DNA from: a virus
DNA: 37,245 bases
IMG/VR virus record: IMGVR_UViG_3300049053_000025
Location: 1-37,245 of that record
Reading direction: 5' to 3' (one strand)
The notes beneath the pieces are model-generated. The model was not told where the DNA came from, searched no databases, and was given only the letters and a program-made list of their open reading frames with translations. The translations under genes were made by a program, and so were the position numbers. Position 1 is the first letter of the stretch; the number at the start of each line of letters is the position of its first letter. This document shows, piece by piece, positions 1 to 37,245 of the stretch.

Positions 1-1928
1 CCGACGCCCCGCCCGTCGTACCCCCCGCCCTGCGCCGCTGGGACGTCTTCAAGGACACCGTCCGCTGGACCGCCTCCTACTACGGGCACGTCACCGGCTT
101 CCACACCCTCCGCACGCCCGTCTACCTCGCCCGTCTCCTGCTGCGCTCCCCGCGCGGCGCCGGACGGCTCATCGTCCGCTGGGGCAAGTGGGTTGCCGAC
201 ACCGAGGCCCGGCCCGTCGAAGCCAAAGCGGCCGCCTCAGCGGACATCGACGCGTGGCTCGCCCTCTCGCGGGAACACTCCCGCCGCGTCCGCCCGCGCC
301 GTATCGCCTCCCTCGCCGTGGCCACCGCGACCGGCATCACCACCCTGGTCAGCTCGTTCCTGGTGCCCGGCTGGACCCTCACCGCAGCAGTCGCCGCCAC
401 GGCGCTGGTCGGCGTGGCCGGGAAGAAAGGCGACAAGCCCCTCATCACCCGCTACGTCGCCACCAACGTGATGCGCCGCCTCGACTCCACCGAGGTGTTC
501 GACGCGCTCGCCGCCATCGGCATCGAGGGCAAGAAGGGCCGCCGCGGCGTCGAGTTCGCGGCCGAGGTCATGCGCGACGGCCCCGGCTGGCGCGCCGAAG
601 TCGACCTCCCCGCGGGCATCGAAGCCACCGCCGTCCTGGAGAAGCGGGCCGCCCTCGCCGCCGCCATGCGCCGGCCCATCTCCACCGTGTGGCCCGAAGC
701 CGACCGCACCGCCCACCCCGGCCGCCTCGTCCTGTGGGTCGCCCAACGAGACCCCGCCAAGGCCGGCCGCAAGCTGTGGCCACTCATGAAGGACGGCCAG
801 GCCGACGTGTACGAGCCGCTCCCCTTCGGCTTCGACCCGCGCGGCAACCTCGTCGAGATCACCCTCATGTACTCCAACCTGCTGGTCGGAGGCATCCCCG
901 GCTCCGGCAAAACGTCCTGCGCCCTCGCCATCGTGTTGGGCGTCGCCCTCGACCCCACCGCCGAACTGTGGATCTACGAGCTGAAGGGCTCCGGCGACCT
1001 CGACTCCGTCAAACCGATCTGCCACCGGTACGTGTCCGGCGACGAAGACGAAGACCTCGAGGCCGCCCTCGCCGGCATGCGCTCCGGCATCGCCGAATAC
1101 CAGCGCCGCGCCGCGTTCGTGCGCTCCCTGCCCGCCTCCGAAGTCCCCGAGGGCCGCAAGGTCACCCGCGCCCTCGCCGAGAAGTACCCCGAGCAGGACC
1201 TTGGGCCGCGCGTCATCGTCATCGACGAGGTCCAGGAGCTGTTCACCCACGACGACTACAAGGAAGAGGCCGCCGCCCTGGCAACCCGCCTCATCAAGAA
1301 GGCCCGCGCCTACGGCATCATCCTCATCCTCCTGACCCAAAACCCCGACGCCCCGTCCCTGCCCACCTCGGTCTCCAGCTCGGTCGGCACCCGCCTCTGC
1401 CTCGCCGTCATGGACTGGAGGGCCAACAACAACGTCCTCGGCACCGGCGCCTACGACCGCGGCCTGCGCGCCACCGACATCAGCATCGACGAGCAGGGCA
1501 CCGGCATCCTCGCCCGCGGCCGCGAAGGCATCACCGTCCGTGCCGCGTTCATCAAACAGACCGAAGCCGAGGACATCGCAGCGCGCGCCCTCGCCCTCCG
1601 CACCGCGGCCGGCACCCTGTCCGGGCAGTCCGTCGGCGCGGCTGTCGAGGAGCTGGACGTTGAGACGGTCCTCGACCACCTTCGCGCTGTCTGGCCAGAC
1701 GGTGTGGAGGCCGTGCACTCCCACCGGCTCGTCGAGGCCCTCGCCCGCTACCGCAGCGACCAGTACGGGCCGTGGCTGGAGATGGATGCCGCAGCCGCCT
1801 CTACAGCGCTCAGTGCGGCGCTGAAGCCCTTCAAGGTGTCCACTCGGCAGCTCACCATCAGGGAGTGCTGCGGCGGCGCCAAGGGTCTCCGTCACGCCGA
1901 CATCGCGGAGCCCGCAGAGGGCGAATAA
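1..1928 (+). CDS. TraB/FtsK-SpoIIIE-like DNA translocase (5' truncated)
   Basis: The open frame runs in from the window edge (first full codon at base 3), so the start is missing; 641 residues are visible. Streptomyces TraB proteins are FtsK-like hexameric motors that move double-stranded plasmid DNA between mycelial cells. Seen here: a basic N-terminal stretch, a hydrophobic pair of membrane segments at about bases 300-425, Walker A GGIPGSGKTS at 888-917, Walker B RVIVIDEVQEL near 1212-1240, and an FtsK-type motif LLTQNPDAPSLP. The C-terminal 60 residues could be the winged-helix DNA-recognition domain typical of TraB. TAA ends it at 1926-1928. A repeat cluster follows directly, as clt does behind traB in Streptomyces plasmids. 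An FtsK-domain protein with membrane segments is unusual in a tailed phage, where packaging is done by the terminase. Family assignment is firm; a role in conjugation is inferred. Confidence 0.85.
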   Translation, partial: DAPPVVPPALRRWDVFKDTVRWTASYYGHVTGFHTLRTPVYLARLLLRSPRGAGRLIVRWGKWVADTEARPVEAKAAASADIDAWLALSREHSRRVRPRRIASLAVATATGITTLVSSFLVPGWTLTAAVAATALVGVAGKKGDKPLITRYVATNVMRRLDSTEVFDALAAIGIEGKKGRRGVEFAAEVMRDGPGWRAEVDLPAGIEATAVLEKRAALAAAMRRPISTVWPEADRTAHPGRLVLWVAQRDPAKAGRKLWPLMKDGQADVYEPLPFGFDPRGNLVEITLMYSNLLVGGIPGSGKTSCALAIVLGVALDPTAELWIYELKGSGDLDSVKPICHRYVSGDEDEDLEAALAGMRSGIAEYQRRAAFVRSLPASEVPEGRKVTRALAEKYPEQDLGPRVIVIDEVQELFTHDDYKEEAAALATRLIKKARAYGIILILLTQNPDAPSLPTSVSSSVGTRLCLAVMDWRANNNVLGTGAYDRGLRATDISIDEQGTGILARGREGITVRAAFIKQTEAEDIAARALALRTAAGTLSGQSVGAAVEELDVETVLDHLRAVWPDGVEAVHSHRLVEALARYRSDQYGPWLEMDAAAASTALSAALKPFKVSTRQLTIRECCGGAKGLRHADIAEPAEGE

Positions 1929-1941
1929 GGGGTCTCAGGAC

Positions 1942-2030
1942 GGTTTCGGATCAAGGCTGTGGTTTCACCTCGGTCCGAAACCGGTTTCGCCCCCGATATC
2001 GGCCCCCACCTGCACAGTTTCGAGTTTCGA
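1942..2030. repeat. GTTTCG repeat cluster, candidate clt / TraB recognition sequences
   Basis: Six GTTTC-core motifs lie within 89 bp right after the TraB-like gene: GGTTTCGGA (1942-1950), GGTTTCAC (1961-1968), TCCGAAACC (1974-1982, inverted), GGTTTCGC (1983-1990) and two tandem GTTTCGA units (2017-2023, 2024-2030). CGAAACCGGTTTCG at 1976-1989 is a perfect 14-bp palindrome. The first and third motifs form 9-bp inverted arms 23 bp apart. Known TraB proteins bind 8-bp repeats in a clt locus next to traB; this assignment by position and repetition is inference. Confidence 0.5.
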
Positions 2031-2118
2031 GCCCTCACACCCGGCCCCGTATCCGGCCCGGAACAGCGCCCTCGACGACCACCTTCCAACCCGATGTCAC
2101 CCACCAACTGGAGACCTG

Positions 2119-2301
2119 ATGGCTTCCCCCTGGACCGAGTACGGCGACTGCCCCAAGTGCGGCAAGGCCGTGGCCCTGGTCAACCCCCGCCATGGCGACG
2201 GATCCACTCGCCACACCCGCTGGCACAAGAACGCCGCAGGCGACTGGTGCCGCGCCGAAGTCGAGGACGGATGGCGCCGCACCCGCGAACTGCAGCCCTG
2301 A
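2119..2301 (+). CDS. Small CxxC protein, 60 aa
   Basis: ATG start preceded by GGAG at a suitable distance. The 60-residue product is hydrophilic, has one CPKC knuckle near the N-terminus, a later single Cys, and several His and Trp residues. This resembles half of a zinc ribbon. It lies between the clt-like repeats and a small HTH gene. No family is recognised; similar short CxxC proteins are common in actinophages and AICEs. A metal-binding or nucleic-acid-binding role is only a guess. Confidence 0.6.
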   Translation: MASPWTEYGDCPKCGKAVALVNPRHGDGSTRHTRWHKNAAGDWCRAEVEDGWRRTRELQP

Positions 2302-2325
2302 CCCGAGCAGCGGCACCATGGGGGC

Positions 2326-2526
2326 ATGGACCAGCCCATCCGCTACGGCCACCTCACCGCCGAACAGACCCGCCAGGCCCTCGGCGGCATCAGTGCGGGC
2401 GCCCTCCGCAACCTCGTCTACCGGGGCAGACTCAAGCGATCCGGTGGCACCGACCGATACCCGTACTACGCCATCGCCGACGTCGCCGCAGTCGCCGCAC
2501 AACGCCGACAACGCGCATCCGCTTGA
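2326..2526 (+). CDS. Small MerR/AlpA-type helix-turn-helix protein, 66 aa
   Basis: The 66-residue protein starts at ATG 2326. Its pattern, LTAEQTRQALGGISAGALRN then LVYRGRLKRSGG then YPYYAIADVAAVAA, is that of a helix-turn-helix with wing as in MerR-like, AlpA-like and excisionase proteins: a recognition helix, a basic turn, then a beta wing with aromatic residues. Such proteins bind DNA as regulators or recombination directionality factors. This is the second such protein in the window (the other is at 28123). It sits 24 nt after the CxxC gene and is followed by a hairpin terminator, so it probably ends a small transcription unit. Specific role unknown. Confidence 0.65.
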   Translation: MDQPIRYGHLTAEQTRQALGGISAGALRNLVYRGRLKRSGGTDRYPYYAIADVAAVAAQRRQRASA

Positions 2527-2594
2527 CCGCAGGTCAGACACTGTGTGACGATCCCGGTGAACACCTGTGCCCTCAACCGGCACCACAGACGCAC

Positions 2595-2633
2595 ACGAAG
2601 CCCCAGCCGACTGCTCACCGGCTGGGGCTTCGT
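2595..2633 (+). terminator. Strong hairpin terminator
   Basis: The arms ACGAAGCCCCAGCCG (2595-2609) and CGGCTGGGGCTTCGT (2619-2633) pair perfectly over 15 bp around a 9-nt loop. Long GC stems without a marked U-tract are usual Streptomyces terminators. It would end transcription from the TraB and HTH side. Confidence 0.75.
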
Positions 2634-2778
2634 CGTGCCAGCGTGCGGGGCCGCGTCCGCTGCTCTGGCGCAGCGCCTGGCAGGGAGCCCTGAGCGGCGT
2701 AAGTCCTGCCGCGAGGCGTTGAGACTCCGGCGGCCCCGCACTCACAACCACCCCGGTGCGGGGGTGGAGGGGAGCGGT

Positions 2779-2804
2779 TGCCCGGGTGCCCCAACACCCG
2801 GGCA
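2779..2804. terminator. GC hairpin, possible terminator
   Basis: GCCCGGGTG (2780-2788) pairs with CACCCGGGC (2795-2803) across a 6-nt loop, with one more T-A pair outside. No U-tract follows. It lies 45 nt before a small membrane protein gene and may be a terminator or part of a packaging site. Confidence 0.45.
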
Positions 2805-2848
2805 GCCCGCCACACCTGGCGATCAACTGCCCCTGACAGGAGATAGCA

Positions 2849-3016
2849 ATGAGCCTCATCCTCGCTGTACTCACGGTTCTCGCTGCCATCAGCACCGTCA
2901 TCAACGCCGTCCGGTCCGACCGCTACGCGCGCCAGGCGCAGAGTGCCACCCTGCGAGCGGAAGCCCTAACTCGCCAGGCCGCTGACGTCCGTCGAGCCAC
3001 CAGGGCACGCACGTAG
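2849..3016 (+). CDS. Small single-span membrane protein, 55 aa
   Basis: ATG 2849 follows AGGAGA at 2838-2843. The 55-residue product has a hydrophobic first 20 residues (MSLILAVLTVLAAISTVINA), enough for one membrane span, then a basic Arg-rich amphipathic tail. The stop TAG at 3014-3016 is 4 nt before the HNH gene, so translation is probably coupled. No family recognised; function unknown. It is the first gene after the gene-free stretch and so may open the packaging operon. Confidence 0.6.
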   Translation: MSLILAVLTVLAAISTVINAVRSDRYARQAQSATLRAEALTRQAADVRRATRART

Positions 3017-3020
3017 ATCC

Positions 3021-3374
3021 ATGCCACGCAAGGCCATGCAGGTCTGCCCCACACCAGGCTGCCCCACCCTCACCCCAGCAGGACGCTGCCCCACCTGCCA
3101 GGCCAAAGCCAGAGCAGCCAGACCCCAGCCCACCCAGCGCGGCTACAACACGGCATGGCGCAAGGCCAGCGCCGAGTACCTACGTGACCATCCCTGGTGC
3201 GAGTGCCCCGAGTGCACAGCCCTCCCCCTGCTACAGCGCGACCTCGCAACCGAGGTCGACCACATCGACGGCCTCGGACCACTCGGACCGAGAGGCTTCG
3301 ACCCCACCAACTGGCAAGCCATGAGCAAACGCCACCACTCCCGCAAAACCGCAGCCGAAACCTGGGGAACATGA
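3021..3374 (+). CDS. HNH endonuclease, packaging-associated
   Basis: This 117-residue protein has two N-terminal cysteine pairs (C9/C14, then CPTC near 23-26), a third cysteine cluster WCECPEC near 59-65, and the HNH core VDHIDG (D80, H81), N97 and KRHHSRKT (H105/H106). Small HNH nucleases encoded just upstream of the terminase are a known part of cos-type packaging machines in HK97-like siphophages, where they act with the large terminase in DNA cleavage. Position (two genes before the terminase) and length fit that class. No strong ribosome site precedes ATG 3021; the 4-nt gap from the previous stop suggests translational coupling. Confidence 0.85.
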   Translation: MPRKAMQVCPTPGCPTLTPAGRCPTCQAKARAARPQPTQRGYNTAWRKASAEYLRDHPWCECPECTALPLLQRDLATEVDHIDGLGPLGPRGFDPTNWQAMSKRHHSRKTAAETWGT

Positions 3375-3378
3375 GGGC

Positions 3379-3588
3379 ATGGACAACACGGGATGGTTCG
3401 GCTGCGACGAGGGCGACGACACAGAGGTGCCCAACCCTGACTTCCCATGGCAGCCCGTCCTCCAACTGCCAGGCCACCAGGTCAGGCTGGGCATCTGGTT
3501 CCGCACCGAGGACGACTGCCTGGGGTTCATCACCAGCGAGGTGATCGGCAAAGGCCTCTTCCCATGGGCTGACGATCACGCCGGGTGA
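3379..3588 (+). CDS. Hypothetical acidic protein, 69 aa
   Basis: ATG 3379 is 4 nt after the HNH stop, with GAGG just upstream. The product is acidic with several Trp and Phe residues (DFPW, GIWF, LFPWAD). I recognise no family. Its place between HNH and the terminase suggests a late gene in the packaging operon. It ends before a 150-bp dyad-rich stretch. Confidence 0.55.
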   Translation: MDNTGWFGCDEGDDTEVPNPDFPWQPVLQLPGHQVRLGIWFRTEDDCLGFITSEVIGKGLFPWADDHAG

Positions 3589-3739
3589 TCGGACCCAGGG
3601 GGGTGACCCCCGGCCGGCGTGGGGGTGAACAGCGCGGGGGAGGGCGCTGCCTGGTCCGTCGGGTTCAGAGGGTCCCCGCTTGTCACGCAAGGTGACGGCT
3701 TGGTGCTGCGCAATGCAGCGCGTTGAAGGAGTGATCGAC
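3589..3739. other. Dyad-rich stretch before terminase, candidate cos region
   Basis: No gene is seen. Three dyads occur: GGGGGT-G-ACCCCC (3599-3611), GTCAC-GCAAG-GTGAC (3682-3696) and GCTGC-GCAAT-GCAGC (3705-3719). The last two have the same 5+5+5 layout, nearly the same centre, and are 8 bp apart. In phages with HNH plus terminase genes, the cos cleavage and small-terminase binding sites commonly lie here. Assignment is inferred from context. Confidence 0.35.
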
Positions 3740-4222
3740 ATGCCCCGTGGTGGAGCGCGCGCGGTCTCCGGGCCGCCGCCGGACCCGAGGTCGCTGCGCA
3801 GCACGAGGTCCCAGGACAAGGGCGGGTGGCGGACGCTGCCCGCCGAGGGCCGCGGCGAGCCGGCGCCCGAGTGGCCGCTGACGACCCCGTCCGACCGTGA
3901 GCTGGACCTGTGGGAGGACCTGTGGGCGAAGCCTCAGGCCGTGGCGTGGGAGGACATGGGGCAGGAGCTCGAGGTTGCCCTGTTCGCGCGGACGCTCGCT
4001 GAGGCCGAGCGGGCCGACGGGCGGGTGGACGTGAAGAAGATGGTGCGCGGGTACCTCGACTCGCTCGGGCTGAGCGTGGCGGGTATGAACCGCAACCGGT
4101 GGAAGGTCGCCCCCGCGCTGGAGGGCGAGGATGAGGGAGCGCCGGAGACCGCGGCCCCGGCCGTGCGGCGCCCGTCGGCCCGTGACCGGCTGAAGGTCGT
4201 GCCCAGTGGCGAAGGGGCCTGA
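3740..4222 (+). CDS. Terminase small subunit
   Basis: Start ATG 3740 is chosen because GAAGGAG lies at 3725-3731, 8 nt upstream; an in-frame TTG at 3680 has no such site. The 160-residue protein has a disordered Pro/Arg/Gly-rich N-terminus, a helical middle (acidic, Trp-rich SDRELDLWEDLWAKPQ, then long helices), and a charged C-terminal tail. This is the usual build of actinophage small terminases of the P27-like group, which recognise the packaging site and load the large subunit. The end overlaps the large subunit by 17 nt. Assignment rests mainly on length and position. Confidence 0.75.
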   Translation: MPRGGARAVSGPPPDPRSLRSTRSQDKGGWRTLPAEGRGEPAPEWPLTTPSDRELDLWEDLWAKPQAVAWEDMGQELEVALFARTLAEAERADGRVDVKKMVRGYLDSLGLSVAGMNRNRWKVAPALEGEDEGAPETAAPAVRRPSARDRLKVVPSGEGA

Positions 4223-5858
4223 CGCCGGGCCCGAGTTCGTCGTCGACTTCCCGACCCTGTGGATCGTTCCGGACTGGATCGAACACCACTGCCCGGTTCC
4301 GGACGGTTTCCGTGCGGGCGAGGACATGCAGCTGTACCCGTGGCAGCTGTGGTGCACGGCCAACCACTACCGGGTGAAGCCCGGCGTTGATCCGTACCGG
4401 GAGAATGGTGAGCGTCGGTTCGCCTCTGCGTTCCACTACCGGCGCAGTCAGATCGTGGCTCCGCAGAAGACGGGCAAGGGTCCGTGGTCGGCGACGATCG
4501 TCCTTGCTGAGGCGGCCGGCCCGGTCGTGTTCGACGGGTGGGCGCGCGGCGGCGAGCGGTACCGGTGCTCGGATCATGGATGTGGGTGCGGCTGGTGGTA
4601 CGAGTACGAGCCGGGTGACCCCATGGGGACGCCGTGGCCGACTCCGCTGATCCAGTTGATGGCCACGTCGGAGTCGCAGGTCGACAACGTGTACCGGCCG
4701 CTTCAGTCGATGGTGAAGAGGGGCCCGCTCGGCGAGTTGATGAAGGTGGGCGAGGAGTTCACCCGGGTCGGCGATGACGGGAAGATCGAGACGGTGACGT
4801 CGTCCGCGCTGTCGCGGCTGGGCAACCCAATCGTCTTCGCCCTGCAGGACGAGTCCGGGCTGTACACGGCGGCGAACAAGTTGCGGAAGACCGCCGAGAG
4901 TCAGCGCCGGGGCGCGGCCGGTATGGGCGGCCGGTCGATGGAGACGACGAACGGGTGGGATCCGTCCGAGGCCTCGGTCGCGCAGACGACGCATGAGGCC
5001 AAGGCGAAGGACATTTTCAAGTACCACCCTGAGGCGCCGAAGTCGCTGTCGTACAGCAACAAGCGGGACCGCCGGAAGATCCACGCTGTGGTGTATGCGG
5101 GCTCGTCGCACGTCGACCTCGACGCCATCGAGGCCGAGGCGTCCGAGATCATGGAGAAGGATCCGGCGCAGGCTGAGCGGTTCTTCGGGAACCGGTGTGT
5201 GGCCGGTACGGCGTCCTGGCTGGACGGCGCGAAGTGGGCGGCCAGGGCGAAGCGGCGGCGCGTGCCGCCGGGCACGCGGATCGTCCTCGGCTTCGACGGC
5301 TCGGACGTGGACGACTGGACCGCGATCCGCGCAGAGACGATGGACGGCTACCAGTTCACGCCGCTGTACGGGCCGGAGGATGCGCCGACGATCTGGAACC
5401 CCGCCGACTATGACGGCCAGGTGCCGCGCGCCGAAGTGCGGGCGGCGTTGGACCAGGTGATGCGCCGGTACGACGTGGTGCGGCTGTACGCGGATCCGCC
5501 GTACTGGGAGAGCGAGGTCGACGAGTGGGTTGACGAGTACGGCGAGGAGCGGGTGATCCGCTGGCATACGCGCCGCATCGTTCAGATGCACGCGGCGTGT
5601 GAGCGGCTGAAGACGGACGTCCTCAAGCGCAACAGCAAGGGGTGGGCATTCACCCATGACGGGTGCCCGATCACGCAGTCGCACATCGAGAACACCCGCG
5701 CGGCCGCGCGGCCGATGGACCGGTACGTCCTGCGTAAGGCAAGCCCCGTCCAGAAGATCGACGCCACGGTCACCAGCGTCCTGGCGCACGAGGCGCTGGG
5801 CGACGTCATCGCCGCGGGCCTGGCCGAGCGCACCGTGTCCTACTACTACGGCGGTTGA
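4206..5858 (+). CDS. Terminase large subunit
   Basis: GTG start inside the end of the small subunit gene; 550 residues. It is the ATP-driven packaging motor and nuclease. The N-terminal ATPase half shows a Walker-A-like loop APQKTGKGPW, then the Walker B segment IVFALQDESGLY with the catalytic DE. The C-terminal nuclease half begins at RIVLGFDGSDVDDWTAI with acidic metal ligands, followed by RLYADPPYWESEVDEW and a last conserved stretch ending HEALGDVIAAG. Length and motif order are those of HK97/TerL-type enzymes of actinophages. It contains no TTA codon, unlike the terminases of some Streptomyces phages that are bldA-dependent. Confidence 0.92.
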   Translation: MAKGPDAGPEFVVDFPTLWIVPDWIEHHCPVPDGFRAGEDMQLYPWQLWCTANHYRVKPGVDPYRENGERRFASAFHYRRSQIVAPQKTGKGPWSATIVLAEAAGPVVFDGWARGGERYRCSDHGCGCGWWYEYEPGDPMGTPWPTPLIQLMATSESQVDNVYRPLQSMVKRGPLGELMKVGEEFTRVGDDGKIETVTSSALSRLGNPIVFALQDESGLYTAANKLRKTAESQRRGAAGMGGRSMETTNGWDPSEASVAQTTHEAKAKDIFKYHPEAPKSLSYSNKRDRRKIHAVVYAGSSHVDLDAIEAEASEIMEKDPAQAERFFGNRCVAGTASWLDGAKWAARAKRRRVPPGTRIVLGFDGSDVDDWTAIRAETMDGYQFTPLYGPEDAPTIWNPADYDGQVPRAEVRAALDQVMRRYDVVRLYADPPYWESEVDEWVDEYGEERVIRWHTRRIVQMHAACERLKTDVLKRNSKGWAFTHDGCPITQSHIENTRAAARPMDRYVLRKASPVQKIDATVTSVLAHEALGDVIAAGLAERTVSYYYGG

Positions 5859-5868
5859 GGAGGGCCTG

Positions 5869-7374
5869 ATGGCTACGGAGGGGCAGGCTCTCCAGCTGGT
5901 GGCGCTGCTGGAGAACGAACTGATCCGCCGGCGCGGTCCGATCGACCGGTACAACGCCTATTACCGGGGCGACCACCCGCTGAAGTTCGCGTCAGCGGAG
6001 TTCGCGAAGTTCCACGGGGCGCGTTACAAGGACTTCAGCGACAACTGGACGCAGGTCGTCGCCGACTCCCCGGTCGAGCGGCTGACCGTGACGGGGTTCC
6101 TCGCCGACGGCGAGACGGAGGCGGACAAGGATCTGTGGCGGGTGTGGCAGGTCAACGGTCTCGACGCCGACAGCCAGCTGGGGTTCCTCGGCGCGGTGAC
6201 CGGGGCTCGGTGTTTCGTGCTGGTGTGGGGCGATCCCGACGACCCGGACATGCCCGTCGTCACGTTCGAGGACGCGTCGCAGTCGATCGTCGCCTACGAA
6301 CCCGGCTCGCGCCGGAACCGCAGGGCGGCGCTGAAGCGGTGGCAGGACGGTAACCAGGACTACGCCACGCTGTACCTGAAGAACGAGGTGTGGAAGTTCT
6401 GCCGCCCGCTCGCGCAGCAGGACAAGTCCCCGCAGATGGCGGACGTCGACGAGGAGCTGAAGCGGTGGCAGCCGCGGGAGATGGGCGACGAGCCGAACCC
6501 GCAGCCCAACCCGATGGGTGTCGTGCCGATGGTGGAGCTCCCCAACAAGCCGATGCTGGTTGAGGATCCGATCAGCGATGTCGGCGGCGTCGTCGCGATG
6601 CAGGACGCGATCAACCTGGTGTGGGCGCAGTTGTTCACCGCGAGCGACGCGGCGTCGTTCCCTCAGCGCGTGGTCATGGGTGCCGAACGCCCGATGATCC
6701 CGAAGCTGAACAGTGCGGGCGAGATCATCGGTCAGCAGCCCGTCGACCTCGACAAGTTCATGGTGGACCGGGTCGCATGGATCACCGGCAAGGACGCTCG
6801 GATCGACTCGTGGCCGGCCGCGAACCTGGCCATGTACACCGGGATCCTGGAGGTCGCCGTCGGCCACCTGGCCGCGCAGTCCCGCACCCCGCAGCACTAC
6901 CTGATCGGGAAGATGGCCAACCTCGCCGAGGGCGCGCTGCTCGCGGCGGAGACCGGCCTCGTCAAACGCTGCGACGAGAAGATCCTTTGGTACGGGCAAG
7001 GCCTGCGTGAGGTGGGCCGGCTGATCGCGCTCGCCAAGGGTGAGGACGCGAAGGCTCAGGCGCTGCGTTCGGGCCGGGTGCTGTGGGCGGACACCGAGTC
7101 CCGCAGCCACGCGCAGATGGCCGATGCGCTGCTGAAGCTGAAGCAGCTCGGGTTCCCCTTCGAGTGGCTGGCCCTGCGCTACGGGCTGACGCCGACGGAG
7201 GTGGCCGACGTGGTGACGATGCGGGAGCGGGAGATGGAGATGGACCCGGTCGCCGAGATCACCCGCACCCTGACCGCGGGGGCGCCCGAGCCGCCCGGCG
7301 CCGACGTCCCGGGGGCGGAGGTCGAGGAACCGGATGAGCTGGAGGACGCGGATGCCGAGGAGGCTGCGGCGTGA
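5869..7374 (+). CDS. Portal protein (SPP1 gp6-like)
   Basis: ATG 5869 with GAGGAGGG just upstream, 10 nt after the terminase stop; 501 residues. The portal is the dodecameric ring at one capsid vertex through which DNA passes. Seen: YNAYYRGDHPLKF near the N-terminus, the NWTQVVADSPVERL segment, a central VPMVELPN motif, SDVGGVVAMQDAINLVWAQL, and the SRTPQHYLIG segment typical of SPP1 gp6-like actinophage portals. An acidic low-complexity C-terminus ends the protein. The stop overlaps the next GTG (gtga), so portal and minor head protein are coupled. Confidence 0.92.
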   Translation: MATEGQALQLVALLENELIRRRGPIDRYNAYYRGDHPLKFASAEFAKFHGARYKDFSDNWTQVVADSPVERLTVTGFLADGETEADKDLWRVWQVNGLDADSQLGFLGAVTGARCFVLVWGDPDDPDMPVVTFEDASQSIVAYEPGSRRNRRAALKRWQDGNQDYATLYLKNEVWKFCRPLAQQDKSPQMADVDEELKRWQPREMGDEPNPQPNPMGVVPMVELPNKPMLVEDPISDVGGVVAMQDAINLVWAQLFTASDAASFPQRVVMGAERPMIPKLNSAGEIIGQQPVDLDKFMVDRVAWITGKDARIDSWPAANLAMYTGILEVAVGHLAAQSRTPQHYLIGKMANLAEGALLAAETGLVKRCDEKILWYGQGLREVGRLIALAKGEDAKAQALRSGRVLWADTESRSHAQMADALLKLKQLGFPFEWLALRYGLTPTEVADVVTMREREMEMDPVAEITRTLTAGAPEPPGADVPGAEVEEPDELEDADAEEAAA

Positions 7375-8336
7375 GCCCGACCCCGGACGCGGTCGCGCAC
7401 ATGGAGGCCCGGGCCCGGCTCGTCGAGGCGACCGGGCGCGCGGCCCGCAGTGTGTGGCACGACCTCGACCGCGACAACATCTACACGTCGTGGCTCGGTC
7501 TGCTTACCCGCATCGTGGCGCTCGTCGCCGCCGGGCAGCTGGCCGCCGCGCGCGGCGCCGAGCCGTGGCTTGAGGAACTCCTCGGCGACGATCCGGACCG
7601 GCCCGAGTCCGGACGGCTGGTACCTGCGGCGCTGGCCGGTGTGGACGGCGGAGGGCGGCCGCTCGCAGCTGTGCTGATGGCTCCGATGTGGGCCGCGCTG
7701 CGCCTGGTCACGGCGGGCAGGCCCATCGCGCAGGCGATGTTCAGCGGGCAGGCCCTCCTGGACGTCATCGTGCAGACGGCGGTGGCGGACGCTGGCCGGG
7801 CCGCGGACCAGGTCGCCATGGTGTCGAGGCCGGCCATCAAGTCCTACGTGCGGGTGGTCGAGGGCGGCGCCTGCTCAAGGTGCGTCATCCTCGCCGGCGT
7901 CGAGTCGTCGGTGTCCCGGGCGTTCCAGCGGCACCCGAAGTGCAAATGCTCGATGGACCCGGTCACGGCCGACCACCGGCCGACCGCCACGGACCCGAAA
8001 GCGGTCTTCGACGCGATGCCGGCCGCCGAGCGGCGCAAGACGTTCGGCGACGCGGGCGCGAAGGCGATCGAGGACGGTGCGGACATCGCGCAGGTCGTCA
8101 ACGCCCGCCGCGGCATGACGTCGGCGACCGTGTTCGGCCGCCGGGTGCAGGCCACCTCGGAGGGCATCACCTCACGCGGCTTCGCAGGGCGGCGCCTGAA
8201 GAACCTTCAGAAGGTGCCCGGCCAGCGCTACCGCGTCTCGCAGACGCCGCGGCTGATGCCGGAGGAGATCTACCGGATCGCCGACAACCGCGAGCACGCC
8301 GTGCGGCTGCTGACCCGGCACGGCTTCATCGCCTGA
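7371..8336 (+). CDS. MuF-like minor head protein
   Basis: GTG 7371 overlaps the portal stop by 4 nt; 321 residues. The N-terminal 200 residues are helical; then comes the MuF-type cysteine/histidine pattern GACSRCVILAGVE followed by FQRHPKCKCSMDP. MuF proteins are injected or structural minor head proteins made directly after the portal, and in actinophages they are often annotated as capsid maturation protease. The Cys pairs suggest metal binding. I see no separate protease domain, so minor head protein is the safer call. Confidence 0.8.
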   Translation: MSPTPDAVAHMEARARLVEATGRAARSVWHDLDRDNIYTSWLGLLTRIVALVAAGQLAAARGAEPWLEELLGDDPDRPESGRLVPAALAGVDGGGRPLAAVLMAPMWAALRLVTAGRPIAQAMFSGQALLDVIVQTAVADAGRAADQVAMVSRPAIKSYVRVVEGGACSRCVILAGVESSVSRAFQRHPKCKCSMDPVTADHRPTATDPKAVFDAMPAAERRKTFGDAGAKAIEDGADIAQVVNARRGMTSATVFGRRVQATSEGITSRGFAGRRLKNLQKVPGQRYRVSQTPRLMPEEIYRIADNREHAVRLLTRHGFIA

Positions 8337-8387
8337 ATCTGACCGTGCGCAACGCCCGGTCCTTCACCCCGCAATGGGAGACACATC

Positions 8388-9155
8388 ATGTACTCACCCC
8401 TGCCCGTACACCCGCGCACGGGCGTCCGCGCGCTCGGCTGGCGCAAGGCCCGCCCCGGCGAGGACGACGACCAGCTGTACCCGGTCTGGCCGATCCTCGG
8501 CGGCGCCGCCGACGACGACCAGGACGACGACGCCGACGGCGGCGACAGCGACCCGGCGGACGCCGACGGTCAGGACGACGGCGACGACCAGGCCGACGAC
8601 ACCAGCGGCGGAGACGACGACGCCGACCCCGAGGGCGCCGACCAGCTCGGCGACCCGGGCAAGCGCGCGCTCGCCACCATGAAGGGCAAGTGGCGCAGTG
8701 AGCGCGACAAGCGCCGCGAGCTGGAACAGCGCCTGGCGGAGAAGGACGGCGCTGACGACGCCGAGCAGGCCCGCCGCAAGGCGGAGGCCGACGCGATGGC
8801 CAAGGCCAACAGCCGCATCCTCAAGGCCGAGATCCGTGCGGCGGCCAAGGGTCGTCTCGCGGATCCGAAGGATGCGATGACGTTCCTCGACCTCGACCAG
8901 TTCGAGGTCGGCGAGGACGGCGAGATCGACCCCGAGGAGATCGAGGAGGCCATCACGGATCTCCTCAAGTCCAAGCCCTACCTGGCAGCCGCAACGGCCA
9001 AACCGAGGTTCCAGGGCACCGGCGACGGCGGAGCGGCGCGCAAGGCGTCCCGGCCGAAGCAGCTCACCCAGCAGGACCTGAAATCCATGACCGCGGAGGC
9101 GATCGAACAGGCCCGTATCGACGGGCGGCTCGACGACCTCATGGGCGGCAAGTAG
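8388..9155 (+). CDS. Scaffolding protein
   Basis: ATG 8388 after GGGAG; 255 residues. The first 30 residues are ordered, then a very acidic Asp-rich stretch (about 40-90, dense in DD pairs), a long charged coiled coil (KRRELEQRLAEKDG to RILKAEIRAAAK) and a basic C-terminus ending in DDLMGGK. Strongly acidic plus coiled coil, placed just before the major capsid gene, is the usual signature of a siphophage scaffold that shapes the procapsid and then leaves. About 16 nt separate it from the capsid gene. Confidence 0.85.
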   Translation: MYSPLPVHPRTGVRALGWRKARPGEDDDQLYPVWPILGGAADDDQDDDADGGDSDPADADGQDDGDDQADDTSGGDDDADPEGADQLGDPGKRALATMKGKWRSERDKRRELEQRLAEKDGADDAEQARRKAEADAMAKANSRILKAEIRAAAKGRLADPKDAMTFLDLDQFEVGEDGEIDPEEIEEAITDLLKSKPYLAAATAKPRFQGTGDGGAARKASRPKQLTQQDLKSMTAEAIEQARIDGRLDDLMGGK

Positions 9156-9170
9156 CCAGGAGGCACACCC

Positions 9171-10034
9171 ATGACCGTGCGGAACTTCGTTCCCGAAATC
9201 TGGAGCTCGCGACTGCTCGTCGCGACCCGCAAGGAGCTCATCTACGCGAGCCCCACCGTCGTCAACCGCGACTACGAGGGCGAGATCGCCGAGGCGGGCG
9301 ACACCGTCCGCATCACGTCGGTGTCCCGGCCGTCGATCGGCACCTACACCCCCGGATCGACGACGATCACGCCGGAGAACCTGACCACCGGTCAGCGCAC
9401 GCTGCTGGTGGACCAGTCGAAGTATTGGGCGTTCGCGATCGACGACGTCGACAAGCGGCAGGCCAAGAAGGACCTGATCCCGCAGGCGATGAGCGAGGCC
9501 GCCTACGCGCTCGCCGACACGATCGACCAGTACGTGGCCGGGCTGTACACGCAGATCCAGTCCGACAACTTCCTCAACGTGGTCGGCTCGCCGATCGACA
9601 CGTACACCACGCCGACGGACGCCTACGACGAGGTCCTGGTGCCGCTGCGCACGAAGCTGTCCAAGGCGAACGTGCCGAAGATGGGCCGGTACGTCATCGT
9701 GCCGGCGGAGTTCTACGCGTCGCTGCTCAAGGACGACCGGTTCGTGAAGGCCGACGCGGCGGGCACGGACCAGGGCCTGCGCAACGGGTTCGTCGGCCGG
9801 GCGGCCGGCTTCGACATCTACGAGTCGAACAACTGCCCCGTACCGACCGGGGACACCACGGTCGTCCAGGCCGGTGTGAAGGCGGCCGTCACCTTCGCCG
9901 AGCAGATCAACAAGACCGAGGCCTACCGCCCGGAGAACTCCTTCGAGGACGCGGTCAAGGGTCTGGCCCTGTATGGAGCGAAGGTCATCCGCCCGGACCA
10001 CCTGGCCGCCGCGTTCATCAACCCCGCCGCCTGA
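9171..10034 (+). CDS. Major capsid protein
   Basis: ATG 9171 with AGGAGG shortly upstream, the strongest ribosome site among the head genes, as expected for the most abundant protein. The 287 residues begin VRNFVPEIWSSRLL and include VNRDYEGEIAEAGDTVRI, DDVDKRQAKKDLI, a YVIVPAEFYASLL segment and the end VIRPDHLAAAFINP. This is the pattern of actinophage coat proteins with the HK97 fold (P22 Gp5-like group). There is no long N-terminal delta domain, consistent with a separate scaffold. Confidence 0.92.
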   Translation: MTVRNFVPEIWSSRLLVATRKELIYASPTVVNRDYEGEIAEAGDTVRITSVSRPSIGTYTPGSTTITPENLTTGQRTLLVDQSKYWAFAIDDVDKRQAKKDLIPQAMSEAAYALADTIDQYVAGLYTQIQSDNFLNVVGSPIDTYTTPTDAYDEVLVPLRTKLSKANVPKMGRYVIVPAEFYASLLKDDRFVKADAAGTDQGLRNGFVGRAAGFDIYESNNCPVPTGDTTVVQAGVKAAVTFAEQINKTEAYRPENSFEDAVKGLALYGAKVIRPDHLAAAFINPAA

Positions 10035-10049
10035 TCGGAGACCTGAACC

Positions 10050-10421
10050 ATGGCGACAACGCAGCTCAGTTACACGAACCTGGTGGCGAACGACAACGTC
10101 ACCCAGCCCGCCGGCACGACGCTCGTGGCCGCGCCGACGAACAACATGCAGCTGGCCGACGCCTTCCCGGAACTGACCGTGCTGCGGGTGACGAACACCG
10201 ACGACGACACCGCGCTGACGTTCACGGTGAAGGCGGGCGACCACCCGCCGGCGCTCGCCGCGGGGCAGGGCGACCTGGCGGTCAGCGTGGCGTTCGGGAC
10301 GGCGGAGTTCATCGGCCCGTTCGAGTCCGGCCGGTTCGTGCAGTCGGACGGCTCGATGCTCTTCGAGTCAACGACCACGACGGGCACGGTCACCGTCCTG
10401 AAGGTCGCGAGGAACACCTGA
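10050..10421 (+). CDS. Beta-sandwich head protein, possible capsid decoration
   Basis: ATG 10050, 15 nt after the capsid gene; 123 residues rich in Thr, Val, Ala and Gly with alternating beta pattern (LTVLRVTNTDDDTALTFTVK). Placement straight after the coat protein suggests a capsid decoration or stabilising protein. Its middle and C-terminal half resemble the product of 11858-12196, so the two look like diverged relatives. Family name is not certain. Confidence 0.6.
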   Translation: MATTQLSYTNLVANDNVTQPAGTTLVAAPTNNMQLADAFPELTVLRVTNTDDDTALTFTVKAGDHPPALAAGQGDLAVSVAFGTAEFIGPFESGRFVQSDGSMLFESTTTTGTVTVLKVARNT

Positions 10422-10422
10422 C

Positions 10423-10890
10423 ATGGCCGAGACGATCTACGTGCGTGGAGAGGGCGGGGGCATCTTCGCGATGGACCTGCCCCTGCCCGAGGCAATCGCG
10501 GAGCGGCTCGCCAAGGGCCAGATCAAGCGCGTCAACCGGGATGGCTCCCCCTACTCCGGCGCCGCCCCGGCGCCCGCGCGGGCGGCCGAGCAGGGCAGTG
10601 CTCTCACCGAGGGCAGTGTTCCGCGCCCGGGCGCGCGGGCGGGCAAGGACGACTGGGTCCTGTGGGCCATGGCCGTGCACTCCCTGCCCGAGGCGGAGGC
10701 CGAGGCGATGACCAAGGCGCAGTTGCAGGAGCTGCCTGAAAAGCCCGCCCCTGTGGCGCCCAGCGACGGGCGCCCGGGCGAGGACGCCCCGAAGTCGGAG
10801 TGGATCGACCACATCGTCCGTAAGGGCCTGCTGTCCCGCGAGGACGCCGAGGCGTACACCAAGGACGATCTGATCGCCATGGTCAGCTGA
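10423..10890 (+). CDS. Hypothetical head-region protein, 155 aa
   Basis: ATG 10423, 1 nt after the previous stop. The N-terminal part (YVRGEGGGIFAMDLPLPEAI) looks folded, the centre is Pro/Ala/Gly-rich and probably disordered, and the C-terminus has two short helical repeats, AEAEAMTKAQLQEL and SREDAEAYTKDDLIAM, of a SAP- or Rho-N-like type. Proteins of this form are common between capsid and connector genes in Streptomyces phages, function unknown. Confidence 0.65.
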   Translation: MAETIYVRGEGGGIFAMDLPLPEAIAERLAKGQIKRVNRDGSPYSGAAPAPARAAEQGSALTEGSVPRPGARAGKDDWVLWAMAVHSLPEAEAEAMTKAQLQELPEKPAPVAPSDGRPGEDAPKSEWIDHIVRKGLLSREDAEAYTKDDLIAMVS

Positions 10891-10903
10891 CCAGAAAGGG
10901 GGG

Positions 10904-11503
10904 ATGGCCATGGCGCTCGATCCCCTGGCGACTCTCGCCGACCTCGCCGCGCGCGGCCTGACCGTGACCGCGGAGGAAGAGACCGTCGCGGAGACCTACC
11001 TCGACGTTTCCTCTACCGCGGTCCGGGAGGCTGCCGGGGTTCCTATCTCGCAGACCACTTCGACCGTCGTCCTCGAGGGGCCGGCGTCCGAGTGGCTGAC
11101 TCTGCCGGGGCTGCCGATCCTGTCGGTCGCCTCGGTCGAGCTGGACGGCGAGGCGGTCACGGACTGGCGGCTGCGCTCCAACCGGCTGTGGCGGGCGTGC
11201 GGCTGGTCGCCTGGCTGCGGCCCGTCGGAGGTCGAGGTCGTGCAGACGCACGGCCTGGCGACGGTGCCCTCGGACATCGTCGACCTGGTGTGCCGGATCA
11301 CGGCGACCGCGCTGGCCGACTACCGGGCCGACCCTGAGGGCGCCGGTCTGGCTGCTGCCGATATCCGCTCGGAGCGGATCGGCGACTACTCCGTCACCTA
11401 CGGAGACTCCGGGCTGATCACCACGATGGAGCTCCCGGACTACCTGCGCGAGCGGCTGGCCGCCCGCTTCGGTGGGGGCGCTGTCCTGGTGAGGTTCCGG
11501 TGA
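10904..11503 (+). CDS. Head-tail connector (adaptor)
   Basis: ATG 10904 after a GGGGGG run; ATG 10910 is an alternative. The 199 residues include EETVAETYLDVSSTAVREAAG, then VVLEGPASEWLTLPGLPILSV and VTQTHGL-like VVQTHGLATVP, followed by a helical segment DIVDLVCRITATAL. This is the usual pattern of the gp6/gp15-type adaptor that sits under the portal in siphophages. It overlaps the next gene by 4 nt. Confidence 0.8.
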   Translation: MAMALDPLATLADLAARGLTVTAEEETVAETYLDVSSTAVREAAGVPISQTTSTVVLEGPASEWLTLPGLPILSVASVELDGEAVTDWRLRSNRLWRACGWSPGCGPSEVEVVQTHGLATVPSDIVDLVCRITATALADYRADPEGAGLAAADIRSERIGDYSVTYGDSGLITTMELPDYLRERLAARFGGGAVLVRFR

Positions 11504-11865
11504 GGGGCCGCGGCAGCATCGGCCGCTACCTGAACCGGCAGTTGTCGGTGTACCGGCAGGAGAGCGCCGACGACGGTCATGGCGGGCAGACCACTCAGAT
11601 GGTGCTGCAGGGCACGGTGCGGGCGAAGGTCGACCAGCCCTCCCCCACCGAGCGGATGGTCGCCGCACAGACCGTGTCCCGGCACTCCCACGACATCTAC
11701 CTGCTGCCGAACGCGGACGTGCGCCGCGGCGACGAGCTGCGCGGCACTGATGCCCTCGGCAGCGCCCAGGTGTTCCGGGTGCAGTCGGTCGTGCAGCCTT
11801 CCACCCCCGTCTACAGCAAGGCCCTTGTCGAACTGACTCAAGGAGAGGGTGAACCCGATGGCTGA
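11500..11865 (+). CDS. Head closure / head-tail stopper protein
   Basis: GTG 11500 overlapping the adaptor stop; 121 residues with a beta-rich pattern (RQLSVYRQESADDGHGG, VLQGTVRAKVDQ, RHSHDIYLL, DELRGTD, FRVQSVVQP). Short beta-barrel proteins in this place act as head-completion stoppers of the SPP1 gp16 type. Assignment is from size, order and pattern. Its end overlaps the next gene by 8 nt. Confidence 0.7.
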   Translation: MRGRGSIGRYLNRQLSVYRQESADDGHGGQTTQMVLQGTVRAKVDQPSPTERMVAAQTVSRHSHDIYLLPNADVRRGDELRGTDALGSAQVFRVQSVVQPSTPVYSKALVELTQGEGEPDG

Positions 11866-12196
11866 CCTCAGCCTCATCACGGTGCCGGTCGCCACCGGTA
11901 TCGCCGACGCCGCCGCTCAGGCCGTCGCCGCGGCGGGCGGCGGTGACACTGCGCCAGTCGGCTCCGGCCGCTTCCTGTACGTCAACAACGGCTCGGGCGG
12001 CTCGCTCACGGTGACCGTCGCGACGCCGGGCACGGTCTCCGGCCTCGCTATCGCCGACACAGCCGTCGCGGTCGCCGCCGGGGACCACGCGCTGATCCCG
12101 CTCGCCAACGTGTTCCGCGGCGCGAACGGCCGCGCGGCCATCACCTACTCCGGCGTCACCTCGCTGACGGTGGCCGCGTTCGAGCTGGGCTCGTGA
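11858..12196 (+). CDS. Beta-sandwich structural protein, 112 aa
   Basis: ATG 11858 is preferred to GTG 11849, because GAGAGG lies 9 nt before the ATG and too close to the GTG. The 112-residue protein is Ala/Gly/Thr/Val-rich with strands FLYVNNGSGGSLTVTV, AVAVAAGDHALIPL and SGVTSLTVAAFEL. It resembles 10050-10421 in strand order. Such proteins occur among actinophage head-tail genes and may decorate the head or tail. Exact role not known. Confidence 0.6.
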   Translation: MADLSLITVPVATGIADAAAQAVAAAGGGDTAPVGSGRFLYVNNGSGGSLTVTVATPGTVSGLAIADTAVAVAAGDHALIPLANVFRGANGRAAITYSGVTSLTVAAFELGS

Positions 12197-12372
12197 TGGA
12201 GGGGGACGACGGCAGGCTGCCGCGGGCGCAACCGCACGAGTGCAGGCGCGAGGCCGAGCGGCTCCTTGGGATGGGGCATGTGGACGTCGACGTGCCGCAG
12301 GCCATCGCGTGGGCACTGCTCGCCGTCGCCGGCGAACTGCACATCATCCGCAAGCAGCTCAGCAGGAGGTGA
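12196..12372 (+). CDS. Small helical protein, 58 aa
   Basis: The ATG overlaps the previous stop (TGATG at 12194-12198). The product has a charged N-terminal half (ECRREAERLLGMGH) and a helical C-terminal half (PQAIAWALLAVAGELHIIRK). Its own stop lies 5 nt before the next gene and its 3' end supplies that gene's ribosome site AGGAGG. No family recognised. The unbroken coupling on both sides supports it as a real gene. Confidence 0.6.
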   Translation: MEGDDGRLPRAQPHECRREAERLLGMGHVDVDVPQAIAWALLAVAGELHIIRKQLSRR

Positions 12373-12377
12373 CGGCG

Positions 12378-12761
12378 ATGGCGCGCAGCGGGGTAAGGGT
12401 CACCGGCATCGCCCGGACAAAGGAACGCCTTCAGGGTCTGCCCGACCAGATCAAGGATTCCGTGGTGGAGGCTGTGAAGGAGTCGGCCGAGGCGGTACGC
12501 GACGACGTCAAGCGCAACGTGCCGGTCGACACCAGGGGCGGCGACAGTCACCACCTCAAGGACGCCGTCGACATCCGGTTCCGCGAGGGTGGCCTGGTCG
12601 CGGATGTCGGCTGGTTCGGCCCCGAGAACTCCTACGCCACCTATATCGAGTTCGGTACCCGCAGGCGGCCCGCGCAGCCGTCGCTGTATCCGGCGCTGGA
12701 GCGGGAACGGGGCCGCCTTGCCGCCCGGCTGACGGAAGAAGTACGGCGGGCCCTGCGGTGA
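12378..12761 (+). CDS. HK97 gp10-like tail completion protein
   Basis: ATG 12378 with AGGAGG at 12363-12369; 127 residues. The pattern of an N-terminal helix with AVRDDVKRNVPVDTRGGDSHHLKDAV, then VGWFGPENSYATYIEFGTRRRPAQPSL (here YATYIEFGTRRRP is the signature), ends in a helix RERGRLAARL. This is the gp10 / neck-tail completion family of siphophages. It joins the finished head and tail. The stop overlaps the next GTG. Confidence 0.85.
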   Translation: MARSGVRVTGIARTKERLQGLPDQIKDSVVEAVKESAEAVRDDVKRNVPVDTRGGDSHHLKDAVDIRFREGGLVADVGWFGPENSYATYIEFGTRRRPAQPSLYPALERERGRLAARLTEEVRRALR

Positions 12762-13183
12762 GCATGCCCGTGTCCGCCTCCGCCGACGGCCCCGTGCAGG
12801 CCGCGGTCCTCGCGCTGCTGAAGGCCGACGCCGAGCTGATGGCCCTGATCCAGGGCGTGTTCGACTGGGTGGCGGAGAAGCAGCCTTACCCCTACGTGGT
12901 GCTCGGCGAGTCCGTCGAGACGCCGGACAACAGCCACGACAGCCACGGCTCGCAGACCGTGATCACGCTGCATGTGTGGTCGCAGTACCGCGGCTACCAC
13001 CAGGCCCGCGTGATCGCGTCGCGGCTGCGGGCGCTGCTGGAGCACCGGCCGCTGACGATCGCCGGGCACCGGCATGTGGCCACCTATTTCGTGTCGCAGC
13101 AGACGCTGACCGATCCGGAACCGCCGGGCGACATCCGACACGTACCGATCTCGTTCCGGGTGCTGACCGAGGTACAGCCCTGA
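12758..13183 (+). CDS. Tail terminator protein
   Basis: GTG 12758 gives a 4-nt overlap with the previous gene; ATG 12764 is an in-frame alternative. About 141 residues. The motifs are AAVLALLKADAELMALIQGVFDWV, then PYPYVVLGESV, SQTVITLHVWSQYRGY, a long helix and IRHVPISFRVLTE. This is the DUF3168-type tail terminator, which caps the tail tube and sets its final length with the tape measure. Order (completion protein, terminator, tube) is standard. Confidence 0.85.
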   Translation: MSMPVSASADGPVQAAVLALLKADAELMALIQGVFDWVAEKQPYPYVVLGESVETPDNSHDSHGSQTVITLHVWSQYRGYHQARVIASRLRALLEHRPLTIAGHRHVATYFVSQQTLTDPEPPGDIRHVPISFRVLTEVQP

Positions 13184-13223
13184 CCCGTGAACGGCCCAAC
13201 ACCAGAAGGGAAGTGAACCGGCC

Positions 13224-13658
13224 ATGGCTGGTGAAGACGCAACCGGGACACAGCTCAAGCGGGACTCCACGGGCAGCGGCGTGTTCGTGACGATCGCGAG
13301 TGTGGAGGACCTGTCGGGCCCCTCCCGCACCCGCAACATGATCGACGTGTCCGCGCACGACTCCCCGAACAAGTACCGCGAGTTCGCCAAGGGCATGAAG
13401 GACGGCGGCGACGTCACCGTCACCATCAACTACCGGCCCGGGGAGACCACCCACCAGGCCCTCGACGACGACTTCGAAGAGGACGACCTGCGCGACTACC
13501 AGATCGTCATCCTGCCGGGCGAAACGGACGAGCACACCTGGGAGTTCTCCGCCGGCATCAGTGACATCGGCGATGAGTTCCCGCTCGACGACAAGATGGC
13601 CCGAGAGGTCACCTTCAAGATCTCCGGCAAGCCTGTCCTGACCGCGACCGGCGCCTGA
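13224..13658 (+). CDS. Major tail (tube) protein
   Basis: ATG 13224 after GAAGGGAAG; 144 residues. It contains FVTIASVEDLSGPSRTRNMI, then VTVTINYRPGETTHQAL and WEFSAGISDIGDEFPLDDK, the pattern of TP901-1-type tail tube proteins whose N-terminus names a target and whose core is a beta-barrel hexamer. No Ig-like C-terminal decoration is present. It precedes the chaperone pair as in most siphophages. Confidence 0.88.
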   Translation: MAGEDATGTQLKRDSTGSGVFVTIASVEDLSGPSRTRNMIDVSAHDSPNKYREFAKGMKDGGDVTVTINYRPGETTHQALDDDFEEDDLRDYQIVILPGETDEHTWEFSAGISDIGDEFPLDDKMAREVTFKISGKPVLTATGA

Positions 13659-13679
13659 CGAGAACGGGGAAGACGCACC

Positions 13680-14090
13680 ATGGCACTACTGACGAAGGCG
13701 CAGATCAACTCCGCCGTCGACCGCACGTGGGAGGACGTGCCCGTGCCCGAGTGGGGCGAGGGCGCAATGGTCCGGCTCATGGAGCTGACGGCCGCCGACC
13801 GGGGCTACATCGAGGCCGGCAGCGTCGTCGCCAACGGACAGAGCCCGCAGCTGCGGATCGAGTCGCTCAAGACGTACCGAGAGAAGCTCGTCGCCTTCGG
13901 AATGGTGGACGAGAACTTCGAGCGGCTCTACTCCAACAAGGAGATCGGCGAGCTGAGCAAGAAGTCCGGCGCGGTGATCGAGCGGCTGGCAGCCAAGGTC
14001 CAGGAGCTTTCGCGCATGGGCCGGTTCGCTGTGAAGGAAGCAGAGGGAAACTCCGACGCCGCCCAGAGCGGCTCTTCCGTTTCCGCCTAG
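13680..14090 (+). CDS. Tail assembly chaperone (G product)
   Basis: ATG 13680, 136 residues ending at TAG 14088-14090. It is mostly helical (TAADRGYIEAGS, REKLVAFGMVDENF, SKKSGAVIERLAAKVQEL). It is the frame-0 product of the lambda G/G-T-like chaperone pair that keeps the tape measure protein soluble and recruits tube subunits. The slippery heptamer at 14045-14051 lies 12 codons before its stop. Confidence 0.88.
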   Translation: MALLTKAQINSAVDRTWEDVPVPEWGEGAMVRLMELTAADRGYIEAGSVVANGQSPQLRIESLKTYREKLVAFGMVDENFERLYSNKEIGELSKKSGAVIERLAAKVQELSRMGRFAVKEAEGNSDAAQSGSSVSA

Positions 14091-14395
14091 CAGAGCACCT
14101 CGGGATGACGGTGGCCGACCTGGACTCCCGGCTGGGTTCGGCCGAGCTGACCGAGTGGATGGCGTTCGAGAGGATCACCGGTCCGCTCGGCAGGCGCCGG
14201 CAGGACATTCAGGCGGCCACCATCGCGGCCACCATCGCCAATGCCAACCGGGGCAAGGGCGGCAAGCGATTCACGCCGCAGGACTTCCTGCTGCCCTACG
14301 GCATCGAGCGGAAGGGGCCGCAGGAAATGCTGGCGGCCATCCGCGGCATCAACAGGTCGATGGGGGGTGAAGAGCATGTCCGACGTGACAGTTGA
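13680..14395 (+). CDS. Tail assembly chaperone, frameshifted G-T fusion
   Basis: A -1 frameshift at 14045-14051 joins the first 124 residues of the G product to a second frame running to TGA 14393-14395, giving about 238 residues. The T part begins LRRRPERLFRFRLAEHLGMT and goes on VADLDSRLGSAELTEWMAF, a pattern well known from actinophage T-domains. The T frame has no good start of its own. The fusion ends 20 nt inside the tape measure gene. Frameshifting keeps G and G-T in a fixed ratio. Confidence 0.88.
14045..14051 (+). promoter_or_regulatory. Programmed -1 ribosomal frameshift site GGGAAAC
   Basis: In the G frame the bases read G GGA AAC, the X XXY YYZ layout of a -1 slippery heptamer. 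After AAC the ribosome re-reads one base and continues with CTC CGA CGC in the T frame. Position near the end of G is the expected one for siphophage tail chaperones. Confidence 0.88.
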
Positions 14396-15956
14396 GATCG
14401 CCGCGGACATGGGCAACACGTCCGCGACGATCAACGACGCCACCGCCAGCCTGGACGATCTGGGCAGCGCGGCAGACGCGGCCGGCAGCGACCTGGACGG
14501 GGCGTCGAACGCCGCACAGGACACCGACAACCGGATGGCCGGTCTCGGCGCCGGCGCCCTCGCGGCGAGCGCCGGTTTCGCCAGCATGACCGACATCGTC
14601 GGTCAGGCTGTCGACCTGTGGAATATCGGCGACCGTGCCGCCGACACCCTGGCCCGCGCGGAAAACGACGTGGCCCAGGCGGCGCTCGACCTGAAGCAGG
14701 CGAACCAGGACGGACGCCAGGCTCAGCTCGACGCCAACCAGGCAAAGGTCGACGGGGTACAGGCCGGCATCGACCTCGAGCAGGCTCTGCTCGACCAGAA
14801 GACGGCGCAGAAGGACTACAACGACGCCGTCAAGGAGTACGGGGCCGACTCGCTGGAGGCCCAGCAGGCGGCCATCGACCTGAAGCAGGCGGACGCCGAC
14901 GCCAAGCAGGCCAAGCTCGACGGCAAGCAGGCGACCGAGGACTACAACCAGGCTCAGATCGACGGCAAGCAGGCAGTCGTCGATGCCAAGAACGCGCAGC
15001 TGGATCTCAACGAGGCGCAGCGCAATGTGCAGTCATCGAGCATCATGGACGGCTGGTTCGGCGTCATCTCGCAGATCAGCACCGTCGTGTTCGGCTTGGT
15101 GGGAACGTTCGCGCTCCTCGGCGGGGGGATGCTGACGACTGCTGCGACCGCCGTCACTACCGCGGCAACGACTGCATTCGCGTGGGTTTCCGCCTGGGTC
15201 ACCATGACCGTGCAATCCCTGGTCAACGCCGCGCGGATGGCGGCGGCATGGCTGATCGCGATGGGGCCGATCGTGCTCATCATCGCCGCGGTGGTCGGCC
15301 TGGTCGCCCTGATCATCGCGAACTGGGACACCGTCAAGGCGTGGACCATCAAGATCTGGAATGCCGTGTGGGACTGGCTCAAGGGTCTGTGGGACGACGT
15401 CGTCGGCCTGTTCAACTGGGCTGTCGGAATGGTCAAGACGATCTTCTTCACCTTCACCCCGCTGGGCATCATCATCAAGAACTGGGGTGCGATCACCGAC
15501 TGGGTCTCGACCCAGTGGCGCAACATCGGGCGAACGATCTCCGGCTGGGTCGACAAGATCAAGGGCTTCTTCAGGGGCATGTGGGACGGCGTCGTCTCCG
15601 GCCTGAAGGGGGCGCTCAACGGAATCATCGGCCTGCTCAACGACGGCATCTACGGCGTCAACGTCCTGATCAGCGGAGCCAACCGCATCCCTGGCGTCGA
15701 CATCGGCTTCATTCCCTACATCCCCTACCTCGCCGAGGGCGGTGTCACTACCGGGCCGACCCTGGCCATGATCGGTGAAGGCCGGGAGCAGGAAGCCGTG
15801 CTTCCCCTGAGCAAGCTCCAGGGCCTGCTGAACATGCAGGGCGGCGGCCAGCCGATCATCCTCCAGATCAACGGGGGCGGCTTCCGCGAGTTCCTTCAGG
15901 AGGACGTCCGGGTGAAGGCCGGAGGCGACATCGTCAAGTACGCCGGAGGTGACTGA
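14376..15956 (+). CDS. Tape measure protein (short)
   Basis: ATG 14376 follows GGGGGGTGAAGA and overlaps the chaperone end. Length is 526 residues, short for the family; at about 1.5 angstrom per residue it predicts a tail near 80 nm. Residues about 100-230 are an Asp/Gln/Ala-rich helical repeat (units like DLKQADADAKQAKLDGKQA), then hydrophobic segments (VVFGLVGTFALLGGGM, IVLIIAAVVGLVALIIANW), Trp-rich repeats (IWNAVWDWLKGLWDDV), and a C-terminal domain with LAEGGVTTGPTLAMIGEGRE, the usual end of tape measures. No peptidase or lysozyme domain is seen. Confidence 0.92.
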   Translation: MSDVTVEIAADMGNTSATINDATASLDDLGSAADAAGSDLDGASNAAQDTDNRMAGLGAGALAASAGFASMTDIVGQAVDLWNIGDRAADTLARAENDVAQAALDLKQANQDGRQAQLDANQAKVDGVQAGIDLEQALLDQKTAQKDYNDAVKEYGADSLEAQQAAIDLKQADADAKQAKLDGKQATEDYNQAQIDGKQAVVDAKNAQLDLNEAQRNVQSSSIMDGWFGVISQISTVVFGLVGTFALLGGGMLTTAATAVTTAATTAFAWVSAWVTMTVQSLVNAARMAAAWLIAMGPIVLIIAAVVGLVALIIANWDTVKAWTIKIWNAVWDWLKGLWDDVVGLFNWAVGMVKTIFFTFTPLGIIIKNWGAITDWVSTQWRNIGRTISGWVDKIKGFFRGMWDGVVSGLKGALNGIIGLLNDGIYGVNVLISGANRIPGVDIGFIPYIPYLAEGGVTTGPTLAMIGEGREQEAVLPLSKLQGLLNMQGGGQPIILQINGGGFREFLQEDVRVKAGGDIVKYAGGD

Positions 15957-18760
15957 TGCCAAGCCTGCCCCCGCCCATCTGGGCCGACCTCTTCTACAGC
16001 GGGACCTGGAACGACATCAGCCGCGACGTGCGCGCCACGCAGACGCTGACCGTCACCCGGGGCCTGTCCTCGGAGTCGTCCTCCGTCGCGGAGCCGACAC
16101 AGGCCGAGTGCATCCTGAACAGCCGCGACAACCGGTACGCGCCCCGCAACCCCGAGTCGGACCTGCACGGGCTGATCGGCCGCAACACCGGTTTCCGTAT
16201 GGGCTACACGGTCGGCTCGCCGTGGGCTCAGATGGGAGGGGCCACCGGCGACAAGCTGTCCACGCCGGACGCCGCCGTGCTGGCCGTCACCGACCTGGAC
16301 CTGCGCATCGACGTCGCCCTGGAGGACTGGACGGCACAGTGCGAGCTGGCCGGCCGCTACACGGTCACCGGGGACAACCGAAGCTGGGCGCTGGCCATCG
16401 CGGGCACGGGCCAGGCGCAGTTCCTGTGGTCCCCGGACGGAACCCTTGCCAGCCGGATCGCCCAGTTCTCCACCATCCCGATCGCGGCGTACAACGGGCA
16501 GCGCCTGGCCCTGCGCGTCACCCTCGACGTGAACAACGGGGCGGGCGGCTACGAACTGCGCTTCTACACCGGGCGCACGGTCGACGACACCGAATGGCAC
16601 CTCCTCGGCGACCCGATCACCGGCGCCTCGACGACCGCGGTGTTCGACGGCACCGCCGGTATCGAACTCGGCGACATCGCGAGCCTGACGGATCCCGGCC
16701 TGAACGGGAAGCTGTACGCCTTCCAGCTGCGCAGCGGCATCGCCGGAACCAAGGTGGTGGACATGGCGGTGTCCGCGGGCACGGCCGGCGGCACGTCCTT
16801 CACCGGGGCCACCGGCGAGACGTGGACCGTGGCGGGCGGCGCCACCCTCACCAACAAGCACATCCGCATGTCCGGGGAGGTGCCCGCCTGGCCGCCCACC
16901 CGGGACCTGTCAGGCAACGACAACTACGTCAGCATCACCCCGGCCGGCGTCACCCGCCGCATGGACGCCGGCAACAAGCCCGTCGACTCCGCCCTGCTCA
17001 GGTACATCAAGGCGAACCAGCCGATCGAGTGCTGGCCGCTCACCGACGGCGAGGAAACCGACAACCGGGGCGGCTCCAGCCTGGTCGGCGGCCAGGACAT
17101 GGTCGTTCAGCTGACGTTGGGGCAGGTCACGCCGGAGTGGGCCAGCCAGTCGCTGGCCGACTGGCTTGAGCCGGTCGTCACCCTCAAAAGGGGCAGCCAT
17201 GGCAACATCTCCGGCGGCGTACCGAACAGCACCTCAGCGGCCGCCGCATGGTCGGTGGACTACTTCTTCAAGGCCGGTGGCGAAGGCGACTTCGGCACGA
17301 TGGAGATCAGCGACCGTGGCGCGGGAACCGACACCGACAACCTGGTCTACTTCCAGATCTCCGCCGATGAGGAGCTGGACAGCATCGCCGTGTACCGGTT
17401 CTCGCGAGGCGACACGTCCTCATCGTTCACTCAGATCGCCGACGTGACCAGCCCGGGCGTCTTCGACGGGAAGATGCATCACGTCCGCTTCAGCGTGGAT
17501 CCCGGCGCCACGGACACCACGTGGGCCGTCTACGTCGACGGCGCATCGGCAGCCTCGGGCACACTGAGCGGCATCGTCGTCAAGGCGGTACGGACCATCT
17601 TGTTCGCCTGGAGCCTGAGCCCTGTCGGCGTCGAGAAGACCGATGAGCAGCTGGGCTACATCACCTACTGGGACGGCACCGGGCCGACTGCCGCCGATAT
17701 CTGGGACGCCGCAACCGGCTTCCAGGGCGAGAAGGCCGGCGCCCGCATCGAGCGCCTGGCCGCCGAGAACGGCTACGCGGCCACGGTCGCCGGGGAGAGC
17801 GTGTTCCAGCAGCCCATGGGCATCCAGGGGCAGAAGAAGCTGCTGGAGCTGATGAACGAAGCCTCCCGCACGAACTTCGGCTACCTGCTGGACGCCCGGG
17901 ACCGGGCCGAGGTCATCCACCGCGGTCAGTCGACGCTGTGGAACCAGACGCCCGCGCTCACCTTGGACTACTCCGCCGGCCTCATCTCCCCGCCCTTCAA
18001 GCCGGTCGATGACGACAAGCTCACCGAGAACGACATCTCGGTGAAGCGGGAGTTCGGATCGGTGCCCGCCAGGGAGGTCCTCGAAGAGGGCGCCCTGTCC
18101 GTTCTGGCCCCGGAGGACGGCGGGGTGGGTCGCTACGACAAGGCCTACACGTACAGCGTCGAGACGGACGCTCAGGCCCGCCAGGTCGCCGGGATGCGGC
18201 TGCACCTCGGCACCTACAACGGGGTGCGCTACGCCCGCCTCACCCTGAACCTGGCGAACTCCCGGGTGTACGCCCTCATCGACGACATCCTCCGTGTCGA
18301 CGTCGGCGACAAGATCCGGCTCACGAACCTGCCCGCCGACCACGGCCCCGACGACGTCGACGTCCTGGTCGCCGGATACACCGAGGAAGCCGGCCCAGAC
18401 GCGTGGCTGATCACCTTCAACTGCGTGCCCGGCGAACCGTGGACGGCCGGCGTCGTCGACTCCACCACCTACGGGCGCGCCGACACCGGCGGCTGCGAGC
18501 TCGCCGAGGACCTGGACGCCTCAGAGACCGCCGTGGACGTCCTCACGACGGGCCTGGCCCGGTGGATCGACTCCGCCACCTACCCGGCTGATTTCCCCTT
18601 CGACGTCCGCACCGGGGGCGAGGTGATGCGGGTAACCGCCTGCACGGGTACCACGACGTCACAGACGTTCACAGTGACCCGCTCCATCAACGGCGTGACC
18701 AAGTCCCATTCCAGCGGCCAGCCGATCAGCCTGGCTAATCCCGTCTACGTGGCGATGTAG
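15956..18760 (+). CDS. Large tail-tip protein with LamG-like insertions (Dit/Tal fusion-like)
   Basis: ATG 15956 overlaps the tape measure stop; 934 residues. The N-terminus WADLFYSGTWNDISRDV, then ILNSRDNRYAPRNPES, is the start of actinophage minor tail proteins that form the distal tail. Two beta-rich regions with concanavalin/laminin-G character follow (about 95-310 and 385-560; for example YELRFYTGRTVDDTEWHLLG and GKMHHVRFSVDPGATDTTWA), probably sugar-binding. The C-terminal third (ERLAAENGYAAT to ITFNCVPGEPW) is tail-hub-like. No separate Dit gene is seen, so this one protein probably serves as both distal tail and hub. It is the best candidate for host cell-wall binding. Confidence 0.8.
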   Translation: MPSLPPPIWADLFYSGTWNDISRDVRATQTLTVTRGLSSESSSVAEPTQAECILNSRDNRYAPRNPESDLHGLIGRNTGFRMGYTVGSPWAQMGGATGDKLSTPDAAVLAVTDLDLRIDVALEDWTAQCELAGRYTVTGDNRSWALAIAGTGQAQFLWSPDGTLASRIAQFSTIPIAAYNGQRLALRVTLDVNNGAGGYELRFYTGRTVDDTEWHLLGDPITGASTTAVFDGTAGIELGDIASLTDPGLNGKLYAFQLRSGIAGTKVVDMAVSAGTAGGTSFTGATGETWTVAGGATLTNKHIRMSGEVPAWPPTRDLSGNDNYVSITPAGVTRRMDAGNKPVDSALLRYIKANQPIECWPLTDGEETDNRGGSSLVGGQDMVVQLTLGQVTPEWASQSLADWLEPVVTLKRGSHGNISGGVPNSTSAAAAWSVDYFFKAGGEGDFGTMEISDRGAGTDTDNLVYFQISADEELDSIAVYRFSRGDTSSSFTQIADVTSPGVFDGKMHHVRFSVDPGATDTTWAVYVDGASAASGTLSGIVVKAVRTILFAWSLSPVGVEKTDEQLGYITYWDGTGPTAADIWDAATGFQGEKAGARIERLAAENGYAATVAGESVFQQPMGIQGQKKLLELMNEASRTNFGYLLDARDRAEVIHRGQSTLWNQTPALTLDYSAGLISPPFKPVDDDKLTENDISVKREFGSVPAREVLEEGALSVLAPEDGGVGRYDKAYTYSVETDAQARQVAGMRLHLGTYNGVRYARLTLNLANSRVYALIDDILRVDVGDKIRLTNLPADHGPDDVDVLVAGYTEEAGPDAWLITFNCVPGEPWTAGVVDSTTYGRADTGGCELAEDLDASETAVDVLTTGLARWIDSATYPADFPFDVRTGGEVMRVTACTGTTTSQTFTVTRSINGVTKSHSSGQPISLANPVYVAM

Positions 18761-18769
18761 GAGGCGACG

Positions 18770-19180
18770 GTGACCGTATGGCTCGGCGGAATGCGCATTA
18801 CAGCCGACCGGCTCAACGACTACTCCCTGGACGCGGAAACCACCTCCGGCCTGGTCGCCGCCACCGACTTTTCGGTGAACAACTTCTGGGCCAACCGCCG
18901 AGCCGGGACAGTCGAGCTGAACATGTACCTCCTGTACTCCGGGGGCGGCATCAGCATCATCTCCGGCGGCAACATCGCCGACACCCAGTGCTGCACAGTC
19001 CCGTCCGGGTGGCGGCCCAACTCGGCATCCATCATCAACGGATCGTGGGACGACGGAACATCGTCGGGCGGCTTCGTCCTCGGCACGGACGGCGTCTGCA
19101 CCCTGCGTACCTCGAACGGGTCGGCCATCGCGAGCGGCCGCAACCTACGCCTCCACGTCGTCTTCAACCAGGAGCCCTAA
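18770..19180 (+). CDS. Minor tail / baseplate protein, 136 aa
   Basis: GTG 18770 after GGAGGCGAC, 9 nt past the tail-tip gene. The N-terminus GGMRITADRLND is typical of actinophage baseplate or fibre attachment proteins; the rest is beta-rich (VELNMYLLYSGGGISIISGG) and ends RLHVVFNQEP. It is probably a small tail-tip appendage, possibly a receptor-binding head domain. Function by position. Confidence 0.7.
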   Translation: MTVWLGGMRITADRLNDYSLDAETTSGLVAATDFSVNNFWANRRAGTVELNMYLLYSGGGISIISGGNIADTQCCTVPSGWRPNSASIINGSWDDGTSSGGFVLGTDGVCTLRTSNGSAIASGRNLRLHVVFNQEP

Positions 19181-19182
19181 CG

Positions 19183-19437
19183 ATGTCCTACGGAACCCCG
19201 ACCGAGACCGGACAGGCCGAATACAAGCTCACCTTGCACAGCGCCGAGCTGGCCGGCGAGTACGGAGTCACCATCACCTGTGTGGCCACCAGCGACAACA
19301 ACAACCACCCCGCCGTAGAGGGCATCTTCCAGAAGTTCATCGACTTCATCGGCGACGGCGGGGACAACTTCACCATCGCGCCCTACGGAACCTCACGGAC
19401 CCGGCACTACACCGAGTACGCGACACCCAACGCCTGA
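19183..19437 (+). CDS. Small tail-region protein, 84 aa
   Basis: ATG 19183, 2 nt after the previous stop, with CAGGAG inside the preceding gene. The product has a beta pattern (EYKLTLHSAELAGEYGVTI) and ends in an exposed polar tail with aromatic residues (TRHYTEYATPNA). No family recognised. Coupling to the tail genes suggests a structural or tail-tip role. Confidence 0.6.
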   Translation: MSYGTPTETGQAEYKLTLHSAELAGEYGVTITCVATSDNNNHPAVEGIFQKFIDFIGDGGDNFTIAPYGTSRTRHYTEYATPNA

Positions 19438-19497
19438 CCCGCTCCGCCCCGCGCCCCGCGCCCAACGGCCGGGGCCTTCCTCATGTCTGGAGGCCAC

Positions 19498-19767
19498 ATG
19501 GCCAACCAACCCACACCGTCCGTCGGGCGGATCGTCCACTACGTCAGCCACGGCACCCCGGTCCGCGAGGACGGCACGCAGGCCTACACGACGCAGTGCC
19601 GCGCAGCGATCATCACCGCTGTCGGCGACGACCCGGACATCGTCGGCGTGGCCGTCCTGAACCCGACGGGCATGTTCTTCCACGAGGCGGTCGGCCACTT
19701 CGAACCCGAGGAACCCGCCGACCTCCGCCACGCGGGCGGCACCTGGCACTGGCCGGAGCGTGTCTGA
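19498..19767 (+). CDS. Conserved phage protein, 89 aa
   Basis: ATG 19498 with GGAGG 7 nt upstream. The sequence opens SVGRIVHYVSHGTPVREDGT, then TTQCRAAIITAV and GVAVLNPTGMFFHE, a pattern I know from many Streptomyces phages and prophages, where it lies just before the endolysin. Function is unknown; it may be a small SH3-like or beta-barrel protein. The stop overlaps the endolysin ATG. Confidence 0.7.
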   Translation: MANQPTPSVGRIVHYVSHGTPVREDGTQAYTTQCRAAIITAVGDDPDIVGVAVLNPTGMFFHEAVGHFEPEEPADLRHAGGTWHWPERV

Positions 19768-20495
19768 TGGCTACTCCCCTGACCCCGTCGACGTTCCTGG
19801 CGAAGCTGCGCGCCGAAGGCGTGAAGGTCCAAGAACACGGCGACTGGCGCACCCACAACCGGGCCGGACACGGCACGTGGGGGCCCGTGCACGGCGTGAT
19901 GATCCACCACACCGTCACCAAGGGCACCACGAACACGGTCAAGATCTGCACCGACGGCTACTCGGGACTGCCCGGCCCGCTGTGCCACGGCGTCATCGCC
20001 AAGGACGGCACCGTCCACCTCATCGGCTACGGCCGCGCCAACCACGCCGGGCTGGGTGACGACGACGTCCTCCAGGCGGTCATCGCCGAGAAGCCGCTCC
20101 CGGCAGCGAACGAGGCGAACACCGACGGCAACGCCCGTTTCTACGGCTTCGAGTGCGAGAACCTCGGCGACGGCAAGGACCCGTGGCCCGCCGTCCAGGT
20201 CGAGGCGATCGTCCGCACGGCCGCCGCCATCTGCCGGGCGCACGGCTGGGGCGAGGACGGCGACACCTCCGTCATCGGCCACAAGGAATGGCAGCCCGGA
20301 AAGGTCGACCCGCGCGGCCCCGGGGTATCCATGCCGGACATCCGTAAGCGCGTGGTCGAGCGGCTCAAGCATGCGGCCGGCTGGTCACCCAGCACACCCA
20401 CACCGAAGCCGGAGCCGAAGCCGAAGCCGACTGTCGAGGAGCGGCTGACCGCTCTGGAGAAGCGCGTCACCGCGCTGGAGAAGAAGGGTTCCTGA
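19767..20495 (+). CDS. Endolysin: N-acetylmuramoyl-L-alanine amidase
   Basis: ATG 19767 overlaps the previous stop (TGATG); 242 residues. Amidase_2/PGRP-type catalytic domain at about 5-205: H47 in GVMIHHTV, H172 in VIGHKEW and D181 in KVDPRGP are the likely zinc ligands, and K179 lies where the T7 lysozyme lysine sits. It cuts the bond between N-acetylmuramic acid and L-alanine of peptidoglycan. A Pro/Lys/Glu linker (TPKPEPKPKPT) leads to a short coiled coil with the repeat LTALEKRVTALEKK, with no ordinary cell-wall-binding domain; the coil may oligomerise it. No signal peptide, so it needs the holin that follows. Confidence 0.92.
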   Translation: MATPLTPSTFLAKLRAEGVKVQEHGDWRTHNRAGHGTWGPVHGVMIHHTVTKGTTNTVKICTDGYSGLPGPLCHGVIAKDGTVHLIGYGRANHAGLGDDDVLQAVIAEKPLPAANEANTDGNARFYGFECENLGDGKDPWPAVQVEAIVRTAAAICRAHGWGEDGDTSVIGHKEWQPGKVDPRGPGVSMPDIRKRVVERLKHAAGWSPSTPTPKPEPKPKPTVEERLTALEKRVTALEKKGS

Positions 20496-20497
20496 CC

Positions 20498-20713
20498 ATG
20501 CCCAACGCGCCTGTCGAGAAGAAGGTGAAGGCGGCCACGACCGCCACGTTCCTCGTCTCGCTCGTCATCGCCGTCCTCAACTCGATCGCCGCCGACAGCA
20601 CCCTGCTGGACCCGCTGCCCGCCTGGCTGCAGGCCATCGTCATCGCCCTCGTACCCACCGGCCTCACGTTCCTGTCCGGCTGGCAGGCCAAGCACACCCC
20701 GCGCATCCAGTAG
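20498..20713 (+). CDS. Holin, two membrane spans
   Basis: ATG 20498, 2 nt after the endolysin; 71 residues. Two hydrophobic segments (TATFLVSLVIAVLNSIAA and LQAIVIALVPTGLTFLSGW) are joined by a short polar turn, with charged ends (PVEKKVK and KHTPRIQ). Size, topology and place identify a small holin that opens the membrane for the amidase. Holin families are diverse, so the subclass is not named. Confidence 0.82.
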   Translation: MPNAPVEKKVKAATTATFLVSLVIAVLNSIAADSTLLDPLPAWLQAIVIALVPTGLTFLSGWQAKHTPRIQ

Positions 20714-20722
20714 GGAGCCACC

Positions 20723-20992
20723 TTGGACGCCACCACCATCGGCGCAGTACTCGCGCTCGCTGGGGTCCTGTCCGGCTCGGTGGTGGCGTACCTCGGCAAG
20801 CGGGGCGAGCTCGCAACCACCCGCATGAACTCGGAGATTGATCAGATTCAGGAAGAGCGTGACGGGCTGCGTGCGCAGCTCGCCGCGCGCGACGCCAGGG
20901 TCGGCGAGCTGCTCAAGCAGCAGGGCGAGGACTACGTGACGATCGCCAAACTCCGCCGACAAGTCATCGACCTTGGAGGCGATCCACTGTGA
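20723..20992 (+). CDS. Membrane protein with coiled coil, lysis-associated
   Basis: TTG 20723 is chosen because GGGAG lies 6 nt before it. The 89-residue product has one N-terminal span (IGAVLALAGVLSGSVVAYL) and then a long charged coiled coil (EIDQIQEERDGLRAQLAARD, GELLKQQ). This is common next to actinophage holins as a second holin-like or lysis-regulating protein. Its stop overlaps the next GTG. Confidence 0.65.
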   Translation: MDATTIGAVLALAGVLSGSVVAYLGKRGELATTRMNSEIDQIQEERDGLRAQLAARDARVGELLKQQGEDYVTIAKLRRQVIDLGGDPL

Positions 20993-21636
20993 CCCGTGCT
21001 GAACGGGCCCTCGCCGGGCGCTGGCGGTGGATCGCCGTCTTCTGCTGGCTGCTGGCACTCTCCGGACTCGCCGTCGTCGGCTGGTCCTGGTACAACCAGC
21101 TCGCCGACGAAGCCGACCGGCGCGGCCAAGCGGTCAGCGTCCTCGCCTCCGACGTCCGCGTCCTACGCGAGCAGGTCAAGGCCGCCGGTGAGACACCGAA
21201 GGCCCCCGACCCGAGCCAGGCCGTCGAAGACCTCGACGACCGCACCCGGGTGCCCGTACCCATCCCCGGGCCTCGAGGACCCCAGGGCGAGCAAGGAGAG
21301 CCCGGGAAGACGGGGCCGTCGGGGGCGCCCGGCAAGGACGGCGAGGACGGCACCGACTCGACTGTCCCCGGCCCGTCGGGACCACCCGGCCCTGCGGGAG
21401 CCGACTCCACCGTCCCGGGCCCGAGCGGGCCGCCAGGCCGCGATGGACGCGACGGCGCCGACGGCGCCGACGGCAAGGATGGCCAGACCTGCCCCGACGG
21501 CTACAGCCTCCAGCCCCCGCCGGACGACCCCGACGCGCTCGTCTGCCGCAGAGACAGCGCACCCACTCCTGAACCCACCGACGACGGCGGGCTGCTCTCC
21601 ATGGCCCTCGACCCGTACCGCCGGCAGTACCCGTGA
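20989..21636 (+). CDS. Membrane-anchored collagen-like protein
   Basis: GTG 20989 overlaps the previous stop; 215 residues. One membrane span near 15-32 (AVFCWLLALSGLAVVGW), a short helical stretch, then Gly-X-Y triplets from about residue 90 to 165 (GPRGPQGEQGEPGKTGPSG and on). The triplets are broken by two copies of DSTVPGPSGPPG. A Cys-containing tail (TCPDGY, LVCRRD) ends it. Collagen-like repeats usually occur in phage tail fibres; here the protein is tethered to a membrane and encoded in the lysis cassette. Function unknown; a terminator follows at once. Confidence 0.7.
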   Translation: MTRAERALAGRWRWIAVFCWLLALSGLAVVGWSWYNQLADEADRRGQAVSVLASDVRVLREQVKAAGETPKAPDPSQAVEDLDDRTRVPVPIPGPRGPQGEQGEPGKTGPSGAPGKDGEDGTDSTVPGPSGPPGPAGADSTVPGPSGPPGRDGRDGADGADGKDGQTCPDGYSLQPPPDDPDALVCRRDSAPTPEPTDDGGLLSMALDPYRRQYP

Positions 21637-21642
21637 ACGACC

Positions 21643-21679
21643 GCGGCCTCACTCTCCTTCGGGAGGGTGGGGCCGCTTT
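21643..21679 (+). terminator. Late-operon terminator with UUCG loop
   Basis: GCGGCCTCACTCTCC (21643-21657) pairs with 21662-21676 over 15 bp, including two G-U pairs, around a TTCG loop, followed by TTT. It closes the late transcription unit and faces the oppositely transcribed CYTH gene. Confidence 0.88.
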
Positions 21680-21692
21680 CGTGCGTCTGGGG

Positions 21693-22247
21693 TCAGCCGC
21701 GCTGTGCGGCCACGGCTCCCGTGTACGTCTCTCGTGTCAGATCTTCCGCACCAATACCGAGCTCGGCGAGCACCGCGCGGATGTCGTCGAGGGCGGCGGC
21801 CACATCGTCTTCACTGACGAGGGTCTCGACTTCCAGGAAGGTGCCATCGATCTCCGGCACCCGCACCAGCGTGGCGAGCATCTTACGGCCGCGAGCGGTG
21901 AAGTCGTAGTTCCGGCACCGCTTCTCGAACGCGATGAGCACCACGTGACCGAGGCCCTGCAGAATGGCGTGCGCCTGGTCGGCGTCCTCGACACGGGTCT
22001 CGTGCTCGGGCTTCGACCCGGACGCCTCGTCGACGGCGGCATCCTTGTACGTGAGGAGCGTGTGGGTCCCGTCCGGGCCGTGCACCGTCCTCACCCGCAG
22101 CTCCTGGTCCCCCTTCTCCAGCGAGCCATCCGGCCGGTCGTAGTACGTGTCGCGGTACACATCAACCCGGGCCGTCGCGCGTTCGTCGAGCAGCCGCATC
22201 ACATGCTCGGGGGCGTGCACGCGGGCCTTCAACTCCGCCTCGATCAC
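21693..22247 (-). CDS. CYTH-domain protein (class IV adenylate cyclase / triphosphatase family)
   Basis: GTG at 22247 is chosen because GGAGGG lies just upstream and it starts right at the family's ExExK motif (IEAELKARV). The 184 residues keep the CYTH tunnel residues: LRVRTV, LLTYKDA, ETRVED, FEKRCRNYDF and the closing FLEVETL. CYTH enzymes bind nucleoside or organic triphosphates with divalent metals; members make cAMP (CyaB) or hydrolyse triphosphates. Which reaction applies cannot be told. It is 17 nt downstream of the XRE regulator gene and forms an operon with it, between lysis genes and attP, a usual place for lysogeny-expressed cargo. Confidence 0.82.
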   Translation of the reverse strand: MIEAELKARVHAPEHVMRLLDERATARVDVYRDTYYDRPDGSLEKGDQELRVRTVHGPDGTHTLLTYKDAAVDEASGSKPEHETRVEDADQAHAILQGLGHVVLIAFEKRCRNYDFTARGRKMLATLVRVPEIDGTFLEVETLVSEDDVAAALDDIRAVLAELGIGAEDLTRETYTGAVAAQRG

Positions 22248-22264
22248 CAGTGGTTCCCTCCTCG

Positions 22265-23116
22265 TCAGACCGTGCGCTGAGCGCCGTCGATGACCGCCTG
22301 AAACATCCTGCGGAACCCCCGGTACAGCGGGCCGTGCGGGGTCTCCATCACCTTGTACAGCGCCGACTCGTGGCCTTCCCATCCCGCGTCGAACGCGCCG
22401 ACGAACATCGTCCCGTCGGTGCGGATCACGCGCCAGGTCGGCAGCATCCGGTACCGCCACACGCTGACGTCACCGGCGTGCGCGAGCTCCCGAAGCCGCG
22501 CCTCGGCGAGTCGCACGCCGCCCGCGAGCGCCTCGGGGGACTCCCCGATTTCCGCCGCACGGCGAGCCAGTGCGTCGCTGTCGGGATCCAGGAGAGCAAC
22601 CCGGACACGGAGGCCCTTGCCGCCCTGCTCGCGCGGCAGACAAGCGCGCAGGAGCGAATCGTTGAGGCCAATCAGGCCGAGGCCACGCACGGCAAGCACG
22701 TCCAACTCCGTGGCTTCACGGGCCTGCTGCTGGATCTCCTCGGCCGCCGAGTTCTGCGCCGCGAACACGCGCACCACCTCGGGGAACGCGGCTAGGTCGA
22801 ACGCCGCGCCACCCGTCCGCTTCTCCCGGCCGGCGGCCAGCCCGAGGAGGTGGCGGGCGTCGTCGGGCATGTGCAGGCCGTCGGCGATCCGCTCGTACAC
22901 GTCCAGCCGCGACACCTCCCGGCGCCCGCTCATGATCTCCGAGACGCGGGCTTGGGTCATACCGGTGGCGGTGGCGATGCGGGCCTGGCTTGCGCCGGCG
23001 TAACGCTGCGCATGCCGGAACACGGCGCCTATGTCACGGGCTCTCAGGGACTGCCGTACCTCGGCTCGTTCCCATGCCCAGTCGGGCAGTCGGATCGGCT
23101 CCAGCGCGGTTCCCAT
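22265..23116 (-). CDS. XRE-type regulator with C-terminal sensor-like domain
   Basis: ATG 23116 has GGGGG 7-12 nt upstream; ATG 23155 is an in-frame alternative lying just downstream of a possible -10 (leaderless reading). From 23116 the protein has 283 residues. HTH region near 35-95: GASQARIATATGMTQARVSE then RREVSRLDVYERIADGL. The C-terminal half includes VALLDPDSDALARRAAEIG and WRYRMLPTWRVIRTDGTMFV, resembling PLD-like or DUF5919-type domains of Streptomyces regulators; I am not sure of the family. It probably controls its own operon with the CYTH enzyme through the dyad at 23141-23158. Confidence 0.78.
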   Translation of the reverse strand: MGTALEPIRLPDWAWERAEVRQSLRARDIGAVFRHAQRYAGASQARIATATGMTQARVSEIMSGRREVSRLDVYERIADGLHMPDDARHLLGLAAGREKRTGGAAFDLAAFPEVVRVFAAQNSAAEEIQQQAREATELDVLAVRGLGLIGLNDSLLRACLPREQGGKGLRVRVALLDPDSDALARRAAEIGESPEALAGGVRLAEARLRELAHAGDVSVWRYRMLPTWRVIRTDGTMFVGAFDAGWEGHESALYKVMETPHGPLYRGFRRMFQAVIDGAQRTV

Positions 23117-23140
23117 GGTGCGGCCCCCGGTATCGCGTGC

Positions 23141-23170
23141 GGGATGGAATCCCATCCCACGGTGAGATTA
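23141..23170 (-). promoter_or_regulatory. Dyad and -10 region of the XRE/CYTH operon
   Basis: GGGATGG-AATC-CCATCCC (23141-23158) is a perfect 7-bp dyad. On the minus strand TAATCT (23170-23165) is a good -10 hexamer placing transcription start within the dyad. That layout suits autorepression. No convincing -35 is seen. Confidence 0.5.
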
Positions 23171-23279
23171 CCGGTGGGGGATCGCGTCGACACCATCTGT
23201 CACACCACGGTGGTCAGATCACGAGCCCCGGCGACCGCTGACACGGCCCCGGGGTATGGCCGACTGGTTAGGAGTCGAC

Positions 23280-23666
23280 GTGCCACAAGGTAGCGGGCCA
23301 ACCCTCGCAACGGCAGAGCAGGATCAGGCTCCGCCGGACATCACCACCATGCGCGAGACCGTGAACCGGCTCCTCGACCCGGACGCAGTCCCCGAAGCAC
23401 TGCCCCCCGCCGGCGCCGAGCTGGAGACACTGACCGCGACGGTACGCGGGCACCTCGAGGTCCTCGCCCCCGAAGTCGAGGCAGCCGCCCGCAGGATCAA
23501 GGACAGCAGCCGCCGGTACGCCATCCTCGAATGTGTGTGGGAGGCGCGCAGCCGCCTGGAGGTCCAGCCGAACAGCAGGACCGGCGGCCTCATCGGACAC
23601 GCCCGGCGCCTGGCCCGCGTCCTCAACGCGCTATGCGACCACTACGAGCAGCTGAGCGGGAGCTGA
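23280..23666 (+). CDS. DUF6415-like protein
   Basis: GTG 23280 is chosen because AGGAG is at 23270-23274, 5 nt upstream. A longer reading from ATG 23256 would use that same stretch as coding and would hold a TTA codon at 23268. About 128 residues. TMRETVNRLLDPD, then ELETLTATVRGHLEVLAPEVE and GHARRLARVLNALCDHYEQL match the pattern I know as the Streptomyces DUF6415 group, small helical proteins of unknown function often beside XRE regulators. Divergent from the XRE/CYTH operon and probably sharing its control region. Confidence 0.7.
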   Translation: MPQGSGPTLATAEQDQAPPDITTMRETVNRLLDPDAVPEALPPAGAELETLTATVRGHLEVLAPEVEAAARRIKDSSRRYAILECVWEARSRLEVQPNSRTGGLIGHARRLARVLNALCDHYEQLSGS

Positions 23667-23668
23667 CC

Positions 23669-23878
23669 ATGGCATCCCGCACAACCGAGCAGCAGCACAG
23701 CCACGAGACGACCGAACAGGCGTGGAAGGCACTGCTCGACCACTACCCCGGCTGCCCGGCCTGCACGGCCGCAGACGACGAAGGCAGGAGCCTCAACACG
23801 CCGTGCGAGACCGGCGACCGCCTGTATCAGGAGTACCGGCAGGCGTGGCGAACCGCCCGCGGCAAGGAGACGCGATGA
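23669..23878 (+). CDS. Small Cys-containing protein, 69 aa
   Basis: ATG 23669 has GGGAG 5-9 nt upstream, inside the end of the previous gene. The product has HYPGCPACTAADDEGRSLNT, then PCETGDRLYQEYRQAWRTAR: three cysteines that could bind a metal and a helical end. Small proteins of this form accompany DUF6415-type genes in Streptomyces; function unknown. It overlaps the next gene by 4 nt (ATGA). Confidence 0.65.
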   Translation: MASRTTEQQHSHETTEQAWKALLDHYPGCPACTAADDEGRSLNTPCETGDRLYQEYRQAWRTARGKETR

Positions 23879-23997
23879 CGAAGACCATGCAGCCGAGCGC
23901 GGCCGTCCTGCGCATCCTCCTGTGCAACTGCGGAGGCAGCCCGATAGCCACACCCGACGGCTGGAAGTGCAGCGGCTGCGGCATCCCCCTCGGGTAG
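23875..23997 (+). CDS. Mini zinc-ribbon protein, 40 aa
   Basis: ATG 23875 overlaps the previous stop. The 40-residue product has CNCGG and CSGCG pairs 14 residues apart, the minimal zinc-ribbon layout, with GWKCSGCGIPLG at the end. It closes the three-gene unit 23280-23997, and two hairpin terminators follow. Probably structural zinc; no partner known. Confidence 0.6.
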   Translation: MTKTMQPSAAVLRILLCNCGGSPIATPDGWKCSGCGIPLG

Positions 23998-24008
23998 GCC
24001 CTTGAGCC

Positions 24009-24047
24009 CCCGCTGCCGGTGTGCGCGCCGATCGCGCCGGCAGCGGG
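24009..24047. terminator. Hairpin terminator 1 between convergent genes
   Basis: CCCGCTGCCGG (24009-24019) and CCGGCAGCGGG (24037-24047) pair perfectly over 11 bp around a 17-nt GC loop. It lies just after the zinc-ribbon gene. Confidence 0.75.
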
Positions 24048-24053
24048 ATGACC

Positions 24054-24085
24054 GCCCGCCCCCGCGACCCCCGTCGGGGGCGGGC
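24054..24085. terminator. Hairpin terminator 2 between convergent genes
   Basis: GCCCGCCCCCG (24054-24064) and CGGGGGCGGGC (24075-24085) pair over 11 bp with a 10-nt loop. It ends 3 nt before the stop of the minus-strand HTH gene and can serve both directions. Confidence 0.75.
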
Positions 24086-24088
24086 CGC

Positions 24089-24316
24089 TCACTGGACGAA
24101 GTCGCCCAGTTCGAGGTCGAGGGCTTTGGCTACAAGCAGCAGGTGAACGTACTTGATGCCCTCGCCCGCCTCAATCCGCTGGATCGTCGACCGTCCGAGG
24201 TCGACCTGCTCGGCGAGTCTCTCCTGAGTCAGGTTGGCGTGCTCGCGAGCCGTACGGATGCGCTCGCCCTGCCGTTGGCAGGCGAGGCGGATCCACTCGG
24301 GCTGATCGTCGGGCAC
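24089..24316 (-). CDS. Small XRE-family regulator, 75 aa
   Basis: The 75 residues are almost wholly a Cro/CI-type HTH: RIRTAREHANLTQERLAEQV, GRSTIQRIEAGEGI, then LLLVAKALDLELGDFV. The start GTG 24316 is weakly supported: GGAGG lies only 1 nt before it, and no other start fits. A dyad 35 bp upstream is a likely operator. It lies beside attP, away from the main repressor at 27127, and may control the accessory genes. Confidence 0.7.
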   Translation of the reverse strand: MPDDQPEWIRLACQRQGERIRTAREHANLTQERLAEQVDLGRSTIQRIEAGEGIKYVHLLLVAKALDLELGDFVQ

Positions 24317-24350
24317 GCCTCCACGCTGGAGGGGCGATGATCTCCTGTCA

Positions 24351-24366
24351 GCATCAGAAGTGATGC
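24351..24366. promoter_or_regulatory. Dyad upstream of the small XRE gene
   Basis: GCATCA-GAAG-TGATGC is a perfect 6-bp inverted repeat with a 4-bp spacer in a locally AT-richer stretch. Position fits an autoregulatory operator for the gene starting at 24316. Confidence 0.5.
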
Positions 24367-24534
24367 ATTGTTTGATCTAGGTCGTGGCGGGCATCCGAGG
24401 CCAGGAATCCTTTGCCGCCCCCCACGCTCTGGCACTCGTGACCAGCGAGGCGCACGCCCCTGGTGACGAGGTGAGCCTGCCGGAGGCGTTGGAGCCGCGT
24501 GAGCGGCCCCGGAGAGGACGCCGAGGGCAGGGCG

Positions 24535-24558
24535 GCGGCCGCCCGGAAGGGCGGCCGC
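24535..24558. terminator. Hairpin with GGAA tetraloop
   Basis: GCGGCCGCCC (24535-24544) and GGGCGGCCGC (24549-24558) pair perfectly over 10 bp around GGAA, a stable GNRA loop. Probably a terminator isolating the attachment site. Confidence 0.6.
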
Positions 24559-24690
24559 TCGCTTCTGTTGCCCAGCTGTAGACGCCAGTTGAAGGCCAGC
24601 CCGTCATGGACGTCCGATCAGCATGACCGCTTACCTTTCGGGCCAGCTACGGGCCAGCTGACGATCATGAACTCTGGCCAAAACGGACAG

Positions 24691-24723
24691 GACCCCAGCT
24701 CAATCCTCCTCTGAGCTGGGGTC
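24691..24723. terminator. Hairpin next to the tRNA 3' end
   Basis: GACCCCAGCTCA (24691-24702) and TGAGCTGGGGTC (24712-24723) pair over 12 bp with a 9-nt loop. It lies 7 bp beyond the tRNA 3' end, so after integration it could terminate the reconstructed tRNA transcript. Confidence 0.75.
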
Positions 24724-24730
24724 CAACCGG

Positions 24731-24774
24731 TAGGCCCTGTGGGACTCGAACCCACAACCAATGGATTAAAAGTC
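24731..24774 (-). other. attP core: 3' part of tRNA-Lys(UUU)
   Basis: Read on the minus strand this 44-bp stretch runs from the anticodon loop CTTTTAA (anticodon TTT, 24770-24768) through a perfect T arm GTGGG-TTCGAGT-CCCAC to the acceptor end AGGGCCTA. The 5' half of a tRNA is absent: the bases beyond 24774 do not pair with the anticodon stem and no D arm is present. This is the form of a phage attachment site that restores the host tRNA on integration. The integrase gene lies 300 bp away. Only one copy is seen. Confidence 0.85.
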
Positions 24775-24945
24775 TGATGAGGTCCCATGACAGGGTGACC
24801 CGCCCTCTTCACCTCACCCCATTGCACCCCAAGTAGTGCAGCTCAAGGGCCGGTTAGCTGCGGGCCAGCTTCACCCTTCACCCCATCTCACCCCGCCGCG
24901 TATCGCGCTCTTACGTGGCGTTCGGGCCAGCACGGGGCCAGCAGG

Positions 24946-24980
24946 AAGGGCCCCCGACCCGCAGGTCAGAGGCCCTTTTC
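24946..24980. terminator. Compound hairpin with U-tract
   Basis: AAGGGCC (24946-24952) pairs with GGCCCTT (24971-24977), enclosing a small GACC-CGCA-GGTC stem, followed on the plus strand by TTTTC. It lies between the attachment site and the integrase stop. Bases 24961-24982 recur with one mismatch at 32250-32271. Confidence 0.6.
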
Positions 24981-25086
24981 CTGTCCCTCGATTCTACGCC
25001 GCAAGGGGGTCATTGTCAGTGCTGGCGCGTACCGTGAAGGCGTTCACCATCCGCGCTGCTGGCTGCGGCGCTGCTGCTGAAGGCCC

Positions 25087-26685
25087 CTACTCCGGAACAG
25101 CGTCCGGGGCGGGGGCCTTGGCGTCTCCTCGCCGAGCGCGCGGTACGGCGGCCGCCGCCTTCTCCGTCAGCTCCTGCTCGTACTCCGTGAAGAGTTCGAG
25201 GTAGGTATCCGCGGTAAGGGTGATCGTTGAGTGGCGCAATTTCACCTTGGCGTCGTGCACGTCTCCGCCGCCGGCCTTCACAAGCGCTGCCGCGCCATGG
25301 CGCAGGTCCCGCAGGTTGATCGGAGGCAGGCCCGCGGCCTCGACGATCCGCTTGAACTCCTTGCTGACGACGTCGGGATGGAGCCAGCTCCCATCCTCCG
25401 CCGCGAAGATCTTGCCCGTGTCGACCCAGTCCGCTGTATGTTTGCCCGCCGCCCGCTCCTCGGCGGCCCGCGCGTTCCAGGCGTCCCGCTCCTGTAGCTG
25501 GCGGGCGCGGTGCTCCTTGAGGACCGCCACGGTCCCGCGGTCGATCATCACCGACGACATCGACGAGTCCGTCTTGGGCGCCGTCTCGATGACCTCCCAC
25601 CCGTCGACGACAAGCTCGGTGAGGACATCAAGGCGCGGCTGCGCGGCCTCCAAGTGGGCGTTCGCCCAGTCCGCGCCAACCGCCTCGCCGCGGCGCAGGC
25701 CGTGGTGCGAGATGACGTGAAAGGCGGCGTACAGCCTGCTGCTCTCGGCCTCGTCGAGGAATGCACCGAGCTGGACGGGCGTCCACACCATGACCGGTGA
25801 CGGCTGCTTGCCCGTCTCACGCCAGCGGGCCACCCGCTCGTCGGTCCACAGCAGGCCCTTCGGGCGCGCGCTGGAGCCGAGTTCGACGTGGGCGGCCGCA
25901 TTGAAGGTGATGAGCTGCTCGGCGATGGCCTTGTTGAGGGCAGCGCGCAGAGTGCGCCGGATCGCGTGCCGCGTCGCCACGGTGTTCGTCTTCCGGTACG
26001 GCTTCATCTCGGCGAGCTTCGCGCGCTCTGCGGCGAGCCTCGGCCGTTCCGTGGCCGGCGGCCGCCCTGGCTTCGACCACTTGCAGCGCGCTTCCTGTTC
26101 GCGTCGGGCTTCGTTCTCTGCCCGGATTACGTCGCTCTCGTCGGCGATCGCGTCGAACATCTCCTGGACGTGCCCGACGCTGAGCCGATCCAGGCGCAGG
26201 TGTCCGATGCGCGGCTTCAGGTGCACGCGGATGTGGGAGGCGTAGCCGTTGTTTGTGGTGGGGCGCGTCTTCTTCTTCGACATCCAGCGGTCGAGCCATT
26301 CGGCGACCGTGGCTTTCCCGTCGAGGGGGACGCCGACGCCGAGGCGTCGCTGTACTTCTGATGGTTCGGGGATGTCGGCGCGTCGCTTCGAGATGTCCGC
26401 GAGCAGATCCCCGACCCTGCGCTGTTCGTCTTCGTCGTCACCGGGGAGCGCGAGGATGGCCTGTAGGCGGGAGAGGTCGCCCTGGGCCTCCGTGACGCTT
26501 CCGTATCCGGTTCGACGAAAGGATCGACGCTTGCCGTCGGCACCGGGAGGGAGTTCCTGCCGTACCGCCGCCGCGCCATGGTTCTTCTTCTTCAGCTGGG
26601 GACAGCTGTTCCCCAGCAGCTTGCCGTCCGCACCACGGCACTCGCACCGCTTGTAGATGCTTCCTGCCCTGCGTACCGACGGCAT
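25087..26685 (-). CDS. int: Tyrosine integrase
   Basis: ATG 26685 with AGAGGAG upstream; 532 residues, normal for long Streptomyces integrases. The N-terminus has a Cys-containing arm-binding part (KRCECRGADG), then a core-binding SAM-like domain near 125-190 (VAEWLDRWMSKKKTRPTTNN) carrying a charged insertion, and the catalytic domain from about 300. Catalytic residues: R331 (HGLRRGE), R462 in LRDLRHGAAAL, H485 (LRHSTITL) and nucleophile Y495 (TADTYLEL). The usual His of the HxxR box is R459. It recombines attP with a tRNA-Lys attB. Its ribosome site lies in the 3' end of the upstream gene. Confidence 0.95.
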   Translation of the reverse strand: MPSVRRAGSIYKRCECRGADGKLLGNSCPQLKKKNHGAAAVRQELPPGADGKRRSFRRTGYGSVTEAQGDLSRLQAILALPGDDEDEQRRVGDLLADISKRRADIPEPSEVQRRLGVGVPLDGKATVAEWLDRWMSKKKTRPTTNNGYASHIRVHLKPRIGHLRLDRLSVGHVQEMFDAIADESDVIRAENEARREQEARCKWSKPGRPPATERPRLAAERAKLAEMKPYRKTNTVATRHAIRRTLRAALNKAIAEQLITFNAAAHVELGSSARPKGLLWTDERVARWRETGKQPSPVMVWTPVQLGAFLDEAESSRLYAAFHVISHHGLRRGEAVGADWANAHLEAAQPRLDVLTELVVDGWEVIETAPKTDSSMSSVMIDRGTVAVLKEHRARQLQERDAWNARAAEERAAGKHTADWVDTGKIFAAEDGSWLHPDVVSKEFKRIVEAAGLPPINLRDLRHGAAALVKAGGGDVHDAKVKLRHSTITLTADTYLELFTEYEQELTEKAAAAVPRARRGDAKAPAPDAVPE

Positions 26686-26690
26686 CGGGG

Positions 26691-26972
26691 TTACTCCTCT
26701 CGCTCTGGGGGCTCGTCCTCGTCCCCCGAGTCAGGCTCGTCCCCAGCGTCGGGCTTGTCCTCGTCCCCCGCGTTGAGGATGCCAAGCCCAACGCCCAGAA
26801 CGAACTCCGTGTTCTCGTTGAGCCGGTCCAGCATCACCTGATCCATCCCGCTGTTGGGGCGTACGGCGAACGCCAGCCCGTGCTGACATTTGATGGGCAC
26901 AAGGATCTCGCCATCGGGCAGGTCGTCACTGAAGAAGTACCAGACTCGTGGGCGACGTGGTGTTGACTCCAT
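26691..26972 (-). CDS. Hypothetical acidic protein upstream of integrase, 93 aa
   Basis: ATG 26972 with GGGGGAGG 5 nt upstream. The first 65 residues look folded (RVWYFFSDDLPDGEILVPIK, QHGLAFAVRP, ENTEFVLGVGLGIL); the last 25 are Asp/Glu/Pro repeats (DAGDEPDSGDEDEPPEREE). It ends 5 nt before the integrase ATG and is co-transcribed with it. No family recognised. An acidic tail could mimic DNA or bind the integrase, but that is speculation. Confidence 0.65.
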   Translation of the reverse strand: MESTPRRPRVWYFFSDDLPDGEILVPIKCQHGLAFAVRPNSGMDQVMLDRLNENTEFVLGVGLGILNAGDEDKPDAGDEPDSGDEDEPPEREE

Positions 26973-27126
26973 GCAGCCTCCCCCATTCGGTCATGCGTTC
27001 GACTTTCGGGTTGGACCAGCACCCTTTCTGCCAAAGGTGTCCGCACATGATCGCACCACGGGCCCCAAACTTCTACGGTCTGCACTCGGACGTCACTCTA
27101 AGTAATGCTTGGGGGGTGGGCTTGAT

Positions 27127-27561
27127 TCACCCAGTTTCGTCAGGCGGTACCAGGGTGTCGATGAGCCGCAAGAGACGCTCGCGCTGATCGGCAGGGAGTC
27201 GGTCGAGCTTGTGCACATACGCCTTAGCCTCCGTCGATCCGCTCACGAGGGGGTCAACGCCATGGAACTGTGAGCCAGCCGCATCCTGGAGCGTCTCCAC
27301 TGGAAGTTCACAGGCCGCAGCAAGTGCGCGCAGTTCCTCAAAAACGGGTGGCGTGACCGGTTCTCCCTGCTCGAGTCGGTAGACCCATCCCCGTGTCACC
27401 TGCACCCCCGTGACGGGATCGATGGCCCGTTCGGCAAACGCCTTGAGACCCACATTCAGCTCTTTGCGCCGGCCCCGGATGAGGTCGGCCAGTTGCGTGC
27501 GCCGTTCAGGGTTGCGCGCACCTTCGCGCGGCTGCGGGTCATGGGGGGTCATGGGGGTCAT
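27127..27561 (-). CDS. Prophage repressor, XRE family
   Basis: ATG 27561 is chosen because AGGAG lies 8 nt upstream; a longer in-frame reading from 27639 lacks a good site. The 144 residues hold an HTH domain near 15-80 (LADLIRGRRKELNVGLKAFA, then VTRGWVYRLEQGE) and a helical C-terminus with KLDRLPADQRERLLRLIDTL. It faces the divergent early operon across a 290-bp control region with three related dyads. It is the most likely lysogeny repressor. No LexA-type autocleavage domain is seen, so induction may not follow the SOS route. Confidence 0.8.
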   Translation of the reverse strand: MTPMTPHDPQPREGARNPERRTQLADLIRGRRKELNVGLKAFAERAIDPVTGVQVTRGWVYRLEQGEPVTPPVFEELRALAAACELPVETLQDAAGSQFHGVDPLVSGSTEAKAYVHKLDRLPADQRERLLRLIDTLVPPDETG

Positions 27562-27660
27562 CCTGCCACTCCTGTGGTCAAGGGGAGATGCGGGCCGTTC
27601 AGGGCCTGTGACGTCCATTGAGACGTACGGGCAGGTCAATTGGGGCGTTCATCACACCCA

Positions 27661-27677
27661 CTGAACGGATTGTTCAG
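27661..27677. promoter_or_regulatory. Operator dyad O1
   Basis: CTGAAC-GGATT-GTTCAG, 6-bp perfect arms. Its half-site GTTCAG recurs in O2. It lies upstream of the early promoter, between it and the repressor gene. Confidence 0.6.
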
Positions 27678-27712
27678 CACGTTGGACGATCCCGCCAGGT
27701 CGCAGAGAGTCA

Positions 27713-27741
27713 TTGACTAATTACTTACGCAACCCTAAGTG
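27713..27741 (+). promoter_or_regulatory. Early promoter (rightward)
   Basis: TTGACT (27713-27718) and TAAGTG (27736-27741) are separated by 17 bp. The start would be near 27748, directly before O2, so bound repressor would block it. The -10 is imperfect. Confidence 0.5.
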
Positions 27742-27751
27742 CTGTCACATG

Positions 27752-27772
27752 GGCTGGACAAAGTGTTCAGCC
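27752..27772. promoter_or_regulatory. Operator dyad O2
   Basis: GGCTGGACA-AAG-TGTTCAGCC: 9-bp arms with one mismatch, sharing TGTTCAG with O1 and GGACAA with O3. It covers the predicted early transcription start. Confidence 0.6.
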
Positions 27773-27807
27773 TGTGTGATGCTCCGTTCATCGCTGTCCT
27801 ACTCATG

Positions 27808-27820
27808 GGACAAGTTGTCC
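27808..27820. promoter_or_regulatory. Operator dyad O3
   Basis: GGACAA-G-TTGTCC, 6-bp perfect arms, in the early leader about 35 bp before the Cro-like gene's start. It shares GGACAA with O2. Confidence 0.55.
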
Positions 27821-27853
27821 AGCGAGGTGAACGTGAGTCAAGGACCACCCACG

Positions 27854-28126
27854 ATGTACGCGGTCGCGAGCAGCGACCGACTCAAGACGCTCATGGAGCG
27901 CACCGGCACCGGTGAGTCCATCACCAGCCGCGAACTGGCCGCCGCCGCCGGCGTAGCCCACGGAACGATCGGCGCCCTCATGTCCGGCGCCCAGCAGACG
28001 GTGCCCGAGGACAAGGCCAGGGCCATCGTCGCCGCGCTCGGCGTCGACCTCCTGGTCCTCTTCATCCCCATGGAGCGGGCGGGCCGCGTGTTCGTCCCGG
28101 TCCAGGCCCCGAGGGAGGCCTCATGA
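27854..28126 (+). CDS. Cro-like small HTH protein, 90 aa
   Basis: ATG 27854 has AAGGA 9 nt upstream (27840-27844); GTG 27833 is an alternative with a tight GAGGTGA. The HTH part is SRELAAAAGVAHGTIGALMS then PEDKARAIVAALGVD, and the C-terminus LFIPMERAGRVFVP is beta-like. First gene of the early operon and divergent from the repressor, so by position it takes the Cro place. It overlaps the next ATG by 4 nt. Confidence 0.75.
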   Translation: MYAVASSDRLKTLMERTGTGESITSRELAAAAGVAHGTIGALMSGAQQTVPEDKARAIVAALGVDLLVLFIPMERAGRVFVPVQAPREAS

Positions 28127-28446
28127 CGACCAAGACCGAGCCGCTCACGCCTGAGCAGGTCATGGGCCTTCCGGCGATGCCGCCCGTGAAGCAGGCGTTC
28201 GCCGCGCTGAACATCAGCGAGGGCACCGGCTACAAGCTCATCCGCGAGGGCGAATTCCCCATCGAGGTCATCGAGTTCGGACGTGCCCAGCGCGTCCGCA
28301 AGGTCGACCTGGTCAAGTTCCTCGGCCTCTCCCTGCTCGCTGCTGCCGAGGTCCAGTCGGCTGCAGCGACCAACAGCAACGGCGCCCCCGGGGTCCAGCC
28401 GGAGGCGCCGCACGAGCAGTCCGCACCCACTCACGCCAGCAAGTAG
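28123..28446 (+). CDS. Excisionase-like winged-helix protein
   Basis: ATG 28123 overlaps the Cro-like stop. The 107 residues contain VKQAFAALNISEGTGYKLIR, then EGEFPIEVIEFGRAQRVRKV and DLVKFLGL, the AlpA/HTH_17 excisionase pattern (helix, recognition helix, beta wing, closing helix). The C-terminal 40 residues are low-complexity Ala/Pro/Ser. In AICEs a protein like this serves as Xis, directing the integrase to excision. Placement in the early operon suits induction-linked excision. It could instead be a replication regulator. Confidence 0.75.
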   Translation: MTTKTEPLTPEQVMGLPAMPPVKQAFAALNISEGTGYKLIREGEFPIEVIEFGRAQRVRKVDLVKFLGLSLLAAAEVQSAAATNSNGAPGVQPEAPHEQSAPTHASK

Positions 28447-28462
28447 AGAACGGGGTCCGCTC

Positions 28463-28942
28463 ATGTCTGAGCTTCCCATGGCCGCCGCGCCGTCCACCAC
28501 GCCCGAGGTTGCCCTCGCGCTCGCCAACATCGAGGCCGCCAAGCTGGTGGACCCTGACATCGCCGAATGCCTCGACGCCATCGGTGACCTGATCAGAATC
28601 ACCGGCAAGCCCGAGGCCATCTACGCCTGGGTCGCTGAGACCCTCGGCCGCGAGCACCTCAAGCAGTACGCCGCCCGGCACCGCATCACGGTGCATGAGT
28701 CGCGGGCTGTCGACACGGAGCGGCTAGCCAAGACGGTCATCATCTGGGCCGCCGACGGCGCGGGAATGGCCCTCATCCCGACCGGCCAGGCCCCCGCCAT
28801 CACCCTGCTCCAGCTGCGTGAGGAGATCGCGCAGCGCGAGGAGGACGCGCAGCGGGCCCTCGACTTCCAGGCGTCCATCGCGGCCGGCCACGTCGAGGAC
28901 GTCGACACCTGGCACGCCCGCACCACCCGGCCGGGGAAGTGA
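28463..28942 (+). CDS. Hypothetical early protein, 159 aa
   Basis: ATG 28463 after a weak GGGG site. The product is helical: PEVALALANIEAAKLVDPDI, then CLDAIGDLIRITG, EAIYAWVAETLGREHLKQYA and a coiled segment LQLREEIAQREEDAQRALDF. I do not recognise the family. It is part of the unbroken early operon between the Xis-like and replication genes and its stop overlaps the next GTG, so a replication-associated role is likely but unproven. Confidence 0.65.
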   Translation: MSELPMAAAPSTTPEVALALANIEAAKLVDPDIAECLDAIGDLIRITGKPEAIYAWVAETLGREHLKQYAARHRITVHESRAVDTERLAKTVIIWAADGAGMALIPTGQAPAITLLQLREEIAQREEDAQRALDFQASIAAGHVEDVDTWHARTTRPGK

Positions 28943-29169
28943 CCGCCACGTCGGCGCGCGCCCGGGACACGCCGGGCCGCGCCACCGTCCCGCAGCAACT
29001 CGACGGCGTGCTGGTCATCGACTTGATCAAGATCGGCGCCCGCTACGAGTGCTACCGCCCGGGGTGCCCCAAGCCCCGCGAGGAGCCGATCAAGCCGTCT
29101 GCCATCTCGGCGTTCATCGGCGGCATCAAGGCCCGCCACCTCAGCCAGTACCACGGGGAGCACCGTTGA
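28939..29169 (+). CDS. Small C2H2-like zinc protein, 76 aa
   Basis: GTG 28939 overlaps the previous stop. The ending YECYRPGCPKPREE to GIKARHLSQYHGEHR gives C-x4-C and two histidines spaced like a zinc finger. Proteins with this C2H2 look are found just before replication genes in Streptomyces elements. Probably DNA-binding. Its stop overlaps the TTG start of the replication protein. Confidence 0.65.
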   Translation: MTATSARARDTPGRATVPQQLDGVLVIDLIKIGARYECYRPGCPKPREEPIKPSAISAFIGGIKARHLSQYHGEHR

Positions 29170-32009
29170 CCGACACACAGCCCACCGACCTCCGGGCGGC
29201 AGCCCGCGAGCTGCACGACGCGGGCCTGTGCGTCCTGCCCATCAAGGCCGACGGCACCAAGAAGCCGGCCGTGTCCTGGATGGGGTACAAGGTCGCACGG
29301 TCCACCCCCGAGGAACATGACACCTGGTTCGGCGCCGACCGGCCTCGCGGCATCGCCGTCGTCTACGGGCAGGTGTCCGGCGGCGTCGAGCTGATCGAGT
29401 TCGAGGGCCTCGCCATCCGCGAGGGCCTGCTCAACGAGGTCACCGAGATCATGGAGGCGTCCGGGCCCCGGATCGCCGAGGCGTGGACTGCCATCCTCGG
29501 CGGCTGGGTGACCGAGTCGCCGTCTGGCGGGCGGCACTACCGCGTCCGCGTCGAGGGCGGCGACGTCCCCGGCAACACCAAACTGGCGTCCCGTCTCGCC
29601 CGCGAGGACGAGTACACAGAGGCCGAGAAGCAGCGGCGCCGCGAGAACCCGAACGCCCGCATCGTCCGCGTACTCATCGAGACCCGTGGAGAGGGCGGCT
29701 ACGGCCTCGTCGAGCCTTCCGGCGGCCCGGTCCACGCCTCGGGCCGCCCCTACATCCGGGTGGCGGGCGGGCCCGCCTCCATTCCGGTCGTCGACGCCGA
29801 GACCATGGACGCCGTCCGGTCTGTGTGCCACATGGTGGACCGGCTCCCCCAGCCCGAGGCGCCGAAGACCGCACCGCGCCCGGCACCGCCCCGCCCGGAC
29901 GGCACCCTGCGGCCAGGCGACGACTTCGAGGCCCGCGCCGACTGGGCCGACGTCCTCCGGGGAACCTTCCGCCCCCTGCACACCCGGGGCAGTGAGACCT
30001 ACTGGGGTTGGGCCGACGGCGTCGGCGGCGTGAAGGCGACAACAGGGAAGGACGAGCACGACAGGCTGTTCGTCTTCGCCACCGGCAGCGAGTTCCAGTC
30101 CGAGGTGCCCTACTCGAAGTTCGGCGCCTACGCCCTGCTCAACCACGGTGGCGACCACAAGGCCGCCGCGCGGGCCCTCGCCCACCAGGGCTACGGGCGT
30201 CGCCGCCTCTCCTCTGTGGGCGGTGGGGCATCGACGTCGACGCCCACAGCCCCGGACGGCGAAGCGGCTCCGGACGAGGGCGTTGCGGAGCAGCAGGTCG
30301 AGGGCGACCCGGAGGGGTTCGGCTACGACACGACATTCGGCCTGCCCCGCTCGGTGCGCACTCCGTACGGCTACCGGGTCACGGGCATGGGCGTCGAGGT
30401 GCTCAGTGCGAACGGTGAGAACTGGACGCGGATTGCGTTCTCTCCCCTGGTCGTGACCGCCACATTCGAAGACCCCGAGGGTGACCAGTACGTGGAGCTG
30501 TCGTGGATCGACCGAAGCCTCGGACGCCCGCGCCGGATCTCCCGCATCGTCAGCCGCGAGACCGCGAAGCGCGGCCGAAAGCTGATCGAAACGCTCGGCT
30601 CGGCGGGACTGCCCGCAGTCGAAGGCGACGCTCGGGCCGTCGAGAAATGGCTGGCCGAGTTCGAGGCGGCCAACGTCGGCCGCATTCCGTCCGAGCAGCT
30701 GGCGCGCTGGCTTGGCTGGCAGGACGACGGCACGTTCGTCTCGTCGCCCGAGGACGGCATCAAGGTCGACGTGCCATTCGAGGAGCAGCGCGGCCCGGCC
30801 CGAGCACACGCCAGGAAAGGGAGCCTCGATGGCTGGCGGGACACCGTCGCCCAGCTGGCCGGCTTCTCGGTGCCGCGCGTCGCCGTCGCGGCGGCGCTCG
30901 CCGCTCCGCTGCTCAAGCCTCTCGGGCTGAACAGCTTCACCCTCGACATCTCCAGCCGCTCCACCAAGGGCAAGACGACCGCGCTCCAGTGCGCGCTCAG
31001 CGTGTGGGCCGACCCATCCGAGCACGCCAGCGCCATGTCGAACTGGCGCACCACGCTGTACGCAATCGAGAAACGACTGAACCTGGTGCGCGGAATCGTC
31101 ACCGTCTTCGACGAGACGATGGCCGTCACGGACGACACCCTCATCGACGAGGTGCTGTACCAGCTCCCGATGAACCACGGGAAGGCCCGCAGCGGCGGCG
31201 CGTTCGGCAACATGCTGCCCTGGGAGACCATCCTCCTGTCGTCCGGCGAACGCCCGGCTCTGTCCTTCACCACCAGCCAGGGCGCCGCCGCCCGCATCCT
31301 CGGCACGACGATCGCTCCCTTCGGCGACGGCGGCGGCCCCACCGCAGCGGCTGTACGGGACGGCGTCCTCGCCCACCACGGGCATGCCGGCCCCGAGTTC
31401 ATCCAGTACATCCTCAGCGGCCTGGCCCAGCCCAACGGGCGGGAGAAGCTGAAGGAACACCACCGCACGCTCGTCGACGAGTTCCGCGGCGGCGGCGACA
31501 TGACGAACCGGCGCGCACCGATGGTCGCCGTCCTCGTGCTCGCCGAGATCCTCGCGTGCCGGATCGGGTTGCTGCCGTACGAGCCGCTCGCCCACGACGT
31601 CTGGCGCGGGCTGTTCACCGCCCACAACCCGACCGACAACCGGCCCGAGATGGCTCTGGACGTCCTCCGAGAGTACGTGGCTGGCCACGCGCACGAGCTG
31701 TACAGCACGGCCCGCGGGTACCTGGCCGAGCAGCGCCCGCCGTTCTCCGGCTGGCTGGGGGTCATCGCCAACGACAAGGGCGTCACGAAGATCTCGCTAC
31801 TGCCCGAGCGCGTACGGAAGATCCTCGCCGAGGCGGGCTACTCCCTCGACGCGGTGGTCGGCAGCTGGGTCGACGCCGGGTATCTGGAGACGCTCAAGAG
31901 CCAGCGGCCCCCACACCTCGTGCCGCGACGGTTCGACGGCGCCCGCGCGAAGTGCCTGGCTTTCACCCCGGCGGGCATGCCGTACGGCGACCAGGACGAG
32001 GCGGCATGA
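29166..32009 (+). CDS. Primase-polymerase / DUF927 helicase replication protein
   Basis: TTG 29166 overlaps the upstream stop (TTGA); 947 residues. N-terminal prim-pol domain (about 1-240): GLCVLPIKADGTKKPAV, the metal-ligand region VELIEFEG (E78, E80; the family usually has Asp) and SPSGGRHYRV with H124. Prim-pol enzymes prime and extend DNA. A Pro-rich linker (about 240-260) leads to a middle domain and the C-terminal DUF927 ATPase: Walker A STKGKTTA near residue 600, Walker B GIVTVFDET, and SGERPALSF. The combination gives a self-contained plasmid/AICE-type (RepPP-like) initiator. An iteron cluster follows at once, as expected for its origin. Confidence 0.88.
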   Translation: MTDTQPTDLRAAARELHDAGLCVLPIKADGTKKPAVSWMGYKVARSTPEEHDTWFGADRPRGIAVVYGQVSGGVELIEFEGLAIREGLLNEVTEIMEASGPRIAEAWTAILGGWVTESPSGGRHYRVRVEGGDVPGNTKLASRLAREDEYTEAEKQRRRENPNARIVRVLIETRGEGGYGLVEPSGGPVHASGRPYIRVAGGPASIPVVDAETMDAVRSVCHMVDRLPQPEAPKTAPRPAPPRPDGTLRPGDDFEARADWADVLRGTFRPLHTRGSETYWGWADGVGGVKATTGKDEHDRLFVFATGSEFQSEVPYSKFGAYALLNHGGDHKAAARALAHQGYGRRRLSSVGGGASTSTPTAPDGEAAPDEGVAEQQVEGDPEGFGYDTTFGLPRSVRTPYGYRVTGMGVEVLSANGENWTRIAFSPLVVTATFEDPEGDQYVELSWIDRSLGRPRRISRIVSRETAKRGRKLIETLGSAGLPAVEGDARAVEKWLAEFEAANVGRIPSEQLARWLGWQDDGTFVSSPEDGIKVDVPFEEQRGPARAHARKGSLDGWRDTVAQLAGFSVPRVAVAAALAAPLLKPLGLNSFTLDISSRSTKGKTTALQCALSVWADPSEHASAMSNWRTTLYAIEKRLNLVRGIVTVFDETMAVTDDTLIDEVLYQLPMNHGKARSGGAFGNMLPWETILLSSGERPALSFTTSQGAAARILGTTIAPFGDGGGPTAAAVRDGVLAHHGHAGPEFIQYILSGLAQPNGREKLKEHHRTLVDEFRGGGDMTNRRAPMVAVLVLAEILACRIGLLPYEPLAHDVWRGLFTAHNPTDNRPEMALDVLREYVAGHAHELYSTARGYLAEQRPPFSGWLGVIANDKGVTKISLLPERVRKILAEAGYSLDAVVGSWVDAGYLETLKSQRPPHLVPRRFDGARAKCLAFTPAGMPYGDQDEAA

Positions 32010-32137
32010 GGCCCACGACGGCGGTGGTACGCACGAGGTGCGTACCACCCTCACTCGCCAGTCTTCGCAGGTCAGGCCCGTACCGGGACCGGTTCTCGGG
32101 CCGGTACGCACTCGCCTGGAAATGGCACCCCTCGGGG

Positions 32138-32192
32138 GTGTGCGCATGCGTGCGTGTGCGCGTGCGTGCCTGCGTGCGTGCGCACACACGTG
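32138..32192. other. Alternating purine-pyrimidine tract (Z-DNA-like)
   Basis: Strict R-Y alternation covers 32138-32169 and 32171-32192 with one break, made of GT, GC and CA steps. Such tracts adopt left-handed DNA under negative supercoiling. It sits between iteron groups and may mark or absorb torsion at the origin. Confidence 0.7.
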
Positions 32193-32245
32193 GACCCCTA
32201 GGTGTTTCTGCGTACCTGCGTACCACTAGGTCTCCAGAGAGAGAT

Positions 32246-32268
32246 AAGAGCAGGTCAGAGGCTCTTTT
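32246..32268 (+). terminator. Terminator after the replication gene
   Basis: AAGAGC (32246-32251) pairs with GCTCTT (32261-32266), followed by TT. Bases 32250-32271 match 24961-24982 with one mismatch, so the same terminator cassette was used twice. Confidence 0.6.
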
Positions 32269-32347
32269 CCTCCGGTACGCAGCCGGTACGCAGCCGGTAC
32301 GCAGCGCGTACCGCCCCGCCCCCTCCACCACCGAATCGAGGTGACCC

Positions 32348-33958
32348 ATGTCCTTCACACCCCGCCCCTACCAAGTCGAGGCCATCGAGGCACTACGCCA
32401 GGGCTGGGCCAGCGGTCAGAACCGACTCGCCGTCGTCCTCCCGACCGGCGCCGGTAAGACCGTGGTTTTCTCCCACCTGGCCCACCAGATGCTCGACCAG
32501 CTCGACGGCCGCCGAGCTCTCGTCATCGCCCACCGCGAGGAGCTGATCGAGCAGGCGGCTTCCAAGGTGCTCGCGGTCGACCCCATGCTGCGCGTCGGCA
32601 TCGTCAAGGCCCAGCGCGATGACCACCACGACGCCGACGTCATCGTCGCCAGCGTCCAGACCCTGGCCGTACAGAAGCGGCGCGAGGCCATCCGCGACAT
32701 CGGCCTGATCATCGTGGACGAGTGCCACCACGCCGCGGCCCGCACCTACATGGAGGTGCTCCGGCACTTCGGCGCCTGGGACGGCGTACCGACGGCCGGC
32801 TTCACCGCGACCATGACCCGCACCGACGGCGGCCTGGCCGAGGTCTGGGAAGACGTCGTCTTCCGCCTGGACATCCTCGACATGATCGGGGACGGCTACC
32901 TGTGCGACGTCCGCGGTAAGAGCATCACCGTCGACACCCTCGACCTGAACAAGGTGAAGACCAGGGGCGGCGACCTGGTCGAGGGCCAGCTAGGAAAGGC
33001 GCTGGAGGACTCCGGCGCGCTGGACGCCATCGCCAAGGCCTACCTGGACCACGCCGCCGACCGGCCCGGGGTCGTCTTCACACCGACCGTGGCGACCGCC
33101 CAGCAGGCCGCCGCCGCGCTGGAGGCCGTCGGCATCAAGGCGGCCCCGGTGTGGGGCGACATGGGCCGTGACGAGCGGCGCGCGACCCTCGCCCGGTACG
33201 TGGCCGGTGACGTGCAGGTGCTGACCAACTGCATGGTGCTCACCGAGGGGTTCGACGCTCCGCACACCAGCTGCATCGTGGTCGCCCGCCCCACCAAGTC
33301 CCCGGGCCTGTACGTGCAGATGGTCGGCCGGGGCCTGCGCCCGTCCCCTGGGAAGCGGGACGCGCTGCTGCTCGACGTCATGGGTGCCGCCTCGCGCCAC
33401 AAGCTCGCCAGCATGGTCGACCTCACCGAGCGGGAGATCGGCGAGGCCGAAAGCGGCAAGAGTCTGAAGCAGACCGCCGAGGAGCACGCCGCCAGTGAGA
33501 AACGGCGCGCGCTCGCCGCGCAGGTGACCGCCGAGGAAATCAACCTGTTTGGTCAGTCGGCGATCAGGTGGTTGCGCACGGAGGACGGCACCTGGTTCAT
33601 CCGTCTGACGGGCGCCATGTTCCTGTTCCTCGTCCGGGACCCCGGGACGCGGCTGTACCGGATGCGTCGCTGGACGCAGGCGGACGGCGTGCACCCGCCC
33701 AAGGACGACGTGGCCCGGCCGTTGCCGGAGGCCCTGGCGTGGCTGGAGCAGCAGGCGAAGGTCCTCGCCCCGGGCGCGTTCGTCGCCCGCGAGGCCCGGT
33801 GGCGCCGTAGCCAGCCCAGCGACAAGCAGTTCGGCCTGTGCCGGCGCCTCGGCATCAAGGTGCCGCGCGGCAGCACGGCGGGCGACGTCGCCGACCTCAT
33901 CGACCAGGACCGCGTCGGCCGCGTCCTCGGCCAGCTGACCCTTCCCACCGCTGCGTAG
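32348..33958 (+). CDS. SF2 DEAD/DEAH-box helicase
   Basis: ATG 32348 with GAGGTGA upstream; 536 residues. RecA-like domain 1: Q-motif-like PRPYQVEAIEAL, Walker A PTGAGKT (32-38), DECH (124-127), and TAT (152-154). Domain 2: GVVFTPTVATA, VLTEGFDAP and QMVGRGLRPSPGK near 330. A helical C-terminus of about 150 residues follows (QFGLCRRLGIKVPRGSTAGD). This is the RecG/UvrB/ResIII-like group common in Streptomyces phages. It unwinds DNA with ATP and probably assists replication from the adjacent iterons. Closed by a strong terminator. Confidence 0.9.
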   Translation: MSFTPRPYQVEAIEALRQGWASGQNRLAVVLPTGAGKTVVFSHLAHQMLDQLDGRRALVIAHREELIEQAASKVLAVDPMLRVGIVKAQRDDHHDADVIVASVQTLAVQKRREAIRDIGLIIVDECHHAAARTYMEVLRHFGAWDGVPTAGFTATMTRTDGGLAEVWEDVVFRLDILDMIGDGYLCDVRGKSITVDTLDLNKVKTRGGDLVEGQLGKALEDSGALDAIAKAYLDHAADRPGVVFTPTVATAQQAAAALEAVGIKAAPVWGDMGRDERRATLARYVAGDVQVLTNCMVLTEGFDAPHTSCIVVARPTKSPGLYVQMVGRGLRPSPGKRDALLLDVMGAASRHKLASMVDLTEREIGEAESGKSLKQTAEEHAASEKRRALAAQVTAEEINLFGQSAIRWLRTEDGTWFIRLTGAMFLFLVRDPGTRLYRMRRWTQADGVHPPKDDVARPLPEALAWLEQQAKVLAPGAFVAREARWRRSQPSDKQFGLCRRLGIKVPRGSTAGDVADLIDQDRVGRVLGQLTLPTAA

Positions 33959-33959
33959 T

Positions 33960-33990
33960 GGTCCGGGCCTGTCGCTATCAGGCCCGGACC
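33960..33990 (+). terminator. Terminator after the helicase
   Basis: GGTCCGGGCCTG (33960-33971) and CAGGCCCGGACC (33979-33990) pair perfectly over 12 bp with a 7-nt loop, 2 nt after the stop codon. Confidence 0.82.
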
Positions 33991-34017
33991 TCCACCCATC
34001 ACATCACGGAGGAATCC

Positions 34018-34059
34018 ATGGCAAGTAACCAGATCCTCGCTGAGCGAGGTGCCCAGTGA
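34018..34059 (+). CDS. 13-residue leader peptide
   Basis: ATG 34018 has a strong CGGAGGA site 5-9 nt upstream and encodes MASNQILAERGAQ. Its TGA overlaps the GTG of the next gene (GTGA). The good ribosome site belongs to this peptide, not to the next gene, so its translation would feed ribosomes into the operon. A simple coupling device is the likely role. Confidence 0.5.
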   Translation: MASNQILAERGAQ

Positions 34060-34235
34060 GCGCCGGCCGGTCCCGCGGCTCCGACCGCCTCGTCACCGCC
34101 GCCCGCGAGAGCACCCGAGAGCAGCGCGTCGCGGCATCCCGGCTTGTTCTGCGGAAGGCCCGCAACCGTGATGACCTCCGGCTACTCCTCGACGCCCTCG
34201 GCCTCAACGACCAGACCACCGAAGGAGAGTCATGA
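34056..34235 (+). CDS. Small basic protein, 59 aa
   Basis: GTG 34056 overlaps the leader peptide stop. The product is Arg-rich (RESTREQRVAASRLVLRKAR) with a helical hydrophobic C-terminus (LRLLLDALGLNDQ). No family recognised. It starts a run of seven overlapping genes (34056-36215) that are probably one transcription unit. Confidence 0.6.
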   Translation: MSAGRSRGSDRLVTAARESTREQRVAASRLVLRKARNRDDLRLLLDALGLNDQTTEGES

Positions 34236-34549
34236 CCGACCAGCCAGTGCTTACAGGCCAAGAGCCGACAGGGCCGGAACCGATCAACTTGCCCGACCGG
34301 CCCACCCCGATCCGCGTGCACACCTCCGACTCGCCGCCGTTCGACTGCACTCTGCACCCCGACGGCACGCTCACCGCCGTCATCAACGGCCAGCACCTCC
34401 GCAACATGCTGACGCTCACCGACATGCTCGAAATGAACTGGGCAGGCGCGCGGATCGAGTTCGACCCGCAGCCGCTGCCCGAGGAGCCCGAGCCCCAGCA
34501 GCCTGCGGCGGCCGTGCAGGAAGCCATCGACCTGGGGGCACCATGCTGA
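34232..34549 (+). CDS. Hypothetical protein, 105 aa
   Basis: ATG 34232 overlaps the previous stop, with GGAGAG inside that gene. The centre is beta-like (CTLHPDGTLTAVINGQHLRN), and the ends are acidic and Pro-rich (PQPLPEEPEPQQPAAA). No family recognised; conserved-looking only by coding bias and coupling. Confidence 0.6.
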   Translation: MTDQPVLTGQEPTGPEPINLPDRPTPIRVHTSDSPPFDCTLHPDGTLTAVINGQHLRNMLTLTDMLEMNWAGARIEFDPQPLPEEPEPQQPAAAVQEAIDLGAPC

Positions 34550-34857
34550 GCGACGCCATACCCGCACTCCTGCGGATCCGCAGCGTGGCGGCCCTCGTCC
34601 TGCACCGCGCTGGATACGGCCGCGACTGGATCGCCGAACGCCTCGGCGGTGCCACCCCGGTGGAGCCCACGGACATCACGGAGCAGCTGCTCACCGGCGC
34701 CGCCCAGTACCTGCGTGACGCCGGGTTCACCTACTGGCGCATCCCTGACGCTGTCTCCAAGCTCCGGGATCAGATCACCCCACCCTCCGCACCAGCGCCG
34801 GAGGCGGAGGCCTGGGGCCGAGGGCTGCTCTTCGACCTCGCCGGGGAGCACCCATGA
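34543..34857 (+). CDS. Hypothetical protein, 104 aa
   Basis: ATG 34543 overlaps the previous gene by 7 nt. Helical with VAALVLHRAGYGRDWIAERL and YLRDAGFTYWRIPDAVSKLR, and an acidic Pro-rich C-terminus. No family known to me. Its stop overlaps the next ATG. Confidence 0.6.
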   Translation: MLSDAIPALLRIRSVAALVLHRAGYGRDWIAERLGGATPVEPTDITEQLLTGAAQYLRDAGFTYWRIPDAVSKLRDQITPPSAPAPEAEAWGRGLLFDLAGEHP

Positions 34858-35021
34858 CCGCCCGCCCCCGATGCCCGCGTGGCCACTTCCTCGCGGCATC
34901 CGGCACGTGCCGCTGCGAACTGCCCCGCCCTCGCTGGGCCGCCGACCTGTGGGGCCAAGGACTCACCGCCCGCCAGCGCCACACCATCCGCACCGTGCCC
35001 GTCACCGGGAGGTACCTGTGA
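34854..35021 (+). CDS. Small Cys/His protein, 55 aa
   Basis: ATG 34854 overlaps the previous stop (ATGA). The N-terminus RCPRGHFLAASGTCRCEL has a C-x3-H and C-x-C arrangement suited to one zinc, then a basic region (RQRHTIRTVPVTGRYL). Its 3' end carries GGGAGG as ribosome site for the next gene, whose GTG overlaps its stop. Function unknown; probably nucleic-acid-binding. Confidence 0.6.
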   Translation: MTARPRCPRGHFLAASGTCRCELPRPRWAADLWGQGLTARQRHTIRTVPVTGRYL

Positions 35022-35362
35022 ACCCGTCCAGCCGCATCCTGCGGTGCCACTACATCGCCGCCGCCGCACTCGTCGGCCACTGCGCCGCCACCAGCCTCGA
35101 CGCAGACGCATGGTGGTACGGCATCGGCCTCTTCATCGCCTCGCTGCTCTTCCTCGTCGCCTTCGCCCGCGACCTCCTCGCCGCCAACCGGGCCTGTGCG
35201 GTCGCCCGCGCCGAGGCCGTCCGTATGGAGCGGGCCGCCCGGATGCGCGCCTGGCAGGACCGGCAGCGGGCCGAGATGGACGACTGCTGCGAGCGCTGGT
35301 GGACGTCCGCCGGAACGGAGCACGACTCCAACCACTGCACCCGGAAGGGCCAGGCCGCATGA
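35018..35362 (+). CDS. Small two-span membrane protein, 114 aa
   Basis: GTG 35018 with GGGAGG upstream and a 4-nt overlap. Two hydrophobic segments, HYIAAAALVGHCAATSL and YGIGLFIASLLFLVAFARDL, are followed by a charged helical tail with Arg/Glu and several Cys. Small membrane proteins in this position, close to Spd and TraB genes, recall the Spd spread proteins of Streptomyces plasmids, but no specific match is claimed. Confidence 0.65.
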   Translation: MNPSSRILRCHYIAAAALVGHCAATSLDADAWWYGIGLFIASLLFLVAFARDLLAANRACAVARAEAVRMERAARMRAWQDRQRAEMDDCCERWWTSAGTEHDSNHCTRKGQAA

Positions 35363-35601
35363 GCCCGCAGCGCTACACCGCCGACAGCATCACCGACGAC
35401 GCCCTGGACGAGCTGTACGAGAACGCGAACAAGGGCTGGCGCCGCGGCGACGAGTGGAAGGAACGGGCCCTGAAGGCCGAAGCCGCCGTCGAGCGGGCCG
35501 AGCGGCTCGCCCGACGCTGGGCGCTCCTCCGGGCCTACGGCGGCGCGGCCGTCGAGCTGCGCAAGGCCCTTGCCGAGCCCAAGGAGAGCACCACCCCGTG
35601 A
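35359..35601 (+). CDS. Helical protein, 80 aa
   Basis: ATG 35359 overlaps the previous stop. YTADSITDDALDELYENANK, then a coiled helix RALKAEAAVERAERLARRWA. Pattern known from many Streptomyces phage and AICE early regions; function unknown. Overlaps the next GTG by 4 nt. Confidence 0.6.
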   Translation: MSPQRYTADSITDDALDELYENANKGWRRGDEWKERALKAEAAVERAERLARRWALLRAYGGAAVELRKALAEPKESTTP

Positions 35602-36215
35602 CCTGCGAACTATGCGGCAACGCGGCCAGCGGCTACCTGTGCACCCGGCACAGGGAGCAGCTGGCCGCGGGCCTGCGTGAACTCCCCACCCTGTACACCG
35701 AGGTCGGCGAGTGCCTCGTCCCCCGCCGCAGCAGCTGGGGCGAGATCATCGCCACCAAGAGCGCGGCCGGCCCGCAGTCGCCCATCGACGAGGACGTCCT
35801 GGACACCGTCAACTGGGGCCGCGCCGCCGAAGTCATGCGCCTGTGGCGGACGGACGTACGGCGCGCACGCTGGCCTCACCGGGGCGCGCCGCCGCCCGGC
35901 AGCCTCACCGAGGACTGCGCCTGGCTGGCGCGGGAACTGGAGTGGATCGCCGCCACCTACCCGGCCGCCGGCGACCTCGCCCGCGAGGTGCGCGAGCTGG
36001 AGTGCCAGGCCCGGACGATCGTCGGCGACCCGCTGCCCCGGCCGCAGCGCCTCGGGGTGTGCGTGGCCGTCACAGACGACCAGGGCACTGTGTGCGGAGC
36101 CGTACTGACGCGGCTGCCGGGCGAGCTGGTGCGGTGCCGCTGGTGTGGCACCGCGTATCGCACGGAGAAGGACATCCTGCTGCTGCACCACTTTCAGCCC
36201 CGCACCGTTGCCTAG
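35598..36215 (+). CDS. Zinc-finger protein, 205 aa
   Basis: GTG 35598 overlaps the previous stop. Two Cys clusters: CELCGNAASGYLCTRHRE at the N-terminus and VRCRWCGTAYRTEKD near the C-terminus, each with a CxxC pair; between them is a helical segment (WLARELEWIAATYPAAGDLA). Proteins of this form are frequent in Streptomyces phages and integrative elements. Probably DNA- or protein-binding; exact role unknown. Its stop is the -35/-10 interval of the next promoter. Confidence 0.7.
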   Translation: MTCELCGNAASGYLCTRHREQLAAGLRELPTLYTEVGECLVPRRSSWGEIIATKSAAGPQSPIDEDVLDTVNWGRAAEVMRLWRTDVRRARWPHRGAPPPGSLTEDCAWLARELEWIAATYPAAGDLAREVRELECQARTIVGDPLPRPQRLGVCVAVTDDQGTVCGAVLTRLPGELVRCRWCGTAYRTEKDILLLHHFQPRTVA

Positions 36216-36244
36216 AACCCTAGGGTTCGGGTAGTGTGACCTGT
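36208..36244 (+). promoter_or_regulatory. Promoter with palindromic operator, probably leaderless
   Basis: TTGCCT (36208-36213) and TAGTGT (36232-36237) are 18 bp apart. The spacer holds the perfect 14-bp palindrome GAACCCTAGGGTTC (36215-36228). The -10 ends 7 nt before GTG 36245, so transcription would begin at the start codon. A protein on the palindrome would block RNA polymerase. Confidence 0.6.
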
Positions 36245-36493
36245 GTGCCAACCACCAATTGGCGCGAACGAGTTGTCGCCGAGGACGAGGAACAGCAGCG
36301 ACTACTGAGCTTGATCTCAGCCAGCGCCCAGAGACGAGCGGCAGCGCTCGAAGACGGCGTGCGGGACCTGGGAACCATCTCGGCCGTCGCCCGCGACCGC
36401 GGCATCAGCCCGAGCGCAGTCAGACGATCCATCCGCGAGCACGGAACGGGCACCCTACGCCCCACCCGCAGCTCCCCGACCACAACCGAATAG
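36245..36493 (+). CDS. Small HTH regulator, 82 aa
   Basis: GTG 36245 is chosen because the promoter places the mRNA 5' end there; GTG 36236 would lie in the -10. No ribosome site is visible, as expected of a leaderless mRNA. The HTH is GTISAVARDRGISPSAVRRS with a long helix before it. It may bind the palindrome in its own promoter, and so control the genes after it up to the Spd-like gene. Confidence 0.65.
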   Translation: MPTTNWRERVVAEDEEQQRLLSLISASAQRRAAALEDGVRDLGTISAVARDRGISPSAVRRSIREHGTGTLRPTRSSPTTTE

Positions 36494-36510
36494 GCCCGGA
36501 AAGCGGGCAG

Positions 36511-36543
36511 CCCCGGCAAAGCCGACCCTACCGGCCGCCGGGG
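36511..36543. terminator. Weak hairpin after the HTH gene
   Basis: CCCCGGC (36511-36517) pairs with GCCGGGG (36537-36543) around a 19-nt loop. Possibly an attenuating hairpin between the regulator and the next gene. Confidence 0.35.
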
Positions 36544-36574
36544 ACCACCACTTGATCACGAGGAGTACACCCTC

Positions 36575-36862
36575 ATGACCCGACCGAACCCTATCGCCCC
36601 CGGCCAGAGGGCCGAGTCGCGCGTCGCCGAACTGCACCGCCTCTGCGACGCCGACTACGCCAAGGGCCAGGCCCAACGCGCCGCCGCCCGACTGCCCATC
36701 CCGCCGTACGCGGCGTTCACCCCGGCCGCCGAGCCGACCGACCTCGACGTCGCCATCAGCGTCGCCCAGCAGCTCCTCGACAGCGACCAGGTGCTGTCTC
36801 TACGGGAGGCCCTGCGCCTCCTGCTCAGGGCGCTCGGCGCAGAGGCAGTGAACGGCCGATGA
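36575..36862 (+). CDS. Hypothetical helical protein, 95 aa
   Basis: ATG 36575 with GAGGAG 9 nt upstream. RAESRVAELHRLCDADYAKG, then VAISVAQQLLDSDQVLSLRE and LRLLLRALGAEAV: all helical, no motif recognised. It opens a three-gene coupled unit ending in the Spd-like gene. Confidence 0.6.
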   Translation: MTRPNPIAPGQRAESRVAELHRLCDADYAKGQAQRAAARLPIPPYAAFTPAAEPTDLDVAISVAQQLLDSDQVLSLREALRLLLRALGAEAVNGR

Positions 36863-37077
36863 GCACCTACGACCCGCTCTACAACCCGGAGAGGGATGCG
36901 CATGCGCTCGTCCCTGCGCTGCCGCAGGCCATCGACCGGGCGCGGAAGGTCCTCGCCGAGAAGGCTCAGGCGAACATCCACGACCGGGACGAGATGATCC
37001 GGGCCGCCTACGGTCTCCACTACGTCCTGCACGACCTGCTCGCCGCGCTCGAAGCGGAACGGGGTGAGGGCCGGTGA
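36859..37077 (+). CDS. Hypothetical helical protein, 72 aa
   Basis: ATG 36859 overlaps the previous stop. Helical: ALPQAIDRARKVLAEKAQAN then YGLHYVLHDLLAALEAERGE. No family recognised. Its stop overlaps the GTG of the Spd-like gene, so the two are coupled. Confidence 0.6.
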   Translation: MSTYDPLYNPERDAHALVPALPQAIDRARKVLAEKAQANIHDRDEMIRAAYGLHYVLHDLLAALEAERGEGR

Positions 37078-37245
37078 ACACCCGCCAACTCACCAACGGA
37101 CAGGCCCGGGTCCTCGGGACCGCCACAGTGGCCATGCTCGCCGTCGGCGGCTTCGGCGCATGGGGCACCTACACCAACACCGTCACCGAGTTCGGGCGCG
37201 CCGCCACCGCCGCCGGCGTCGTCGCCGCCGGAGAAGGCCTCACCC
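37074..37245 (+). CDS. Spd-like / DUF2637-like membrane protein (3' truncated)
   Basis: GTG 37074 overlaps the previous stop; 57 residues are visible before the window ends. The start TRQLTNGQARVLGTATVAML followed by AVGGFGAWGTYTNTV and GVVAAGEGLT resembles, from memory, the first membrane segments of conjugation-associated Spd-like proteins in Streptomyces elements, which act in intramycelial plasmid spread next to TraB. The rest is missing. Because the left end carries the TraB C-terminal part, the two genes are probably close together in the intact genome. Confidence 0.55.
   Translation, partial: MNTRQLTNGQARVLGTATVAMLAVGGFGAWGTYTNTVTEFGRAATAAGVVAAGEGLT

Follow-up and report, generated by a model that had tools for sequence, protein, structure and literature searches.

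Two published elements of Streptomyces combine a phage genome with conjugative functions. Plasmid-phages are presented in PMC4170104, which cites Chen et al. 2012 for pFP4, as elements that conjugate and propagate as episomes and also form infective particles; pZL12 (phage ZL12, NC_013420) is named as a published Streptomyces plasmid-phage in PMC3583192, and both pZL12 and pFP4 are cited again in PMC4487206. Because of these two precedents, a phage with conjugative transfer genes is not a new category. In the plasmid pWTY27 the clt locus is reported to comprise 16 bp of traA and the adjacent 159 bp, and TraB is reported to recognise 8-bp repeats via its C-terminal winged helix (PMC3583192).

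The DNA analysed here (the window) is 37,245 nt long and makes up the whole of IMG/VR virus record IMGVR_UViG_3300049053_000025, which IMG/VR classes as linear. It is of high G+C content and is coded chiefly on the + strand. Searches with PHROGs and Pfam profiles revealed genes for terminase, portal, protease, scaffold, major capsid, tail terminator, major tail, tape measure and endolysin proteins (Table 1), and the combination of terminase, portal, capsid, tail, lysis and integrase genes with an attP is that of a temperate siphophage. Like pZL12 and pFP4 (the latter compared by its published description), the window and its relatives are actinophage genomes with a tra gene. ZL12 differs in its size of 90 kb and in its ParA/ParB genes, which were not found among the proteins searched here, and its FtsK-like gp71 is not close to the TraB of the window (best match, Gilgamesh, 21.5%); the window family, in contrast, integrates at a tRNA gene, and its TraB is of the AICE type and is accompanied by a separate clt-like site. 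The Streptomyces phage Gilgamesh likewise possesses an FtsK-type ATPase, and this protein (gp10) was the sole match to the motor of the window among 50,697 phage records, but the identity is 24% over 40% of the protein and the Gilgamesh translocase lies outside the TraB group in our tree. The Pseudonocardia element pPaSha2 (CP052773) is a 42-kb circle with terminase, holin, Bet and integrase genes and adjacent DUF2637 and FtsK genes, and is probably a phage-plasmid with a related transfer pair; its TraB is only 41% identical to that of the window, however, and the conserved GTTTCG element described below is absent after its traB. The prophage Samy was considered as an experimentally active member of the family and dropped; the Samy paper mentions no TraB or FtsK.

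Table 1. Features of the window and of its integrated relative in the S. scabiei 87.22 chromosome.
Sequence	Feature	Position	Strand	Basis or remarks
Window	traB-like FtsK/SpoIIIE motor; 641 C-terminal aa present (full length about 694), truncated at the 5′ end by the contig start	3..1928	+	ORF, Pfam, motifs, tree
Window	clt-like element	1936..2034		inverted repeat 1941-1956/1968-1983; palindrome CGAAACCGGTTTCG 1976-1989; GATATC; ACCTGC; AGTTTCGAGTTTCGA
Window	terminase large subunit	4206..5858	+	profile search
Window	portal protein	5869..7374	+	searched as 5656-7374; start set to avoid terminase overlap
Window	major capsid protein	9171..10034	+	profile search
Window	major tail protein	13224..13658	+	profile search
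Window	tape measure protein	14241..15956	+	profile search
Window	endolysin (amidase)	19596..20495	+	PHROGs/Pfam
Window	attP, 47 bp identical to S. scabiei prophage att repeats (tRNA-Lys 3′ end)	24728..24774	-	
Window	tyrosine integrase, 72% identical to S. scabiei prophage integrase	25087..26685	-	PHROGs/Pfam
Window	primase/polymerase-helicase (DUF927)	28818..32009	+	PHROGs/Pfam
Window	RadD-like DNA helicase	32348..33958	+	PHROGs/Pfam
Window	Spd-type membrane protein, start only, 3′ end cut by contig	37074..37245	+	ORF; relatives; phrog_16651
S. scabiei 87.22	47-bp att repeats (tRNA-Lys 3′ end)	5383574 and 5425562		identical to each other and to window attP
S. scabiei 87.22	terminase	5404457-5406037		
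S. scabiei 87.22	traB	5409944-5412037		
S. scabiei 87.22	Spd-type gene	5413080-5414201		ORF call; aligned copy L053/L078
S. scabiei 87.22	large ORF in primase position	5417105-5419843		
S. scabiei 87.22	integrase	5423659-5425341		72% identical to that of window

The reading frame of the motor is open throughout, and comparison with the complete homologue of locus L035 (694 aa) indicates that about 53 aa of the window copy were lost at the contig start. The encoded protein matches FtsK_SpoIIIE (PF01580) with 30.8 bits (cut-off 24), retains intact Walker A (GGIPGSGKT), Walker B (VIVIDE) and LLTQNP motifs, and possesses two N-terminal hydrophobic stretches (residues 103-121 and 120-138). Profile searches against TraB/FtsK_SpoIIIE and Spd families had been suggested as a check; FtsK_SpoIIIE was matched, whereas the motor stayed below the cut-off of the plasmid TraB model (NCBIfam NF041214; 22.4 bits against 800) and the Spd protein had no DUF2637 match. 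AlphaFold models of the motor had a mean pLDDT of 59.5, which is only fair, and of 49.8 with a shallow alignment. The best fold matches were 6t8o (FtsK) and 6o1x (TcpA), so that the model supports an FtsK-type motor only. Its C-terminal domain was helical in the former model and, when submitted alone, gave no fold match. Pairwise dN/dS values of 0.15-0.44 for traB relative to the window copy indicate that the gene is held under purifying selection in the phage lineage.

Proteins closely related to the motor, with 62-94% identity, are encoded at 42 IMG/VR loci and 20 loci in GTDB genomes. In a maximum-likelihood tree calculated by a quick method from 639 columns, all phage proteins formed one clade (SH-aLRT 100), and this clade was nested within a 41-row group of plasmid and AICE TraBs (SH-aLRT 100) that includes those of pSVH1, pSG5 and pFP11. 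Chromosomal FtsK and EccC fell outside the group, and pIJ101 TraB was among several long branches without placement. The phylogeny called for in the original prediction thus puts the motor with pSVH1-type TraB and apart from chromosomal FtsK, while leaving pIJ101 TraB unplaceable. Grouping with chromosomal FtsK or with phage-only ATPases had been named as a result that would refute the prediction; the former is absent, and a phage-only branch is present, but nested among the TraBs of conjugative elements. The closest non-phage relatives of the motor are AICE-type loci with DUF2637, RRQRL, prim-pol/YfjI and integrase genes as neighbours, in which the phage genes of the window were unmatched.

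At the opposite end of the window, the last ORF encodes the first 57 aa of a protein with multiple transmembrane segments that measures about 370-380 aa when complete in relatives. We considered whether this ORF could be the N-terminus of the motor, which was ruled out by its presence as a separate gene in relatives. The two contig ends do join in frame, but a single gene split across them was likewise rejected as a chance join because relatives possess a separate motor N-terminus (MTNNVVQLHK...) and an Spd gene approximately 2.3 kb further upstream. At L035 the counterpart of this last ORF starts 2.5 kb upstream of the position that corresponds to the first traB codon of the window. Since about 2.3 kb separates the Spd-type gene from traB downstream of it in relatives, the contig represents nearly all of a genome, with some 2.3 kb missing, and the full genome would measure about 39.5 kb; small membrane genes occupy the equivalent stretch in relatives. 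Neither the Spd fragment of the window nor its complete L035 homologue matched Pfam DUF2637, but a DUF2637 protein fills the corresponding slot upstream of traB in four phage relatives (L006, L016, L061 and L063). The window-type variant has a 49% identical homologue in the equivalent slot of an AICE-type locus (L076), and 38% identical homologues in Streptomyces phages such as YDN12 that lack a TraB match; on account of the latter, the window-type Spd protein alone is weak evidence for conjugation. The layout proposed in the original prediction, namely a membrane-anchored FtsK-domain protein of TraB-like build followed on the + strand by a siphophage head, tail and lysis set, with an Spd-like gene in which the window ends, is confirmed in each part by the Pfam and PHROGs matches, the motor motifs and hydrophobic stretches, and the whole Spd-type gene of the relatives.

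The intact 47-bp attP carries phage genes on both flanks, from which it follows that the window is an unintegrated molecule. An integrated relative is present in the complete chromosome of S. scabiei 87.22, where the att repeats enclose the genes listed in Table 1 together with other large ORFs situated where portal and tail genes would be expected. Because traB and spd are interior to these repeats, they belong to one mobile unit rather than to two neighbouring ones. The S. scabiei relative combines the integrase, replication and tra genes by which an AICE is recognised, within one att-bounded element, with phage structural genes; the window was not classed as an AICE because of its capsid, tail and lysis genes. 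The notion of a chimera between a phage and a conjugative element is upheld by the kinship of TraB, by an Spd-type partner in the expected place and by a single att-bounded phage genome, and it is strengthened by the clt-like site described below, which the original prediction had not noted. AICEs and small conjugative plasmids (pSVH1, pSG5 and loci such as L044 and L067-L071) resemble the window in having TraB, an upstream Spd or DUF2637 gene and a repeat-rich site directly 3′ of traB, and AICEs also share with it a tyrosine integrase and replication genes of prim-pol type. They differ in that the phage genes of the window are unmatched in L067-L076 and none is annotated in L044.

The sequence that immediately follows traB in the phage loci inspected shows the arrangement CCGGTTTCGGATCAAG-loop-CTTGATCCGAAACCGGTTTCGCCCCCGATATCGG...ACCTGC...AGTTTCGAGTTTCGGG or a recognisable variant of it. 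Exact counting of 7-mers was too blunt for the window (a threefold word was equalled in 24% of random windows), and we used GTTTCG density and scans of sequence collections. Five of the 11 GTTTCG/CGAAAC words of the whole window lie within 87 bp at the element. The arms of the inverted repeat covary, with 26 cells altered on both sides compared to 8.2 in shuffles. Scanning IMG/VR with two patterns returned 38 and 44 contigs (46 in total), and the element adjoined the end of a family traB in 46 of 46, although these contigs are related to one another and are not independent events. Among 296 Streptomyces genomes the core pattern had four matches and its reversed control none; three of the four adjoin traB, one of which is truncated, and the fourth lies in the 8.8-kb element described below. 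New here is this conserved clt-like element directly 3′ of a phage traB, which resembles a plasmid clt in position and make-up and is a candidate clt of the phage. At the equivalent place, pSVH1 has GACCCGGA-type repeats and AICE traBs have clusters of words of the CCGCTAGCG type, whereas CAGGGAGG is the word in two other elements of S. scabiei; the recognition words of these AICEs and plasmids thus differ from the GTTTCG of the window. Base-level homology of the phage element with the clts of AICEs was rejected, as the similarity was not significant.

Four diverged relatives (L117, L156, L157 and L159) have kept the element together with a C-terminal domain that is 63-69% identical, whereas their ATPase is only 51-54% identical. 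Conversely, the Actinomadura phages retain 82-84% identity in the ATPase but have diverged in the element as well as in the C-terminal domain (about 54%). Such joint conservation and drift would be expected if a DNA-binding domain co-evolved with its site. The branch of the four diverged relatives has TraBs of 50-55% identity overall, and the contigs of L156, L157 and L159 are 62-72 kb long. At L151 (G073:C49:16786-17774), a truncated phage-type traB that retains the C-terminal 305 positions only is still accompanied by the clt-like element, and this locus is probably a decayed prophage remnant.

We propose, with a probability of about two in three, that a temperate siphophage lineage acquired an AICE-type transfer module (Spd-type gene, small membrane genes, TraB and clt-like site) and moves either as virions or as naked double-stranded DNA. 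Transfer would take place after excision at attP or during replication. Membrane-bound TraB would load through its C-terminal domain onto the repeated GTTTCG words of the clt-like site and drive the circular double-stranded DNA into the neighbouring compartment through a septum or a contact between hyphae, and Spd proteins would assist spread within the mycelium, such that the phage could spread by either route. The genes and their order, the kinship of TraB, the single att-bounded unit, the linkage of the conserved element to traB and the purifying selection are observed in the sequences, whereas binding of TraB to the element, pumping and passage between cells are inferred. The same genes and site would also be expected if TraB and Spd acted within a single mycelium only, in septum passage, intramycelial spread, stability or wider infection of hyphae, with no mating. 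Plasmid spreading and stability are linked (PMC4170104), and virions already provide the phage with strain-to-strain transfer; the TraB-clt pair of plasmids nevertheless drives transfer between strains (PMC4170104, PMC3583192), and although the sequence does not tell the two uses apart, we consider a purely intramycelial role rather unlikely.

The position of the element allows for a different function. The majority of Streptomyces loci have terminase and portal genes on the same strand within a few kb 3′ of traB. The element thus precedes the terminase genes by a few kb, where it could be a packaging (cos/pac) or replication site, with TraB having a role in the lytic cycle such as genome packaging or concatemer handling; a capsid-bearing, satellite-like element that has the site without traB (see below) would also fit. 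At other loci, including those of Actinomadura, traB is followed by opposite-strand genes that were of lysis or tail type where tested, and a distance of about 21 kb separates the terminase from traB and the element in Actinomadura WMMA1423. The element tracks traB and not the terminase, as the matching terminases at the loci of relatives are 29-91% identical to that of the window compared to 72-94% for TraB (Streptomyces loci). Since pSVH1 and AICEs without the phage genes of the window show the same arrangement 3′ of traB, a packaging or replication site seems improbable.

A hairpin with covarying arms right after a stop codon might instead be the tail of the traB transcript, as a terminator or regulatory structure, rather than a transfer site. 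The element had no match in Rfam, its conserved stretch extends well outside the hairpin, it is inverted relative to traB in three Actinomadura loci (L040, L062 and L082), and one copy occurs without traB; a structured RNA or mRNA tail is disfavoured on these grounds and we give it very little credence. That the arrangement is an artefact, either of a prophage beside an integrated AICE or of contig mis-assembly, would accord with the use of tRNA sites by AICEs and prophages alike and with the many metagenome and draft contigs among the records, but is scarcely tenable given the complete S. scabiei chromosome, whose att repeats exclude neighbouring elements by enclosing traB and spd in one unit with the integrase at one end, and given like arrangements in dozens of isolate and metagenome contigs.

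If the acquisition of a transfer module is the correct explanation, an integrating and otherwise ordinary siphophage family of approximately 40 kb carries a conjugation-type module with a defined candidate cis site, and the particle-free travel of viruses through the mycelium of multicellular bacteria becomes directly testable. Phages may then also pass between joined cells as naked DNA with no particles made, and, should such transfer work, barriers acting at virion adsorption could be bypassed. For many AICEs and plasmids that are still uncharacterised, looking directly 3′ of traB may in addition be a simple rule for predicting the clt site and its recognition word. In most of the plasmid and AICE traBs inspected (L067-L073, L076, L044, L046, L085, L086, L098 and L099), a cluster of a single word was seen within 200 bp 3′ of the gene; the words include CCGCTAG, CAGGGAG and GACCCGGA among others, often with ACCTGC near, and these clusters are candidate clt sites of uncharacterised elements.

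The site was also found in an 8.8-kb element (L149/L150; G314:C1, about 5039756-5048566) that lies between 44-bp repeats of a tRNA-Ala gene and contains a full clt-like site (5042133) as well as genes for an integrase, a regulator of the GntR type and a capsid protein of the HK97 type (PF05065). No phage-type traB is present in this 8.8-kb element, which may be satellite-like or mobilizable; pWTY27 has also been reported with a capsid-like gene (PMC3583192). We tentatively entertain, as a possible but doubtful extension, that widespread Streptomyces and Actinomadura prophages have two working routes, virions and TraB-clt pumping of double-stranded DNA, and that the capsid-bearing element borrows the clt for mobilisation by a phage TraB. 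If true, this would be a satellite that exploits a virus through conjugation, besides or in place of packaging.

Two smaller observations concern the phage genes of the window. The ORF just 5′ of the large terminase gene (3680-4222) matched phrog_226, which is labelled as a minor tail protein (8.9e-25); its position suggests a terminase small subunit, and the phrog_226 label is possibly in error. Between the lysis genes and attP (22265-23666), a divergent pair encodes an HTH_31 regulator (- strand) and a DUF6415 protein (+ strand) and looks like a cargo pair.
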